A program made the translations under genes and the position numbers. Below are positions 1 to 64,000 of a stretch of DNA of 64,000 nt, piece after piece. The stretch covers positions 1-64,000 of the forward strand of contig NZ_CAMLDL010000003.1 of NCBI RefSeq assembly GCF_946478955.1. Reading direction: 5' to 3'. The stretch comes from an uncultured Sphingomonas sp. (lineage in GTDB: Bacteria; Pseudomonadota; Alphaproteobacteria; Sphingomonadales; Sphingomonadaceae). Position 1 is the first letter of the stretch. Each line of letters begins with the position of its first letter. The notes beneath the pieces are model-generated. The model saw only the letters and a list, made by a program, of their open reading frames with translations, was not told where the DNA came from and searched no databases.

Positions 1-72
1 CGTTAGCTCAGTCGGTAGAGCAACTGACTTTTAATCAGTAGGTCGCTGGTTCGAACCCAGCACGGCTCACCA
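1..72 (+). tRNA. tRNA-Lys (anticodon TTT), 5' end outside the window
   Basis: The anticodon loop CTTTTAA sits on a five-base stem, followed by the T arm GGTTCGAACC and a 3' acceptor strand ACGGCTC, discriminator A and an encoded CCA at 70-72. The first three bases, CGT, are the end of the 5' acceptor strand, so about four bases of the gene lie before position 1. Lysine identity follows from the TTT anticodon. Confidence 0.95.
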
Positions 73-91
73 GCCTTTCAATTTCACCGAC

Positions 92-115
92 AAAAACTGC
101 AGCCCCCGCGGGGGC
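92..115 (-). terminator. Probable rho-independent terminator of the aspartic protease gene
   Basis: A perfect GC-only palindrome at 102-115 (GCCCCCGCGGGGGC) is followed, on the minus strand, by a run of T (the A-run at 92-96 read in reverse). It lies just after the stop codon at 125, where a terminator for the minus-strand gene is expected. The stem has no unpaired loop in its centre, so the folded form would open a few pairs. Confidence 0.5.
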
Positions 116-124
116 AACTCTGAA

Positions 125-1099
125 TTAATCGTTCAGCGCCAGTCGAACAGTATCGCGCATACTCGTCCCGGGAAGCACGAAGCGCACCTTCTTGTTGGCG
201 AAATCGATCTGGATTTTGTCAAATGCCTTCATCGCATTCATGCCCAGCAGCAGAGTGGGCCGATCGTTCAGCTCCAGCTGCTTGAACAAATGCGCGTCGA
301 CAAAGGCGATTGCCAGCTCCGTAAGATCTAGTCCGCCTATCTTTATCCGCCCAACTCTGGCGACCGGCGCAACAACGGAATCGCCTGTAACCGATTCGAT
401 CGTGACCGGATTGGGAAGGCGGTCGACGTTTCGCCGTTCCAACATGCGCTGGAGCGCGAGGTTGCCAATTGAAAATTGGCTTCCCGTATCAATGATGATG
501 GTCACGCGCCGTCCATCAATCTCGGCGTCCGTGAAAATCAGGCGACCTTTGCGATTCTTGGCGCGAACTACAATTGTGTCGCCTTCCAATCGCACCGACG
601 GTTCTTCGGTTGGTGTAATCGTCATGGTGTGCGATTTGAAATCCAGTAGGACCCGTTTTGATCGCAAACTGTCGATCCCCAGCATCCCGTCAGCGCCGAT
701 ATTGAATGCGGACAGGGCCGGTGCATCCAGAACGGACACATGATTCTGGGCCACCTTCAGATTAGGGATCACCACGGTCGGCACGCCCGACACGCTCACC
801 ACACTATGAAGGCGAATGGGCGCCCCTGCCCGAAGCGCCAATTTTCCGGCCAACTCGCGGGAGATGACGGTTCGTTCCGACCCCGTATCGACGAGGAAGC
901 GATAGGGACCACGGCCGGCCACCTCTACCTCAACCGTCATGCGGTCGGCGTTATCCCGCTTCATTTCCACAAGATCGACCGGCGGTGCCGGCATGTTGGT
1001 CAACGCCGGGACGGCATCGCTGCCCATCTGGACCTGGGCGAGGCCATTTGACGATAGTGCAAATACGCCCATCGCAACCAAATACCGCAATATCTTCAT
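125..1099 (-). CDS. Secreted retropepsin-like aspartic protease with two DTG motifs
   Basis: This 324-residue protein starts with a signal peptide (hydrophobic residues 5-20, cleavage likely after GLAQ). It carries two aspartic protease half-sites: FLVDTGSERT with DTG at 71-73, and IIIDTGSQFS with DTG at 204-206. Each is followed by the hydrophobic-hydrophobic-Gly style segment typical of retropepsin-like domains. Viral and most bacterial retropepsins have one such lobe and dimerise; here both lobes are in one chain, as in pepsins, so the protein could be active as a monomer. It would act in the periplasm or outside the cell. The substrate is unknown. It is monocistronic, with a terminator hairpin after its stop. 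Confidence 0.85.
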   Translation of the reverse strand: MKILRYLVAMGVFALSSNGLAQVQMGSDAVPALTNMPAPPVDLVEMKRDNADRMTVEVEVAGRGPYRFLVDTGSERTVISRELAGKLALRAGAPIRLHSVVSVSGVPTVVIPNLKVAQNHVSVLDAPALSAFNIGADGMLGIDSLRSKRVLLDFKSHTMTITPTEEPSVRLEGDTIVVRAKNRKGRLIFTDAEIDGRRVTIIIDTGSQFSIGNLALQRMLERRNVDRLPNPVTIESVTGDSVVAPVARVGRIKIGGLDLTELAIAFVDAHLFKQLELNDRPTLLLGMNAMKAFDKIQIDFANKKVRFVLPGTSMRDTVRLALND

Positions 1100-1326
1100 G
1101 GCCTTAGCCTTTCAGGAAATGATCGGTCCATTTCACAGAATTGACTAAGTCTATGCCTGTCGCCACCCAATCACAAGACCATTGATCCCGTTTCGTTCGC
1201 TTCGGATGGCTTGGCAACACACTGGTAAGATTTGCTGTCATATTAGAGAATGATGAACCGCGAGGCGATTGGGCAGCGCGGCTCAAAGTGGACCCGTTCG
1301 TGACGTTTCAACCAGCCAAAACGACT

Positions 1327-1947
1327 ATGTTCACCATTGGCAACTCGGCGCCGGAACCGGCTACGGGCGTCGATCGCCGCGACGGTGAGCGTCACATGAC
1401 ACTCTATCGCGTGGGCTCCATGATCGTCGATGGTCGCCGCGAGTTGTGTCTGATCAAAAATATCTCGGCCGGCGGGATGATGGTCCGGCTCTATTGCGAC
1501 GTTGCGGACCAGAGCGCGGTGACGGTCGAATTGAAAAGCGGCCAGCCTATTCAGGGCCATATCTGCTGGATCAGAGGCAATTTGGCCGGCGTTGCGTTTG
1601 ACCAAGTAATCGACGTCGTCGATCTCCTGTCCAGCGCGTCTCAGGGACCCCGACCACGAATGCCGCGTATGACGGTGGAGAATTTCGCGACGTTACGACA
1701 AGGGGCCAACATCTTCCGAGTAACGGCCCGCGATATTTCACAGGGCGGCGCCAAAGTCTGCTGTCACGAGGCACTGGAGATCGACGGGGACGCCGTCCTT
1801 ACGCTACCGGGGCTCGAACCGCGTCCCGGGGTGGTTCGGTGGCAGAGCGACGGCTTCGCGGGGATGAATTTCAACATCCTGCTTCCGCTCACCGACCTAG
1901 TGCAGTGGCTCCAGGCCCAGCGCGATAATGATGAGGTCTCGACCTAG
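1327..1947 (+). CDS. Tandem PilZ-domain protein (c-di-GMP binding candidate)
   Basis: Two PilZ-like beta-barrel domains are visible. The first has the c-di-GMP signature RDGER (RxxxR), followed about 30 residues later by NISAGG (N/DxSxxG). The second has DISQGG but no clean RxxxR, so it may not bind nucleotide. The role is presumably to sense cyclic di-GMP and alter a surface or motility output, but no partner is evident. An in-frame GTG at 1288 would add 13 residues; neither start has a good ribosome binding site, and the ATG at 1327 is preferred only because it is ATG. A second PilZ gene converges on it 28 bp downstream. Confidence 0.85.
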   Translation: MFTIGNSAPEPATGVDRRDGERHMTLYRVGSMIVDGRRELCLIKNISAGGMMVRLYCDVADQSAVTVELKSGQPIQGHICWIRGNLAGVAFDQVIDVVDLLSSASQGPRPRMPRMTVENFATLRQGANIFRVTARDISQGGAKVCCHEALEIDGDAVLTLPGLEPRPGVVRWQSDGFAGMNFNILLPLTDLVQWLQAQRDNDEVST

Positions 1948-1975
1948 GCGCCAACGTTGCCGCGTGTGCGGAAAC

Positions 1976-2377
1976 TCAATCGTCGTGCCGCGGGGTCCGC
2001 AGCCAGCGCGCGGCATACTCACGTTCGCTCTGGCTCGGCTCTTCCTTCAACGATGGTCGGCGAAAGCTTTGGGCCGGGCGCTGCCGCGGCAGGGCAATAT
2101 TGCGCAGCACCTGCTCCTCACCGATCTGTCTGACGAAGCTGACGCCTGCTTTTCGTCCTTTTGACCAGGCGATCTTTCCCGGAACCGCGATATCGCCGCG
2201 GCGAAACATTATTGATGCGCCGTCGACCGGTAATTTGTCGCCCTCAACCAGCGCGCCATCGACACTAAGGTTACGCAATTTGACAGGAAGTGCCGCGCCG
2301 GAAAGCTCCAGCGTGGCCGTCATCAACACATTGGCCCGACGATTCTGCCGACTTTTGGGCGCATTACTCTCGTCCAT
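1976..2377 (-). CDS. Single PilZ-domain protein
   Basis: This 133-residue protein has RQNRR (RxxxR) near its N terminus and NLSVDG (NxSxxG) about 30 residues on, the two c-di-GMP contact motifs of PilZ. The C-terminal 30 residues are charged and low in complexity. The ATG at 2377 has GATAGGAAT just upstream on the minus strand. The open frame continues further upstream to 2563, but that part overlaps the PAP2 gene on the other strand and looks non-coding. It is convergent with the tandem PilZ gene, so both c-di-GMP receptors lie within 1.1 kb. Confidence 0.85.
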   Translation of the reverse strand: MDESNAPKSRQNRRANVLMTATLELSGAALPVKLRNLSVDGALVEGDKLPVDGASIMFRRGDIAVPGKIAWSKGRKAGVSFVRQIGEEQVLRNIALPRQRPAQSFRRPSLKEEPSQSEREYAARWLRTPRHDD

Positions 2378-2428
2378 ACGGCGATTCCTATCGAAGCGGG
2401 GTAAAGCTTGCTTTAACGTGCGCCAATC

Positions 2429-3043
2429 ATGCCCAGATTCTTGAGCCCTGCCATCCCCGCTGTTTTGATTGTCCTGTTCTTGGTCAGTGGATGGAGCGGC
2501 GGCGTCACCAACGGAATCGATGTAGCGATCGTAAGGGCGTGCATGGCCTTTCGCGCGGAACATCCAGAAATCGAAAAGGCGGCCATTTTCCTTACGTTCT
2601 TCGGCAGTGGTTACCTCACATTTGCGCTCGTGGGAGGAGGTGGAATTTGGCTGCTGCTGCGCCAGAAAAAGCGTCTGGCGGCGCTGCTCGTGTTCGGATT
2701 CGCGGCGGAGCGGTTGGCGATGGATGGCATCAAGCTTTTATACGCCCGTCCCCGCCCTTCATTCGACCTTCACCCAGTCGCGATTAGCAGCTTCAGCTTT
2801 CCCAGCGGACACGCGTCGAACAGCATGGCGGCCTTTGTGTTGTTCGCCCTACTCGCGATACCGCCCGGCTCCCGCGGAGCCGCCCTTTGGGTCGCCGTTC
2901 CGCTGGCGATGCTAATCGGGCTGTCGCGGCCGTTTTTGGGGGTGCACTGGCCCACGGACGTCATTGGCGGATGGTGTCTAGCGGGTGTTGCCATCTGGCT
3001 GGTCTTGCGGACAAAGCAACGGCTTAATCCCGGACCAGCGTAA
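2429..3043 (+). CDS. PAP2-family membrane phosphatase
   Basis: All three motifs of the PAP2 / phosphatidic acid phosphatase superfamily are present: K102 to RP at 107-108 (motif 1, KLLYARPRP), PSGH at 125-128 (motif 2) and SR166-167 with H173 and D177 (motif 3, SRPFLGVHWPTD). There are about five or six membrane segments. The catalytic histidine would face the periplasm. Substrates of such enzymes are lipid phosphates such as phosphatidic acid, phosphatidylglycerol phosphate or undecaprenyl pyrophosphate; the sequence does not decide between them. It starts divergently from the PilZ gene and its last 20 bases overlap the end of cfa on the other strand. Confidence 0.93.
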   Translation: MPRFLSPAIPAVLIVLFLVSGWSGGVTNGIDVAIVRACMAFRAEHPEIEKAAIFLTFFGSGYLTFALVGGGGIWLLLRQKKRLAALLVFGFAAERLAMDGIKLLYARPRPSFDLHPVAISSFSFPSGHASNSMAAFVLFALLAIPPGSRGAALWVAVPLAMLIGLSRPFLGVHWPTDVIGGWCLAGVAIWLVLRTKQRLNPGPA

Positions 3044-4286
3044 CCTGTGCAACGTCGATCCCGCCCCCGCGGAACCCGCCTTCGCAATACATCAGATAGA
3101 ATCGCCACAGGTCGTGGAATGCGTCGCTGAATTCGCTGAGTCGTCCCTCGCGAACCGCCACATCATATCGGCCGCGCCAAACGCGCAGGGTTTCTGCATA
3201 ATCCAATCCGAAGCCATGGCGATCGGCCCATTCAAGGCCGCGTTCCCTGGCCAATGATTGGAACCTTGGCTCATCGATGAGCATACCGCCGGGGAAAATA
3301 TAGGTCTGGATGAAATCCGCGCTGCTGGAATATGCCTCAAACAAGTGATGATTGATACTGATCAGCTGGATCGCGGCCCTTCCGCCGGGTTTCAAACAGC
3401 GCGCAATCACCCCCAGGTAGGTCGGCCACCAACGCTCGCCGACAGCCTCCACCATTTCTACCGACGCGATTGCATCAACCTGCTCGTCAAATTCACGATA
3501 ATCCTGAAGGCGAATCTCGATGTGGTTCGCCAAACCGGCATCGGCTATCCGGCCTTCCGCCCACGCCTTCTGCTGTTGCGACAGGGTCAATCCAATGACG
3601 TGGACGCCGCGCTTTGCCGCCTCCATGGCCAGCGTCCCCCAGCCGCAGCCAATTTCGAGCAGCCGGTCCCCTGGATGTAATGACAGCCGGTCCAGCAGGG
3701 CGTGCACTTTACGCAACTGCGCCGTCTCAAGCGCGTCCCCCTGTTCGAAAATTGCGGAGGAATAGGTCATCGTCGGGTCGAGCCAGGCCGCGTAAAAATC
3801 ATTCCCCAGGTCGTAGTGGGCAGCGATATTGTCCCGTGCCTGGGCCAGGCCATTGTCCCGCAATTTGTGGGCCATCGCGTTGACCCAGCGCATCGGGCCT
3901 TTCGCCCGCGCCGTGTCGCCCAGGCTGTTGGCGTTGGCCATAAACATTTCGAACAATGGCACAGGATCAGCTGAACTCCATTCACCTGCCGCCCAGCCCT
4001 TGTAGAGACCCACGCTGCCGGACGTTGCGATCCGGACCAGCGCCATCCAGCTATGCAAATGAAAGTCCGCGACCGGACCGGGCGATTTGAAACCAACCTT
4101 CCGCCGCCGGCCGTCGGGCAATGTCCCATTGATTCCGCCGACCAGCAGCCGGTCATCAATCTGGTCAATCAGCCGGGCAAAGAGCGGCGCGACCAACCGG
4201 CCAAGAAATCCCGCACCGGTTGCAAAACGCCGGTCGGCATTGACAAGGTGATCACCGCGGCTGGCCATGGGCGCCGATATCCTCAT
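3024..4286 (-). CDS. cfa: Cyclopropane-fatty-acyl-phospholipid synthase
   Basis: Transfers a methylene group from S-adenosylmethionine to the double bond of unsaturated phospholipid acyl chains at the inner membrane. The 420-residue protein has the family block AAHYDLGNDFYAAWLD ahead of the SAM-binding motif LLEIGCGWGTLA, and the conserved C-terminal WRFYLMYCEGGF. Length is normal for Cfa. The ATG at 4286 overlaps the end of the photolyase gene by 35 bp; a second ATG at 4268 is possible. It is the last gene of a minus-strand series with the photolyase and DUF457 genes, all overlapping, which suggests co-transcription, a plausible membrane and DNA stress group. Confidence 0.95.
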   Translation of the reverse strand: MRISAPMASRGDHLVNADRRFATGAGFLGRLVAPLFARLIDQIDDRLLVGGINGTLPDGRRRKVGFKSPGPVADFHLHSWMALVRIATSGSVGLYKGWAAGEWSSADPVPLFEMFMANANSLGDTARAKGPMRWVNAMAHKLRDNGLAQARDNIAAHYDLGNDFYAAWLDPTMTYSSAIFEQGDALETAQLRKVHALLDRLSLHPGDRLLEIGCGWGTLAMEAAKRGVHVIGLTLSQQQKAWAEGRIADAGLANHIEIRLQDYREFDEQVDAIASVEMVEAVGERWWPTYLGVIARCLKPGGRAAIQLISINHHLFEAYSSSADFIQTYIFPGGMLIDEPRFQSLARERGLEWADRHGFGLDYAETLRVWRGRYDVAVREGRLSEFSDAFHDLWRFYLMYCEGGFRGGGIDVAQVTLVRD

Positions 4287-5646
4287 CTGACCGCATCATT
4301 GCAAGAGCCGCGAGCGCGCGGTCCCGCGCTTCGCGATGGCCAATCATTTTCGGCGGATATGCTCCGCGTTGGTCGTCCGATGGATCATGGATATCCACGT
4401 CGGACAAATGGGAGAGTTCTGGTATCCAGCACCGAATATAGTCGGCCGTCTCAAATTTCTCTGACTGAACGAGCGGAGCCATGATGCGGGTGAACATATT
4501 GGCGTCGATGCCTGTTCCCGCGACCCACTGCCAGTTGGTTACGTTGGAGGCGTAGTCGGCATCGACGAGCGTATCCCAGAACCATTGCTCGCCACGCCGC
4601 CAATCGATCAGCAGATGTTTGATCAGAAAGCTGGCGGCGATCATTCGGACACGATTGTGCATCCATCCGGTCGCCCAGAGCTGCCGCATCCCGGCGTCGA
4701 CGATGGGATAGCCAGTCAGGCCCTTTTGCCAGGCGCTGAGGTCGTCCGGCGCGTCACGCCAGGGCAGCGCGTCGAACTGTGCCTTGCCATTGGTGCGCCC
4801 ATAGTCCGGCAATTGCAGGATAACGTTCTGCGCATAGTCACGCCAGCCTAGTTCACCCAGGAAAGTGGCCACCGATCCGCCCTTTCTTGCGACTCCTTGC
4901 CACACCTGCGCGGGCGAAATCTCGCCGAAGTGCAGGTGCGGCGACAGGCGCGAGGTACCCTCTACGGATGGCAGATTGCGTCGTTGCTCGTACGATGCAG
5001 CCTCATCTTTGAAGTCCGCGAGGTGTTCTGCCGCTCCTTTTTCGCCGGGCGTCCATTCCTTCGCGAAGCCGGTGGCCCAATCCGGATGTTTTGGCAGCAA
5101 TGACCAATCGTCGAGATTATCACTCTCAGGCCATTTGGCGGGTCCAGAGATGGTAGACGGCGCCGAGGTCGGTGTAGCTGGCGGCATCCATTCGCTGAGC
5201 GCGCGCCAGAACGGCGTATAGATTTTGTACGGCGTGCCCGCACTTGTCCGGACGCTGCCCGGCGGAGCGAGGTAATTGCCGTCGTGGAGGACAAGGTCGA
5301 GCGTTCCACCGACGGCGCGCTCAACATTGCGCCACCATGGCTCATAATGGCGAAGCGCATGGACGCGGGTTGCGCCGACCGCCTTCGCCACGGCGGCCAG
5401 TTCATCCTCAGAGTGTCCTCGCCGAAGTATCAAGCGCGACCCTCTCGCCCGCAGGTCTGCGTTGAGGCTCTTCAGGCTATGGTGCAGCCACCAGCGCGAG
5501 GCTGCGCCCATCCTGCGATGCTTCGGCGCTTCGTCGTCAAGGACGTAGACCGGCACGACCGGCCCTTCGGCGACAGCAGCGGCCAGCGCCGCCTGATCAG
5601 CGAGCCGAAGGTCGCGACGTAGCCAGAGGAGGGTCGGTTTGGTCAT
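4252..5646 (-). CDS. phrB: Deoxyribodipyrimidine photolyase (class I, cryptochrome/photolyase family)
   Basis: Repairs UV-induced cyclobutane pyrimidine dimers in DNA using light and reduced FAD. The start chosen is MTKPTLLWLRRDLRL, since WxRxDLR-L is the canonical N terminus of the family; the upstream 17 codons in frame are not needed. The C-terminal FAD domain shows the diagnostic blocks ATGWMHNRVRM and NVTNWQWVAGTGID, with the tryptophans of the electron-transfer chain. Length of 464 residues is typical. The gene overlaps the DUF457 gene by 50 bp at its 5' end and cfa by 35 bp at its 3' end. Confidence 0.96.
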   Translation of the reverse strand: MTKPTLLWLRRDLRLADQAALAAAVAEGPVVPVYVLDDEAPKHRRMGAASRWWLHHSLKSLNADLRARGSRLILRRGHSEDELAAVAKAVGATRVHALRHYEPWWRNVERAVGGTLDLVLHDGNYLAPPGSVRTSAGTPYKIYTPFWRALSEWMPPATPTSAPSTISGPAKWPESDNLDDWSLLPKHPDWATGFAKEWTPGEKGAAEHLADFKDEAASYEQRRNLPSVEGTSRLSPHLHFGEISPAQVWQGVARKGGSVATFLGELGWRDYAQNVILQLPDYGRTNGKAQFDALPWRDAPDDLSAWQKGLTGYPIVDAGMRQLWATGWMHNRVRMIAASFLIKHLLIDWRRGEQWFWDTLVDADYASNVTNWQWVAGTGIDANMFTRIMAPLVQSEKFETADYIRCWIPELSHLSDVDIHDPSDDQRGAYPPKMIGHREARDRALAALAMMRSDEDIGAHGQPR

Positions 5647-6607
5647 TACGGCATCCGGGGGCGTCGTTTCTGAGGTGTGCAACGCGTTCGAATGCATTTC
5701 GGCTCATCCGATCGCTGTACCGCGCGTCACCGTAGATCACGGTTGCCGAGCAGCCTTCGCGTTTGACAACGGCGGTGGGTGTGACCGACCAGCGGAAGAA
5801 GCCAATCAGTTCCTTCGACGACCGCATCCCTTCAACCGCAAGCGGGTCGCGCATATTATCCGGATAGGGCTCGCGAAAATTGGCAAATCCGCCCCATGGG
5901 GTCCAGCTCGCCTTGTGGATGATCCCATCCTCGCGCCACATCATTTCACGGGCGAGGGAATCGATCGGCTGCGGGCTGGCAAAGACGGCGTCGGGCGCCT
6001 TGGCATGCCGCTCGGCAATCAGCTGTGCCTTTGCGCGCTGGCTGATCAGCGTGTTGCCGCCAATATAGGCGATGACCGTAGCGACCGCGATGATCGCGGG
6101 TTTGCGCCAGTTGAACTGCCCTGCCCGCTCCCGAAACCGCGAAATACCGATACCGAGGCACAGGATCAGCCACACCCACGCATCGATGATGAACAAGGCA
6201 TCATTGTGGAACCAGCCAAGGTCGAGCGGCGAGAGCAACTGCACCGCGTAAGTGTTTTGCAAATCGAGCAGCGGGTGAGTGATGGCCCCGATGTAACAAA
6301 GTGCGATCAGCCACGGGACATTCATCGACAGGCCGGACGCGAATTGCGCCCCGCGCTTCACCTGCCATCGGTCGAGTAGCCACAACAGCGCCGCCAACAC
6401 CGGAGGTAGCAGCAGCACGCCGCCAACCAGCCCATGCGTGAACCCGCGGTGCGTCGCCAGCGGCGCCCAGCAGGAGCCACCGAAAAAGACGTCGATGTCC
6501 GGCATATTGGCGCCAAGGATCAAGGCGGCCAGCCCCTTGCGCGTTTTGGTCTTCAGACCAGTTTGGCCGATCGCCCAACCGGCGAGGCTATGGGTGAAAT
6601 TGTCCAA
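5597..6607 (-). CDS. DUF457 / YdjM-type membrane-bound metal-dependent hydrolase
   Basis: The N terminus MDNFTHSLAGWAIGQ and the segments ANMPDIDVFFG and THRGFTHGLVGG carry the histidine and aspartate residues typical of the LexA-binding/YdjM (DUF457) family of inner-membrane proteins. Four or five membrane segments follow, then a soluble C-terminal domain of about 150 residues. Activity is unproven for the family; it is predicted to be a metal-dependent hydrolase. E. coli ydjM belongs to the LexA regulon, so its position directly before a photolyase gene agrees with a link to UV response. The last 16 codons overlap the photolyase start. Confidence 0.85.
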   Translation of the reverse strand: MDNFTHSLAGWAIGQTGLKTKTRKGLAALILGANMPDIDVFFGGSCWAPLATHRGFTHGLVGGVLLLPPVLAALLWLLDRWQVKRGAQFASGLSMNVPWLIALCYIGAITHPLLDLQNTYAVQLLSPLDLGWFHNDALFIIDAWVWLILCLGIGISRFRERAGQFNWRKPAIIAVATVIAYIGGNTLISQRAKAQLIAERHAKAPDAVFASPQPIDSLAREMMWREDGIIHKASWTPWGGFANFREPYPDNMRDPLAVEGMRSSKELIGFFRWSVTPTAVVKREGCSATVIYGDARYSDRMSRNAFERVAHLRNDAPGCRNDQTDPPLATSRPSAR

Positions 6608-6610
6608 AAA

Positions 6611-7276
6611 TTAGCGCTTTCGTGCAAACCAGATATTGTGCCGCGGTCCCTTGCCGTTGGACCGGGCGCGAACGACCTCCTCGTCGACCATGAAACCCGC
6701 TTCACGAAGCCGCCGCGTGAAGGACGGATCGGGCGCGGCCGACCATATCGCGAGAATGCCGCCAGGCTTCAGCGACGCCTTGGCGATGGCCAGACCAGCC
6801 GACGAATAGAGTCGGTCATTCTCCGCCCGAACCAGCCCGTCCGGGCCATTGTCAACGTCGAGCAGGATCGCGTCCCATCGTCCGCCCTGAATGGCGTCGC
6901 CGACATCGCCAATCCGAATTTCGGCGCGCAGGTCACTCAAACTGTCGCCGGTCATCGCCGCCATCGGCCCTTTGGCCCAATCAACAATCTCCGGCACCAG
7001 CTCCGCCACCGTCACCTTCGCATCGCGCGGGAGCTGCGCCAAAGCGGCGCGCAGCGTGAAGCCCATGCCATAGCCGCCGATCAGCCAATGCTGGTTTGGG
7101 CGCTTGCCAAGTCGCTCCGCCGCCATCACCGCAAGCGCCTCTTCCGACCCGCTCATCCGGCTCGACATCAACTCTTCGCGGTCGACAAGGATCATATGAT
7201 CCCCGCCCCGCCGATACAGGATCATCTCCCCACCGCCGGGGATGACTGCAGACGCTAACAACTCACGCGGGGTCAC
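6611..7276 (-). CDS. Spermidine synthase-like methyltransferase-fold protein
   Basis: A 221-residue Rossmann-fold protein resembling the spermine/spermidine synthase family: WLIGGYGMGFTLRAAL is the nucleotide-binding loop, VAELVPEIVDW carries the acidic residue after strand 2, and WDAILLDVDNGP is the catalytic acidic segment. It lacks the N-terminal tetramerisation domain of true spermidine synthases and is shorter than them (about 280), so polyamine synthesis is not certain. It starts with GTG in a 4-bp GTGA overlap with the korB stop, so it is probably translated together with the ferredoxin oxidoreductase genes, although no functional link is obvious. Confidence 0.8.
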   Translation of the reverse strand: MTPRELLASAVIPGGGEMILYRRGGDHMILVDREELMSSRMSGSEEALAVMAAERLGKRPNQHWLIGGYGMGFTLRAALAQLPRDAKVTVAELVPEIVDWAKGPMAAMTGDSLSDLRAEIRIGDVGDAIQGGRWDAILLDVDNGPDGLVRAENDRLYSSAGLAIAKASLKPGGILAIWSAAPDPSFTRRLREAGFMVDEEVVRARSNGKGPRHNIWFARKR

Positions 7277-8283
7277 TCGGCGCGAGGTTCCTTCTCGACC
7301 TGCCAGGTCTGACCCTGGCTGACGAGTTTCTGCAGGTCAGCGGTCTTGCCGCTGGCAGCGGCCTTGTTCTGGTCGAGGACCGCGCTGTCAAACGTCGGCG
7401 CCGGGTCTTCATAGATCACGCCGAGCGCGACCGGGAAGTTCGCCGGCGGCATGTCGATCAGCATGTGGGCAATGGCGCGGTTCTTCGGGTTGTGGACGAT
7501 GACCTCGTCGCTATCGCCGTCGACGACCTTCAGGCTCAGCGTATTGCCGTCGAGCGCGATGCCCTTCGTGCCACCCGCGAACAGCATCTTTTCGCCTGCC
7601 TTCAGCCACAGCTGCTTATCGGCGGCGACGTCTTTCGCTGTGAAGGGCGCGAAGACATCGTCATTATAGACAACGCAGTTTTGGTAGATTTCAACGAAGC
7701 TGGCGCCACGATGGCCGTGCGCCGCCTTGAGCACATCGACGAGGTTCTTGTGCACGTCGATGCCGCGCGCCACGAACCGCGCACCCGCACCGAGCGCAAA
7801 GGCGCACGGATTTGCCGGGCGGTCGACCGATCCGAACGGAGTCGACGGACTGCGCGTGCCGACGCGCGACGTTGGCGAATATTGGCCCTTGGTCAGGCCG
7901 TAAATTTCGTTGTTGAACAGCAGCAACTGGCAATCGAGGTTGCGGCGCAGCAAATGCATGGTGTGGTTGCCGCCGATGGACAGCGCATCGCCGTCCCCGG
8001 TGATGATCCACACGTCGAGCTCCGGATTGGCCAGCTTCGTCCCCGTTGCCACAGCGCAGGCGCGGCCGTGGATCGTGTGGAAGCCATAGCTCGACATATA
8101 ATAAGGAAAGCGACTGGAACAGCCGATGCCGCTGATGAACACGGTGTTGGCCTTGGCCGCATCGAGGTCCGGCATCGTCCGCTGCACGGCCTTCAGCACG
8201 GCATAGTCGCCGCAGCCCGGGCACCAGCGCACTTCCTGGTCGGACGCCCAATCCTTAGCGGTCAATTTGGTGACTTCGTTCAT
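7273..8283 (-). CDS. korB: 2-oxoacid:ferredoxin oxidoreductase, beta subunit
   Basis: Carries thiamine diphosphate and the 4Fe-4S cluster for the CoA-dependent oxidative decarboxylation of 2-oxoglutarate or another 2-oxoacid, passing electrons to ferredoxin. The cluster cysteines are seen in WCPGCGDY, GIGCSS and YQNCVVYND, and the ThDP motif runs from GDGDALSIGG to LLFNNEIYGLTKGQ. The ATG at 8283 overlaps the stop of the 34-aa upstream gene (ATGA). At 336 residues it has normal length. With korA it forms a two-subunit enzyme of the 2-oxoglutarate/pyruvate type; the exact substrate cannot be read from sequence. Confidence 0.95.
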   Translation of the reverse strand: MNEVTKLTAKDWASDQEVRWCPGCGDYAVLKAVQRTMPDLDAAKANTVFISGIGCSSRFPYYMSSYGFHTIHGRACAVATGTKLANPELDVWIITGDGDALSIGGNHTMHLLRRNLDCQLLLFNNEIYGLTKGQYSPTSRVGTRSPSTPFGSVDRPANPCAFALGAGARFVARGIDVHKNLVDVLKAAHGHRGASFVEIYQNCVVYNDDVFAPFTAKDVAADKQLWLKAGEKMLFAGGTKGIALDGNTLSLKVVDGDSDEVIVHNPKNRAIAHMLIDMPPANFPVALGVIYEDPAPTFDSAVLDQNKAAASGKTADLQKLVSQGQTWQVEKEPRAE

Positions 8284-8384
8284 TTGCCGAAAAATCCGTT
8301 GAACCAGAGAATGATGAATAGGACGATGATGAGCATGCCGACCAATGGCCATGCATTGATTGGCTTTGGCGTCGGTTCGCTCAT
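8280..8384 (-). CDS. 34-residue single-span membrane microprotein between korA and korB
   Basis: A complete frame of 34 codons lies exactly between korA and korB. Its ATG (8384-8382) overlaps the korA stop as ATGA, and its own TGA overlaps the korB ATG as ATGA, so it is wired for translational coupling on both sides. The product begins MSEPTPKPINAWPLVG, continues with a hydrophobic helix of about 14 residues rich in I, L, V and F, and ends NGFFGK. This is the pattern of a small bitopic membrane protein with a short polar N terminus. It could anchor the soluble KorAB complex to the membrane; that is inference. Confidence 0.75.
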   Translation of the reverse strand: MSEPTPKPINAWPLVGMLIIVLFIILWFNGFFGK

Positions 8385-10273
8385 GTCAGCGCCTCCTCAA
8401 TGGCTACCTCGATCTCCGCAATGGTAAACGGTTGACCACTCACCTTGTTCACCGGGCGCGCATCAACAAGGAACTGATCACGCAGAAGGGTCTTGAGCTG
8501 ACCCGTGTTCATTTCCGGAACGATGATCCGGTCATAGCCGCGCAGCAGGTCGCCAAGGTTCTTCGGGAACGGCGCAATGTGGCGGATGTGGATGTGGTGG
8601 ACGTCCTTGCCTGCTGCCCGCGCGCGGCGCACCGCCTGGTGGATCGGGCCGAAGGTGGAGCCCCAGCCGACGACCGCCAGCTTGCCCTTGGTCTCGCCAA
8701 GGCACACGTCCTGATCCGGAATGCTGTCGGCGATGCCGGCAACCTTGGCGGCGCGCAGACGGGTCATTTCGGCATGGGCTTCGGGCGAATAGTCGATGGC
8801 ACCGGTGGTCGGGTTCTTCTCGATCCCGCCGATGCGATGTTCCAGGCCCGGCGTACCCGGCTTGATCCATGGCCGCGCAAGATCGTCATTGCGGACATAG
8901 GGGCGAACCTCGCCGTCGGCGATCAGGCCCGCCGTCTCATCATTGGCGAAGGTGACCGGGAAGGGCTTATACCCGCTCATGTCCGGCACCTTCCACGGCT
9001 CCGCCGCATTGGCGATATAGCCGTCGGTCAGCAGGATCACCGGCGTCATGTAGCGCACCGCAATCCGCACCGCTTCAATCGCGCAATCAAACGCGTCGGC
9101 GGGCGAGCGGGCAGCAATTACCGGGATCGGCGCGTCGCCGTTGCGGCCATAGACGGCCTGATACAGGTCGGACTGTTCGGTCTTGGTCGGAAGGCCGGTC
9201 GACGGCCCGCCGCGCTGCGAATTGACAATGACGAGCGGAAGCTCGGTCATCACCGCGAGGCCCATCGCCTCGCCCTTCAGCGCAATGCCCGGACCCGACG
9301 AGCTGGTGACGCCAAGCGCGCCCGCATAACTCGCACCGATGGCCGATGCGATGGCCGCAATCTCATCCTCCGCCTGGAAGGTGGTAATTCCATATTCCTT
9401 GAGGCGCGACAGGTGATGGAGGATCGCCGACGCCGGGGTAATCGGATAGCCGCCGAAGAACATTGGCAGGCCCGCCATCTGCGCGCCCGCGACCAGCCCG
9501 ACCGAGAGCGATTCTGCGCCGGTGACGGTACGATATAGTCCCGGCTCCGCGGGGGCTGCGTCGATGTGGGTCTTGTGGACCTGCCCGCCAATTTCGACCG
9601 TCTCGCCATAGGCGTGCCCGGCGTTTAGCGCGGCGATATTGGCTTCGGCCAACTCCGGCTTTTTCGCAAACTTCGACTTCAACCAGTCGATGATGGGTGC
9701 ACGCTCTCGGTCGAACATCCAGAGCGCCAGGCCCAGAGTCCACATATTCTTGCAGCGCAGCGCCTCCTTGTTGCCAAGGCCGAATTCCTTGACCGCGTCG
9801 AGCGTCAGCTGACTGATGTTGAATTTGACAAGATTCCAGCGGGCAAGGCTGTCATCCTCAAGAGGGTTCGCATCATATCCCGCCTTGGCGAGGTTGCGGG
9901 CGCCAAACTCGCCTTCGTCGGCGATGATCAGGCCACCCTCGCGCAGCGCCTTCACATTGGTTTTCAGCGCCGCCGGGTTCATCGCGATCAGCACATCCGG
10001 CGCGTCGCCCGCAGTGTCGATCGCCGTCGACCCGAAATTGATCTGAAACGCCGACACGCCAAAGGTCGTGCCTTGCGGCGCGCGGATTTCCGCCGGAAAA
10101 TCGGGGAAGGTCGCCAGATCATTGCCCGCCAGCGCGGTCGACAGGGTGAACTGGCCCCCGGTCAGCTGCATCCCGTCGCCGCTGTCGCCCGCAAATCGCA
10201 CCACCATCGCTTCGCGCGGCGGATGGGCGCCTGCTTCTTCGGGGGTCAGCATATGGGTTGCCGACTGGGTCAT
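8381..10273 (-). CDS. korA: 2-oxoacid:ferredoxin oxidoreductase, fused gamma-alpha subunit
   Basis: At 630 residues this is the fused form. The N-terminal gamma domain (about residues 20-200) begins VVRFAGDSGDGMQLTGG, and the alpha domain after about residue 215 contains MFFGGYPITPASAILHHL and FQAEDEIAAIASAIGASYAGA. The segment SSSGPGIALKGEAMGLA is also characteristic. No ferredoxin-like 4Fe-4S domain is fused. Together with KorB it forms the CoA-dependent 2-oxoacid oxidoreductase, which works in the cytoplasm and may bypass or replace the 2-oxoglutarate dehydrogenase complex in aerobic alphaproteobacteria. It is the first gene of a four-gene run with overlapping start and stop codons. Confidence 0.95.
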   Translation of the reverse strand: MTQSATHMLTPEEAGAHPPREAMVVRFAGDSGDGMQLTGGQFTLSTALAGNDLATFPDFPAEIRAPQGTTFGVSAFQINFGSTAIDTAGDAPDVLIAMNPAALKTNVKALREGGLIIADEGEFGARNLAKAGYDANPLEDDSLARWNLVKFNISQLTLDAVKEFGLGNKEALRCKNMWTLGLALWMFDRERAPIIDWLKSKFAKKPELAEANIAALNAGHAYGETVEIGGQVHKTHIDAAPAEPGLYRTVTGAESLSVGLVAGAQMAGLPMFFGGYPITPASAILHHLSRLKEYGITTFQAEDEIAAIASAIGASYAGALGVTSSSGPGIALKGEAMGLAVMTELPLVIVNSQRGGPSTGLPTKTEQSDLYQAVYGRNGDAPIPVIAARSPADAFDCAIEAVRIAVRYMTPVILLTDGYIANAAEPWKVPDMSGYKPFPVTFANDETAGLIADGEVRPYVRNDDLARPWIKPGTPGLEHRIGGIEKNPTTGAIDYSPEAHAEMTRLRAAKVAGIADSIPDQDVCLGETKGKLAVVGWGSTFGPIHQAVRRARAAGKDVHHIHIRHIAPFPKNLGDLLRGYDRIIVPEMNTGQLKTLLRDQFLVDARPVNKVSGQPFTIAEIEVAIEEALT

Positions 10274-10379
10274 GTGCGGGTGTTCCTGTACAAATGAGTC
10301 TGTGATTACCTGCCACTTAGGGCTGTAGACCCATTGTTGCTAGGGGGAAGACCCGTGGACAGCGATATCGCCGCAAAAT

Positions 10380-11669
10380 ATGGATCGGCGCGTGAAACCA
10401 AAGATCCTGTCCACGCTGCCCGGATATACGCGAAAGCTATTCGCCGCCGACATCCTTGCCGGGGTGACGGTGGCGCTGGTCGCCCTTCCCCTCAGTATCG
10501 CTATCGCCATCGGGTCGGGTGCGCCGCCGATTGCCGGGCTGGTGACAGCGGCGGTGGCGGGGTTCCTGATTTCCGCGCTGGGCGGCAGCCGGGTGCAGAT
10601 CGGCGGCCCGACCGGTGCGTTCATCGTCGTGGTCTATGGCATCATCCACGCGCACGGCATGGCGGGCCTTGCGACCGCGACGTTGATGGCCGGGGTTATC
10701 CTGCTTGCCGCGGGATTTCTGCGGCTTGGACGGCTGATCCATTACATTCCCGACGCTGTGATCGAGGGGTTCACAATCGGCATCGCCGTAGTGATCGCGG
10801 TCGCGCAGGTGAGGGACCTTGCGGGGCTTCAGACCGGCGCGTTGCCCGCCGACTTCATTCCGAAGGTTGAGGGATTGTGGGCCGCGCGGGGCAGCTTCAA
10901 CCCGGTGTCGCTGGCGCTCGGCTTGGCAAGCATCGCGGCGCTGCTTGTCATGCGCAAGGCGTTGCCACGCCTCCCCACGCCCATGCTGGTGATCGGGGCG
11001 GCGAGCTTGCTGGTGCTGGCCCTGCTTCCCGGCGTAGCCACCGTCGCGCATCAATATGGCGCGATCCAGAACGGACTGCCCACAATCCAGCTTCCCGACC
11101 TCAGCGGCGCGACCATGATTGCCTTGCTGCCGTCGGCGATCACCATCGCCCTTCTGGCAGGGATCGAGTCGCTGCTTTCAGCCATCGTCGCTGACCGAAT
11201 GATCGGCGCGCACCACCGAAGCAATGCCGAGCTGATCGCGCAGGGCGCGGCCAACATCGCCTCTCCGCTGGTCGGCGGCCTTCCAGCAACCGGCGCCATC
11301 GCGAGGACCGCGACCAATGTTCAGGCGGGTGGGCGGACACCCGTCGCCGGAATGGTCCATGCGCTGATCATCCTCGCCGTCCTGCTGTTCGCCGCACCGC
11401 TTGCGAATGGCCTTGCCATGCCCGCCCTCGCTGCGCTCCTCATCGTTACCGCCTGGTCGATGAGCGAACCGCACCGCTGGCCGGAGCGACTGGCCATGCC
11501 CAAGTCGCGGTTGGCGCTGCTCATCCTGACGGCGGTGATGACGGTGCTTGTCGACCTGACCGCGGCGATTTTGGTGGGAACAGCGATCGGGTTTGCGCTG
11601 AGATGGTGGGAGGGGCGCAATCGGCCCGGTGACTGGCACATGCCCGATCGGGGGATTGGGGGAGAATAA
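10380..11669 (+). CDS. SulP-family anion permease lacking the STAS domain
   Basis: The 429-residue protein has the SulP membrane core: LAGVTVALVALPLSIAIAIGSG near the N terminus (two parts), VQIGGPTGAFIVVVYG, GIESLLSAIVADRM and the motif SNAELIAQGAANIASPLVGG followed by PATGAIARTATN. Typical SulP transporters are 500-600 residues with a cytoplasmic STAS domain at the C terminus; here the protein stops soon after the last membrane helix, so STAS is absent. Likely substrates are sulfate, bicarbonate or a dicarboxylate. An in-frame GTG at 10392 is an alternative start. It is divergent from korA. Confidence 0.9.
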   Translation: MDRRVKPKILSTLPGYTRKLFAADILAGVTVALVALPLSIAIAIGSGAPPIAGLVTAAVAGFLISALGGSRVQIGGPTGAFIVVVYGIIHAHGMAGLATATLMAGVILLAAGFLRLGRLIHYIPDAVIEGFTIGIAVVIAVAQVRDLAGLQTGALPADFIPKVEGLWAARGSFNPVSLALGLASIAALLVMRKALPRLPTPMLVIGAASLLVLALLPGVATVAHQYGAIQNGLPTIQLPDLSGATMIALLPSAITIALLAGIESLLSAIVADRMIGAHHRSNAELIAQGAANIASPLVGGLPATGAIARTATNVQAGGRTPVAGMVHALIILAVLLFAAPLANGLAMPALAALLIVTAWSMSEPHRWPERLAMPKSRLALLILTAVMTVLVDLTAAILVGTAIGFALRWWEGRNRPGDWHMPDRGIGGE

Positions 11670-11680
11670 CCCACAAGGTC

Positions 11681-11740
11681 GTCATTCCCGCGAAAGCGGG
11701 AACCCAGGTTTTCTGATTGGCTGGGTCCCCGCTTTCGCGG
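11681..11740. repeat. Interspersed palindromic repeat, family A (GTCATTCCCGCGAAAGCGGGAA type)
   Basis: The arms CCCGCGAAAGCGGGAACCCAG and CTGGGTCCCCGCTTTCGCGG lie on either side of a short AT-rich centre, so the whole unit folds into a long hairpin. It fills the gap between the convergent ends of the SulP gene and the ABC-F gene, where it could also end transcription from both sides. A second copy of the same family is at 60699-60838. Confidence 0.85.
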
Positions 11741-11757
11741 AGAAGACGAGAGGAACT

Positions 11758-13617
11758 CTAAGCCGCCGCCGCTTCCAATTGCTCGCTCACCTCGAGCCAA
11801 CGCGCTTCGGCGCGCTCCAGCTCTTCCGCGAGTTTCGCCCGGCGCTTGCTCAACTCACCGGCGTTCATGGCCGCCAGATGACGCGGCGCTTTTGACGGGT
11901 CGATCATTGCCGAATCAATTTCCGCGCATTTCGCCGTCAGCCGTGCGGTTTCCGCCTCCGCGTCAGCGATCTTCTTTTTCAGCGCCTTGGCCTCGTCGCG
12001 GCCATTGTCGTTGCGACCCTTTTTCGGGGATTTCGCCTCAGCCTTGGGCTGGTTCCGGCCGAGCACGAAATCGATATAATCGTCGATACTGCCGTCATAA
12101 TCGACCGCGCGCCCGTCATCGACCAGCACCAGTCGGTCGGCGGTCAGTTCGACCATGTGGCGGTCGTGACTGATCAGGATGACCGCGCCGTCATAACCGT
12201 TGAGCGCCTGCACCAGCGCCTCGCGCGCGTCGACGTCGAGGTGGTTGGTCGGCTCGTCGAGAATAATGAGATGCGGCGCGTCGCGAGTGATGAGCGCCAA
12301 CGCAAGCCGCGCCCGCTCCCCGCCCGACAGCTTACCGACAACCGTCGTCGCCTTGTCCCCGGAAAAGCCGAAGCGGCCAAGCTGCGCACGCACCGCGGCG
12401 GGCGTTTTGCCCTCCATCGCCCGGCTCATATGCTGCAGCGGCGTGTCGTCGCCGTGCAGCTCCTCGACCTGATACTGGGTGAAGTAACCGACCTTCATCT
12501 TGCCCGACGCATGAACCTCGCCCGCCATCGTCGGCAATTGCGCCGCCAGCAGCCGCGCCAGAGTGGTCTTGCCGTTGCCGTTGCGCCCCAACAGCGCGAC
12601 CCGATCATCCGGGTCGATGCGCAGGTTCAATTTGGTGAGGATCGGAGTGTCCTCCGCATAGCCAACCGCCGCCATGTCGAGCGTGATAAGCGGCGGACGA
12701 AGCTCGCTTGGTGACGGGAAATCGAAGCTGAGGCTGGGGTCTTCGGCCATTGCCGCAATCGGCTGCATCTTGGCCAGCATCTTGGCGCGCGACTGGGCCT
12801 GTTTGGCGGTTGAGGCGCGGGCCGAGTTGCGGGCGACATAATCCTGCAGACGTGCGCGCTGTGCGTCCTGCGATGCACGCGCGGCGGCAAGCTGGGCGGC
12901 GCGCTCCGCCCGCTGTTTTTCGAACCCGTCATAATTGCCCGAATAGATCGCGATCTGCCCGCGTTCGACGTGGAGGATCGTGTCGACCACGTTGTTGAGC
13001 AGGTCGCGTTCGTGACTGATGACGACCAGCGTCCCGACATAATTCTTCAGGAAATTCTCGAGCCACAGCGTCGCTTCCAGGTCGAGGTGGTTCGACGGTT
13101 CGTCGAGCAGCAGCACGTCCGGCGCGGAGAACAGCAACGCGGCCAGCGCAACGCGCATCTTCCACCCGCCCGAATAGCTGTCGAGCGGCCGACCCTGCAT
13201 CTCTTCATCAAAGCCGAGGCCGAGCAGGATCTGCGACGCGCGCGCATCGGCGGTGTAGGCGTCGATCGCCAAGAGCCGCTCATAGACGTCGCCCAGCCGG
13301 TCCGGATCGGTATTGGCGCATTCCGCCTCCGCCATCAGCGCGGCGCGCTCCGTATCGGCCGCGAGAACCGTCTCGAACGGCGTCGCGGTGCCCGACGGCG
13401 CTTCCTGCGCGATATAGCCGAGGCGGGTCTTCTTGGGCATTTCAATCTCGCCCTCATCCGCCTCCAGCTGGCCGATGATGACCTTCATCAACGTCGACTT
13501 ACCCGCGCCATTGCGGCCGATCAGCCCGACCTTGCTTCCGGGCGTGATCGTCGCGGTGGCGCGGTCAAGGATGGTCCGCCCGCCAAGGCGGACCGTAATG
13601 GCGTTGATGGTCAGCAT
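11758..13617 (-). CDS. ABC-F family ATPase (ribosome-associated type)
   Basis: Two ABC ATPase domains without membrane segments mark the ABC-F class. Walker A motifs are GRNGAGKST and GRNGNGKTT; Walker B segments with the class-typical ending are LLLDEPSNHLDLE and IILDEPTNHLDVD. The interdomain linker after the first domain is charged and helical, as in the P-site tRNA-interaction motif, and a basic coiled-coil-like C-terminal extension follows (about residues 525-615). Members such as Uup, YheS and EttA act on the ribosome and help resolve stalled or misfolded translation states. The length and tail suggest the YheS/Uup side rather than EttA, but I do not assign a symbol. Confidence 0.93.
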   Translation of the reverse strand: MLTINAITVRLGGRTILDRATATITPGSKVGLIGRNGAGKSTLMKVIIGQLEADEGEIEMPKKTRLGYIAQEAPSGTATPFETVLAADTERAALMAEAECANTDPDRLGDVYERLLAIDAYTADARASQILLGLGFDEEMQGRPLDSYSGGWKMRVALAALLFSAPDVLLLDEPSNHLDLEATLWLENFLKNYVGTLVVISHERDLLNNVVDTILHVERGQIAIYSGNYDGFEKQRAERAAQLAAARASQDAQRARLQDYVARNSARASTAKQAQSRAKMLAKMQPIAAMAEDPSLSFDFPSPSELRPPLITLDMAAVGYAEDTPILTKLNLRIDPDDRVALLGRNGNGKTTLARLLAAQLPTMAGEVHASGKMKVGYFTQYQVEELHGDDTPLQHMSRAMEGKTPAAVRAQLGRFGFSGDKATTVVGKLSGGERARLALALITRDAPHLIILDEPTNHLDVDAREALVQALNGYDGAVILISHDRHMVELTADRLVLVDDGRAVDYDGSIDDYIDFVLGRNQPKAEAKSPKKGRNDNGRDEAKALKKKIADAEAETARLTAKCAEIDSAMIDPSKAPRHLAAMNAGELSKRRAKLAEELERAEARWLEVSEQLEAAAA

Positions 13618-13718
13618 GGCCGCGCGCCTACACGCGAATTGCGACGAAGGCGAGGCAGGACTTGGATTTCCTTCCGAAAAGGCGCAGCACGTCGCCCACG
13701 AATTGGGGGGCCAAGTCG

Positions 13719-14480
13719 ATGATCTTCAAACGCGCCGTCGCAAAGCTCCGTGCCCAGGATTGGTGGGCGATTTCGATTGAACTCCTGATTGTCATCCTCG
13801 GCGTGTTTATCGGCACCTGGGTCGCGAACTGGAATCAAGAGCGCGCGTCCAAGGCAGAAACCCACCGCCTTCTGGTCCAGATGAAGCCCGAGGTCGACCG
13901 GATCATCGACTTTTCGACCAATACGCGCGCCTATTACGCGACCAGTCATCGCTTCGCCGAAGTCGCATTCAAAGGTTGGGACAATGATCCGTCGGTCAGC
14001 GATCAGCAGTTCGTCATCGCAGCTTATCAGGCGAGCCAAATCCACGGCTTGAGCAGCAACCCAAACTGGTCCCTCGTTTTCGGGGGCGATCAGCTGCGCA
14101 ATATCGACGATCTCGACATCCGCCGACGCTTGGGGCGCTTGATGACCTTCAACGTTGAGCAACTTAACGTCAACAATGTCGCGACGCCGTATCGCGCGGA
14201 TGTGCGCGCGGTTATTCCCGACGATCTTCAACTTGCCATTCGCGCGGCCTGCGGGGATCGGCTGAACCCCAATACCGCTGACCTGAGTTTGCCCGAGACC
14301 TGCGATGTGGCGCTCGATCCGGCGAATGCAGCGCAGGCCGCCGAAGAACTCAGGGCGCATCCTGAGCTGGTTGGGAAATTGCGCAGCCACCTCGGCATCG
14401 TGGCCGGCTTCGTCAATTCGGTGATCCAATATGAACAACTGGCGCGGCTCATGAAGCAACAGTTAGCCAGGTTGAAGTAA
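13719..14480 (+). CDS. Hypothetical protein with an N-terminal membrane anchor
   Basis: The 253-residue product has one clear membrane helix near its N terminus (SIELLIVILGVFIGTWVANW), followed by a soluble, mostly helical domain of about 210 residues. The pattern of a hydrophobic helix ending GxWxxNWNxE resembles a group of uncharacterised bacterial proteins (DUF6090-like), but I cannot assign a function. The ATG at 13719 follows the purine-rich TTGGGGGG; an earlier in-frame ATG at 13662 would add 19 residues unlike a membrane protein N terminus. It is just upstream of rppH on the same strand. Confidence 0.6.
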   Translation: MIFKRAVAKLRAQDWWAISIELLIVILGVFIGTWVANWNQERASKAETHRLLVQMKPEVDRIIDFSTNTRAYYATSHRFAEVAFKGWDNDPSVSDQQFVIAAYQASQIHGLSSNPNWSLVFGGDQLRNIDDLDIRRRLGRLMTFNVEQLNVNNVATPYRADVRAVIPDDLQLAIRAACGDRLNPNTADLSLPETCDVALDPANAAQAAEELRAHPELVGKLRSHLGIVAGFVNSVIQYEQLARLMKQQLARLK

Positions 14481-14520
14481 GGGGCTTCACAGTAGCGCAT
14501 GGACGCGGCAGGACGGGCCC

Positions 14521-14991
14521 ATGACCGACGACCATCTTTACCGCCGCGGGGTTGGCGTGATGCTGATCAACCAAGCCAATCTTGTGTGGGTCGGGCAGCG
14601 GCTCGATAACCGCGCCGACGCCTGGCAGATGCCGCAGGGCGGGCTTGATGACGGGGAGGAGCCGTGGGCGGGTGCGCTTCGCGAGCTTGAGGAGGAAACC
14701 GGGATCGGCCCGCATCTGGTCGAGCTGATCGCGGAATTGCCCGAACAACTGCGCTACGACATCCCCGACGAGATCGCGGCGAAGCTTTGGAAGGGGCGCT
14801 GGAAGGGGCAGTTGCAGGATTGGTATCTGGCGCGCTTCCTGGGCAAGGACGATGATGTCGATATTGCCACCGCGCATCCCGAATTCGCCGAATGGAAATG
14901 GGTGGAGGCGCAGAGCCTTCCCGACCTGATCGTGCCGTTCAAGCGGGATATGTACGCAGCGATTGTTGCGGGGTTTGCGGCGCACCTTTAA
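14521..14991 (+). CDS. rppH: RNA pyrophosphohydrolase
   Basis: Removes pyrophosphate from the 5' triphosphate of mRNA and so starts 5'-end-dependent decay. The 156-residue protein has a complete Nudix box, running from GGLDDGEEPWAGALRE to LEEETGI (GX5EX7REUXEEXGU). The N terminus YRRGVGVMLIN and WQMPQGG are typical for RppH/NudH, as is the ending PFKRDMY. Length is normal. It is followed by an interspersed repeat that separates it from the arginine catabolic genes. Confidence 0.95.
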   Translation: MTDDHLYRRGVGVMLINQANLVWVGQRLDNRADAWQMPQGGLDDGEEPWAGALRELEEETGIGPHLVELIAELPEQLRYDIPDEIAAKLWKGRWKGQLQDWYLARFLGKDDDVDIATAHPEFAEWKWVEAQSLPDLIVPFKRDMYAAIVAGFAAHL

Positions 14992-14992
14992 T

Positions 14993-15108
14993 CGTCATTG
15001 CGAGGAGCGCATCACGCGTAGGCAATCCGGGGGATTGCTGAGCATGATGCGGCGACGCGGCAATCCAGTCGGCGTCGCTGGATTACTTCGCTGCGCTCGC
15101 AATGACGG
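14993..15108. repeat. Interspersed palindromic repeat, family B (CGTCATTGCGAG type)
   Basis: The unit begins CGTCATTGCGAGGAGCG and ends with the complementary CGCTGCGCTCGCAATGACGG, giving terminal inverted arms of about 13 bases around a variable centre that contains further inner repeats (GGCAATCC, GGATT). It lies between rppH and the M20 hydrolase gene. Related copies are at 34911-34989 and, degenerate, at 62651-62733. Confidence 0.85.
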
Positions 15109-15170
15109 AAAGGGGCGCAAATTCGCAAGGTGTGGCCTTTCCTTCCGCCCCGCGCTAGGAGCCTGCCACC

Positions 15171-16388
15171 ATGGAGGGGTTGAGCAATCTGGAGCGCGCT
15201 TGCGTCGAGCAGGCGCTTGCTGCGCAGGATCATATGCTGCGCCAGACCGAGGCGTGGGCGCTGATCAATTCGGGATCGCGCAACCTGGACGGGCTCGCCG
15301 CGATGATGGGCGCGTTGGTTGGTGCGTTTTCGGCACTGCCTGGCGAGCTTACCATGGTTGAACCCGCACCGGTGGAGGCGATCGATTCCGCCGGCAAGCC
15401 CTACGAAATTCCCCACGGCCGCAACCTTCGGCTCAGCGTTCGCCCGAAGGCGCCGCTGCAACTGCTCTTCACCGGACATATGGACACCGTTTTCCCGGTC
15501 GATCATCCGTTTCAAGGCCTGACCTGGCTCGAGCCGGGCGTAGTGCTGAACGGCCCCGGCGTCGCCGACATGAAGGGCGGAATAGCCGTCATGCTCGCGG
15601 CCCTGACGGCGGTGGAGGCCAGCCCGCTTGCCAACCAGTTCGGCTATGACGTCGTCATCAATAGCGATGAGGAAGTCGGCTCGCTCGGCTCCGCGGCACT
15701 GCTAACCGAAGCGGCCCGAGGCAAGCGCGCCGCTCTGACCTATGAGCCCGCCGCCCTGCCCGACGGCACCTTCGCAGGCGCCCGCCCCGGCAGCGGCAAT
15801 TTCAGCTTCACCGTCCGCGGCAAATCCGCCCATGCCGGACGCAATCCGCGCGAAGGGCGCAACGCCGTCATTGCCGCCGCCGACCTCGCCCTACGCTTGA
15901 AGGCCGCGATGGACGATAGCCTGTCGGTCAACCCGGCAAAAATTGACGGCGGAAGCCCCAACAACGTCGTCCCCGACCTCGCGATCCTGCGCGTCAACAT
16001 GCGCCCGACTACGCTTGAGGATCAGGCGCGGGCTGGGTCACTGATCGAAGCGACCGTTGCTATGGTCGCCGTCGATCATGACGTCGACATTTCGACCCAC
16101 GGCCATTTCGCCCGCCCCCCAAAACCGATGACGCCCGCCATCGAACATTTGTTCGGCGTTGTGAAGAAGGCTGGCGAGGACCTTGGTCAGCCCGTCGCGT
16201 GGAAATCCACTGGCGGCGTATGTGACGGCAACAATATCGCCGCGACCGGCGTGCCCGTAATCGACACGATGGGCGTTCGCGGAGGAAGCATTCATTCGAT
16301 GGAGGAATTTCTGATCGTCGAGTCCCTTGCCGAGCGCGCCGCGCTGTCGGCCCTTACAATCCTTCGCCTCGCAGGAGAGCGCGCATGA
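15171..16388 (+). CDS. M20-family metallohydrolase of the arginine succinyltransferase operon
   Basis: A 405-residue M20 peptidase (the ArgE/DapE/CPG2 superfamily). Metal ligands are visible in LFTGHMDTVFP (H and D), GPGVADMKGG (bridging D), INSDEEVGS (EE) and IHSMEEF (the last His); the dimerisation domain lies between. Its stop overlaps the astA start (ATGA), so it is co-translated with astA and astB. DapE, in the same family, removes succinate from N-succinyl-diaminopimelate. I infer that this enzyme may remove succinate from N-succinylglutamate, the role of the unrelated M14-type AstE in E. coli. The start chosen follows the annotated reading frame; a later GTG or TTG start is possible. 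Confidence 0.85.
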   Translation: MEGLSNLERACVEQALAAQDHMLRQTEAWALINSGSRNLDGLAAMMGALVGAFSALPGELTMVEPAPVEAIDSAGKPYEIPHGRNLRLSVRPKAPLQLLFTGHMDTVFPVDHPFQGLTWLEPGVVLNGPGVADMKGGIAVMLAALTAVEASPLANQFGYDVVINSDEEVGSLGSAALLTEAARGKRAALTYEPAALPDGTFAGARPGSGNFSFTVRGKSAHAGRNPREGRNAVIAAADLALRLKAAMDDSLSVNPAKIDGGSPNNVVPDLAILRVNMRPTTLEDQARAGSLIEATVAMVAVDHDVDISTHGHFARPPKPMTPAIEHLFGVVKKAGEDLGQPVAWKSTGGVCDGNNIAATGVPVIDTMGVRGGSIHSMEEFLIVESLAERAALSALTILRLAGERA

Positions 16389-17398
16389 CCATGCGGATCC
16401 GCGCCGCTCGCCCCAAAGACATGCGGGCCCTTTACGAAATGGCCAAGCTTACCGGCGGCGGCTTCACCAACCTGCCGGCCGACAAGAAAACGCTCGAAGC
16501 AAAACTGGAGCGCAGCGAAGCGGGCTTTTCCCGGCCCGGCGACACGCCCGGCGACGACCTATACGTCTTCATGCTCGAAGACCATGACAGCGGTGCGATC
16601 CGCGGCACTTGTCAGGTATTTGGGGCGGTTGGAACGGATCGCCCATTTTATAGCTATCTGCTGTCGACCCTGACGCAGAAAAGCGAGGAACTGGGCCGCA
16701 TTTTCCGTAATCAGACGCTCAACCTCACCACCGATCTGGAAGGGTCGAGCGAAGTCGGTGGCCTGTTCCTTCACCCGAACGAACGCGCTGGCGGCCTCGG
16801 CATGTTGCTCGCCCGCTCCCGCTATCTGTTCATCAAACAGCACCGTCCGCGCTTCGGCGACACGGTATTGGCGGAGCTTCGCGGCGTCATGGACCAGGGT
16901 GGCCATTCGCCATTCTGGGACGCCATTGGTGGGCGCTTCTTTGGAATGACGTTTCCCGAAGCAGACGAATTCAATGCGGTTCATGGCACGCAATTCATCG
17001 CGGACCTGTTCCCCACGACCCCAATCTATGTCTCGATGCTGCCTGAAGCGGCGCGGGCGGTCATGGGTCAACCGCATCCGACCGGACGCGCCGCGCTCAA
17101 GATGCTGGAAAATGAAGGGTTTGTCTGGGACAGCTACGTCGACATCTTCGATGGCGGCCCGACGGTGACAGCCCATACTGACCGCATCAAAACGGTCGAA
17201 AATGCGCAATGGCAAATCGTTGGCGGCACGACGACTGGCGGTCAGGCAAAGATGCTCGCAACGCGGACCTACCATGATTTTGTCAGCTGTTACGGACAGG
17301 TTGAAATGAGCAGCAATGGCGAATTGCTGATTGACGATGCTGCGATGCGGAAGCTTGACGTTGGGCCCGGCGACCGGGTGCTGGTGGTCTCGCGATGA
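16385..17398 (+). CDS. astA: Arginine N-succinyltransferase
   Basis: First step of the AST pathway: transfers succinyl from succinyl-CoA to the alpha-amino group of arginine. The 337-residue protein has the family N terminus RIRAARPKDMRALYEMA, and the conserved GGLFLHPNERAGGLGMLLAR region, a GNAT-like acetyl-CoA-binding segment, as well as LAELRGVMD and GRFFGMTFPEAD. It overlaps the M20 gene by 4 bp at its start and astB by 4 bp at its end. Regulation is not visible in the immediate upstream sequence. Confidence 0.96.
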   Translation: MTMRIRAARPKDMRALYEMAKLTGGGFTNLPADKKTLEAKLERSEAGFSRPGDTPGDDLYVFMLEDHDSGAIRGTCQVFGAVGTDRPFYSYLLSTLTQKSEELGRIFRNQTLNLTTDLEGSSEVGGLFLHPNERAGGLGMLLARSRYLFIKQHRPRFGDTVLAELRGVMDQGGHSPFWDAIGGRFFGMTFPEADEFNAVHGTQFIADLFPTTPIYVSMLPEAARAVMGQPHPTGRAALKMLENEGFVWDSYVDIFDGGPTVTAHTDRIKTVENAQWQIVGGTTTGGQAKMLATRTYHDFVSCYGQVEMSSNGELLIDDAAMRKLDVGPGDRVLVVSR

Positions 17399-18663
17399 GC
17401 ATTCTGGAGCGCATTTCGGAAATCAATTTTGATGGCCTGATTGGGCCAAGCCACAATTATGCGGGCCTTAGTCTAGGCAATCTCGCATCAGCGAAAAATG
17501 CTGGGCATGTGTCGCAGCCGCGCGCAGCCGCGCTACAGGGCCTCGAAAAAATGAGGGGCAATCTTCAACTTGGCCTGACCCAGGGCATTTTCTTACCGCA
17601 GCCGCGTCCCGCCCATGCCTGGCTTGCCGCGCTGGGTACAACAATCGAACGCGCAGACCCGATTCTTGCGGCTAACGCCATGAGCGCCTCTGCAATGTGG
17701 GCCGCGAACGCGGCAACCGTCAGCCCGGCACCCGACACATTTGATGGCAAATGCCACCTCACCGTCGCGAATCTTAAGACGATGCCGCACCGCAGCCATG
17801 AATGGATGGCGACGCTGGCGCAGCTTCAGATTGCGTTCGCCTCCTCCGCATTTTCCGTTCACGCGCCGGTTCCCGCTGCTTTTGGTGACGAGGGTGCGGC
17901 CAACCATATGCGGCTTGCGGCGGCGCACGGTGCGCCGGGCGTCGAAATCTTCGTTTATGGCGTCAGCGGCGGCCCCTTCCCCGCCCGCCAGCACATTGAG
18001 GCATCACAGGCGGTTGCCCGGCTCCACAGCCTGTTCGACGATCGAACGTTCTTCACTGCACAAAGCGAGGAAGCGATTTCGGCGGGCGCGTTCCACAATG
18101 ATGTCGTTGCGGTCGCCAATGGCCCGGTCTTATTCGCCCATGAACTGGCCTTCGCAGACAAGGCCGGTTTAGTTGACTGGTGCCTGGCCCGTGTTCCGGA
18201 TTTCGACTATGTTGAAGTTCCGGCATCGGAGGTAAGCCTTGCTGACGCGATAAAAAGCTATTTGTTCAATTCCCAGTTGCTGACGCTACCTGGCGGAGAA
18301 ACCGCCCTGATTGCACCTACAGAGGCGCGCGATACACCGTCCGTAAAATCGTGGATTGATCGGCATCTCGCGGGCAACGGCGCCATTCGGCAGGTGCGCT
18401 ATGTCGACGTGCGCCAGTCGATGGCCAACGGCGGGGGCCCGGCGTGCCTTAGGCTACGTGTTCAATGCGATCCTGCAGACGTCGATCCACGCTTCCTTCT
18501 GGACGAAGCCAAAATTGACCGGTTGCGTGATACGGTCAGCCAATATTGGCCCGACGAGATCGACGCCGGAACGCTCCAGTCGTCGTCGCTTATTGCTGAC
18601 ATCGAGCGTGCGCGGCGCGCGGTTATCGAAACGCTAAATCTGAATGAGTTAGCGTCGAGTTAA
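17395..18663 (+). CDS. astB: N-succinylarginine dihydrolase
   Basis: Second step of the AST pathway: converts N-succinylarginine to N-succinylornithine, two ammonia and CO2. The start shows EINFDGLIGPSHNYAGLS, the hallmark of the family; the C-terminal MANGGGPACLRLRV carries the nucleophilic cysteine, and FHNDVVAVANG a conserved His-Asn-Asp segment of the amidinotransferase fold. Length of 422 residues is slightly shorter than E. coli AstB (447). AstC is not in the window, and astD is 40 kb away. The stop codon lies inside a CtrA-type site. Confidence 0.96.
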   Translation: MSILERISEINFDGLIGPSHNYAGLSLGNLASAKNAGHVSQPRAAALQGLEKMRGNLQLGLTQGIFLPQPRPAHAWLAALGTTIERADPILAANAMSASAMWAANAATVSPAPDTFDGKCHLTVANLKTMPHRSHEWMATLAQLQIAFASSAFSVHAPVPAAFGDEGAANHMRLAAAHGAPGVEIFVYGVSGGPFPARQHIEASQAVARLHSLFDDRTFFTAQSEEAISAGAFHNDVVAVANGPVLFAHELAFADKAGLVDWCLARVPDFDYVEVPASEVSLADAIKSYLFNSQLLTLPGGETALIAPTEARDTPSVKSWIDRHLAGNGAIRQVRYVDVRQSMANGGGPACLRLRVQCDPADVDPRFLLDEAKIDRLRDTVSQYWPDEIDAGTLQSSSLIADIERARRAVIETLNLNELASS

Positions 18664-18676
18664 TTTACACTTAACC
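18660..18676 (+). promoter_or_regulatory. CtrA-type binding site, perfect match
   Basis: The bases TTAA-TTTACAC-TTAACC fit the alphaproteobacterial CtrA consensus TTAA-N7-TTAAC exactly. The site overlaps the astB stop codon and lies about 60 bp upstream of the small membrane protein gene at 18735, which it probably controls. Binding is inferred from the motif only. Confidence 0.55.
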
Positions 18677-18734
18677 ATATCGTTTCATGCGAATTTGGCG
18701 GAACCGAGCCATTGGCACGGCGTTTGCTTAACCA

Positions 18735-19088
18735 ATGAGTATGACGTGGCTGCGCAAATTCGGCCGACTGTTCGTCATCAAGACGCGGTTCGAAGCCTTT
18801 GCCATCACCTACGCGATCGCGCTTGGCGCGGTTGAGCGGGGCCTTCACTATACGCAACAGCTTCCGGGAAATTCGGGGTGGGTGTTGTTCGCCGCCTGTT
18901 TAGGTGTTCCATTCGTTGCGGGCGCCAAGTTACTCGACAGCGTCCGCAAACCGCCGGCGCCATCAATCGCAACTATGCGGGTCCCCCCGCGGCGGCGAAA
19001 CGCCCGCACGGCGACTAATCGTAATCGACCCAGAGATTACCGGACGATCCGCGGTTCAACGTTACGGTCGTCACATCGCACAGATTGA
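18735..19088 (+). CDS. Small membrane protein of unknown function
   Basis: A 117-residue protein. It starts with a basic amphipathic segment (WLRKFGRLFVIKTRFEAF), then two hydrophobic stretches, AITYAIALGAVERG and WVLFAACLGVPFVAGAKLL. The C-terminal 45 residues are rich in arginine and their coding region overlaps the end of the minus-strand gene at 19015-19359 by 74 bp, so the true stop may be followed by poorly conserved sequence. I recognise the N-terminal pattern only as one of uncharacterised sphingomonad membrane proteins. A perfect CtrA-type site lies upstream. Confidence 0.6.
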   Translation: MSMTWLRKFGRLFVIKTRFEAFAITYAIALGAVERGLHYTQQLPGNSGWVLFAACLGVPFVAGAKLLDSVRKPPAPSIATMRVPPRRRNARTATNRNRPRDYRTIRGSTLRSSHRTD

Positions 19089-19359
19089 CCCCATTGAAGG
19101 TCGCGGTGGTGCCGTCGCCAAGATCGGCCTTGATATCGAAAGCGCAATCCGGATTCTTGAAGGCCACGGCGGTCCGCGATCCCTGGGTCGGGTTGCCGCC
19201 CAATGACTGCCAGGCGGTCGTTCCCGTCCGCCGGATCGACAGCGCCTTGATGGCTGTACCGGTATTGTTCACCAGCGAGAAGTTTCCTGCTGCCGCGAAC
19301 GCTGGCGTAGCGACGTGCAACATCGCGGCGCAAATGATGGTTGAAAGCAAGCGTTTCAT
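19015..19359 (-). CDS. Small exported protein, unknown function
   Basis: The 114-residue product has a clean signal peptide (MKRLLSTIICAAMLHVATPAFA, residues 1-22, cleavage after AFA). The mature part begins AAGNFSLVNNTGTAIKAL and contains two cysteines (PDCAFD and NLCDV) that could form a disulfide, in a small beta-rich domain. It would be periplasmic or secreted. No function is recognisable. Its 3' end overlaps the 3' end of the convergent membrane protein gene. Confidence 0.65.
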   Translation of the reverse strand: MKRLLSTIICAAMLHVATPAFAAAGNFSLVNNTGTAIKALSIRRTGTTAWQSLGGNPTQGSRTAVAFKNPDCAFDIKADLGDGTTATFNGVNLCDVTTVTLNRGSSGNLWVDYD

Positions 19360-19474
19360 ATCGTCGATATAATGAATCCGCTGGCGCGATCAAAGCACCT
19401 TCCGCAGGCCCAGTCTCGATCGAAAAGAAAGCGCGCGCCAGCCCCGCTCGCCAGGCGCGCGCTTCCCTTGCCGC

Positions 19475-19717
19475 CTAAGCGGCGAAGGCCGACGGGGCGA
19501 TTGGGTGTGACCGGCGCATAATGACTGCGGTTGCTGGCTGCCGAAAACTTTCGGCCAGCGGCAATGCCGTCGCGCAGAAAGCGCATTCCGCAAGGGTGCG
19601 ACCGATATGCCAATGGGTCCGTCCACAGCCAGGGCAATGGTTAACTTCATTATCGCGGTACACTGCATGATAGCCCCGCCGAGCGGGGTCAAAAGCCGCA
19701 ATCCCGAACCTCAGCAT
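19475..19717 (-). CDS. Small zinc-ribbon-like protein
   Basis: An 80-residue frame preceded by a strong ribosome binding site (AGGAGGAACGACG before ATG). The centre has a four-cysteine pattern, CPGCGRTHWHIG followed by CAFC, which would bind one zinc ion in a ribbon fold. The C terminus is rich in alanine and proline. Function unknown. The good ribosome binding site and the metal motif are the reasons for calling it a gene despite its length. Confidence 0.55.
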   Translation of the reverse strand: MLRFGIAAFDPARRGYHAVYRDNEVNHCPGCGRTHWHIGRTLAECAFCATALPLAESFRQPATAVIMRRSHPIAPSAFAA

Positions 19718-19847
19718 CGTCGTTCCTCCTCGTTTTGGTGGTAACGTGCGACGAGTCGTTATGTTTCAACGTTAAGTCGATTCGATTCCAAAGTCACTCC
19801 CATGCAAACCTTCTGTCCCGCGAGGGGACGGGCAAATCCTTTTCGCG

Positions 19848-19864
19848 TTAACCATCACTTTACC
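19848..19864 (+). promoter_or_regulatory. CtrA-like site, one mismatch
   Basis: TTAA-CCATCAC-TTTACC matches the CtrA consensus TTAA-N7-TTAAC with one change in the second half. It lies about 55 bp upstream of the small gene at 19918. It is weaker than the site at 18660 and is given for its position in the same run of small genes. Confidence 0.3.
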
Positions 19865-19917
19865 TTTTGGGCGCAGTTTCCCTGCGATTTGAGTGGTGGA
19901 CCGGGGGAGTGGCTCGA

Positions 19918-20076
19918 ATGGAATCCAATCAGCGTTTCTACCTGCGCCGAGCGGCCGAGGAGCGGACTGCCGCGCTTCGCTCCATTTCGCCCCAGGCGCG
20001 CGATTGGCACGCGAAGCTTGCCCATGATTTTGCGCAGCGCGCCGCCGAATGTGCGCCTTTCGCCGCAACCGCCTGA
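19918..20076 (+). CDS. Small helical protein, unknown function
   Basis: A 52-residue protein starting at an ATG preceded by GGGGGAG, at suitable distance. The sequence MESNQRFYLRRAAEERTAAL continues as a charged helix with an ARDWHAKLAHDFAQRAAE segment, a pattern I recall for short conserved proteins of sphingomonads. It has no signal peptide or membrane segment. No function is known to me. A longer frame from 19867 exists but the added residues look non-coding. Confidence 0.5.
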   Translation: MESNQRFYLRRAAEERTAALRSISPQARDWHAKLAHDFAQRAAECAPFAATA

Positions 20077-20214
20077 CCCTTTGCCGCGGACAATTCCGAC
20101 TCCACGTCATTTTTCACTGCTTTAGCATCGACTGATATGCCAGAACCGCATGAAGCGGTCATAATTGCTTGATTCAGCGCGGTTTTGTTTCGGAAACGCA
20201 ACGCTGGTTCGCGC

Positions 20215-20242
20215 TGGTAAATTTCTGTTAACGATGGTAAAT
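20215..20242 (+). repeat. 8-bp direct repeat upstream of an outer-membrane protein gene
   Basis: TGGTAAAT occurs twice, at 20215-20222 and 20235-20242, starting exactly 20 bp apart, that is two helical turns. A GTTAAC palindrome lies between them. The pair ends about 37 bp before the ATG of the outer-membrane protein gene at 20279, a suitable place for a transcription factor or for the core promoter. Confidence 0.45.
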
Positions 20243-20278
20243 AACCTTCGTTCAATTTGGACATTCAGGGGGTTTGAA

Positions 20279-21079
20279 ATGCTCAAACGCACATGCTTTG
20301 GTTTGCTTGCTGCAACCATGCTTGCGACGCCGGCGGTCGCTCGTGATAAAAGTCTCTATCTGGGCGTCGAAGGCGGCCTGATGTGGGCTAACGACACCGA
20401 TTTTGACCTGCACACGGCGCAGGGTCGAACCAATAATTTTCTGACCATCGATCATAAGATGGGCTACGATGTCGATGCCTTGTTTGGCTATGACGGCGGC
20501 ATGGTCCGTGCCGAGCTTGAGCTTGGCATGAAACGGGCATCTCATGATCAATATACGGGTCTGGTTACCGAAGGCAGCCCGATCGATGGCGATGGAAGCA
20601 CCCGGTATCTGTCGGTCATGACCAATCTGCTACTCGACATCGGCAAAGATGACGGGTTCCAGTTCTACGCTGGCCCGGGCGCCGGATTCGCATGGGGTAA
20701 ATATAAGGCATTCGGACAGTCCGACACCGACGGCGGCTTTGCGTGGCAGGCCATCGCCGGCGCCCGCTATCCGGTGTCTGACAATATCGATGTTGGGATC
20801 AAGTATCGCTACTTCCATCCCAGCAAGGTGAAGATTCAATATGGAACGGCAGATATTGAAGGGAAGTTCCATTCCCATTCAGTGCTGGCCAGCCTGATCT
20901 TCAATCTGAACCATGAGGCTGCGCCGCCGCCGCCTCCGGCACTTCCGCCGGCGCCGCCGCCACCACCAGAAACCCAAACTTGCCCGGACGGCTCGGTGAT
21001 CCTGGCCAGCGACGCCTGTCCGCCGCCGCCGCCCCCTCCGCCACCGCCGCCGCCGGCGCCGGAACCGGAACGCGGCTAA
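20279..21079 (+). CDS. OmpA-like outer-membrane beta-barrel protein with a proline-rich tail
   Basis: The start MLKRTCFGLLAATMLATP follows CAGGGGG and opens a signal peptide cleaved after AVA. Residues 24-220 form an eight-stranded barrel typical of opacity/OmpA-like surface proteins: alternating hydrophobic strands, YLGVEGGLMWAN at the first strand and a final strand ending LIFNLN. After the barrel come about 50 residues in which two proline runs flank a short Cys-containing segment (TCPDGSVILASDACPP). In related sphingomonad proteins such a linker leads to a peptidoglycan-binding OmpA domain; here the protein stops after it, so that domain is missing. A strong terminator follows, so the gene ends here. 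Confidence 0.85.
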   Translation: MLKRTCFGLLAATMLATPAVARDKSLYLGVEGGLMWANDTDFDLHTAQGRTNNFLTIDHKMGYDVDALFGYDGGMVRAELELGMKRASHDQYTGLVTEGSPIDGDGSTRYLSVMTNLLLDIGKDDGFQFYAGPGAGFAWGKYKAFGQSDTDGGFAWQAIAGARYPVSDNIDVGIKYRYFHPSKVKIQYGTADIEGKFHSHSVLASLIFNLNHEAAPPPPPALPPAPPPPPETQTCPDGSVILASDACPPPPPPPPPPPPAPEPERG

Positions 21080-21115
21080 GCAATCCGTCCTCCTCTTAAG
21101 ACCAGAGCGGGGAAG

Positions 21116-21150
21116 AAAGCGGCCTGGGGAATATTCCCCAGGCCGCTTTT
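21116..21150 (+). terminator. Strong rho-independent terminator
   Basis: A perfect 12-bp stem (GCGGCCTGGGGA at 21119-21130, TCCCCAGGCCGC at 21135-21146) with an ATAT loop is followed by TTTT, and preceded by AAA that would pair with it. It lies 37 bp after the stop of the outer-membrane protein gene. The flanking A and T runs could let it work in both directions. Confidence 0.9.
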
Positions 21151-21205
21151 GCATCGCATCGCGTCACGCAGAACAGCGTGAACGGAACTGCAGAAATTGG
21201 GAAAA

Positions 21206-21282
21206 TGGCGCGCCCGGAACGATTCGAACGTCCGACCCTCAGATTCGTAGTCTGATGCTCTATCCAGCTGAGCTACGGGCGC
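21206..21282 (-). tRNA. tRNA-Arg (anticodon ACG)
   Basis: On the minus strand the gene starts GCGCCCGTAGCTCAGCTGGA, has the anticodon loop CTACGAA giving ACG, a T arm with GTTCGAATC and the 3' acceptor CGGGCGC. The discriminator is G and the CCA end is encoded. ACG is the arginine anticodon edited to ICG in bacteria. Confidence 0.97.
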
Positions 21283-21386
21283 GTGCCGGGGGGTCCATTA
21301 GGGCGCGCCGCCGACCCTTGCAACCCCTTATTCGTTGCTTTTTGTTGTCGTTGCGCCATTCGTCTACCCCGCCTACACCGCTCGCC

Positions 21387-21887
21387 ATGCGCAGACCGCT
21401 TATATTCGCATCCGTTCTGGCCCTGTCCGCCTGCTCGACCCCGCAATTGGCGGAGCCCAGTCTTGCGCCGCGCGCGGCAGAGGCCATTGATCCGCGTGTA
21501 CCCGTTGCGCCGTTGGTATCGACGGCGCCCGCAGATCCGGCGCTAATATCGTTGCTTGCGGCCTCGGTTTCCAGAGCAGAGGCCGGCCGCGCGGAATTTG
21601 CGTCGCGTGCCGCGACGGCCTCCGGGCTAGCCGCGGCAGCCGGGCCAAGTGGCAGCGAAAGCTGGATTTCGGCGCAGGCCGCTCTCTCTCTGCTTATCGA
21701 ACAGCATGGCATCGCGACCAATGCCGCAGCCGATGTCGATGGGCTTGCCGGGGCGCAGCTTCATGAAAAACGCTGGATATCACCCGCCGATCAGCGGGCA
21801 ATCGCGGCCGCATCGGCGCAACTGGACGACATCGTCACCTCGCAAAATGCCGCCATTGACCGTTTGCGCAGCCAACTGGCGCGATAA
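21387..21887 (+). CDS. Predicted lipoprotein, unknown function
   Basis: The start MRRPLIFASVLALSACST gives a lipobox LSAC, so the protein is predicted to be lipidated at Cys16 and held in a membrane. The rest (about 150 residues) is rich in alanine and serine and mostly helical, with a repeated A/E/R pattern at the C terminus suggesting coiled-coil. An earlier frame start overlaps tRNA-Arg and is rejected. No homologous family is evident. Its stop codon meets the end of the convergent acetyltransferase gene with no gap. Confidence 0.7.
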   Translation: MRRPLIFASVLALSACSTPQLAEPSLAPRAAEAIDPRVPVAPLVSTAPADPALISLLAASVSRAEAGRAEFASRAATASGLAAAAGPSGSESWISAQAALSLLIEQHGIATNAAADVDGLAGAQLHEKRWISPADQRAIAAASAQLDDIVTSQNAAIDRLRSQLAR

Positions 21888-22469
21888 TCATAATCGGCGC
21901 GCCGCACGCGCCCGCGCATCTGGCCACATCGCAGCGTCAATTGCATAGACGATCGTCGGATTCAGCTCTGGCCCGAACCTCGTATCGATGAAATCAAGGT
22001 CGGCGCGGCGGATCATTGCGAGACGCTTCATCAAGCCCTGACTTTCCGCATTGGCATCGACCGTCAAAGCAATCACTTCGTCATAACCAAATCGACCGAA
22101 AGCCAAATCAAGGCTGGCGATCGCCGCTTCCTTGGCGATCCCCTTCCCCCAGGCGCTTTCACGAAGACGCCAGCCAATTTCAGGCGTACCCGTCAAATCC
22201 CCGGCCCCGGGCGCATTCACCCGCTTCAAACCGCAAAAGCCCTGTAGATCTCCGGTTGCCTTGTCCTCGATCAGCCAGAACGTGTGACCGAAGTCGCGGC
22301 TAAAGCCCGCGATGCGGTCTTTGACGGCAAGCCATGTCTTGCGATCCTGCACGCCGCCGAGGTGCCGCATCACTGCGGGAGTATTCATGACATCGTAAAA
22401 ATTTTCCCAATCCTCATCCCGCCAGTCACGCAGGATCAGTCGGTCGGTTGTTGCGGCGATCGATGTCAT
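21888..22469 (-). CDS. GNAT-family N-acetyltransferase (RimJ/RimL type)
   Basis: The 193-residue protein opens TDRLILRDWRDEDWENF, the typical start of the RimJ/RimL-like acetyltransferases, and has the acetyl-CoA loop in the region ESAWGKGIAKEA (G-x-G-x-A type). Substrates of such proteins range from ribosomal proteins to small amines. The ATG at 22469 overlaps the stop of the permease gene (ATGA), so it belongs to the hemB-decarboxylase-permease operon. A longer frame upstream overlaps the permease and is rejected. Confidence 0.88.
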   Translation of the reverse strand: MTSIAATTDRLILRDWRDEDWENFYDVMNTPAVMRHLGGVQDRKTWLAVKDRIAGFSRDFGHTFWLIEDKATGDLQGFCGLKRVNAPGAGDLTGTPEIGWRLRESAWGKGIAKEAAIASLDLAFGRFGYDEVIALTVDANAESQGLMKRLAMIRRADLDFIDTRFGPELNPTIVYAIDAAMWPDARARAARRL

Positions 22470-23700
22470 ACGTCTGCCCTGCCAGAACGGCGGGCGATGA
22501 GGAAGAGGATCGTACCAGCGGCAAAGAAAGCCGCGAAGGTCGCCCATTCCTTGCCGGAAGATTGCGCCGCCGCCCATAGGCACAGCAGGATGGCGAGCGC
22601 CGGTACTGCCATGCCCCGCCCAACCCGTACGACCCCGGCGCGCCGGTCCAGCACCGGAACCGCCGCGGCACAGGTTACATAGGAAAACAGCCGCGTCAGC
22701 GAACTGACCACGGCGAGGAAAACGAAGCTGCCCGTCGACACCAACAGCAATCCGATCGCGCCATAGGCGAGGATCGAGACATGGGGGGCGCCGTTGGTGA
22801 GACGGCGGTTGAATACCGCGGGAATTTGCCCCTGCTCTGCCATCGCGGCGGTCAGGCGCGGTGCGGTCAAAATGCCGTTGGTGATATTGGCGAGGACCGA
22901 CACGACCGCCGTAAGTCCGATCAGCAACGCCCCCCTGTCCCCCATCTGCATTCGTGCCAGATCAATCAGCGGCTGGTCTGATGCACCCAGCCCGGTGCCC
23001 TGATAGACGAACTGGATCATCACATAGAGCAGCGTGACAAACGCCACAGTTAGTAACAGCGCGCGCGGAATAGACCGCTTCGCATCGCGCGTTTCACCTG
23101 CCGGAATACACGCAGTTTCAAAGCCAGTGAAAGCATAGAGCGCGGCCAGCGCTACCCCCTCTACCGCGCCTATCTGCGGCAACTGAATTTCCGGCCGGAT
23201 TCCGCCAACGCCGAGCAGCACGAGCAACATCAGCGGCACGAGCTTCACCATGCTGAGCGAGCCGAGCGCGGCCATGACCCGTTTTAGTTCGAAAAGGTTG
23301 ATGATGACCCCGAACAGGATCGCACCGAGCGCGACCGGCATCTCGGCTACCGGCCAGATGGCGGCGGCATAGGCGGCTAGCACGGTGGCATTGGCGGCCG
23401 ACGCCGCGATGCGAGCGGCATAGCCTAGCCAGCCGGTCTGGAAACCAATGAAGGGCCCAAAGCTTTCGCTGGCGTAAAGCTGCGGCCCGCCCGATCGATC
23501 GAAGCGTGCGGCAAGATCGGCATAACAGAGCGCAACCAGCATCACGCATAACCCGGCAATAATAAGAAGCCAGGGCGCGAAATTGCCAACCGCGTCGTCG
23601 AGTTTGCCCGGCAGGCCGAAAATGCCCGCGCCAATCATGCTGTTGAAGGTCACGAATGTCGCCCCCCATACGCCCATCCGGCGCAGGGTTGCGGGGTCGG

Positions 23701-23704
<4 letters not shown>
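22466..23704 (-). CDS. APC-superfamily amino acid permease
   Basis: A 412-residue protein with about 12 membrane segments. The N-terminal helix carries the substrate-binding signature FNSMIGAGIFGLPG, and ALYAFTGFETACIPAGE is the conserved helix 6 region of APC transporters. It transports an amino acid or an amine in symport or exchange. The ATG overlaps the stop of the pyridoxal-phosphate decarboxylase gene (ATGA). A decarboxylase paired with a permease often forms an amino acid/amine antiport system; that is a possibility here. Confidence 0.88.
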
Positions 23705-26164
<2,460 letters not shown>

Positions 26165-26174
26165 CTACCGTTCT

Positions 26175-27284
26175 TTACAACGTAACAATAGCACGCGCCC
26201 GCAGCGCCAGAACGTCATCGAGTAACGCCGCTGCTGTCACCTCGGCCCCAGCGCCCGGCCCCTGAATTACCAACGGCTGATCACGATATCGGTCGGACCA
26301 GATCGCGACGCGATTATCGGTCCCACGCCCCCCATTCAGCGGGTCATCGGCGGGCAGCGCCTCCAGCGAAACACGACATCGACCATCCTCAAAACGGGCA
26401 ACAAAGCGTAGGCGCGCACCGATGTCCTCTGCTGCCGCGAGCCGCTCTTTCAATGGGCCGTCCAAGATGTGCAGATTCGCCGCCACCTCGTCTGGAGGAA
26501 GCGCCGCCAGCGCCAATGGAACCAGCGACTCCACTATCACCTCATTACTGTCGATTTCGGCACCGGATGCGCGGGCAAGGATCAGGATTTTGCGACGTAC
26601 ATCTTCCCCCGACAAATCTTCGCGCGGATCGGGTTCGGTATAGCCTTTTACGCCCGCTTCCCGAACGAGGTCGGAAAATGGCCGGGTTCCATCAAACTGA
26701 TCGAACAGCCACGCCAATGACCCCGACATTACGCCCGCAATGGCGTGAACCTGGTCACCGCCCGCCCGAAGGTCGCGGATTGATCGGATGAGCGGCAGGC
26801 CGGCACCCACGGTTGCGCGGTCTCCGAAACCCGTGCGACCAATATCACTTGCCTTCTGGACGGCGTCCCACAGGTCGCGGCTTGTCCCGCCTGCGAGCTT
26901 GCACGCCGTTGCAACATGGATACCGGCCGCCAGATATTGCGGGTGGCGCTGTGCCACATCGGCGTTGGCCGTCGCATCGACGACAATACGGATTCCGCTG
27001 TCGCCAAGCGCAGCCATGACATCCTTCGGATCGGGTCGCGTATCGTTGCGCGCCGCGTAAGCGATAGCCGCAGACGCGCGCGGGCATAAGCCAGCGGCAT
27101 CCCAACGATCTGTCCGGGTATTGCCAACATAGACCAGGCGCAAACGCTGGCCAATCGGCTGCCCCTGCCATTCGCATAGCCGGTTGAGTACGGCGCGGCC
27201 CACCGTACCCGTTCCAATAAGGGCGACGCGCGCCACTTCATTCGCGGAGCGTTCCTCCACTTGCGAAAATGCCAACGCGTTCAT
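26175..27284 (-). CDS. hom: Homoserine dehydrogenase (no ACT or aspartokinase domain)
   Basis: Reduces aspartate semialdehyde to homoserine for methionine and threonine synthesis. The NAD(P) loop is ALIGTGTVGRAVL; GVMSGSLAWLF and GYTEPDPREDLSGEDVRRK are the substrate-binding and catalytic segments. It matches the C-terminal domain of the bifunctional ThrA/MetL enzymes rather than the standalone type with a C-terminal ACT domain; both the aspartokinase and the ACT domains are missing, so threonine feedback control is not expected. It is the last gene of metX-metB-hom and starts in a 4-bp overlap with metB. Confidence 0.92.
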   Translation of the reverse strand: MNALAFSQVEERSANEVARVALIGTGTVGRAVLNRLCEWQGQPIGQRLRLVYVGNTRTDRWDAAGLCPRASAAIAYAARNDTRPDPKDVMAALGDSGIRIVVDATANADVAQRHPQYLAAGIHVATACKLAGGTSRDLWDAVQKASDIGRTGFGDRATVGAGLPLIRSIRDLRAGGDQVHAIAGVMSGSLAWLFDQFDGTRPFSDLVREAGVKGYTEPDPREDLSGEDVRRKILILARASGAEIDSNEVIVESLVPLALAALPPDEVAANLHILDGPLKERLAAAEDIGARLRFVARFEDGRCRVSLEALPADDPLNGGRGTDNRVAIWSDRYRDQPLVIQGPGAGAEVTAAALLDDVLALRARAIVTL

Positions 27285-28465
27285 GCGGCGAGCTCCCGCG
27301 AGGTACAGGCTGCCGCACGTTCGAGCGCCTTGGCCAAATCGGCAGAAAGGTCTTCGAATGCCTCGATTCCTACCGACAAGCGGAGGAGGCCGACAGTAAT
27401 ACCGGCCGCCTGTTGAGCATCTGCATCCATCGCGGCATGGGTCATCGTCGCCGGATGCGCGACCAGGCTTTCAACCCCTCCAAGCGATTCCGCGAGCGTG
27501 AATAGCCGCAGTCCGTCAAGGAAAGCCCGCACCGCCGTTTCACCGCCGCGCAGCTCCAGCGACACCATCCCTCCGAAGCCTGTTTGCTGCGCCTTGGCGA
27601 TGGCATGGCCGGGGTGGTCGACAAGGCCGGGGTAATGGACCTTGCCGACCGCAGGATGCGCAACAAGCTGCACCGCAACCGCCCTCGCATTCTGTTCATG
27701 AAGACGGATGCGAGCGTCCAGCGTTCGTAGACCACGTAGCGTCAAAAAGCTGTCGAACGGCGCACCGGTAAGGCCCAGCGCATTGGCCCACCAGCCAAGC
27801 GTTTCAACCTGCTCGGCGGTAGACGCCACAACCGCGCCGCCCACCACATCGCTATGCCCGTTGAGATATTTGGTGGTCGAATGAACGACAATATCACAGC
27901 CAAGAGCAATCGGCCGCTGGAGCGATGGCGACAGGAACGTGTTATCGGCCACGACCAAAGCGCCGACCGTGCGCGCCTTTTTGGCGGAGGCTGCAACATC
28001 GGTAATGCGCAGCAAGGGGTTGGACGGTGTTTCGATCCACACGATGCGCGGACCTTTGGCCAACGCGGCATCGAACGCATTATCGTCGCCGAAATCAACC
28101 GTATCGACAACAAAACCCGTCTTGAGCGCCAGCGCCTTGAACAGGCGCCAACTGCCGCCGTAACAATCGTGGGGCACGATGATCCGCTGATCTCTCTCCA
28201 GATATGCCTGAAGGACAAGCGTGATGGCGGCGAGCCCACTGGCGGTCACGATAGCCCCGATCCCGCCCTCGAGCTCAGCCAATACCTCGCCCAGAAGGTC
28301 GCGGGTCGGATTGCCGCTGCGGCTGTAATCATAGGGGCGCTTTCCGCCGAACCCATCGAAGGAAAAGTTGGACGACAAGACGATAGGTGGCGTGACAGCG
28401 CCAAATGCGGCGTCGCGGTCGATCCCGGCACGAACAGCGCGGGTGGTGGTGCGGAACTGGGTCAT
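27281..28465 (-). CDS. metB: Cystathionine gamma-synthase family enzyme
   Basis: A 394-residue fold-type I PLP enzyme. The PLP lysine is in VHSTTKYLNGHSD, and YDYSRSGNPTRDLL is the conserved binding region of the partner subunit. The enzyme replaces the O-acyl group of homoserine with cysteine (cystathionine gamma-synthase) or sulfide (O-acylhomoserine sulfhydrylase); the gene symbol reflects the first and the neighbours do not decide. The ATG overlaps the metX stop, and the stop overlaps the hom start (both ATGA), so all three are translated together under control of the SAM riboswitch. Confidence 0.92.
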   Translation of the reverse strand: MTQFRTTTRAVRAGIDRDAAFGAVTPPIVLSSNFSFDGFGGKRPYDYSRSGNPTRDLLGEVLAELEGGIGAIVTASGLAAITLVLQAYLERDQRIIVPHDCYGGSWRLFKALALKTGFVVDTVDFGDDNAFDAALAKGPRIVWIETPSNPLLRITDVAASAKKARTVGALVVADNTFLSPSLQRPIALGCDIVVHSTTKYLNGHSDVVGGAVVASTAEQVETLGWWANALGLTGAPFDSFLTLRGLRTLDARIRLHEQNARAVAVQLVAHPAVGKVHYPGLVDHPGHAIAKAQQTGFGGMVSLELRGGETAVRAFLDGLRLFTLAESLGGVESLVAHPATMTHAAMDADAQQAAGITVGLLRLSVGIEAFEDLSADLAKALERAAACTSRELAA

Positions 28466-29436
28466 TGCTGTTGAATCCGATGGTTCAAAAATTCGCGAAT
28501 GAAGAAGGCAATGACGCGGTCCTCTTTCAGGAAGGCGTCATGGCCAAAGGCAGAACTCAGGTTGCGCATTCTGCCGTCGCTCGCATGGCGGGCGAGCCAT
28601 TCAATGTCGGCCAACGGGACAATCCGGTCGCTATCGACCGCCACAAAGGTCGCGGGAACGGCGATGCGCGCCGGGTCAATGTCGTGAAGGTCGATCGATT
28701 CTGACAAGCGCCGATATGCGACCGCGGTCATCTTCTGGCTATGGCGTGCGCCGTGCGCGTCGAGATAGGGTTCGGCGGCAACGGCAACCCGCCCGCCGGT
28801 CACAGTCGGACCTTCGACAAAGCGGTTCGCGAACTCGGCATCGGTGCGATAGCCGAGCATCGCTAGCTTTCGTGCCAGCGCCACCCCTTCACCGGCCAGT
28901 CCGGCGCGCTCGCCAAGCTCAATGGCTTGGCGTTGCACGGCACGCTGCGCGCTGGTGAATGGGTGCGGCGCGGCGGGTGCGCTGATCGCCAGAAGGCCGC
29001 CAATCCGGTGCGGTGCAAGCGCGGCTAGGTGCATTCCGACCATCGCGCCGTAACTGGCCCCGATATAGCCGACGGCCCGGGCAATGCCGACCCGGTCCAT
29101 TACTGCAAGAATGGCATGGGCCTGATCGACCGGATCAATGGGACGGTCCAATGCACCATCCGATCCTACCCAATCAATGGCAAGCGTGCGGAAAGCTGAT
29201 AGGCAATCCGACTGGCTTTCCCACCAACCCGCGTGCGAATTCACATCATTGGACAGCGCATGGCGACCTGCGGAAATGCCGCCCGCAACGATCAGCCAAG
29301 GTGCCCCATCAGGTCCCGAACTTTCGGCCCGGACAAAGATTTTTGCCTCGGGGCCATGATGGAACGACAAGTCGACCGGAAAGCGCCATTCGACGCCGGG
29401 CCTCAATCTGCTTTCAGTCTTGTATCGGGTGGCCAC
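28462..29436 (-). CDS. metX: Homoserine O-acyltransferase, MetX type (succinyl- or acetyl-)
   Basis: Activates homoserine as O-acetyl- or O-succinylhomoserine, the first committed step of methionine synthesis. It is an alpha/beta hydrolase: nucleophile elbow GASYGAMVG, acid FVAVDSDRIVP and histidine AFGHDAFL. The elbow is not the GGSMGGMQ of classical MetX acetyltransferases, which is the pattern of a divergent clade that often uses succinyl-CoA. The start is GTG at 29436, with GAGG seven bases upstream inside a hairpin; the TTG six codons further up has no such site. A SAM-I riboswitch precedes it. Confidence 0.88.
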   Translation of the reverse strand: MATRYKTESRLRPGVEWRFPVDLSFHHGPEAKIFVRAESSGPDGAPWLIVAGGISAGRHALSNDVNSHAGWWESQSDCLSAFRTLAIDWVGSDGALDRPIDPVDQAHAILAVMDRVGIARAVGYIGASYGAMVGMHLAALAPHRIGGLLAISAPAAPHPFTSAQRAVQRQAIELGERAGLAGEGVALARKLAMLGYRTDAEFANRFVEGPTVTGGRVAVAAEPYLDAHGARHSQKMTAVAYRRLSESIDLHDIDPARIAVPATFVAVDSDRIVPLADIEWLARHASDGRMRNLSSAFGHDAFLKEDRVIAFFIREFLNHRIQQQ

Positions 29437-29441
29437 GACGG

Positions 29442-29466
29442 CGCCTCGCAACAATTACCAGCGAGG
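29442..29466 (-). promoter_or_regulatory. Hairpin that masks the metX ribosome binding site
   Basis: On the minus strand GCCTCGC and GCGAGGC form a perfect 7-bp stem around an 11-base loop. The 3' arm contains GAGG, the only good ribosome binding site for the metX GTG start at 29436. This fits the expression platform of the riboswitch just upstream, acting on translation: an upstream GCGAG (near 29515) could pair with CTCGC instead and free the site. Confidence 0.65.
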
Positions 29467-29519
29467 CTTGCGGGGTGACAGACAGCCTTGGCATGACGCG
29501 GCGCTGGCCGCTCGCCAAT

Positions 29520-29640
29520 CCCATCTGCCGGTGGACACAAGGGCCCCCGCAGGACTTGGCACCTTTGAATGATCATGCTGCCACAATCATCCCGGTTGCC
29601 CCAGCTTCAAAGGGCCTGTCCCTCAGCCGGTCTCGATGGA
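29520..29640 (-). ncRNA. SAM-I (S-box) riboswitch aptamer upstream of metX
   Basis: The minus strand carries the conserved S-box core in order: outer stem strand CCATC (29639-29635), then GAGGGACAGGCCC with TTTGAAGC, GGCAACC, a variable stem, GGTGCCAAGTCCTGC, a further stem and AGATGGG, whose GATGG (29525-29521) closes the outer P1 stem. All of the S-box hallmark elements are present in the right order and spacing, over about 120 bases. SAM binding would stabilise P1 and lower expression of metX-metB-hom. S-box elements are best known from Firmicutes; most alphaproteobacterial methionine genes use the SAM-II class, so this class is notable here. Confidence 0.92.
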
Positions 29641-29648
29641 TGCCCCTG

Positions 29649-29676
29649 AAATGACGCAGGTGCGAAGAAGAGTCAA
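29649..29676 (-). promoter_or_regulatory. Candidate promoter of the metX riboswitch leader
   Basis: TTGACT (29676-29671) and TCATTT (29654-29649) with a 16-base spacer give a plausible -35/-10 pair on the minus strand. The implied start of transcription, near 29642, is just where the riboswitch aptamer begins. The -10 is weak, so this is a positional inference. Confidence 0.4.
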
Positions 29677-29717
29677 TTGCTGCGGAGCAAAACGGGTTTC
29701 CAAGCATTGACCGCCCC

Positions 29718-30626
29718 ATGAACGATACACTCCCGAAACAGGCGATATTGGTCGTCAACGCGATGAGCCGGCGCGGCGCCGATGTGTTCGAAGAAGCGCG
29801 CGACAAGCTGGTGGCGGCAGGCGTCGATCTGATCGAGTCCCATGCCGTCGACAAGCCTGAGGATATGGATCCGACGGTGAAATCCGCCATCGCCAAGGCG
29901 CCGATGGTGATCGTTGGCGGCGGCGATGGATCGCTGTCCACGAACGTCGACCATTTCGTGGGTAAGGACACGGTATTCGCGATCCTGCCCCTCGGCACGG
30001 CCAACAGCTTTGCCAAGACGATGGAGATGGGCACCGACCTCGACGATGCGGTCGATGTCATTGCCAATGGCCGTCGAAAGCGGATCGACCTCGGCATGAT
30101 CGACGGTGACTATTTCGCCAATGCAGCCGCGCTCGGTCTATCGCCGCTCATCGCCGACACGGTGCCGCATAACCTCAAAAAATATCTTGGCATGGTCGGA
30201 TATCTCATCTGGGCCGCGCGAGTTGCGTTCAACTTCCGGCCTTTTCGCCTTCGCGTGACCATGGATGACGGAACGGTTCACAAGACCTGGGCGACCGAGG
30301 CCCGGATAGCCAACGGCACCCACCATGGCGGGGTCGAACTGGTCGAAAACCAGGCGCTCGACAGCGGCGACATCGTCATTCAGGCGGTCACTGGCAAAAG
30401 CCTGTGGGGGCTCAGCTGGAGCTGGTTCACGACCCTCCTAAAGCTCCGCCATCGTGAGCAAACCACCACCGAATGGCGCGGCCAGAAAATGCGGCTGGAA
30501 GCGCGGCCAAAACAGAAAATCTCCATCGACGGCGAAATTGCGGCCACGACCCCGGTCACGGTCACAGTGGCCGACGCGGTGATTGAGGTGGCCGCGCCAA
30601 GGGAATCGCAAAAGACCGGTAATTAA
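29718..30626 (+). CDS. Diacylglycerol kinase-family lipid kinase (YegS/BmrU type)
   Basis: Phosphorylates a membrane lipid such as diacylglycerol, or a related lipid, at the inner membrane. The 302-residue protein has the nucleotide-binding GGGDGS at about residue 67 and the conserved LPLGTANSFAKTM at about 92-104. NGTHHGGVELVENQ is part of the C-terminal beta domain. Length is typical for YegS-like kinases. It is divergent from the metX leader, and its stop touches the end of the MATE gene. Confidence 0.92.
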   Translation: MNDTLPKQAILVVNAMSRRGADVFEEARDKLVAAGVDLIESHAVDKPEDMDPTVKSAIAKAPMVIVGGGDGSLSTNVDHFVGKDTVFAILPLGTANSFAKTMEMGTDLDDAVDVIANGRRKRIDLGMIDGDYFANAAALGLSPLIADTVPHNLKKYLGMVGYLIWAARVAFNFRPFRLRVTMDDGTVHKTWATEARIANGTHHGGVELVENQALDSGDIVIQAVTGKSLWGLSWSWFTTLLKLRHREQTTTEWRGQKMRLEARPKQKISIDGEIAATTPVTVTVADAVIEVAAPRESQKTGN

Positions 30627-32069
30627 TCAGGTCGACGCCAGTTCCTGATTGGTCATCATATGGGCCGATTTCCACCGACCGCTTCGATAATAGAGGATCG
30701 CCATCACCATATTGAAGATGCTCGCGACCGGCAGGCTGAGCCATAGCGCGTCTGTCCCGATCAGCATTTGCCCGAAATAGGCAACGCCCAGGCGAACAGG
30801 TAGCAGACCGATGGCAAGGATGATCAGCGGTGGCACCACCGATCCGTTGGCACGCATGGTACCGAACAGGACAAACGCCACCGCGAAGAAAAGATAGCCC
30901 CAGGTGCCGAGCAGCTGGATGTGCCGCGCAATCGGCAGGGCCGGACTCTCGCTTCCAAGAAACAGGCCAAGCACGGTGCGGTCGGCAAGGGTCAGCAGAA
31001 CCACCATAGCAGCAGTGATGATAAGGACGATGCGGATCCCGGCAGACGTGATCTGGCTCACACGCTGCCACTGGTTCGCCCCGATATTTTGCGCCGCCAT
31101 GGTAGACACCGCCGCGCCCACCGACATCGCCGGCATCTGCACATAGTTCCACAACTGCAGTGCAACGCCGAACGCGGCAGCGGTCTGAACGCCCTGCAGA
31201 TTGACCATGCCGTAAACCGTCATGGCCGACGCCGACACGGCAATCATCTGAAGCCCCATGGGCAGTCCTTTGACGAAGATGGTCTTCATCAATAGCCGGT
31301 CCGGAATGAGGTCGCGGAGCTCCTTCCCCTTCAACCGCAAGGGTAAATCCCGCCAATAGACGGTGATGATCAGGCCAATCAGGGCGACCAGATTGGCGAT
31401 CATTGTCGCGACGGCAGAGCCGCGAATGCCCATTTCCGGAAAAGGCCCTATCCCCATGATGAAGAAGGGATTGAGGCCAGAATCGAGCACCACTGACAGG
31501 GCCATGAAATATAGCGGCGTCATGCTGTCGCCGGTCCCGCGCATCGCCATCATCAACATCGTGAGCAGCAGGGCGGCGGGAAGCCCAATGAAAATGATGC
31601 GAAGATAATCGAGCGCCATGGGCACGATTTCTGGCGGGGTTCCGAGTATATGCAGGATAGTCGGCGAAACGAAATAACCGACCACGCTCATCAGCAGCGC
31701 GATGGCGGCAAAGGCGGAAAAGGCTGTGCCAAGCACTCGCCGCGCCTCGGCAATGTCGCGCCTGCCCATCGCTTGCCCGATCAGGATCGTCGATGCCATG
31801 CCGAACCCGAACACAAAGGCGAGCAGCAGAAACATCACCGTATTGGCATTACTGGTGGCGGCAAGCGCGCCCTCGCCAAGCAACCGGCCGATCCAGATCG
31901 TATTGATCGATCCGTTGAGCGATTGCAGGATCGACGAGCCGAGCGTCGGCAACATGAACCACAACAGCGTCTTGGTAATCGGCCCCTGCGTCAGGTCATA
32001 AGCCCGCCCACGCTCCCGCGGCTGCGGGTCGGACGGACCAGGGTCCTTCATTGTAACGGTCGCGTCCAT
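30627..32069 (-). CDS. MATE-family multidrug/Na+ antiporter
   Basis: The 480-residue protein has two repeats of six membrane helices, the MatE arrangement. Recognisable segments are MLPTLGSSILQSLNGSINTI at the first helix and the pattern IRGSAVATMIANLVALIGL. Exporters of this family expel cationic drugs, dyes or metabolites in exchange for Na+ or H+. The N-terminal 28 residues are polar and rich in proline. No regulator is adjacent. A palindromic repeat separates it from valS. Confidence 0.92.
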   Translation of the reverse strand: MDATVTMKDPGPSDPQPRERGRAYDLTQGPITKTLLWFMLPTLGSSILQSLNGSINTIWIGRLLGEGALAATSNANTVMFLLLAFVFGFGMASTILIGQAMGRRDIAEARRVLGTAFSAFAAIALLMSVVGYFVSPTILHILGTPPEIVPMALDYLRIIFIGLPAALLLTMLMMAMRGTGDSMTPLYFMALSVVLDSGLNPFFIMGIGPFPEMGIRGSAVATMIANLVALIGLIITVYWRDLPLRLKGKELRDLIPDRLLMKTIFVKGLPMGLQMIAVSASAMTVYGMVNLQGVQTAAAFGVALQLWNYVQMPAMSVGAAVSTMAAQNIGANQWQRVSQITSAGIRIVLIITAAMVVLLTLADRTVLGLFLGSESPALPIARHIQLLGTWGYLFFAVAFVLFGTMRANGSVVPPLIILAIGLLPVRLGVAYFGQMLIGTDALWLSLPVASIFNMVMAILYYRSGRWKSAHMMTNQELAST

Positions 32070-32130
32070 TAGGGGCAGAATGCATGGGCGGGCGAGTTGG
32101 GTCCAGCCATTGAGAATGTAATACGACTAA

Positions 32131-32233
32131 CCTGTTCCCCGGCGCAGGCAGGGGTCCAGTATGGCATGGTAGCGGCATACCTTCCCGTTCCTAATTCGCG
32201 TCGCGTCTGGACTCCGGCCTACGCCGGGGAACA
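32131..32233. repeat. Palindromic repeat, third variant (TTCCCCGGCG-AGGC type)
   Basis: The arms TTCCCCGGCGCAGGCAGGGG-TCCAG and CTGGACTCCGGCCTACGCCGGGGAA are inverted around a centre of about 45 bases that itself holds ATGGCATGGTAGCGGCAT. It fills the space between the MATE start and the valS stop. The pattern is similar to, but distinct from, family A. Confidence 0.7.
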
Positions 32234-32234
32234 A

Positions 32235-34862
32235 TTAACCCAGCCGCGCCAGCGCCGCCGAAAGTCGCTCCGCCTCCGCCGCACGTGCGTCATGGTCGGC
32301 TTGCGCCTTGGCCACCGCCTCCGGCTTGGCGCGCTCGGTGAAGTTCGGATTGCCGAGACGGGCCGCGAGACTGTCCCGCTCCTTCTCTGCCGCCTCCACG
32401 GCCTTCTTGAGCCGCGCACGTTCGGCGTCGAGGTCGATTGCGCCTTCCAGTGGGAAGGCGATGGTCGAACCCGCGGCGACGATCTGAGCCGACCCGGCCG
32501 GCGCACTGTCCGTAACGATAGGCGCGTCGACCTTCGCCATTCGGGCGAGCGTCGCCTGATTGGCAGCGAGCCGTTCAACCAGCCCGGCATCGCCAAGGAC
32601 GTGCGGCGTCAGCGTGGCGGTCCACGGTATGTTGAGTTCGGATCGCATCGTGCGGACCGCTTCGATGACCTCGACGAGTGCCGCCACGTCAGCCTTGGCG
32701 GCCGCATCAACGGAGGCCTCCGGCGCCGGCCATTTCGCCGTGATCAGCGGATAATGATCGCGCGACCCCTGCCCCATCGACTGCCACAGCTCTTCGGTCA
32801 CAAACGGCATGAACGGGTGCAGCATAACGAGGATCTGATCGAAAGCCCACGCGGCCACGCCGCGGGTTTCGTCGTCCCATGTTCCCTTGATCAGCTCCAC
32901 ATACCAGTCGCAGAAAGTGCCCCAGGTGAAGTGGTAGATGGCATCCGCCATGCCGTCGAAGCGCAGTTCGTCGAACGCCTTGTTGAGCTTGGCCAGCGTT
33001 TCCACGACTTCGCCAATGATCCAACGGTTGACCGGCAGTTTGGCCTCCGGCGCGGCGATGCTGCTCGACGCGCCGACGCCATTGCCCTGCAGGAAGCGCG
33101 CGGCGTTCCACAGTTTGGTCGCGAAGTTGCGATAGCCCTCGACGCGTTTCTCATCGAGCTTGATGTCGCGGCCCTGGCTTTCCATCGCGGTCAGGGTGAA
33201 GCGCAGCGCGTCCGCGCCATATTTGTCGATCAGGCCGAGCGGATCGACGACATTGCCCTTTGACTTGGACATTTTCGCGCCATGCTCGTCGCGGACGAGA
33301 CCGTGGAGGTAGAGGGTCTTCCACGGCTTTTCGCCCATGAACTCAAACCCCTGCATCGCCATCCGCGCATCCCAAAAGAACAGGATATCGAACCCGGAAA
33401 TGAGCACGTCATTGGGGTAATGACGGGCGAGGTCGTGCGTCTGCTCGGGCCAGCCAAGGGTCGCGAATGGCCAGAGGGCGGAGGAGAACCACGTGTCGAG
33501 GACGTCCTCATCACGCCGGAGCGTCTTGTCGCCCGCCTGCGCCTGCGCGTCTTCCTCGGTTTCGGCGACATAGACGTTACCGTCTTCATCATACCATGCC
33601 GGAATCCGGTGCCCCCACCACAGCTGGCGCGAGACGCTCCACGGCTGGATATTTTCGAGCCAGTTGTACCAGGTCTTTTTCCACGTCTCCGGCACCACCG
33701 CGATGTCGCCGCTCTTCACCGCCTCCAGCGGCTTTTGCGCCAACGTTTCCGCGTCGACATACCATTGGTCGCTGAGCCACGGTTCAATCACCACACCCGA
33801 TCGGTCGCCGTAGGGCGCTTGAATGGTGCGGTCCTCGACCTTCACCAGCGCGCCCTCAGCTTCCAGCCGCGCGACCACGTCCGTGCGCGCGTCGAAGCGG
33901 TCCATGCCGATCAGTTCGGCGGGGATCAGGCCATCGGAGGTCTGCGCAATAGTCGCGTCCGCGGCGAGCATGTTGAGCATGTCGGCGGGCTTGATGCCTG
34001 CGCGCTTGCCGACCTCGAAATCGTTGAAGTCATGGCCCGGCGTGATCTTCACCGCGCCTGATCCCAATTCCGGGTCGGCATGTTCGTCGGCAACCACCGG
34101 GATTTCGCGGCCGGTGATCGGCAGGCGTATCATCTTGCCGATCTTGTCGGCGTAGCGCGCGTCATCCGGATGCACCGCGACCGCCATGTCGGCCAGCATC
34201 GTTTCGGGCCGCGTCGTCGCCACCTCGATAAAGCCGGTGCCGTCCGCGAAGGGATAGCGCAGCGTCCAGAACTTGCCCGCGACTTCGCGTGTTTCGACTT
34301 CAAGGTCCGAAATCGCGGTCTGGAATTTTGGATCCCAATTCACGAGGCGCTTGTCGCGGTAAAGAAGCCCACGCTTGTGAAGCTCAACGAACACTTTGGT
34401 CACCGCGGCGGAAAAGCCCGGGTCCATCGTGAAGCGTTCATTCGACCAGTCGCACGACGCGCCGAGACGGCGTAGCTGCTGCGTAATCTGGCCGCCGCTT
34501 TCTTCCTTCCACGCCCACACGCGCTCCAGGAACTTCTCGCGGCCCATGTCGGCGCGCTTGATGCCTTCGCCATCGAGCTGACGTTCGACGACCATCTGCG
34601 TCGCAATGCCCGCATGGTCGGTGCCGACCACCCACAGCGCGTCCTTGCCTTCCAACCGCGCGCGGCGGATGAGAATATCTTGCAGCGTATTGTCGAGCGC
34701 ATGGCCGATATGCAGCGAGCCGGTGACGTTCGGCGGCGGCATGACGATCGTGTAGGGCACATCATCCGGGCGATCGGGGCGGAACAGCCCTTCAGCTTCC
34801 CAATAGCCATACCATTTGGCCTCGATCGGGCCGGGTTCAAAGGTTTTCGCCAGTTCGGTCAT
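32235..34862 (-). CDS. valS: Valyl-tRNA synthetase
   Basis: Charges tRNA-Val. A class I synthetase of 875 residues: [16 protein letters not shown] carries the HIGH motif, and [14 protein letters not shown] the KMSKS loop. The editing domain lies between them, and a C-terminal coiled coil (from about residue 810, with many Lys, Arg and Glu) is typical of ValRS. The ATG at 34862 gives the standard [18 protein letters not shown] start; the upstream 12 codons are rejected. It is preceded by an interspersed repeat. Confidence 0.98.
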
Positions 34863-34910
34863 AGGCTCGCGACTAGCGACGATGGTGCACCGCCGCAAGT
34901 GACGCCTATG

Positions 34911-34989
34911 CCGTCATTGCGAGCGCAGCGAAGCAATGCGGCGGCCCCAAACTGGATTGCCGCGTCGCTACGCTCCTCGCAATGACGGA
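34911..34989. repeat. Interspersed palindromic repeat, family B
   Basis: CCGTCATTGCGAGCGCAGCG at the left and CGCTCCTCGCAATGACGG at the right are inverted copies around GCAATGCGGCGG and GGATTGCCGCG. It is 79 bases long and lies between valS and the S9 peptidase gene, where it may form a hairpin that separates two transcripts. It matches the copy at 14993-15108 in its ends but has a shorter centre. Confidence 0.88.
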
Positions 34990-35002
34990 TTAGGACACCA
35001 AC

Positions 35003-37042
35003 CTACTTCCCTAAGTAGGTCTTCATCCAGCCGAGCACTTCATCATACCAGCGGATCGAGTTTTTCGGTTTCAGCACCCAATGATTTTCGTCCGGGAAGA
35101 CGATCAGTTTGGACGGGATGTCCCGTCGTTGCAGGGCCGTGAAGCTGGCCAGACCTTGCGTATAAGGAATACGGAAGTCCTTTTCGCCGGTGATGACCAG
35201 CATCGGGGTTTTCCAGTTCTGGACATAGTTGACCGGGTTCCATTTCTCGAACGCAGCCGGGTCTTCATAATAGGTCTTGCCGCCATGCTCCCATTCGTCA
35301 AACCACAGCTCTTCGGTTTCATAGGCCATGGCGCGGGCGTCGAACACGCCGTCATGTTGAATGATGCATTTGAACCGATCGGGCCATTTGCCTTCGATCC
35401 AGTTCATCATGTAGCCGCCATAGCTGGCGCCGAGCGCGCAGGCATTATCGGCATCAAGGCTGCTGTCGGTCGCGGTGGCGTAGGCCAGCCCCTTCTGCAG
35501 ATCTTCGAGCGGCCAGCCTCCCCAATTATTCCGGATGCTGTCCGTAAAGGCCTGACCGTAGCCGGTTGACCCGTGGAAATCGACGCTGACCACCGCATAG
35601 CCGGGCGCGGCAAATGCACGCGGGTTCCAGCGGTATGACCAGCCATTGCCGAAGCTACCCTGCGGACCGCCGTGAACAACGAACGCGATGGGCAGTTTGC
35701 CGGTTACACCAACGGGCTTCAGCTTCATTCCCCAAACCGTGTCGCCATTGGCGCCCTTGAACGAGAACTTCTCGAAGGTCACCGGATCAAGCTGCCTCAG
35801 CAGGTCGGCATTCACGTTGGTCAGTTGAACAACCCGGCCCTTGGCGTTGACGCGATAGAGATCATCGGGCGCCATCACGCTGTTCTGCGTAAAGATGGCG
35901 CCGCCATCCGCCGTCGGAATCACATTGCCGGCATGGCCGTTGCCACTAACCCGCGTTACTCGCCCGCTAGCGACGTCGACGCGGAAAATCGGACCTTCCA
36001 ACACATCGTCAGCGGTGACGAGGATAGACCGGCCATCATTGCTCCAGGCGATCGACCCGACCGAACGATCCCACCGATCAGTTACGGCGCGGGTTCTGCC
36101 GCTCGCAAGATCGCGGACCTTCAGCACCTGGCGATCGGCTTCATAACCGGCGCGCGCCATCGAGAAATAGGCCAGACTTTTCCCATCCGGCGAAAGGGTC
36201 GGCAGATTGTCGGTGCCGTCATTGTCGGGCGTTAGATTTGTCGGCTGTGCCGAGCCGTCTGCGGGTGCAGCAAAAATATCGAGATTGGTCGACGTCGGCT
36301 CAATCCGCCCAGCCTCACGAAGCGCGAAATAGACGGTGTTTCCGTCGGCCGAGATATCGACCTCCTCCCCGCCGCCAAACGGTTTTGATGGCGCATCACC
36401 CTCCAGCGTACCAGTCACGCGCTGGCCGCCGCCGGTGAGTTTGCCGTTCACCAGCGGATAGCTGAAGATACGGCTGCGCACGCCTGGCTCGGCCCATGTG
36501 TCCCAATGGCGGACGAACAACTTGTCATATTCGCGGGCGCTGCCGCCTTGCGGGTCCGGAAAAGACGTCGCGGAGCAGCCCAGATCGGGGCAATCTTTGG
36601 TATCGGCCCAAACGACCACCCGGCTACCGTTTGCGGCGACCTTGAAGCCTGAAATATCTGCATTGAAGTCTGAAACCTGGGCCACCGATCCGCCCAGTGT
36701 GGCGCGAAACAGCTGATCGCGCTCGCCAACAGGAGCAAGGAACCAGATCGCGCTGTCGGCGCCGAACACCGCGTCATGCGCGCCCTTCGCAAGGTCCAAT
36801 GGCTTCGGCGATGCACCCTTCGCCTTCAAATCAAGAATCATCAGGGGGTTGCTGCGTTTGTTCGCGGCAAGGTCGGTCGTTGACAGGCTGAAGATCGCGT
36901 AACGACCGTCCGGCGACATGCTGGGGCTACCCATCCGGTGCATCATTTGCATATCAGTCGCCGTCATCGGACGGGCGACGGCAATGGCGGGAACAAGGGC
37001 GGCGGCCGCAACCGTGGCGGCGAGCAAGAGGCGCTTCGTCAT
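35003..37042 (-). CDS. S9-family prolyl oligopeptidase-like peptidase, exported
   Basis: The 679-residue protein has a signal peptide (MTKRLLLAATVAAAALVPAI, cleavage near AVA), a seven-bladed propeller-like N-terminal part with WD-like motifs (SPDGRYAIF, SPDGKSLAYF), and a C-terminal alpha/beta hydrolase domain. The nucleophile is in GASYGGYMMNW, with HGGPQGSFG forming the oxyanion region and ENHWVLK the catalytic histidine. Members include acylaminoacyl peptidases and dipeptidyl peptidases. Start at the second in-frame methionine (37042) fits the signal peptide. It lies 40 bp after popZ on the same strand. Confidence 0.92.
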   Translation of the reverse strand: MTKRLLLAATVAAAALVPAIAVARPMTATDMQMMHRMGSPSMSPDGRYAIFSLSTTDLAANKRSNPLMILDLKAKGASPKPLDLAKGAHDAVFGADSAIWFLAPVGERDQLFRATLGGSVAQVSDFNADISGFKVAANGSRVVVWADTKDCPDLGCSATSFPDPQGGSAREYDKLFVRHWDTWAEPGVRSRIFSYPLVNGKLTGGGQRVTGTLEGDAPSKPFGGGEEVDISADGNTVYFALREAGRIEPTSTNLDIFAAPADGSAQPTNLTPDNDGTDNLPTLSPDGKSLAYFSMARAGYEADRQVLKVRDLASGRTRAVTDRWDRSVGSIAWSNDGRSILVTADDVLEGPIFRVDVASGRVTRVSGNGHAGNVIPTADGGAIFTQNSVMAPDDLYRVNAKGRVVQLTNVNADLLRQLDPVTFEKFSFKGANGDTVWGMKLKPVGVTGKLPIAFVVHGGPQGSFGNGWSYRWNPRAFAAPGYAVVSVDFHGSTGYGQAFTDSIRNNWGGWPLEDLQKGLAYATATDSSLDADNACALGASYGGYMMNWIEGKWPDRFKCIIQHDGVFDARAMAYETEELWFDEWEHGGKTYYEDPAAFEKWNPVNYVQNWKTPMLVITGEKDFRIPYTQGLASFTALQRRDIPSKLIVFPDENHWVLKPKNSIRWYDEVLGWMKTYLGK

Positions 37043-37082
37043 GGGCGGGAGGCGTAGCAAGCCTTCCCGCGGCTGGCGAGTC

Positions 37083-37493
37083 CTAGACCGGCTTTCCAGT
37101 TATACGGTGAATTTCCCGCTTCACATGCTCGTCAACTATGCGCGGCAGATGATCGTCGAGCCATTGTTTCAGCATGGGGCGCAGCATTTCGCGAACCATG
37201 TCTTCCATCGGGTTGACCGGTGTTTGCAGCGGCGCGCTGGCCGCAACTGTTGCCAGTTGCTCCAGGGACGCACGGCTGTCTTCGGCGACCTGTTCCTCCA
37301 TTAGCGGTGGACCAAGATCAATAGGCGCCTCCGCTATCGCGTCATCCAATTCGAGGATGTCTTCTTCACCCTCATCGGAATCATCGTCAGGGACACCGAC
37401 AAGCGTAGAGGCACGGATTTCCTTTTCCTCCGCGATCACTTTCTTGATCGACGCGAGGATGTCTTCCATCGACGGTTCACGAGGGCCTGCCAT
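37083..37493 (-). CDS. popZ: Cell-pole organising protein PopZ (DUF2497)
   Basis: PopZ forms a matrix at the cell pole that anchors the chromosome partition complex and recruits polar regulators in alphaproteobacteria. This 136-residue protein has the conserved N-terminal PSMEDILASIKKVIAEE, an acidic proline-containing linker and the C-terminal oligomerisation helices MEDMVREMLRPMLKQWLDDH and LPRIVDEHVKREI. It lies 14 bp after tolC and ahead of the S9 gene. The order pcm-tolC-popZ-valS is one I recall as common in related genomes, with the S9 gene inserted here. Confidence 0.92.
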   Translation of the reverse strand: MAGPREPSMEDILASIKKVIAEEKEIRASTLVGVPDDDSDEGEEDILELDDAIAEAPIDLGPPLMEEQVAEDSRASLEQLATVAASAPLQTPVNPMEDMVREMLRPMLKQWLDDHLPRIVDEHVKREIHRITGKPV

Positions 37494-37507
37494 CGCTCAC
37501 CTATTAC

Positions 37508-38962
37508 CTATCGCGAGGCCGGTGTCACGCCCTGCGGCCGTTCTTCCGGACGGACCGTGCTCGTGGCAACCGGATCGTGCCGCCGGTCGCTTGACCAATC
37601 GTTCCAGTCGCCGGCCACATGGCGATAGTTACCAAGGGGGTCATAGAGTGGGCCGCCGTCAAGACCGAGGTCTTCCGCTTCTGCCTGTCCCATTGCGTTG
37701 AGAAGTTGGAAGCCAGCGACATATTGGTCGCGGCGGGCGGTTACCAGAGCCACCTGAGAATTGAGCAATTCCTGCTCAGCGTTGAGAACGTCAAGAATCG
37801 TTCGCGTGCCGACACTGTTTTCCGCCCGCGCCCCTTGAAGCGCAAGTTCGTTGGCCTTCACCGCGATCTGGTTCGATTGAATGGCATCGCTGGCCGAATC
37901 GTAGGCAGCGAAGGACGACCGGGTCGTTGCGACCACCGCGCGCTCGGTTCCAACGCGCTGCTCCAGCGCCTGCCCTTCATAGGCCTGAGCCTGACGAATG
38001 CGCGCGGCCGGCAAACCGCCCTGATACAGCGGGATGCGCCCCTGTACGCCGACGCTGGTCGCGGTTCCGGTGCGAGACGCCGAACCGACGTCGCCCGAAA
38101 TAGTATTCACATAATCGCCCGACAGCACGCCAGAGATGGTTGGAAGGCGGCTGCCACGGGCGGAGCGCACATCAAAGCCGGCAGCTTCGGCCTGCCGCGA
38201 TACGGCAATCAGATCGGGATTGCTCGCAAGTGCAATTCGAACTGCCTCATCAGCGGCACCTGGCAAGGGCGGCAGCGGCGGCGGGGGCGCCAATGGACCA
38301 GGTTCCCGGCCAACAACTCGGCGATAATTCTCCTCGCTGGCAGTCAATCGGCTCTGCGCGGCAAGCAGGCTGGACTGGCCCAGGGACAGGCGAGCTTCCG
38401 ACTGCGCTACGTCGGTGCGAGTCAGATCGCCAATCTCGAACCGATCCTTGTTTGCGGCCAAGTTAGTCGACAGGACTTTCACCTGGTTTTGGTTGAGCTC
38501 GACAATCGCGCGATCGCGGATGACGTCCATATAGGCGCTCACCGCCTCGGTGAAGACGTCCCCTTCTACCGCGCGCAGCGTAGCACGACCGGCCTCAACC
38601 CGGACCTTCGATGCTTCGATGTTATTCCGAACGCTGCCACCATTGAACAATGGAACGCTAAGATCGACGCCGCCGTTGATGTAGGGGCCCTTGCTGCCCG
38701 CCCGCGCAAGAGCGCCGGCCCGCGTCAAATCGCGCGTCACGCCAAGCGTCGCGCCGACCGTCGGCCGTCCCGACGACCGAGCGATTGCCACGCCGGCGTC
38801 AACGCCCTTCAACGCCTCGCGCTGGGCCGTCAATGTCGGGTTTGACCGATAGGTCGACACCAATGCCTCACGCAGCGTGTCGGCGGAGGCCGCAACGGCC
38901 GCCGGCGCAGTGGTGGCAGCGAGGGCAGCGGTCAGCGCGGCAATGGCGAGGTGACGTTTCAA
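37508..38962 (-). CDS. tolC: TolC-family outer-membrane efflux channel
   Basis: Trimeric outer-membrane channel used by tripartite exporters and type I secretion. The start is a TTG at 38962 with GGAGT seven bases upstream, giving KRHLAIAALTAALAATTAPA as signal peptide. Two TolC repeats follow, with the paired pattern GLPAARIRQAQAYEGQALEQ and LDVLNAEQELLNSQVALVTAR. The mature length of about 460 residues fits TolC of alphaproteobacteria. A tail of 70 residues after the second repeat is polar and proline-rich. It starts 19 bp after the Pcm-like gene. Confidence 0.93.
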   Translation of the reverse strand: MKRHLAIAALTAALAATTAPAAVAASADTLREALVSTYRSNPTLTAQREALKGVDAGVAIARSSGRPTVGATLGVTRDLTRAGALARAGSKGPYINGGVDLSVPLFNGGSVRNNIEASKVRVEAGRATLRAVEGDVFTEAVSAYMDVIRDRAIVELNQNQVKVLSTNLAANKDRFEIGDLTRTDVAQSEARLSLGQSSLLAAQSRLTASEENYRRVVGREPGPLAPPPPLPPLPGAADEAVRIALASNPDLIAVSRQAEAAGFDVRSARGSRLPTISGVLSGDYVNTISGDVGSASRTGTATSVGVQGRIPLYQGGLPAARIRQAQAYEGQALEQRVGTERAVVATTRSSFAAYDSASDAIQSNQIAVKANELALQGARAENSVGTRTILDVLNAEQELLNSQVALVTARRDQYVAGFQLLNAMGQAEAEDLGLDGGPLYDPLGNYRHVAGDWNDWSSDRRHDPVATSTVRPEERPQGVTPASR

Positions 38963-38981
38963 GAAGCAAACTCCGAACAAT

Positions 38982-39605
38982 TTAGAACGTAAAGACCTTC
39001 GGCTTTTCGAAACCCGGCAGTAGCGAGACGTCGGCGTCGACGATGCTGGCAATGCCGAGATCATCACTGCCGAGGCGCCCAATCGCCAGGCGACTAACGC
39101 CCCGGTCCGACATCGCCAATCCAATCCGGCCGGTTGGGGCCAGCTGTTTGATGATGGCATCCGGGATCATTTCCACGGCGCCGTCGAACAGGATGATGTC
39201 ATAGGGAGCATTCTTGGAATGCCCCTTGGTCAGGTCGCCAACAATCGTAGGAACGCCAAGCGCCTCGGCCTTGTCGGCCAGATATTTATCCGATTCCAGC
39301 GCAACCGTGTCGACGCCCATTGCGATGAGTAGCGCAGCGGCATAGCCCGTGCCGGATCCAATCACGAGCGCCTTTTCGCCCGGCAGCGGCAACAGCTCAG
39401 TAAGGATTCGTCCCAGTGCCGCCGGCGGCATCATCGCGCGCCCCTCGGCGATTCGAAGGGGACGATCGAAATAGGCAATGTCCTGCGACTGTTCCGGAAC
39501 AAACCGCTCACGCTCCACGGTTGCCATCACGGCTACGACCGCGCGATCCGACACACCCTGGGGTCGAAGCTGGCTGTCCACCATCGCGCGGCGGGCGAGG
39601 CTCAT
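38982..39605 (-). CDS. pcm: Protein-L-isoaspartate O-methyltransferase family protein
   Basis: A SAM-dependent methyltransferase related to Pcm: MVDSQLRPQGVSD at the N terminus, ERFVPEQSQDIAYFDRPLRI, the SAM loop ALVIGSGTGYAAALL and the strand-4 segment YDIILFDGAVE. True Pcm repairs isoaspartate in aged proteins, but this tolC-linked clade is divergent in the SAM loop (GSGTGY where classical enzymes have GTGSGY), so activity is uncertain. I choose the methionine before SLARRA at 39605 because family members start a few residues before ARR; an ATG at 39614 or GTG at 39653 cannot be excluded. Confidence 0.85.
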   Translation of the reverse strand: MSLARRAMVDSQLRPQGVSDRAVVAVMATVERERFVPEQSQDIAYFDRPLRIAEGRAMMPPAALGRILTELLPLPGEKALVIGSGTGYAAALLIAMGVDTVALESDKYLADKAEALGVPTIVGDLTKGHSKNAPYDIILFDGAVEMIPDAIIKQLAPTGRIGLAMSDRGVSRLAIGRLGSDDLGIASIVDADVSLLPGFEKPKVFTF

Positions 39606-39782
39606 GTCCTGCATATTTCCGTAAACCTCATCGATCTGACTGTCGTATGCCACTAATACAGTGCCATATCAAGCAGGTCCATACCGGCTGATGCGGTAAT
39701 CGCCAAGCAAGCACCAGCCTCCGTTAGTCGAATCGATGAGTTGACAAGCATGGGGTCGACCCGCCAAAGGCCCATCCCGCGT

Positions 39783-39856
39783 GGCCCGATGGCGGAGTGG
39801 TGACGCAGCGGACTGCAAATCCGTGCACGCCGGTTCGATTCCGGCTCGGGCCTCCA
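39783..39856 (+). tRNA. tRNA-Cys (anticodon GCA)
   Basis: GGCCCGA and TCGGGCC form the acceptor stem, the anticodon loop is CTGCAAA giving GCA, and the T arm is GGTTCGATTCC. Discriminator T and an encoded CCA follow. It lies about 68 bp from the 3' end of the glycan locus, facing away from it. Confidence 0.97.
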
Positions 39857-39924
39857 CTCCCACTCCAATCTGACTCATGGCGAGAGCCTCACACCAAGGG
39901 TCGACGTAGGACTGCTCGATGCGG

Positions 39925-41331
39925 CTACGCGCAATGTCGGCTGGACTGTCCGCTCGCCGCTTCAGTAAGCCTCGACAAACGCGCGTCGTCATGAAGTCGC
40001 GGTCGTCCAGCAAGGCCGTCGTCGCGAATGTCCTTCCATACGGTCCAGATCGTCGCCGCTGAAAGCGACACCGCAACCATATCAATTATGAACGGTCGGA
40101 TGAACGGGCCAAGCTTGATGTACGCAACGATGATCGTGGTGCTGTGACCCACAAAGGTGTCGCGAACGACGGGGGCGACCTGATCGATGGCAATGTCCGC
40201 AGGTACAGCCAGCAAATAACATAGCGCAATCGCCGTTTTCCGACCCAGGCCTTTTGCCTTTTCACACATCACGAGAAAGGTGATCATGGCTGTGGTGTAT
40301 CCACCAGCCTCAGTTGAAATTAGTGCCATGCACAAAGCCAATGTAATCGGTCGAACGGCCGGGATCACTTCCGGTCTTAGATAGATGGCAATTGCAGCTA
40401 GCAAGATGATCAGCCGAACTGCATTAAGAAGCACTGGGAGGAACCATGCTAGAAATTCGGTCCATTGCGATCCGATAATCGCCGAAACCGAAAAAATTTC
40501 GCTGTCGAGCAGTTTCGACAAAGCTTCATAGGTGGTGGCAGACCACATATCGAGCGGAGACGTCGATTGCGTGTTTGACCAATTTTGGAGATTGGTGGCG
40601 ATTTCAAAAATCGTCCCTCGACCTAAAATTGCATAGGAAGCCAAGTAGACGAAAATTGTCGCCACCGTCGCGCCTTCCACCCACGTCCATTTACGTCGCA
40701 GCAACGGTGCGAAAAGGGTCCCAATCAAATAGACCTTGAAGTTAATTGCCAGACCAAGAAAAATCCAACGCAACCGTGCGCTCTTCAGCAAGGGCGAAAA
40801 CGCAAATACCATGCAGGTAAATGCGACAATTATCAAATTGCCGCGCTCCAGACCATTCAACATTGGCCAGCCGAGTGTAACTGCAATTGTCCGAGGAATG
40901 CAGGCTTGACGATCAATTTTACGGAATGCCAGATAAACAATAATGATATTTAATAAAAAAAACGAAAACATCCCGACGTAGCTTAACCAGTCACAATATC
41001 TCGCCGCCAGGCCAAAGCCGCCATCTGATGCGAACGCTCTGGCGGGATAGCATTTGTCTAAACTTAATAAATCCAGAAAAACAAATGACAATGGCGGATA
41101 TAATGTTGTCCAGGCGTCATAGCTTCCGCGATCATAAGCCCAATACGCCGTGTTGAACCAATCAGCGAATAGATCGTCAGGATCGTAGAAAAACGTAAAT
41201 GGCAGATGTTTATTAATAAATAAATAGACAATTGTGTAAATGACGCATGCTATAATGAATGCGCCCATTATCCATTCAAATGCCAACCATTTGCGGCCGG
41301 TGTCCGGCGCGATTGGTTCAGGCACCGCCAT
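39925..41331 (-). CDS. Multi-spanning GT-C-type membrane glycosyltransferase (candidate)
   Basis: A 468-residue protein with about ten hydrophobic segments and a large polar loop after the first, DPDDLFADWFNTAYWAYDRG, which contains acidic residues as in the first luminal loop of GT-C enzymes (GT87/DUF2029-like). Such enzymes transfer a sugar from a lipid phosphate carrier to a glycan in the periplasm. It is the last gene of the glycan locus and follows gtrA with a 14-bp overlap, which fits the role of the third, type-specific gene of a gtr cassette. The coding sequence is visibly richer in A and T than its neighbours. Confidence 0.7.
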   Translation of the reverse strand: MAVPEPIAPDTGRKWLAFEWIMGAFIIACVIYTIVYLFINKHLPFTFFYDPDDLFADWFNTAYWAYDRGSYDAWTTLYPPLSFVFLDLLSLDKCYPARAFASDGGFGLAARYCDWLSYVGMFSFFLLNIIIVYLAFRKIDRQACIPRTIAVTLGWPMLNGLERGNLIIVAFTCMVFAFSPLLKSARLRWIFLGLAINFKVYLIGTLFAPLLRRKWTWVEGATVATIFVYLASYAILGRGTIFEIATNLQNWSNTQSTSPLDMWSATTYEALSKLLDSEIFSVSAIIGSQWTEFLAWFLPVLLNAVRLIILLAAIAIYLRPEVIPAVRPITLALCMALISTEAGGYTTAMITFLVMCEKAKGLGRKTAIALCYLLAVPADIAIDQVAPVVRDTFVGHSTTIIVAYIKLGPFIRPFIIDMVAVSLSAATIWTVWKDIRDDGLAGRPRLHDDARLSRLTEAASGQSSRHCA

Positions 41332-41716
41332 TTACTGGCTCCCTGAAAACCCAGCGTTTCAGGACAAGATAATTTACCGCCGAGACGAACACGATGGTCA
41401 ACAAGCCAGCGAGATATGGCGATGCGACAATGTGAGAGAAAAGGTAGAGCGTCGCGACGCTAACGACGTAATTCACTGCATAAGACAGAACAAAATTTAC
41501 GCGGCTCGTTTGATGCCCCGCGAAGGCGTAGCGCGAGAAGGTGAAATAATTGAACAGGACGCCCATTATGTGGGCCAAAACCTGCGCCAGAAACATGTTC
41601 ATGCCTGCCCACACAAGAGCTGCAAACAGGCCATATCCAAACATCGAGTTCAGAATACCGGCTTGGTAATAGCGGAATATTCTCCGCCATTCGGAGCGTG
41701 AGCGCCAGTCAATCAT
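41318..41716 (-). CDS. GtrA-family membrane protein (lipid-linked sugar flippase)
   Basis: The 132-residue protein has four membrane helices and the GtrA family pattern: FRYYQAGILNSMFGYGLF at the first helix, AHIMGVLFNYFTFSRYAF in the centre and NYLVLKRWVF at the end. GtrA proteins are thought to move undecaprenyl-phosphate-linked sugars across the inner membrane. It sits between a GtrB-like glycosyltransferase (1 bp gap) and a GT-C-like protein, as in O-antigen modification cassettes. The gene is AT-richer than the genome average seen here. Confidence 0.88.
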   Translation of the reverse strand: MIDWRSRSEWRRIFRYYQAGILNSMFGYGLFAALVWAGMNMFLAQVLAHIMGVLFNYFTFSRYAFAGHQTSRVNFVLSYAVNYVVSVATLYLFSHIVASPYLAGLLTIVFVSAVNYLVLKRWVFREPVNGGA

Positions 41717-41717
41717 G

Positions 41718-42668
41718 TTATTTCGCGTCCTGGAAATTGACGCGCTCTTGTTCCACCACGAGGCGCTGGTTTCGCCCCCTTTCAGAGATCAGTTGAACCT
41801 GGACGCCAATAAGGCCCAGAAACAGGAACAGAAGAGTGAACTGCCCCTCCAGCATGGCGGCAAAAAGCCAAAGCTGCACCGATCGTCCGTCAAAAACCGC
41901 AATGCCTGCTCCAAGCAGGCAAATTAGGGTCAGCACACCCATGAAGAACGCGACATACAACGGCGCGCGCAGCAAGCTCTTTGACGAGCCGGCAAGTCCA
42001 TTCAGGGCAAAGTCGAGCAGCGTAAAAAAGTTGTTGTTCGAGCGACCACCCGTCCGCAACGGGCGATGGTACGGGATGGTTTCGATGGCGTACCCAGTTT
42101 CGACCAGCAGGCCGCGAAAGAATGGCTCGGGTTCGTTCAACTCTTCAATCGTTCGAACAACACACGCGTCATAAATGCCGAAACCGGTGGCGTTCGGGAT
42201 GATAGGATAATCGCCAATGGACCGCTGGATACGATAGGACATCGCACGGATCGCGCTGAGGATCGCCCCCGACCGCTCTCGTTGCCGAACACCCAACACA
42301 ATCCGAGTGCCAGCGCGCCAGCGCTGCACAAATTCCGGTATTAATTCCGGCGAGTCCTGGAAGTCGGCGCACATTGAAATCACTGCGCGCCCGCGTGCCT
42401 GATAGATGCCGTGAGTTGGCGACCGCATCTGACCGAAATTCCGGGTGTTTACGATCAACTTTATGCGTGGGTCATTGGCGCACATCGCCTTGACCAGTTC
42501 GACTGTTCGGTCCTGCGAATCATTGTCGATGAAAATGATCTCGTAATCCGCGTCCACGCTTTGCAGTTGAGTGCCAACTGCTTCAGCGATCGCCCGCACA
42601 TTTTCTTCCTCATTGCGGCAGGCAATGACGACTGACACTTCCGGCCGCGGAATTGGATTATGCAACAT
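41718..42668 (-). CDS. Family 2 glycosyltransferase, GtrB/DPM-like
   Basis: A 316-residue protein with an N-terminal GT2 domain (VSVVIACRNEEENV, EIIFIDNDSQDRT, and SMCADFQDSPELIP, which aligns with the DxD/Q-region of dolichol-phosphate mannose synthases) and two membrane helices near the C terminus (about 225-255 and 265-295). This is the architecture of GtrB, which transfers a sugar from a nucleotide to undecaprenyl phosphate. The nucleotide sugar is unknown; given the CDP-sugar genes upstream, a CDP-activated deoxysugar is possible. The stop overlaps nothing; gtrA begins 1 bp later. Confidence 0.88.
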   Translation of the reverse strand: MLHNPIPRPEVSVVIACRNEEENVRAIAEAVGTQLQSVDADYEIIFIDNDSQDRTVELVKAMCANDPRIKLIVNTRNFGQMRSPTHGIYQARGRAVISMCADFQDSPELIPEFVQRWRAGTRIVLGVRQRERSGAILSAIRAMSYRIQRSIGDYPIIPNATGFGIYDACVVRTIEELNEPEPFFRGLLVETGYAIETIPYHRPLRTGGRSNNNFFTLLDFALNGLAGSSKSLLRAPLYVAFFMGVLTLICLLGAGIAVFDGRSVQLWLFAAMLEGQFTLLFLFLGLIGVQVQLISERGRNQRLVVEQERVNFQDAK

Positions 42669-43770
42669 CTTGCACCTTGGGATTGCGCCTCATGTAACCG
42701 ACGGGAGGGCGCATGAGATAAAATTCAATGGCGGCAAAAAGCATCGCCAAAACGATGGCAGCGGCCAGCGCCGGATAATAAAGCTGGCGCCCTGTCTCGA
42801 CATAGGCAGGTTCCAGCAAACGAATGCTCGCGTTGGACGTGAGATCCTCCACCGACGTGCCCTGAAGAAAGCGGAGATAACTATCGTACAATCCCCGGGC
42901 GAGCGCCAATTCACGTTCCAGCCGGTAAAGCTTGCTGGTCGTCGCGACGGCCTGTCCAACGGTGTTTTCGCCGGCCACATTGGTTTGGCGAAGTTGACGC
43001 AACTGCGCCTGGAGCGCAGCTAGCTCTGCGGTTAGTTGCCGAATGACAGGGTTTTGATCCGCATACATCTGGCGTGCAGACGCAAGTTCAATCTGCTTGC
43101 CTTTGATTGCACTTTCAACTTGCGTAATTTCACTGGTTACAATTTCATCTTTGATACCGGGCGTGGGCGTCCGGTTCCGCAACCTGAATTGGTCATAGGT
43201 CGCTTGCGCCATTGCCAGGCGATCGGATGCCTCGCCGGCTAACCGCTCAAGCACACTACGCTTATAGGCCGTCCGGCGGCGGCTGATTTCAGCCAGCATG
43301 TCCTGAGTTGAGTCAGCATAGGCCCCGACGATGTCGCGCGCCAAGTCAGCATCCCGGTTTTTCATCTCGATGAGAATGATACCGCCGCGCAAGGACCGGG
43401 GACGTACTTCATCTTCGAGGAAATCGTGTAATTGCGCGCGGGTTTTCCCCGGCATCCGCTGTTCCAATTTGAGCCGGTCAATGACGCGGTTGCGCACCTC
43501 AACGCTACGGGAAACTCGCAACGCAATCTCGACCGCCGCCTGATTGCCGAAAACGTTATTTATAGCGCCAAGCTGGCCCAGCGTGCTGCTGAGTCCCAAC
43601 GAGTCCGGATCTGTCGGCGTAAGCGACGTGGCCGCGTAATATCGCTGCGGGACCATCGATAGGATGAGGAACAGTACAATCAACATGAACATCGCAAGGC
43701 GACGAGTCCAGGTCGAGCGGAACAACGGAAAATTGACGATGGACGCCATTAATGAGGAGGGAGGCGTCAT
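42658..43770 (-). CDS. Wzz-type polysaccharide chain-length determinant (no kinase domain)
   Basis: A 370-residue polysaccharide co-polymerase: a membrane helix near the N terminus (about 25-42), a periplasmic coiled-coil region (about 160-300) and a second helix at about 330-352 (PALAAAIVLAMLFAAIEFYL), followed by a short cytoplasmic tail. There is no BY-kinase domain and no Walker motif. Such proteins set glycan chain length. The ATG directly follows the Wza stop, and the 3' end overlaps the GT2 gene by 11 bp. The proline-rich motif before the second helix is weak. Confidence 0.82.
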   Translation of the reverse strand: MTPPSSLMASIVNFPLFRSTWTRRLAMFMLIVLFLILSMVPQRYYAATSLTPTDPDSLGLSSTLGQLGAINNVFGNQAAVEIALRVSRSVEVRNRVIDRLKLEQRMPGKTRAQLHDFLEDEVRPRSLRGGIILIEMKNRDADLARDIVGAYADSTQDMLAEISRRRTAYKRSVLERLAGEASDRLAMAQATYDQFRLRNRTPTPGIKDEIVTSEITQVESAIKGKQIELASARQMYADQNPVIRQLTAELAALQAQLRQLRQTNVAGENTVGQAVATTSKLYRLERELALARGLYDSYLRFLQGTSVEDLTSNASIRLLEPAYVETGRQLYYPALAAAIVLAMLFAAIEFYLMRPPVGYMRRNPKVQDVA

Positions 43771-45732
43771 CTATTTCACCACTGCCGCGATCGTTCCGGC
43801 ACTCAAACCAAGCGACAGCAGCGATGTCGTAATATCTTTAAATCGTGACCAGAACACACCCGTTTGGGTTTTAACCGGCACAAAAATGATATCGCCTGGC
43901 AGAACGCGTGTATTCATCGCACCCCGTGATTTTGGAAGCACTTCGCCATTTGCGCGAACGACAAAGATGGTCTGTTTGTCGGCAGCGCGCACGGGCCCAC
44001 CTGCCTTATAGACATAATCCTTCACCTTCAGCGGCCGATACGGATCAACTAGGAACGACGCTGGGCGATAGACTGCCCCAAAGACGCCAACGGTAGTGGC
44101 CATCGTCGGAATATGAATAGAATCGTTGTTTTCCAATCGAATTCCATCAGGAATTGCCGTGGCCGATGGCAAGATATCAAGTACGACCCGGCCGTCTGGC
44201 TTGTCCTTCTTCAGCCGGTCAAGAAATGCATTTGCGGCCTGAAGCTGACTGTTACGCAGCTCAGCAGATTGACTAGTGTCAGACGTAAGCGGTGCAGACG
44301 CCAATGTCATTTCGAGCTGACGAATAGCTTCTTTATAGCTATCCTGCTGCTGCAACATCACCGACTGACGAACAAATTTCGTGCCATAAACATAGGCGTT
44401 ACGCGTAAGGCCGCCGGCGAGTTGAACCACCTGGCTGGTTGGCGTGTTTGGCGGCACATAATAGATCCCCGGCCGATTCACTTCACCGTCAATTCGGACA
44501 AGAATTGATTGCCGATCCGTCGGTTGCGCCAGACTGCCCTTAGGCAGAACCTGCATAATGTCGCCGCTTATAACCTGAACAGCAGCAGCCTCCGCCCGGC
44601 GGATTTGCTGCGGGCCCGTGATGTCCGGCGTATTTGTGCGATACAAAATCAAACGACTAGAGTCGCCCAGCGCAGTTGGCCCGCCAGCTGCGGCCAACAT
44701 GGTCTCCATCGACTCTCCAGGCTTTGCCTCATAGATAGCCTCTTCGTTGACGCTACCAATGACTGCGACTTGCTCGCCTGCTGGCGGAATGAACAGCACA
44801 TCTTCGTTCTGAAGAGTCATGTCATTAATCCGATTTCCGCCGCGCAGAAGCTCATACATGTCGAAGTCGCCGACTTCTTGCCCGTTACGGTAGAGCTTAA
44901 TTGTCCGGAAACTGCCTCCGCTGCTTGGCCCACCGGCCTGGAACACGGCATTTGCCATTGTCGACAAGCTGTTCACGCTAAAGGCGCCCGGATTATTCGC
45001 GAATCCCGTTACGTAAACGCGAATTCCGCGAAGCTCCGAAATGGAAACAGAGACTTCATAGCCGCGATACTGGCGTCCAACAGCTGCGGAAATTTTGTCC
45101 TTCAAGTCACCGTAGCGCACCCCCGCTACGTGAATCGAACCGACGTTTGCCAGGAAAATATTTCCGTTTGTATCGACCTCCCGAACGACGCTGCCGTCAA
45201 TGGAACCGGAAAGCGAGATCGAGATTCTGTCACCTGGGTTGATGATATAGCTTGGCGGGACTGTCGCCATGGCCGGGGTCGCAAAATCACGCTGCGACGG
45301 CAACAGCAGGTCCGCCCCAAACCGTGGCAACGGACGCCCTAGCAAGCGAGCCATATACTCTTCAAACTCACCAGGCGCCGCTGGCTTCTTGTAAAGATTA
45401 GTCGTGTTTCCCTGTTGCGCGCGGATCAAATCCTCACGTGTCAAAAATGCGCTTCTATCGCTGATCACCTGCGGCGAAAGTATTGACGAAGTGGTCGCAG
45501 TGTTGGTCGCTGCCGGCATCTGGCTCGACGATGGAACATTTCCGATGATGACACTGGCAGAGCCCTGGGAGCCCATGCCAGTCGGATCGAGCGGAGAGCC
45601 GGACGGCGTATTGGACCCGTATGGATTAGCCCCATATGGATTCGACGATTGCGCCTGCACGGGTGATACCCATGCAAGGGCAGAAGACGCCAAAGCGACG
45701 ACAACGACGGTTGAACGGTTCAAGGTGTACAT
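43771..45732 (-). CDS. Wza-type polysaccharide export protein with several SLBB domains
   Basis: An outer-membrane/periplasmic exporter of 653 residues. Signal peptide at 1-28 (cleavage after VQAQ), without lipobox cysteine, then a low-complexity Asn/Ser/Gly/Pro segment. The polysaccharide export domain is at about 160-240 (YIINPGDRISISLSG, VREVDTNGNIFLANVG). Then there are SLBB-like repeats, among them VRVYVTGFANNPGAF-like, VAVIGSVNEEAIYE, ILVRIDGEVNRPGIYYV and VGVFGAVYRPASFLV. At about 650 residues it is much longer than E. coli Wza (379). It lies between the SDR and Wzz genes in the operon. Confidence 0.9.
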   Translation of the reverse strand: MYTLNRSTVVVVALASSALAWVSPVQAQSSNPYGANPYGSNTPSGSPLDPTGMGSQGSASVIIGNVPSSSQMPAATNTATTSSILSPQVISDRSAFLTREDLIRAQQGNTTNLYKKPAAPGEFEEYMARLLGRPLPRFGADLLLPSQRDFATPAMATVPPSYIINPGDRISISLSGSIDGSVVREVDTNGNIFLANVGSIHVAGVRYGDLKDKISAAVGRQYRGYEVSVSISELRGIRVYVTGFANNPGAFSVNSLSTMANAVFQAGGPSSGGSFRTIKLYRNGQEVGDFDMYELLRGGNRINDMTLQNEDVLFIPPAGEQVAVIGSVNEEAIYEAKPGESMETMLAAAGGPTALGDSSRLILYRTNTPDITGPQQIRRAEAAAVQVISGDIMQVLPKGSLAQPTDRQSILVRIDGEVNRPGIYYVPPNTPTSQVVQLAGGLTRNAYVYGTKFVRQSVMLQQQDSYKEAIRQLEMTLASAPLTSDTSQSAELRNSQLQAANAFLDRLKKDKPDGRVVLDILPSATAIPDGIRLENNDSIHIPTMATTVGVFGAVYRPASFLVDPYRPLKVKDYVYKAGGPVRAADKQTIFVVRANGEVLPKSRGAMNTRVLPGDIIFVPVKTQTGVFWSRFKDITTSLLSLGLSAGTIAAVVK

Positions 45733-45735
45733 ACC

Positions 45736-46749
45736 TTATGCTTCCAAATTGGATTTTGGACGTATCGCCATCGACTGCGCCACGCCATTAATGAATTGAG
45801 CTGTCAGCAAAATTTGATCATCGAGTGACGTTCTGGCCACGCCATAAGCCTCAAGCAATTCAAGATATTGCTGTTGATCGCCGACATAGTTGTCGGCGCA
45901 GGAGTTGGTGATCTCTGCCCGCTCGACACCCTGTCCGCCAAGCAGTCGATCAATTTTTTGAGCTAACTCTCCAAGTTCGATGTGCTCCCCGCCAGTATCG
46001 AACCGGGTTACGATTCCTGCCGGATCCTTGTCGAGCAAAATAGCAAGCGCCAAACTGACAAGTTCAGTGACGGGGACATAGCTCCGACGGATTTCCTTGG
46101 TGGCCCTTACGGTAATTTGCTCGCCGGCCAGTGCATCGCGGATAAACGAAGAGATAGCATAGATTTCGGGCTTGTTGATGTAGGGCCCGGTCAGGCTGAA
46201 AATTCTGGCAATAATTGCATGACGATCATCGCCGGCTGCGGCCCATTCAGCCGCTCGCGCTTCTTCGTAGAGCTTCGCGCGCCCATAAAGATCGATCGGA
46301 CTTCCCGGCCCGTCCCGGTCAAAGAATTGCGCGGCCCCGGATGATGCAATGAAAAGCCGGTCCACACCAACCGCTGCAAGCGAATCGATAACCCCGTCGG
46401 TGATGAGGCGAGTGTTTTCCATATAGGATTCGGCGCTCATCAAGCTGACCTTATCCATCGTCAGGAACGCGAGATGAAAAAGAAGCGAGCGCTCGTGATC
46501 CAGGCCGCTCAGCTCACTGAGCGGCCGCTGCTCAAGGCTTTGTCCATTCCCGAAATGCACCAGCTTTGCCGACGACCCAAAAATGCGGACCCGGTCAGCA
46601 AATGCTTCGTCGCCCAATGCGTCATGCAACATTGCAAGCGCCGTGCGCCCGATCCAGCCACTGGCGCCGGTTATGATGATGCGCCGCCGATCATTCTTAA
46701 GGGAAAGGGCAAGCGGTTCAGGAAATTGCAGGGCGCTGTGTGCCGACAT
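45736..46749 (-). CDS. Extended short-chain dehydrogenase/epimerase (NAD(P)-dependent)
   Basis: The 337-residue protein has the Rossmann loop IIITGASGWIGRTAL, the catalytic serine region FIASSGAAQFF and the YxxxK pair in LYGRAK. It belongs to the extended SDRs that reduce, epimerise or dehydrate nucleotide sugars. It follows the ThDP enzyme gene by 6 bp. In the yersiniose pathway the ThDP enzyme YerE is followed by reductase YerF that reduces the acetyl branch; this SDR could play that part, although I see no specific YerF signature. Confidence 0.82.
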   Translation of the reverse strand: MSAHSALQFPEPLALSLKNDRRRIIITGASGWIGRTALAMLHDALGDEAFADRVRIFGSSAKLVHFGNGQSLEQRPLSELSGLDHERSLLFHLAFLTMDKVSLMSAESYMENTRLITDGVIDSLAAVGVDRLFIASSGAAQFFDRDGPGSPIDLYGRAKLYEEARAAEWAAAGDDRHAIIARIFSLTGPYINKPEIYAISSFIRDALAGEQITVRATKEIRRSYVPVTELVSLALAILLDKDPAGIVTRFDTGGEHIELGELAQKIDRLLGGQGVERAEITNSCADNYVGDQQQYLELLEAYGVARTSLDDQILLTAQFINGVAQSMAIRPKSNLEA

Positions 46750-46755
46750 TCAGCG

Positions 46756-48513
46756 TCAACCGACCGTATCAGTCTGCTTTTCAGCACTATTTAAATAATC
46801 AATCTCGGGCGTCATGCGATCGATAGGATTGGACTCCATTGATCCGCTTGCCGTGATCCGGCTGCTAATTTTGGGGAAGTAGGTCTGCTCTGGATCGATC
46901 GGGACAATGAACGCCTGGGGACCATTGCTTTCCATCCGCTCAACAAATGTTTCATCGCCAGCAAAGTCGATGGGCAGCGTCATTACTGGAATGTCCCACG
47001 CGGCGAAAAGCTTTTGCCAGCTTGGGAGGCCAAGCCCTGACTTGGTGTCGCAACCGAGATATTTTCCGTCAAAATAGCTCCGCTGGGTCATCCGGATGGA
47101 TGCGTGTCCCTGATCGTCGAAGATGAAGATCTTTAGGTTCAGCTGGTTGACGGCAACGGTGCCAAGCTCCTGCATATTCTGAGCAAAACCGCCATCACCC
47201 TCAATCAAAATGGTTCGCCGCCCGTCGCCAGCGACGGCGGCGCCGACCGCGCCTGAGAGCCCGTAGCCCATTGAAGCTAGCGACTTATTGGTCAACATAC
47301 GCTGACCTAGCTTTTGCTTGTAGAGCTGCATCGACAATGTGAATGCGCTGCCACTAGAGCATGGGATTACCAAATCGTTTGGCGTCGTGACCGTTTCCAG
47401 TTTCAGGATGAAGTCATACGGCGAAAGATACCCCTCGCCCGTATTGTTGACATCCTCTACCCTCGGAACCGCAGCACGAATTTGGCGTGACTTTTCCAAC
47501 CATTGCGTTTTCGGCGGAAGCGCGTGCTTCACAAGACGCGCAAGAAAATCATTGGCGTCGACCTGCAAACCAACATCAACGCGCGGATGACCCTTCTGCA
47601 GCTCAGCCGGGTCGATTTCGACCTGAACAATTTTGGCATCGCGACCGAATTCCTGCCAGTTGAATCCGGTTTGCTGCATGCCGAGCCGAGTGCCAACGGC
47701 AATGATCAAATCAGCCTGCTGGATAATAATGTTGGCGCTTCTCTGACCCCAGGTATTTGGTCGGCCTAAATAGTTGGTCGCGTCACCGTCCACGCGGTCA
47801 GCACCATTATAGGTTGTCATCAAAGGCACACCGAGCTCACCCAGTCGGTCACGGAGCGCGTCGGCGGTTGCATAATCAACGCCGCCGCCAATCAGCAATA
47901 TCGGCTGGCGCGCGTCCTTATACATTTCGGCTACGGCTGAAATCTGCTCGTCCGACGCCAGTGGCAACGCCGGATGGACTACGGGCGGCAAGTCGGTTTC
48001 ATCCACCGAACGTGCCTGAATATCGAGCGGCATTTCGAGGAACACTGGCCCCTTTCGCGGCGTCCAGCTTTCTGAAATTAGACGGAGAAATTCGTCGCCA
48101 TCGATCACATCTTCAAATCGATATGAAATCTTGGTGGTTGACTTGAGAAGCTCGACGCCGTCGACCTCCTGAATTCCTCTCGACCGCAACTGCTGTCGCG
48201 CGAGGTCCGCGGTTTTGACCTGACCGCCGATCACCAGCAACTCCCGGCTTTCAAGCCACGCACCGCTTACCGCCGTCACAATATTCGTCAGGCCAGGCCC
48301 TGCCGTCACAAGTGCCAGGGCCTTCGCCGGCGCGGCGATTTCGTTGAAATACTCTGCCGCAATTCCGGCCGCAACTTCGTGCACCACCGGTACCCCGCGC
48401 AAATAGCGATCGAGGCTCTCGGTCAGGTGCATAATATTGCCACCACCAACATAAAAATAATGGGTATAACCGGCCGCCTTCAACCAGGCGCCGATTTGAT
48501 CACTGTATTTCAT
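46756..48513 (-). CDS. Acetolactate synthase-like ThDP-dependent enzyme (YerE-type candidate)
   Basis: The 585-residue protein has the three domains of the acetohydroxyacid synthase family. The ThDP-activating glutamate is Glu46 in VVHEVAAGIAAEY, the central domain starts after about 190 and the ThDP-binding motif GDGGFAQN is at 439-446. The metal-binding Asn of the ThDP motif seems to be replaced by Asp in IFDDQGHASIR (about 464-474). In a deoxysugar cluster such an enzyme is expected to transfer a two-carbon unit from pyruvate to a 4-ketosugar, as YerE does in CDP-yersiniose synthesis. It overlaps the HAD gene by 4 bp. An ordinary acetolactate synthase is unlikely because no ilvH follows. 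Confidence 0.85.
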   Translation of the reverse strand: MKYSDQIGAWLKAAGYTHYFYVGGGNIMHLTESLDRYLRGVPVVHEVAAGIAAEYFNEIAAPAKALALVTAGPGLTNIVTAVSGAWLESRELLVIGGQVKTADLARQQLRSRGIQEVDGVELLKSTTKISYRFEDVIDGDEFLRLISESWTPRKGPVFLEMPLDIQARSVDETDLPPVVHPALPLASDEQISAVAEMYKDARQPILLIGGGVDYATADALRDRLGELGVPLMTTYNGADRVDGDATNYLGRPNTWGQRSANIIIQQADLIIAVGTRLGMQQTGFNWQEFGRDAKIVQVEIDPAELQKGHPRVDVGLQVDANDFLARLVKHALPPKTQWLEKSRQIRAAVPRVEDVNNTGEGYLSPYDFILKLETVTTPNDLVIPCSSGSAFTLSMQLYKQKLGQRMLTNKSLASMGYGLSGAVGAAVAGDGRRTILIEGDGGFAQNMQELGTVAVNQLNLKIFIFDDQGHASIRMTQRSYFDGKYLGCDTKSGLGLPSWQKLFAAWDIPVMTLPIDFAGDETFVERMESNGPQAFIVPIDPEQTYFPKISSRITASGSMESNPIDRMTPEIDYLNSAEKQTDTVG

Positions 48514-49214
48514 GCGGCCTGCTGCTCCGTGAGCGAAATCAAAGACGAAATAATGTTGATGACCTGATTTGACGACAAGCTGCCCGGGGTTCCCTGATCA
48601 TACCCCCAGTCCGCATGAAGCGGCAGGTGAATTTGCCCCTCAAAGGGCTCAAGATGGCTGTTCATATCATCGACATAAACAATCAGGTGCTTGCCACGCT
48701 CAAGCCATTGCTGGGCCTTGGCGACCTCAAGCTTGCTGCCCAATTTTCTAATGTCTTCCTGTCCGAAGACCGGAATCACGTCGGCATCGTGAAACGCCAT
48801 TGCTTCGCGGATGGACGCGACGTTGCGCGTCGATAGGATGATAAACCTATCGGGGTGCTTCAACAGAAACGGCTTAAGGAGATAAAAGAAATCGTAGGCA
48901 GGCATGGACTTCGGCCACTGCGGATCATCCATCAACTCCTTGCGCGCCGCAAAGAATTCCGCCGCAAATGCCCAATCGGCAGCGTTGGGCTCAACTGACC
49001 GAAGCAAGTTCGGCTCCACCGCTTCGAAGGCACAATACAGGCGCCGGTAATGCCACGCATCCGTGACAACCGAACGAAACGCCAGAAATTCTTCGTAGCT
49101 CACATCCTGACGGAATTCTTCCTTCCCGCTCGTCGCCATGTTGGCGACGGTAAACGCCTCATGGGCGCTGTTGAAAAGGACACCGTCAAAATCGAGGAGG
49201 AACCGTACTTCCAT
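48510..49214 (-). CDS. HAD-superfamily phosphatase
   Basis: A 234-residue protein with HAD motif I as LLDFDGVLFNS (Asp8 and Asp10), motif II as FIILSTRN and motif IV as VYVDDMNSHLE. A cap of about 100 residues lies between motifs I and II. This makes a phosphatase on a small phosphorylated metabolite likely. Its ATG shares one base with the aldolase stop (TAATG), and its stop overlaps the ThDP gene (ATGA), so it is firmly part of the sugar operon. By analogy with KDO and sialic acid pathways it might remove phosphate from an aldol product; that is inference. Confidence 0.85.
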   Translation of the reverse strand: MEVRFLLDFDGVLFNSAHEAFTVANMATSGKEEFRQDVSYEEFLAFRSVVTDAWHYRRLYCAFEAVEPNLLRSVEPNAADWAFAAEFFAARKELMDDPQWPKSMPAYDFFYLLKPFLLKHPDRFIILSTRNVASIREAMAFHDADVIPVFGQEDIRKLGSKLEVAKAQQWLERGKHLIVYVDDMNSHLEPFEGQIHLPLHADWGYDQGTPGSLSSNQVINIISSLISLTEQQAA

Positions 49215-49963
49215 TACAGCCGCGACCGAATTTGCGTAAGTCGGGCGTCGGCCGCCTTGGTTATCACGGAGTGATAATCAGATTGCATCGACAGCAGATC
49301 GGCTTCAACCTCAAAAGCCTTCTCGAGCGAGTCCTGCTTCAGGAAGCTTGCCATTGGCATGACGCACTTCCGCGTCTCGACACAGCTGATGAGCGTCCGC
49401 AGATCCTCATCAGCAAGCAACAATTCGCGCGTGGCAGTTCCGACTGAACCACCCATGGTTGTCTTCAGACCGCGCGCTTTCGCTGCACGTGCAACGGTCT
49501 TGACCATTTCAATGGTACGCGGACTTTCCACGCCCGAGCCGCCATAGCTGGCGGTCAAGTCGGTGCGACCGACGGTGACTTCAGTCAGCTTTACGCCGGC
49601 ATCCAGAATCGCTTCGATCCGGTCGACCGCATCGATGGTTTCGATCGTTACGCCGACATGATCGAACGCACCCTCGGGAAGCATCGCCTGATACTTGCTC
49701 ATTGCGAAGGCGCTCTCGATCATTGGCGCTACAATCGACTTGATGCCGATCTGACGCAGAAAACGCATGTCCGATTTTGCTTCGCATCCGCCAATCTTGA
49801 CCAAATAACCCAGGCCGAGACGCGCCGCGTATATGGTTTCCGCAGCGATGGAATCGCGGGAAAGACCTTCGGCCTCGAATTCGCCCTTGATGGCAATAAT
49901 GTCCTGATCGGACTCCTGATCATCCATCAGATCAGTCGTGCTTACGCGCTCGTAACGATTCAT
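49214..49963 (-). CDS. HpcH/HpaI-family aldolase (citrate lyase-like)
   Basis: A 249-residue TIM-barrel protein. The family core is visible as KSIVAPMIESAFAMSKY and VTIETIDAVDRIEAILDAG, then VTVGRTDLTASYGGSG, giving Glu108 and Asp135 as metal ligands. Members cleave or form C-C bonds between pyruvate (or acetyl-CoA units) and an aldehyde. Its presence within an rfbFGH sugar cluster is unusual. It overlaps the HAD gene by one base and follows RfbH by 2 bp. The substrate cannot be deduced; it may make a three-carbon branch or extend the sugar chain. Confidence 0.85.
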   Translation of the reverse strand: MNRYERVSTTDLMDDQESDQDIIAIKGEFEAEGLSRDSIAAETIYAARLGLGYLVKIGGCEAKSDMRFLRQIGIKSIVAPMIESAFAMSKYQAMLPEGAFDHVGVTIETIDAVDRIEAILDAGVKLTEVTVGRTDLTASYGGSGVESPRTIEMVKTVARAAKARGLKTTMGGSVGTATRELLLADEDLRTLISCVETRKCVMPMASFLKQDSLEKAFEVEADLLSMQSDYHSVITKAADARLTQIRSRL

Positions 49964-49965
49964 CT

Positions 49966-51345
49966 TTATTCCCCATCCCGCTTGCCAGCACCACGCTGTA
50001 GGAAGTCGGCTACAGTGCGCTGCATGTAGGCGATGTGATCTTCGCCAAGTCCTGGATACAGGCCCACCCAGAAGGTGCGCTCGGTTACAATATCGGCATT
50101 TTCCAACGTGCCAGACACGCGATAGTTACGGCCCTTCATATAAGGCTGACGGATCAGGTTCCCGCCAAACAGCAGGCGCGTTCCGATCTTCGCGGCGTCA
50201 AGGAACTGAGTGAGCTCCTCGCGCTGGAAAGGCGCATTTTCCCGAATGGTCAGCGGGAAGCCAAACCAAGAAGGATCGCTGTTCGGAGTGGCTTCAGGGA
50301 GGATGAACACATCCTCAAACTGCTTGAACGCCTCCGTCAACAATCCGAAATTGCGCCGACGTGCCGCGATAAATTCATCGAGGTGGTCAAGCTGAGCAAG
50401 GCCAACCGCCGCCTGCATGTCGGTAATCTTCAGATTGTAGCCAAGGTGGCCATAGGTGTATTTGTGGTCATACCCCATCGGCAGGTCGCCGAGTTTGCGA
50501 CAAAACCGCTTGCCGCACGTATTGTCCATGCCCGGCGCGCACCAGCAGTCGCGGCCCCAATCGCGGAAGGATTCAATAACACGCTTGAGACGCGGCTTAT
50601 CGGTAAACACGGCGCCGCCTTCACCCATAGTAATGTGGTGGGCTGGGTAGAAACTCAATGTTCCGATATCGCCGAACGTGCCAACATTCTGGCCGTTGTA
50701 GGTTGCGCCGAGTGCGTCGCAGCAATCTTCGATCAGCCACAAGCCATATTTGTCGGCAATGCGCCGGACCTCGGCCAGGTCAAAAGGATTACCCAATGTA
50801 TGGGCCACCATAATCGCACGCGTGCGATCAGAAATTGCCGCCTCGATGGCATCTGGACGAATGTTGTAAGTCGGAATGTCGACGTCCACGAACACCGGCA
50901 CCAGCCCGTATTGCAACGACGGATTGACGGTGGTCGGGAAGCCTGCAGCGCAGGTGATGACTTCATCACCCGGCTTCAGCGCCTCGCCGCGCAAATAATG
51001 CGACGTCAGCGTCGCGAGCGCGAGCAAATTCGCCGATGAACCCGAATTTGTCGTCAACACGTGTCGGATGCCGATGAATTCGGCCAAACGCGCTTCAAAC
51101 TGATCGTTAAATCGGCCAGTCGTCAGCCAAAAATCCAGCGCGCTATCGACCAGCATTCGCATGTCGTTCGCGCCGTAAACCTTACCCGAAACCGGAACAG
51201 GGCTGACGCCCGGCTCGAATACCTTTGGCGCATGGAACTGCCTTGCGTATTGCTCGGTCAATTCAAGGATCAGGCTGCGAAGCTCTGACTCGTCGGCCTG
51301 TCCAACCGATGCCGCTGCGAGCCGGTCGTCGACACTCACGCCCAT
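49966..51345 (-). CDS. rfbH: CDP-6-deoxy-4-keto-glucose 3-dehydrase (E1), RfbH type
   Basis: Removes the C3 hydroxyl of CDP-4-keto-6-deoxyglucose with pyridoxamine phosphate and an iron-sulfur cluster. The usual PLP lysine is replaced by histidine in [14 protein letters not shown] (His236), the hallmark of E1. Four cysteines at 267, 269, 277 and 282 (spacing CX1C-X7-C-X4-C) match the 2Fe-2S ligands of the Yersinia enzyme. Length of 459 residues fits. The partner reductase E3 (ascD-like) is not in this locus and must be elsewhere. It overlaps rfbG by 10 bp, with GGAGCAACGCA before its ATG. Confidence 0.95.
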
Positions 51346-52436
51346 TGCGTTGCTCCTTCAAAATGGACGTCTGCCACCTTTAGATACTCCTCAAGTTGAT
51401 CTGCGCTTACGGTTCGCGCGTCTTCTCCTGCTGCCACGCTGCGGTGCCAGCTTACGATTTTCTCCAGGGCCTTTTGCAGCCCCCAAACCGGAGACCAGTT
51501 GAGCTGCGCACGTGCCTTGCTGGTATCAAGACGCAGAAGCGTCGCTTCATGCGGGCCGACGACGGGGTCCGCATCCCATTCGACCGGCACACCCCAATGT
51601 CTGCTCATCTGTTCAACGATCCAGCCCACCGGTCGCATGTCATCGTCATTGGGACCAAAATTATAGGCAGTTCCGACCGAACGATCACCGCTCAATATCC
51701 GCTCACCAATGATCAGATAGCCGCCGAGCGCCTCCAGGACATGCTGCCACGGCCGCACGGACCGCGGCGAACGGATGACCGGCGCCTGATTGGCGAGGAA
51801 CGCGCGGACCAGATCGGGGACCAGGCGATCATCCGCCCAATCGCCGCCGCCGATTACATTACCGGCCCGGACGGAACTGATAATCGGGCCCTCAGCTTCG
51901 AAATATGAGCGGCGATAGGCCGAAATGGCGATCTCCGCTGCACCCTTGCTACTGCTGTATGGATCATGGCCACCCATCGGATCAGTTTCCCGATAAGGCC
52001 AAACCCATTCCTTATTCTCATAACATTTGTCGGTCGTTATGCAGACAACGCCCAAAACGCTGTCGACCCGCCGACAGACGTCGAGCAGGTTGACCGTTCC
52101 CATGACGTTGGTCGCATACGTCTCGACTGGCTCTGCGTAGGAATATCGGACCAACGGCTGCGCGGCGAGATGGAAAATTACTTCCGGCCGAATCTCGCGA
52201 ACAACCTTTTCGAGGGCCGCCAGATCGCGAACATCGCCAATTCGATGATCAACGATCTCGCTTAGCCGCGCCTGCTCAAAAAGGCTGGGACTGGTTGGCG
52301 CAGGCAATGAATAGCCAGTGACATTTGCGCCTGCGTGCGCCAGCCACAAAGAAAGCCAGCTACCCTTGAACCCCGTGTGCCCCGTCACGAGAACGCGACG
52401 ACCGCGCCAAGGCTGGCGCTTTACCAGCATTTCCAT
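51336..52436 (-). CDS. rfbG: CDP-glucose 4,6-dehydratase
   Basis: Converts CDP-glucose to CDP-4-keto-6-deoxyglucose. The NAD loop is [33 protein letters not shown] carries the catalytic Thr-Asp-Lys region, and [12 protein letters not shown] the YxxxK motif. The product of 366 residues is normal. The start is the ATG at 52436, preceded by GGAAGGAGGG at the correct distance; it overlaps the end of rfbF by 16 bp. The next gene, rfbH, uses its product. Confidence 0.96.
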
Positions 52437-53188
52437 GGGGCGCCCTCCTTCCAAAGATCCTCCAAGTGGATTTTGTCCCGAAGCGTATCCATTGGCTGCC
52501 AGAAGCCGTCATGCCGAAATGCCACCAATTCTCCATTGGTCGCGAGCTGCTCCAGCGGTCCCTGCTCCCAAATCGTGGAATCGCCCTCGACGAGGTCGAG
52601 AACCGACGGATCAGCGACAAAAAAACCGCCGTTGATCAAGCCGCCGTCTCCAGCCGGTTTTTCTTTGAATTGGCGCACCAGATCGCCTTCGAATTCCAAA
52701 GCGCCAAATCGGCCAGGAGGCGCAACCGCCGTGATGGTTGCCCGCTGCCCATGTTCGCGATGGAACTCAACAAGCTTACCAATATCAATCGATGCCACAC
52801 CGTCACCATAGGTAAAGCAGAACGGCTCACCCGGCGTCAGATAAGGGGCTATACGCTTAAGCCGCCCGCCAGTCATGGTCTCGGCGCCGGTTTCGACCAG
52901 CGTGATCCGCCACGGATCACTCCATTTCTGGTGAACCTCGATTGAGTTCGTCGACAGGTCGATCGTTACATCAGCGTTATGCAGGAAGTAGTTAGCGAAA
53001 TACTCTTTCAGCAAATACCCCTTGTACCCAAGGCAAATAATGAAATCCTTCAGCCCGTACGCTGAATATATTTTCATGATGTGCCAGATGATCGGCATAC
53101 CGCCAATCTCGACCATGGGCTTGGGCCGAACAGACGTTTCTTCGCCAAGCCGAGTGCCCAGCCCCCCCGCCAGAATTACGACCTTCAC
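52421..53188 (-). CDS. rfbF: Glucose-1-phosphate cytidylyltransferase
   Basis: Makes CDP-glucose from glucose-1-phosphate and CTP, the entry to CDP-deoxysugars. The N terminus KVVILAGGLGTRLGEETSVR has the nucleotidyltransferase GGxGTRL signature, and FTYGDGVASIDI the metal-binding aspartate; the RPKPMVEIGGMP block is typical of the family. The start is GTG at 53188, preceded by GGGAGC. It lies downstream of a 132-bp AT-rich gap that probably carries a promoter for the sugar genes. Confidence 0.96.
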   Translation of the reverse strand: MKVVILAGGLGTRLGEETSVRPKPMVEIGGMPIIWHIMKIYSAYGLKDFIICLGYKGYLLKEYFANYFLHNADVTIDLSTNSIEVHQKWSDPWRITLVETGAETMTGGRLKRIAPYLTPGEPFCFTYGDGVASIDIGKLVEFHREHGQRATITAVAPPGRFGALEFEGDLVRQFKEKPAGDGGLINGGFFVADPSVLDLVEGDSTIWEQGPLEQLATNGELVAFRHDGFWQPMDTLRDKIHLEDLWKEGAPWKCW

Positions 53189-53320
53189 ACAAAGCTCCCT
53201 ATCGCCCCGGGTGCTTTTTCAACCCGCCGCTCTCTCAAAAATCTAAAGAATTACTATTGGAAACAGGCCCATGCCCGCATTTGCGCGCGCGTTCCAGAAA
53301 AAAAACATGACCTCTAAAAT

Positions 53321-54985
53321 TTAATCTCGAACCGTATGTTTCATAACACGCACGGTCGGGCCGCCAGACTCAAATGCCTTTGGTTGGAACAACGCGATTG
53401 CTTCGTATCCGGAACTTAATTGTTGATAGTTCCGCCACTCAACTGCGTACTTTACGCGGTCATTCGCATACGCGTCGTAATATGTCAGAATCAAGTAATC
53501 CGCGCGACATGTCGACAATAGTTGGGGCGCAACGTTACCAATATCCACGATGGAACCACGTCGTTGGCTCTGGACCTGACCGTAGCTAGTCTTTGGCGAA
53601 AGAAGCGCCCTCCCATCTTGACACCCGGCGCTCCCCATCGGGAAGAGGATTTTCCAATTTGTCGCTTGGAGGTCGAGGGCAAGATGTTCGACCACAACAC
53701 TTGCATCTTTTGGAATATTGCGCCGTGCCCAACCGGCCGCCGCTGACCTGGTATCGTTGTTACGCGCATCAAGATGATGGGCCGTAGAGACCGCTGGCCC
53801 CACGAGAAGGAGGGCAACAACTAAGAGACGAAGCCCGTGTGCGCGATTCCGAATTGCAGGCCCGTTTAGCCGCGCCAAGGCCCAGTCGGCGCCAACGGCC
53901 GCACAAATCGCGAACAGGGGAATACTTGGCGTCAACCATCTCGACCATATTTGCACCTGGGCCGAAATCAGAAACATTTGTATTAGCAAAACGGGAAGCA
54001 ATGTAAGTCGCGTATCGCCCCGCGAGGCCAGCACCAGAACACCGGGGAAAATTAAAGCGAACGCAGGCGCGCCCATCGTGCTGAGCAATAGGCTGGCATA
54101 GAACATCACATTGCCGACTAGCCCAACGCTATCATGGCCCAAATGCCCGCGGGCGACTTCGCCGGATAGGTCCGACGCCACCTGACGCCAGTCGAGAATC
54201 AAATAGGGTGAAACGATCACTAGGGTGAAGATCGTAGTCGCTGCGAGAAGCGCAAAGCGGTTCAATAGCAATCGGCGCTCACCCGATATGCGGGCGCGAT
54301 AGATAGCCGCGCCCACGCCAGCGATCAACGCAACGCCGCCGGGCCACTTCACCGCCATGGCGAGGCCGGTCATTACACCGAGCAACGCAAAGTCGCGCCG
54401 CCGACCTGTTTTCGTCGCCTCAAGCGCAAAATATACGCCAGCAAGAACAAATACGGACGACTGGATATCTGTCCGGATCACTTGCGACCAGATTATGTGC
54501 AAACTGTTTAGCGCGACCAGCGCGGCTGCAAGCAGCGCGGCCCAGTCACTAACAAGCTGGCGCGCAATTTTGGCGGTTAGATAAACCGCAATCACGGCGT
54601 AGACCACGAATACGAGCCGGGCAGGAAGAACCACGAGCGAAGGATCCGCGAGTACCGCCTGGGCAAAGTCGTTCAAGGAATTGAACTGTCCAGTAAGGAG
54701 GCCAAAAACCGCTACAACGCACTCGACAACGGCGACGGTGTATATGGTCAGCGTTCCAGGATGCCCAAACCACATCGGGTTAAGACTGCCTCGATCCAGT
54801 AACTCATAGCCCTTCAACAGGAATAATGGTTCATCGGGGTCCAGTAGCGCAGGAAGTCCAAATCCAACGGTGGATAGCCGAAGTAAAAAGGCCGCCAACA
54901 GAATGACGGCCAAGGCCCAACCAAAGCGGATTTTGAACGCAGTCAATGGCGGAAGCCTTTTTAATCGGACGCAGATGCGTTCCAA
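53321..54985 (-). CDS. GT39/ArnT-like membrane glycosyltransferase (candidate)
   Basis: A 554-residue protein with about ten to twelve membrane helices and, near the N terminus, a loop with LLDPDEPLFLLKGYELLD. The DE pair in the first periplasmic loop resembles the metal-binding acidic residues of lipid-phosphate-sugar GT-C enzymes (Pmt/ArnT/GT39). The C-terminal third is soluble. It would attach a sugar to a glycan or lipid in the periplasm. It is the first gene of the minus-strand locus; a gap of 132 bp separates it from rfbF, so whether it shares its transcript is uncertain. Confidence 0.78.
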   Translation of the reverse strand: MERICVRLKRLPPLTAFKIRFGWALAVILLAAFLLRLSTVGFGLPALLDPDEPLFLLKGYELLDRGSLNPMWFGHPGTLTIYTVAVVECVVAVFGLLTGQFNSLNDFAQAVLADPSLVVLPARLVFVVYAVIAVYLTAKIARQLVSDWAALLAAALVALNSLHIIWSQVIRTDIQSSVFVLAGVYFALEATKTGRRRDFALLGVMTGLAMAVKWPGGVALIAGVGAAIYRARISGERRLLLNRFALLAATTIFTLVIVSPYLILDWRQVASDLSGEVARGHLGHDSVGLVGNVMFYASLLLSTMGAPAFALIFPGVLVLASRGDTRLTLLPVLLIQMFLISAQVQIWSRWLTPSIPLFAICAAVGADWALARLNGPAIRNRAHGLRLLVVALLLVGPAVSTAHHLDARNNDTRSAAAGWARRNIPKDASVVVEHLALDLQATNWKILFPMGSAGCQDGRALLSPKTSYGQVQSQRRGSIVDIGNVAPQLLSTCRADYLILTYYDAYANDRVKYAVEWRNYQQLSSGYEAIALFQPKAFESGGPTVRVMKHTVRD

Positions 54986-55157
54986 GGTGCCTGAAGATAT
55001 TCTGACGACCGTTTCCGCGGCACCAACTATTCAGTGCCGCGCGAGAGTCAATTGATATGATTTGTCCGCTCGCATGAATCGCCCGCTGCGGAAACCGCCC
55101 GGCACTTTGCCCACACGCCAGTTGAGCGATCCGCAGCCATCGCCTAGGACGTCGCCC

Positions 55158-55601
55158 ATGACTCGGACCGCCATCCTAATTGCCGCAGCGGCGGCACTGC
55201 TCGCTTCCTGTTCTTCCGAACCTGCCAAGCCCGTTATCAAAGTCGATGATGTGTGGGCCCGCGCGGTTGCGCCCGGACAGACCACTGGCGCGGTTTATAT
55301 GGCCATTCAGAACGATGGTGATGCAGACGATGCCCTTATGTCGGCGAAAGTATCGGTGGCGCCGAATAGCGAGATTCATCAGACGATGACCGAAGGCAAT
55401 ATGGCCAAGATGAATCACGCGGGTCCGATCGCTGTGCCGTCAAAATCGACCGTTACATTAAAGCCGGGTGGAACCCATGTAATGATGACCGGGCTTACGG
55501 TTCCGCTGTCGCCGGGCGACCGCTTCTTCGTTGATATGCAGTTTGAAACATCGGGCCATGTCACTGCAGCGGGCAAGGTTGTGGCGGCGGGCGCACGCTG
55601 A
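55158..55601 (+). CDS. PCuAC-family periplasmic copper chaperone, lipoprotein
   Basis: Delivers copper to cytochrome c oxidase. The N terminus MTRTAILIAAAAALLASCSS ends in a lipobox LASC, so it is predicted to be lipidated. The copper-binding pattern H(M)x10M-x21-HxM is seen as EIHQTMTEGNMAKM followed by GGTHVMMTGL. The start MTRT gives a proper signal peptide; the in-frame upstream sequence is not needed. The SCO gene starts with its ATG overlapping the stop by one base (TGATG), so the two are co-translated. Confidence 0.92.
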   Translation: MTRTAILIAAAAALLASCSSEPAKPVIKVDDVWARAVAPGQTTGAVYMAIQNDGDADDALMSAKVSVAPNSEIHQTMTEGNMAKMNHAGPIAVPSKSTVTLKPGGTHVMMTGLTVPLSPGDRFFVDMQFETSGHVTAAGKVVAAGAR

Positions 55602-56206
55602 TGATCGGCAAGGTGCGTATTACCCTTTGGGCGCTGGTCGCCTTGGCCGCGATCGGCTTTTTCTATTTTTCGATGCGCAAACCGGAGGCCGCTCCCACAG
55701 CGCAGGCGTCGGGCGAGATGCCACTGGTCGCCATCGGCGGCCCCTTCACCTTGACCGGCAGCGACGGCAAGCCCTTTTCCAGCACCAGGCTGAATGGCCG
55801 ACCCTATGCCATCTTCTTCGGCTTCACCCATTGTCCCGACGTTTGCCCAACCACATTGGCGCGGATGACGAAGCTGCGGAAACAGTTAGGCAAAGGCGAT
55901 GGCGCCTTTGACATTGTCTTTGTCACTGTCGATCCGGCCCGCGATGGCCCGAAAGAGGTAGGGGCATATTCTGGCCTGTTTGGTACGCCCATCATTGGTT
56001 TGACCGGAACGCCCGATGGGATCGAAAAAGTGAAGAAGCAGTTTGCCATCTATTCGGAGCAAGTTCCGATGAAGGGCGGTGACTATACGGTCAACCATAC
56101 CGCCACGGTCATCCTGATGGGCAAGGATGGGAAATTTCTCGCCACGATCGCGCCGGAAGAAGGCGATGATGCAGCATTGGCGAAACTGAAGCGGCTGACC
56201 GCCTAG
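55601..56206 (+). CDS. SCO1/SenC-family copper delivery protein
   Basis: A membrane-anchored thioredoxin-like protein that loads CuA of cytochrome c oxidase. One N-terminal helix (ITLWALVALAAIGFFYF) is followed by a SCO domain with the copper-binding CxxxC in FTHCPDVCPTT and the later histidine in YTVNHTATVILM. The length of 201 residues is typical. Paired with the PCuAC gene it forms a copper insertion module. Its last bases overlap the end of the convergent hydrolase by 4 bp. Confidence 0.95.
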   Translation: MIGKVRITLWALVALAAIGFFYFSMRKPEAAPTAQASGEMPLVAIGGPFTLTGSDGKPFSSTRLNGRPYAIFFGFTHCPDVCPTTLARMTKLRKQLGKGDGAFDIVFVTVDPARDGPKEVGAYSGLFGTPIIGLTGTPDGIEKVKKQFAIYSEQVPMKGGDYTVNHTATVILMGKDGKFLATIAPEEGDDAALAKLKRLTA

Positions 56207-57072
56207 GCGCCGCGCGCCAACACCCGGGCCAGCAAACGGTCCACGGCCTCAATTGATTCCGGTTCTTCGAAGGTTGGCGTGTGGCCAACGTCCGGCACGG
56301 TCACCAACTCCGCATCACCGCCCAATTCGGCGGCCATGCGGTCCGCCGTTTCGACCGTAAGCAAATCGGTCCGTGCGCCGCGCAGGATCGTGACCGGACG
56401 CCCCTTCAGCGCCTCCAAATATGGCCAGGCGCTGGTCGGTTCAGACACCGCCGCCGTTTGAAAATTATCGGCGATGCGCATGTCATAATCGAACCGGATT
56501 TGCCCGCCCTCTTCGCGACAGACCCGATGGGCATAATCCTCCCACTGCCCGCGACTCCATTTGGGATAAACGTCGCGGTTGCGGTCCGCCATCACCGATA
56601 CCGCCTCATCCCAATTCGCGAAGCGCGTGTCCTTTCCGACATAGCCCTTGATCCGGTCGATGCCGGTCTGATCCAGTTCCGGACCAATGTCATTGAGGAG
56701 CGCCCCTGCGATCCGTTCTCCATCGGTCGACGCCATCAGCATCGTCACCAGTCCGCCCAGGGACGTGCCGAAGAAAGCGGCATCGGCAATGCCCAGCTGA
56801 TCGAGGAGCTTCAACACATCAGCAGCGTAGACCGGCGGCAGATATTGTTCGGGCTTGGGGTCATATTCACTCAACCCGCGCCCGCGAAATTCGACGCAGA
56901 TAACGCGCCAGTCGCCGGCCCACCGTTCGGCGACAGGTTCAAAGTCGCGCGCGTTACGCGTCAGGCCAGGCAGACACAGAATCGGCGGGCGATCATGTGG
57001 GCCCGCATAATCCCGATAGTGAAGCCTGAGGCCGTCGACGCTATTCCAGTAACGATCCGCCCAATCGGCCAT
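56203..57072 (-). CDS. Alpha/beta hydrolase
   Basis: The 289-residue protein starts MADWADRYWNSVDGLRLHY at 57072. It has the oxyanion region LCLPGLTRNARDF, the nucleophile elbow FFGTSLGGLV and the catalytic histidine in VPDVGHTPTFEEP, with an acid in the segment ILRGARTDLL. This is a typical small-molecule esterase or C-C hydrolase; the substrate is unknown. The frame stays open upstream to 57456, but that stretch is antisense to selO and is rejected. It is divergent from selO with a 42-bp gap. Confidence 0.88.
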   Translation of the reverse strand: MADWADRYWNSVDGLRLHYRDYAGPHDRPPILCLPGLTRNARDFEPVAERWAGDWRVICVEFRGRGLSEYDPKPEQYLPPVYAADVLKLLDQLGIADAAFFGTSLGGLVTMLMASTDGERIAGALLNDIGPELDQTGIDRIKGYVGKDTRFANWDEAVSVMADRNRDVYPKWSRGQWEDYAHRVCREEGGQIRFDYDMRIADNFQTAAVSEPTSAWPYLEALKGRPVTILRGARTDLLTVETADRMAAELGGDAELVTVPDVGHTPTFEEPESIEAVDRLLARVLARGA

Positions 57073-57114
57073 CACACGCTTTCCCAAAAAGTCCTGCTCC
57101 CCTATCGCGGGACA

Positions 57115-58497
57115 ATGGCCACCAAGCAACCCTATCGTCCCGACCCTGCCATTTTGATGCTCGGCGACGGATTTTACGACACAGTAAGGCCGGCCGATTT
57201 TCCTCAGGCAATTGTTCGGTTCACCAATGATCGATGGGCCAAAAGAATTGGGCTGGACGGCGCCGATTGGGTCACGCGGTTTGCCCGGTTCGAGGCGCTG
57301 CCTGACAATCTGCCATCCCCATTGGCGCTCCGGTATCACGGGCACCAGTTCCGCACCTACAATCCCGACCTTGGCGATGGACGCGGCTTTACCTTTGCCC
57401 AGCTTCGCGACGACCAGGGGCGATTGCTGGATCTTGGCACCAAGGGAAGCGGGCAAACGCCGTGGAGCCGCCGGGGCGATGGCCGATTGACCCTGAAAGG
57501 CGGTGTCCGCGAAGTGCTCGCCACCGAGATGCTGGAGGCCCTTGGCGTCAACACCTCAAAAAGCTTCGCCCTGATCGAAACCGGCGAAGAGTTGGTGCGC
57601 GGTGACGAGCCTTCCCCTACCCGGTCAGCGGTCCTGACGCGGCTCAGCCATGGTCATATCCGCATTGGCACCTTTCAGCGTCTTGCATATTTGGAGGATG
57701 GTGCAGCGATTGCCACGCTCACGCGCTACGTTCTTGAAAATCTGTACGACGTAAGGGCTGCTGGCGACGACGCGGACAACGCCGCGCAGCTCTTCGATCT
57801 TGTATGCGATCGCACGGCGGATCTGGCTGCATCCTATATTGCGTCGGGGTTCGTTCACGGCGTTCTCAACAGCGATAATATCAACGTCACGGGCGAAAGC
57901 TTTGATTACGGGCCCTGGCGGTTCGCGCCGGAATGGGATGAAGGCTTCACCGCTGCATATTTCGATGAATATGGCCTCTATGCCTTCGGCCGGCAGCCTG
58001 AGGCCGTTCACTGGGACGTTGCGCAGCTGGGCGGCTGTCTTGCGCTAATCGGCGATGCACCGACGCTGTCCGACACACTCGCGTCATGGCCCCAGCGTTT
58101 CCTTGATCATCTACGACGGCGCCTGTTGTTGCGCCTTGGTGTTTCCTCTCTTGATGAAGCGAAAGACCGCAATCTTGTCAGCGCAATTTTGAAGGCGCTG
58201 CGGAGCAGGATCGTCGGGATCGATCGGTTCTTCTTCGACTGGCGCGGTGGACGCATCCCGACCGACCCGGTTTATGATGATGGCGCGTTTGCCGATCTTC
58301 GGATTGCGCTTGAAGACCGCGCCGTCCCGCTCACCCACCCTTATTGGTCTGATCCGGACCCATGTTCGATGCTTATCGACGAGGTGGAATCGATCTGGTC
58401 GGCTATCGCCGAGCATGACGATTGGCAGCCATTCCATTCAAAAATCGAGGCAATTCGGCGATTTGGTGACGCCATGACGTCCGACGCAAAGGGTTGA
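57115..58497 (+). CDS. selO: Protein adenylyltransferase SelO (YdiU family pseudokinase)
   Basis: SelO transfers AMP from ATP to Ser, Thr or Tyr residues of proteins involved in redox homeostasis. Signature segments are RYHGHQFRTYNPDLGDGRG, DLGTKGSGQTPWSRRGDGRL and the catalytic block HGVLNSDNINVTG followed by FDYGPW. Length of 460 residues is slightly shorter than E. coli SelO (478). The C terminus lacks the conserved selenocysteine or cysteine pattern of longer homologues. The start codon gives MATKQPYRPDPA; the open frame further upstream is antisense to the hydrolase gene. Confidence 0.95.
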   Translation: MATKQPYRPDPAILMLGDGFYDTVRPADFPQAIVRFTNDRWAKRIGLDGADWVTRFARFEALPDNLPSPLALRYHGHQFRTYNPDLGDGRGFTFAQLRDDQGRLLDLGTKGSGQTPWSRRGDGRLTLKGGVREVLATEMLEALGVNTSKSFALIETGEELVRGDEPSPTRSAVLTRLSHGHIRIGTFQRLAYLEDGAAIATLTRYVLENLYDVRAAGDDADNAAQLFDLVCDRTADLAASYIASGFVHGVLNSDNINVTGESFDYGPWRFAPEWDEGFTAAYFDEYGLYAFGRQPEAVHWDVAQLGGCLALIGDAPTLSDTLASWPQRFLDHLRRRLLLRLGVSSLDEAKDRNLVSAILKALRSRIVGIDRFFFDWRGGRIPTDPVYDDGAFADLRIALEDRAVPLTHPYWSDPDPCSMLIDEVESIWSAIAEHDDWQPFHSKIEAIRRFGDAMTSDAKG

Positions 58498-58545
58498 TTT
58501 TCTGTTCATAGCGTGGGAGCAGCCGCCAACCGTCCGGGAGCATCC

Positions 58546-59976
58546 ATGACCGATTTCATCGTATCGACCGAACCCGCAACCGGGGCCGAAATCTGGCGCC
58601 GGGAGATCGGCGACGCCGGGCAGGAGGTCGCGGCATGCCGTGCCGCGTGGCCGGAGTGGGCGGCGCACAGCGTCACCTACCGAATGGAAACGATGCGCCG
58701 CTTTGCCAATGTAGTGAAGGCGAAGGAAGCCGAGTTTGCCGACCTTATCGCCCGCGAAACGGGCAAGCCATTTTGGGAAGCCAAGACCGAAGTGGCCTCG
58801 GTGATCGGCAAGGTGGAAATCTCGATCAACGCCTATCTCGACCGGACGCCGACCAAGCGGTTGGAAGCCGCGATGGGGAACAAGGTCGCTGTCCGCCATA
58901 AGCCGCATGGCGTCCTGGCCGTGCTGGGCCCCTATAATTTCCCCGCTCACCTGCCCAATGGCCATATTGTCCCGGCGCTGATCGCGGGCAATGCCGTGGT
59001 GTTCAAACCGAGCGAGAAAACGCCTGCAACCGGCGCCTTTCTGGTCGATTGTTTCCACGAGGCTGGCGTCCCGGAAGGGGCGATCCGTCTGCTGATTGGC
59101 GGTCCCGATGAAGGCCGCGCCCTGGCCGGTAATCCCGGTATCGATGGCCTGTTGTTCACCGGCTCCGCCCGCGCCGGCATGGCGCTCCACAAGCAATTTG
59201 CCGAAACGCCGAACAAGATTCTGGCGTTGGAGCTTGGCGGCAACAACCCGCTGGTCGTTTGGGACAGTCCCGATCTTCAGGCCGCCGCGACCATCATTAC
59301 ACAGTCGGCGTTTCTGTCGGCCGGACAGCGGTGCACCTGCGCGCGGCGCCTGATCGTTGAGGATGGGCGGCACGAAGAGCTGATCGCCGAAGTCCTGAAA
59401 CTCATGGACCGGATTATTGTCGATCACCCCCACGCCGATCCGCAACCATTCATGGGACCGCTCATCGACACCGTCGCCGCCGACCATGTGCAGAGCCAGT
59501 ATATGGAGCTGATGATGAAGGGCGGGAAGCCGCTGCGCCGGCTCGACCGCCCTTACGAAGAGCGGCCATATCTGACCCCGGCGATGATCGACGTTACCGA
59601 TATACGCGACCGTCCGGACGACGAGATTTTCGGCCCCGTGCTGCAGCTGATCCGAGTCAAAAGTTTCGACGCCGCCATCGACGAGGCCAACCGCACCAAA
59701 TTCGGCCTCGCCGCCAGCATACTGACCAAAGACCCGAAGCTTTACGATCGCTATTGGGCTAATGTCCGAGCCGGCGTTATCAACTGGAACAAGCCGACCA
59801 ACGGCGCGCCGAGCAATGCCCCGTTTGGCGGCATCGGCATGAGCGGCAACCACCGACCAAGCGCCTTCTACGCCGCCGATTACAGCGCCTATCCGGTGAC
59901 GAGTGTCGAGGCGGATTCGGTCCGAGGAACGATTACCGATGGCCTGCGCCCGGCGTATGTGCCGACGGACGGCTAA
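58546..59976 (+). CDS. astD: N-succinylglutamate 5-semialdehyde dehydrogenase
   Basis: Fourth step of the AST pathway: oxidises succinylglutamate semialdehyde to succinylglutamate with NAD+. Aldehyde dehydrogenase fold, with GVLAVLGPYNFPAHLPNGHI, the family-typical glutamate in LALELGGNNP and the nucleophilic cysteine in AGQRCTCARRL, which matches the AstD subfamily. Start at ATG 58546 after CCGGGAG. Length of 476 residues is typical. It is 40 kb from astA-astB and next to selO, so the pathway is split in this genome; astC (aminotransferase) is not in the window. Confidence 0.95.
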   Translation: MTDFIVSTEPATGAEIWRREIGDAGQEVAACRAAWPEWAAHSVTYRMETMRRFANVVKAKEAEFADLIARETGKPFWEAKTEVASVIGKVEISINAYLDRTPTKRLEAAMGNKVAVRHKPHGVLAVLGPYNFPAHLPNGHIVPALIAGNAVVFKPSEKTPATGAFLVDCFHEAGVPEGAIRLLIGGPDEGRALAGNPGIDGLLFTGSARAGMALHKQFAETPNKILALELGGNNPLVVWDSPDLQAAATIITQSAFLSAGQRCTCARRLIVEDGRHEELIAEVLKLMDRIIVDHPHADPQPFMGPLIDTVAADHVQSQYMELMMKGGKPLRRLDRPYEERPYLTPAMIDVTDIRDRPDDEIFGPVLQLIRVKSFDAAIDEANRTKFGLAASILTKDPKLYDRYWANVRAGVINWNKPTNGAPSNAPFGGIGMSGNHRPSAFYAADYSAYPVTSVEADSVRGTITDGLRPAYVPTDG

Positions 59977-60249
59977 GCGCAAAAGTTCACAAAAGGTGTG
60001 GACGCGATCGAGCGGCACGCCGGAACATTCCGTGTTAGAGAGCGGGCCCGTTTTTGGGCGGGATCCCTGAATGTACGGGACCGCGCCAATCTTCACCAAA
60101 ATTCACGGTCGTGGGACGATCACCGATAACCGGCGCGCTGGCTATTCAGCATTGTCAAAGATCTGAATGTTGAGTGATGCACAATTGACCGACGGCAGGA
60201 TAGCGGAAAGCTAGTTATGCGCTTCCGCTAGTTCGGCGGGCACTAAGCC
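59977..60249. other. Non-coding gap between astD and the 128-residue orphan gene
   Basis: No gene is visible in these 273 bases. They hold a GGGCCCGTTTTTGGGC hairpin (about 60046-60061), which could terminate astD transcription, and a perfect 8-bp inverted repeat TAGCGGAA / TTCCGCTA (60201-60230) near the end of the minus-strand orphan gene. Neither is followed by a good T-run. Confidence 0.4.
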
Positions 60250-60636
60250 TTAGGGTTCATCAGGAAAGTTCCAAATCTTCGGCAATTCGGCGAAATGACC
60301 CCAACGTTTCCATTTTACGTTGGAGCGACCAGTTGGGCGAGAGGCCAAGCCGTACCTTGGCGGATCGGGATATCCAAACCAAACATTGTCGATAAGCAGC
60401 AAGTTTTCGCCATCGAACGTCGCTACGAATTCGACGTCCGCTGAGGCGAACCACGCTTTATCGTGACCGAAAATGCCTTCCGACGGAAAGGTTTCCCAAG
60501 GGACGGCCCGCCATGCAATGGCCTTCATCGCCCGCTCGTGAAATCCGCGCTCTTGCGCATCTGCGATTTTGGCGCGCATCGGCCACGGCGCAGGCTCCCA
60601 CTCCGGATTAACGCTGTCACGCCTGTAAATGCTCAT
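60250..60636 (-). CDS. Hypothetical protein, 128 residues
   Basis: The protein has no signal peptide or membrane segment. It is rich in Trp and Pro (about eleven tryptophans in 128 residues), with segments EPAPWPMRAKIADAQERGF and PKIWNFPDEP. I recognise no family. The start MSIYRRDSVNPEW at 60636 follows GAGCATTTACAGG-like sequence without a clear ribosome binding site. It is flanked by a repeat-rich gap on one side and a hairpin-rich gap on the other, so it looks like an isolated accessory gene. Confidence 0.45.
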   Translation of the reverse strand: MSIYRRDSVNPEWEPAPWPMRAKIADAQERGFHERAMKAIAWRAVPWETFPSEGIFGHDKAWFASADVEFVATFDGENLLLIDNVWFGYPDPPRYGLASRPTGRSNVKWKRWGHFAELPKIWNFPDEP

Positions 60637-61054
60637 GTCCTAAACCTGACATCATGAGCCAATGCCTGCAATGTGTGAAAAGCCGACATCCCCCATCTCG
60701 TCATTCCCGCGAAGGCGGGAATCCCGCTTCTTCCTCTTGTTAGGCTTCCTTCTGTTAGGCTCGATCTTGACGAGCAAGCCACTTGCGGGTCGCTTCCGTT
60801 CAAAGGCAGTGGGATTCCCGCTTTCGCGGGAATGACGGGTGAAGGTTGAGCGAAAGCAGAAGCACGACCGGGCAGCCCTTATATCCGGTCATTCTCGCCT
60901 TGCCTTCGCAAGGCTGCCATTCCCTTCGTGCGGTGACATTCGGTCAGTTTCGCTTCCAGTCGGGTTCGCTGACGCAACCCGATGGCCGGGCTTCACCGAC
61001 TATCACATAATTCCGGCATCGCACTGCGCGCGTCGGCGGGCTTATGCTCGGCGC
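60637..61054. repeat. Non-coding gap holding a family A palindromic repeat
   Basis: These 418 bases hold no credible gene. The main element, at 60699-60838, starts CGTCATTCCCGCGAAGGCGG and ends with the inverted CCCGCTTTCGCGGGAATGACGG; the centre contains two copies of TGTTAGGCT. From 60839 to 61054, just after the dnaB stop, there is only a short palindrome (GCCTTGCCTTCGCAAGGC, about 60897-60914). The repeat matches the 11681-11740 copy in its arms but has a longer centre. Confidence 0.8.
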
Positions 61055-62569
<1,515 letters not shown>

Positions 62570-62650
62570 GCGTTGTTCGATACACCAAAAGTGGATGAAT
62601 GACTCGGCCAGTCACATTTTTTCGTGGGTGAGTTTGTGGAAAACATCTGC

Positions 62651-62733
62651 GTCATTGCGAGCCGCCACCGGCGGCGTGGTAATCCAGCAACGCGCGCCGA
62701 CCGGATTGCTTTGCGAGGCGTGCAATGGCGATT
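62651..62733. repeat. Degenerate family B palindromic repeat
   Basis: GTCATTGCGAGCCGCCACCGG and a partial inverted end (TTGCGAGGCGTGCAATGGCG) enclose GTAATCCAGCAACGCGCGCCGACCGGATTGC. The right arm is altered in several bases. It lies between dnaB and dcd, which are divergent. Confidence 0.6.
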
Positions 62734-62766
62734 GATGGGAACGCCCTGCCCAGCTAGCCCACTCAT

Positions 62767-63321
62767 ATGAGCATTCTTTCCGACCGCTGGATTCGCGAGC
62801 AGGCCGAGACCCATGGCATGATCGAACCGTTCGTCGAAGCGCAGCGCCGTAACGGCGTGATCAGCTATGGCCTGTCCTCTTATGGCTATGATGCGCGCGT
62901 TGCAGACGAGTTCAAGATTTTCACCAATGTCGACAGTGCCGTGGTCGACCCCAAGGATTTCGCCGCCAACAGCTTTGTCGATCGGCAAACCGAGGTATGC
63001 ATCATTCCGCCCAACAGCTTCGCGCTGGCCCGGACGGTCGAATATTTCCGGGTGCCGGAAGATGTGCTCGTCATCTGCCTTGGCAAATCGACCTATGCGC
63101 GGTGCGGGATCATCGTGAATGTCACCCCGCTCGAGCCGGGTTGGGAGGGTCATGTGACACTGGAATTTTCCAACACGACGCCGCTACCCGCGAAAATCTA
63201 TGCCAATGAAGGCGCGTGCCAGTTCCTGTTCCTGAAGGGGAACGAACGGTGCGAGACCAGCTATAAGGACCGTGCCGGCAAATATATGGGACAAAAGGGC
63301 GTAACGCTGCCGAGGCTATAG
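62767..63321 (+). CDS. dcd: dCTP deaminase
   Basis: Converts dCTP to dUTP for thymidylate synthesis. The 184-residue trimeric enzyme shows [38 protein letters not shown] and [14 protein letters not shown], whose Glu is the catalytic base. [10 protein letters not shown] is the conserved C-terminal motif. No bifunctional dUTPase features are evident. A bidirectional terminator follows it. Confidence 0.97.
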
Positions 63322-63366
63322 TCCGGGGGACCGCAGCCGAACAGCGCACTGCCCCGCCAAACAAAG

Positions 63367-63395
63367 AAAAAGCCCCGGCGCGAACCGGGGCTTTT
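63367..63395. terminator. Bidirectional rho-independent terminator between dcd and the DUF1508 gene
   Basis: AGCCCCGG (63371-63378) and CCGGGGCT (63385-63392) make a perfect 8-bp stem around CGCGAA, with AAAA before and TTT after. It can end transcription of the convergent genes from both sides. Confidence 0.9.
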
Positions 63396-63415
63396 CTATT
63401 TAGGATCCGGGCCGG

Positions 63416-63592
63416 TCAGGCCTCGTCCACAACCTCGGCGCCAGGGCCATTCTTGAGGATGGAGTCGATGGCATTCTTGGCGCTGGATTTCGAGCTGTAG
63501 CCCTCCGTCCAGAAGATCTTTTCGCCATTATATTCAAAGCTCACGCGAAACTCGCCAGCCTTATCTTTGCGAATGAAAAACTTGTGCGCCAC
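63416..63592 (-). CDS. DUF1508 (YegP-type) protein
   Basis: A 58-residue single-domain protein with the YegP pattern: AHKFFIRKDKAGEFRVSFEY, then FWTEGYSSKSSAKNAIDSI and an acidic C terminus. E. coli YegP has two such repeats; this protein has one. Function of the family is unknown. The start is GTG at 63592 with GGGAGA upstream; an ATG at 63634 would add 14 unlikely residues. Confidence 0.85.
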   Translation of the reverse strand: MAHKFFIRKDKAGEFRVSFEYNGEKIFWTEGYSSKSSAKNAIDSILKNGPGAEVVDEA

Positions 63593-63672
63593 AGGCAAAT
63601 TCTCCCAATGGTAGGAAGCCCAGCCTAACAACATTTCCAGTGTCGGCTAGTCGACCCAAAAGGCGGTTCGGC

Positions 63673-64000
63673 TTACGCCAGTTTCGCCCTGCCGCCTTCG
63701 ATGATGTCGCACCAGTTGGCATATGCGTGCGCGATAGTCTTGAGGAAATCCTTGAGCGTGCCGTCCTTAACCAATCCGTCTTCACCGAAACTGTCGTCGC
63801 TGACGCCGCCCAGATAGGTTTCCGGCTGTTGCATCATCGGCATATCGAGGAAGACGCAGCATTGGCGGATCGCATGATTGGCCCCAAAACCGCCAATTCC
63901 GCCGGGTGAGGCGGTGACGATGCCGCCAGGTTTCTTCGAAAATACGCTCTGTCCATAAGGGCGCGAGCCGACATCGATAGCGTTCTTGATCGACCCCGGC
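63673..64000 (-). CDS. NADPH-dependent FMN reductase, 5' end outside the window
   Basis: The last 108 residues of a flavodoxin-like oxidoreductase. The visible part opens PGSIKNAIDVGSRPYG, continues GGIVTASPGGIGGFGANHAI, and contains LDMPMMQQPETYLGG, all typical of the PF03358 FMN/quinone reductase family. The N-terminal part with the FMN phosphate loop lies beyond the window edge. It would reduce FMN or quinones with NADPH. Confidence 0.85.
   Translation of the reverse strand, partial: PGSIKNAIDVGSRPYGQSVFSKKPGGIVTASPGGIGGFGANHAIRQCCVFLDMPMMQQPETYLGGVSDDSFGEDGLVKDGTLKDFLKTIAHAYANWCDIIEGGRAKLA

Follow-up and report, generated by a model that had tools for sequence, protein, structure and literature searches.

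An aldolase and a phosphatase as probable acyl-donor suppliers of a YerE-like ThDP enzyme in a Sphingomonas CDP-deoxysugar operon

The window analysed here, a stretch of 64,000 nucleotides from an uncultured Sphingomonas sp., carries on its minus strand a seven-gene operon (45736..53188) that we propose, with a probability of about three in four, to direct the synthesis of a CDP-activated 3,6-dideoxyhexose branched at C4, with a polyhydroxyalkyl branch longer than acetyl. The aldolase and the HAD phosphatase encoded in the middle of the operon would supply the donor acid of the ThDP enzyme. The seven ORFs follow each other in the order RfbF, RfbG, RfbH, aldolase, HAD, ThDP enzyme, SDR. The first-pass annotation had described them as contiguous and mostly overlapping, with one-base and four-base overlaps for the aldolase and phosphatase genes, and the ORF map and measured gaps agree (RfbG–RfbH -10, RfbH–aldolase +2, aldolase–HAD -1, HAD–ThDP -4 and ThDP–SDR +6). 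The 34-base overlap between RfbF and RfbG hinges on a doubtful TTG start of RfbG: the ORF as listed extends to 52454, and the likelier start is an ATG that follows GGAAGGAGG near 52436.

The first three genes encode RfbF (glucose-1-phosphate cytidylyltransferase, 52421..53188; TIGR02623, 439.6 bits for a cut-off of 300.25), RfbG (CDP-glucose 4,6-dehydratase, 51336..52436; TIGR02622, 488.4 bits for a cut-off of 278.45) and RfbH (CDP-6-deoxy-4-keto-glucose 3-dehydrase of the E1 type, 49966..51345; NF011936, 732.2 bits for a cut-off of 423). All three exceed curated cut-offs, in keeping with their initial identification. Inspection of RfbH reveals a His in place of the PLP lysine, together with a CxCx7C motif. 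Such a replacement and Fe–S cysteines are the marks of E1-type dehydrases, a class in which the equivalog score, the His and the cysteines concur in placing RfbH, as judged from its sequence. A tblastn search of the 64-kb window with two E3-like proteins as queries found no E3 reductase; two related loci (L116 and L163) have E3-like genes on the upstream side of RfbF.

The aldolase (49214..49963), a putative maker of 4-hydroxy-2-oxo acid phosphate, is a divergent member of its family, scoring only 28.9 bits with PF03328 for a cut-off of 25. Fold comparison was chosen because a search of PDB sequences with its profile gave 0 matches. The AlphaFold model (pLDDT 93.3) resembles HpcH/HpaI aldolases, so that family profile and predicted fold both favour the HpcH/HpaI pyruvate aldolase that had been proposed. 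Residues E108 and D135, candidates for the metal-binding Glu and Asp, are invariant, but Lys 56 stands where the enolate-stabilising Arg would be expected, which we take to be the position of the catalytic Arg of HpaI (mapped by motif). The HAD protein (48510..49214), with a putative role in dephosphorylating the aldolase product, has no match in Pfam or NCBIfam; a PDB search returned a sole match at E 0.79, taken as chance. Its HAD motifs are nevertheless invariant across 21 aligned sequences, and its model resembles class IA HAD phosphatases in a fold comparison. Motifs I–IV and the modelled fold are thus consistent with the HAD phosphatase recognized at the outset.

The ThDP enzyme (46756..48513), a predicted YerE/ErwE-like decarboxylase-carboligase, contains three TPP_enzyme domains (Pfam). 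Its best PDB relative is JanthE (PDB entry 8rph, 271.8 bits), followed by an AHAS II at 205 bits, and none of the 25 NCBIfam models among the matches listed (53 matched) reached its cut-off. A GDG motif is found at position 439, followed by DD instead of the usual NN, and a Glu of catalytic type at position 46. The ThDP motif and the Glu are both present, and by PDB score the enzyme is nearer to a characterized YerE-like enzyme than to acetolactate synthases. A plasmid search with it as query gave 16 records, ten annotated there as ilvG and six unannotated. The SDR/epimerase-type reductase (45736..46749; PF01370, 66.9 bits; GxxGxxG and YxxxK motifs) may play a YerF-like role in reducing the branch ketone. 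The pair had been fitted to the YerE/YerF scheme at the outset.

By family assignment, the products of the three rfb genes, together with an E3 reductase encoded outside the operon, would provide CDP-4-keto-3,6-dideoxyglucose. The aldolase would condense pyruvate with a phosphorylated aldehyde, giving a 4-hydroxy-2-oxo acid phosphate that the HAD phosphatase would dephosphorylate; as this phosphate would leave by hydrolysis, the branch is expected to end in CH2OH. By analogy with ErwE, the ThDP enzyme would then decarboxylate this 3-deoxy-2-oxo acid, and not pyruvate, and attach the resulting acyl carbanion at the C4 ketone of CDP-4-keto-3,6-dideoxyglucose, after which the SDR would reduce the ketone remaining at branch C1. 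The aldolase and the phosphatase fit a known logic, because the YerE-like enzyme ErwE uses as acyl donors, according to the accessible text of PMC12247030, not pyruvate but 4-hydroxy-2-oxo acids, the product type of pyruvate aldolases. The first-pass annotation had set both enzymes outside the YerE-type scheme, a view that we do not retain: the donor preference of ErwE and the structure of caryophyllose make them most likely acyl-donor makers. If so, the addition of a plain acetyl from pyruvate by the ThDP enzyme, also assumed at first, is unlikely. Of the two predicted C–C bonds, the two bond-forming enzymes (ThDP enzyme and aldolase) are kept, but the bonds would be formed consecutively in one branch and not at two sites of the sugar. 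The sugar had been called undescribed; within the literature covered here, the term applies only to the donor route by aldolase and phosphatase and to the product itself, whereas a few bacterial sugars already exemplify the welding principle. Our literature search found no description of this donor route; Steitz 2022 and Krug 2024 (ErwE and >200 YerE-like enzymes) fell outside its scope and may contain part of it.

The gene arrangement is not a chance one, since 10 of the 15 closest loci share the order RfbF–G–H–aldolase–HAD–ThDP–SDR. Among the other five, one has no RfbF label (L011), two have RfbH elsewhere in the genome (L004 and L005), one has RfbFGH on the opposite strand (L013) and one is cut by a contig end (L015). 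The co-occurrence check suggested by the initial annotation was carried out for the aldolase and ThDP genes. Across 249 Sphingomonadaceae genomes, the aldolase is present in 14, all of them within the 19 that have the ThDP enzyme (p about 5e-18, with the centre genome left out and kinship ignored). More widely, a ThDP homologue lies within 6.5 kb in 60 of 80 aldolase loci, the other 20 having no ThDP gene nearby.

We further compared 44 loci, each chosen for its YerE-like ThDP gene, with the two centre genomes removed. The donor cassette comprises the aldolase in 17 loci, a NeuB-like synthase in 12 and DmpG (4-hydroxy-2-oxovalerate aldolase) in six; no donor enzyme was recognized in eight loci, and one was not retrieved. 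A phosphate-removing gene accompanies the aldolase in 17/17 loci, compared with 0/6 for DmpG. These genes belong to five families, namely HAD (three kinds), an inositol-monophosphatase type and a DHQ-synthase-like type, the profiles having been built from the aldolase loci themselves and the inositol-phosphatase type recognized after the fact. In the NeuB loci such a gene was recognized in only 4/12, and the NeuB-like proteins of two of them (L117 and L118) fall well short of the cut-offs for the known NeuB/PseI equivalogs. In one DmpG locus (L116), TIGR03215 and TIGR03217 are both above cut-off. This pair cleaves 4-hydroxy-2-oxovalerate in catabolism; in the DmpG loci, DmpFG stands beside RfbFGH. 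The lack of a phosphate-removing gene in the DmpG loci fits the model, because their aldehyde would be unphosphorylated, and 4-hydroxy-2-oxovalerate is a donor accepted by ErwE, as stated in the accessible part of PMC12247030. In two of the six (L116 and L163), the cassette and the ThDP gene also flank a canonical HpcH/HpaI gene. In the ThDP tree, loci with aldolase and HAD_2 (L113 and L114) cluster with loci with NeuB and HAD_2 (L117 and L118), and the locus with aldolase and DHQS (L168) clusters with that with NeuB and DHQS (L167). The condensing enzyme therefore seems to be exchanged while the phosphate step is kept. An Actinomycetota sample of 396 genomes, 12 of which have a ThDP match at E <= 1e-58 (centre G890 excluded, G1252 not retrieved), gave ten loci: two with aldolase and DHQS (L195 and L196), one with aldolase and HAD_2 (L197), one with NeuB and HAD_2 (L194), one at a contig end (L184), four with no recognized cassette (L199–L202) and one combining an HMGL-like protein, a canonical HpcH and HAD_2 (L198).

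Several of these observations speak against the proposed route: the divergence of the aldolase and its Lys 56, the 20 aldolase loci with no ThDP gene nearby, the eight ThDP loci without a recognized donor enzyme, the small share of NeuB loci with a phosphate-removing gene and the low scores of L117 and L118, the extra HpcH/HpaI gene of L116 and L163 and the combination in L198, to which the Novosphingobium and Ilyobacter relatives described below are added. The distributions also bear on what else the two central genes might do. The aldolase and the phosphatase could be passengers serving another pathway, in a yersiniose-type operon in which the ThDP enzyme adds a pyruvate-derived acetyl that the SDR reduces. 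RfbFGH, a ThDP enzyme and an SDR do constitute the yersiniose gene set, and the eight ThDP loci without a recognized donor enzyme would be expected on that basis; yet across several phyla the ThDP gene is accompanied by the aldolase and a phosphate-removing enzyme, and loci without the aldolase usually have other 2-oxo-acid-handling enzymes in its place, which makes passengers improbable. Alternatively, the nucleotide sugar could itself be the substrate of the aldolase, which would attach pyruvate either at the C4 ketone or at an aldehyde that arises once the ThDP enzyme has acted; both C–C bonds would then be made on the CDP-sugar. A plasmid search with the aldolase gave three records. A Novosphingobium humi plasmid could be read in this way: its RfbF–RfbG–aldolase stretch adjoins Wza and contains no ThDP, RfbH or HAD gene, and the whole plasmid has no ThDP or RfbH match. 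We give this explanation little chance, as it leaves unexplained both the phosphate-removing partner of the aldolase and its swap with 4-hydroxy-2-oxovalerate aldolase, an enzyme whose substrate/product is a known ErwE donor. Finally, an aldolase working in the cleaving direction, splitting a sugar acid to yield the donor (pyruvate or an aldehyde) while the HAD protein serves in salvage, would agree with its fold relatives HpaI and 2-dehydro-3-deoxy-galactarate aldolase, which are catabolic lyases, and with an Ilyobacter relative in a catabolic-looking operon beside aconitase and hydroxyacid dehydrogenase genes, but is highly improbable, since pyruvate needs no supplier of its own, NeuB as swap partner belongs to a synthase family and DmpFG adjoins RfbFGH here.

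If the aldolase and the phosphatase indeed make the acyl donor, we may wonder whether a modular principle extends to many phyla. Tentatively, and at somewhat less than even odds, a free ulosonic acid would be decarboxylated on a ThDP enzyme and its carbanion transferred onto a nucleotide sugar, giving C–C-fused 'double sugars' with roughly 10 to 13 carbons. Both the acid-making cassette (HpcH-like aldolase, NeuB-like synthase or DmpFG) and the end-group cassette (a phosphatase giving CH2OH, or a DHQ-synthase-like phosphate lyase with an SDR giving CHOH–CH3) would be exchangeable. Were the neighbouring cassette to encode the acyl donor, the donor class, and hence branch length and end group, could be predicted from gene content, and each ThDP enzyme could be paired with its own donor-making partner. 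Biocatalysis would gain aldolase–ThDP pairs leading from aldehyde phosphates, pyruvate and ketones to tertiary alcohols.

The surroundings, all on the minus strand, might serve to bring the sugar into a surface glycan. Upstream of RfbF lies a PMT_2-type membrane glycosyltransferase (53321..54985; PF13231, 50.2 bits). On the other side are a Wza-like SLBB/Poly_export protein (43771..45732; PF02563 and PF10531) and a protein with no Pfam match, presumably a Wzz-like chain-length or export partner given its position (42658..43770). They are followed by a GT2 resembling polyprenyl-phosphate glycosyltransferases (41718..42668; PF00535, 83.1 bits; PgfS and undecaprenyl-phosphate transferase models both matched below cut-off), a GtrA-type membrane protein (41318..41716; PF04138, 53 bits) and a membrane protein with no Pfam match that we assume to be a GT-C glycosyltransferase (39925..41331), which recurs beside GT2/GtrA in related loci.

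Several known systems can be compared with this operon. KdsA with KdsC, and NeuB with a phosphatase, make ulosonic acids from PEP and an aldose phosphate. The use of a C3 donor and an aldose phosphate, with a phosphatase afterwards, is shared; unlike these systems, the window operon has an enzyme with the fold of a pyruvate aldolase, and the acid would lose its carboxyl group and serve as an acyl donor. Yersiniose A is made by RfbFGH, YerE and YerF with pyruvate as donor, and requires neither aldolase nor phosphatase. RfbFGH, a YerE-like enzyme and a reductase are common to both, whereas the window operon departs from the yersiniose A type in its conserved, centrally placed genes for the aldolase and the HAD protein. 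YerE itself is described in the accessible text of PMC12247030 as using pyruvate or 2-oxobutyrate, with at most a C3 transfer. Bradyrhizose was dropped as a candidate product, the main text of its presumed gene-cluster paper (PMC4743980) containing, in its accessible part, no aldolase, thiamine or rfb. Erwiniose of Pectobacterium atrosepticum is closer, with a YerE-like ThDP enzyme (ErwE), CDP-4-keto-3,6-dideoxyglucose and a 4-hydroxy-2-oxo acid donor (PMC12247030, accessible part). Its branch would have four carbons, because the accessible text of PMC8657720 gives erwiniose ten; for the donor, the window operon would rely on an HpcH-like aldolase and a phosphatase. In caryophyllose of Mycobacterium marinum, the accessible part of PMC5706390 describes a 1,3,4,5-tetrahydroxyhexyl branch on a 3,6-dideoxyhexose, with a CH2 at branch C2 that agrees with an origin in the methyl of pyruvate, as in the branch predicted here. 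The corresponding ThDP enzyme, MMAR_2332, is reportedly ErwE-like in its donor preference (PMC12247030, accessible part), and the accessible parts of the M. marinum LOS-gene papers do not name donor-making enzymes. The gene content of the window and the swap test agree with a possible pathway of the erwiniose/caryophyllose type, given the enzyme product predicted here. The CDP-deoxysugar operon and the link to caryophyllose-type sugars proposed in the first-pass annotation are supported. The caryophyllose branch ends in CH3, whereas the phosphatase of the window predicts a CH2OH end; if the aldehyde were erythrose 4-phosphate, the product would be a 12-carbon sugar, a caryophyllose whose branch terminates in CH2OH instead of CH3.

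A pyruvate aldolase produces a 4-hydroxy-2-oxo acid and is thus the expected source of a long donor for the ThDP enzyme, and a phosphatase is expected beside it if the aldehyde partner is phosphorylated. The first-pass annotation had placed the aldolase and the HAD phosphatase of the operon outside the YerE-type (yersiniose) scheme; the donor preference of ErwE and the carbon count of caryophyllose speak against this reading. According to PMC12247030, YerE uses pyruvate whereas ErwE, from the erwiniose pathway, does not, ErwE accepts 4-hydroxy-2-oxovalerate as a donor, and the caryophyllose enzyme MMAR_2332 reportedly resembles ErwE in this preference. Caryophyllose itself is described as a 3,6-dideoxy-4-C-[1,3,4,5-tetrahydroxyhexyl]-hexose (PMC5706390). 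Loss of CO2 from a seven-carbon 4-hydroxy-2-oxo acid leaves a six-carbon branch, the C2 of which is the former methyl group of pyruvate.

The genome search proposed by the first-pass annotation, for RfbH, HpcH/HpaI, HAD and ThDP genes occurring together, did recover this association. Scanning the genome collection with an aldolase alignment gave 122 relatives, 80 of which were taken as loci. In 60 of the 80, a ThDP homologue is encoded no more than 6.5 kb from the aldolase, and a phosphate-removing gene (counted here: members of three HAD families, and DHQ-synthase-like genes) is found nearby in 54 of these 60, compared with three of the 20 loci lacking a ThDP gene. One or more ORFs received an RfbF, RfbG or RfbH label in 56/80 loci, the labels being loose (some matches have just 22–30% identity). 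Among 249 evenly drawn Sphingomonadaceae genomes, the aldolase (E ≤ 1e-20) occurs in 14 and the ThDP enzyme (E ≤ 1e-70) in 19, and all 14 fall within those 19 (p ~5e-18 with the centre genome removed and kinship ignored).

Of the 15 closest loci retrieved through the aldolase, ten keep the order RfbF-G-H-aldolase-HAD-ThDP-SDR. The exceptions are a locus without an RfbF label (L011), one with RfbFGH on the opposite strand (L013), one truncated at a contig end (L015) and two with RfbH located elsewhere in the genome (L004 and L005). A Wza-like gene follows the operon in 11 of the 15, and a GT2 gene is found in 12. At 39925–42668 of the window, GT2 and GtrA genes stand together with one for a membrane protein that has no Pfam match, and this trio repeatedly accompanies the operon; by analogy, these glycosyltransferase-like genes suggest that a single sugar may be moved via a lipid phosphate carrier, in a flipping/transfer-like manner. 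At 52421–52454, the TTG listed as the start of RfbG falls within the gene's likely ribosome-binding site, and translation more probably begins at an ATG near 52436. In the ThDP enzyme (46756–48513) the GDG motif is followed by DD; the corresponding residues are HD, HD and DD in three close relatives and NN or EN in more distant ones. No E3 reductase was found in the 64 kb window by tblastn with two E3-like proteins. Upstream of RfbF, two DmpG-type clusters carry a Fer2-FAD-NAD reductase (L116, 1015–1992; L163, 3376–4344), which is likely to be the E3 partner of RfbH, of the type missing from the window.

To escape selection by the aldolase, we then picked loci by their match to the window's ThDP enzyme. 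The draws (19/249 Sphingomonadaceae, 9/369 in the class of Mitsuaria at E ≤ 1e-62 and 19/299 in its phylum) gave 46 distinct genomes, one of which (G182) carries the same contig as L010; 44 remain after omission of the draw centres G001 and G004, which had been found via the aldolase. Across four other genomes, the ThDP matches that rank next after the YerE-like one reach E 7e-45 at best, well short of the draw cut-offs. Within the fetched stretch (up to 20 kb per locus), 17 loci have the aldolase, 12 a NeuB-like synthase, six DmpG and eight no recognized cassette; the last locus (G027), at a contig end, was not fetched. Among the eight, G015 and G198 have an aldolase on another contig, and G717 and G772 lie on short contigs. 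No locus has two of the three cassette types at the score used. A joint Pfam scan of the unlabelled ORFs of the DmpG loci contained a single strong match to NeuB (E 8.5e-94), which most likely stems from an ORF of L116 some way off, at 18533–19738, labelled NeuB at 24%.

The NeuB gene directly adjoins the ThDP gene in 11 of its 12 loci. Pfam confirmed the family (PF03102, which we take to comprise PEP-dependent ulosonic-acid synthases) in L117, L118, L164 and L167, the others being assigned by similarity; the L117 and L118 proteins score far under the PseI and NeuB equivalog cut-offs. In an Actinomycetota locus (L194), the NeuB-like synthase (7465–8979) ends in a cupin domain, and its gene adjoins those for a YerE-like ThDP enzyme and a HAD_2 protein. 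In the DmpG locus L116, acetaldehyde dehydrogenase and 4-hydroxy-2-oxovalerate aldolase both exceed curated cut-offs, and the other five DmpG loci were labelled through 57–67% identity to this pair. In catabolism the pair cleaves 4-hydroxy-2-oxovalerate; at the ThDP loci we infer that it works in the synthetic direction. A canonical HpcH/HpaI gene also lies beside the ThDP gene, with DmpF and DmpG, in L116 (8252–9094) and L163, perhaps for a second chain extension. On this reading, aldolase, NeuB-like synthase and DmpG would all give a 4-hydroxy-2-oxo (3-deoxy-2-oxo) acid.

A predicted phosphate-removing gene is present in the fetched stretch of all 17 aldolase loci drawn through the ThDP enzyme: the window's HAD type in two, HAD_2 in three, a Hydrolase_6-type HAD in two, a DHQ-synthase-like gene in four and an inositol-monophosphatase-type gene in six. 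The last type was recognized only in these draws, by Pfam in L174 and L176 and in the other four through a profile built from those two. With profiles derived from aldolase loci, such genes were found in 0/6 DmpG loci (p ~1e-5 against the aldolase loci), 4/12 NeuB loci and 1/8 cassette-free loci. No phosphatase appeared among the best 25 of 75 families matched by 36 of the 38 unlabelled ORFs of the DmpG loci in the joint Pfam scan, nor when ten mid-sized unlabelled ORFs were run one by one.

DHQ synthase removes phosphate by elimination. Acting with the short-chain reductase encoded beside it, such an enzyme could convert a terminal CH2-O-phosphate to CHOH-CH3, which is how the caryophyllose branch ends, and the two genes are candidates for terminal deoxygenation of the branch. 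In L115 the DHQ-synthase-like gene (12871–13962), paired with such a reductase, resembles the model TIGR04425 (AroB-related putative sugar phosphate phospholyase) with a score below its cut-off; the family (F16) occurs in 19 of the 80 aldolase loci.

In a tree of 73 ThDP sequences, L113/L114 (aldolase and HAD_2) are sister to L117/L118 (NeuB and HAD_2; support 98/91), and L167 (NeuB and DHQ-synthase-like) is sister to L168 (aldolase and DHQ-synthase-like; 100/100). Most simply, the condensing enzyme would have been swapped and the phosphate-removing enzyme retained, as expected if the aldolase and the NeuB-like synthase make equivalent phosphorylated acids.

Some aldolase relatives are at odds with a donor-making role. 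Five of the 20 loci without a nearby ThDP gene (L025, L063, L073, L074 and L078) adjoin one protein family, the sole member scanned (L073) being an LdpA-like 4Fe-4S protein, and these relatives may represent a different use of the aldolase family. An LdpA-like protein also lies between RfbH and a HAD in L198, a locus where an HMGL-like protein occurs together with a canonical HpcH and a HAD_2. On an Ilyobacter polytropus plasmid (L082, 8982–17003), the relative lies amid aconitase, 2-hydroxyacid dehydrogenase and carboxylate transporter genes, which suggests a catabolic member. On a Novosphingobium humi plasmid (L081, 8329–18163), RfbF-RfbG-aldolase stands between a PMT gene and Wza/Wzz/GT2. 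RfbH, HAD and ThDP genes are absent from its vicinity, and the entire 1.06 Mb plasmid gave no match to RfbH or ThDP; the donor model does not explain this stretch. The window's own aldolase has a lysine where the HpaI arginine would be expected.

We found no description of an aldolase-plus-phosphatase cassette, or of cassette exchange, in the literature searched; the use of long donors to branch CDP-4-keto-3,6-dideoxyglucose in the YerE/ErwE manner is already published.
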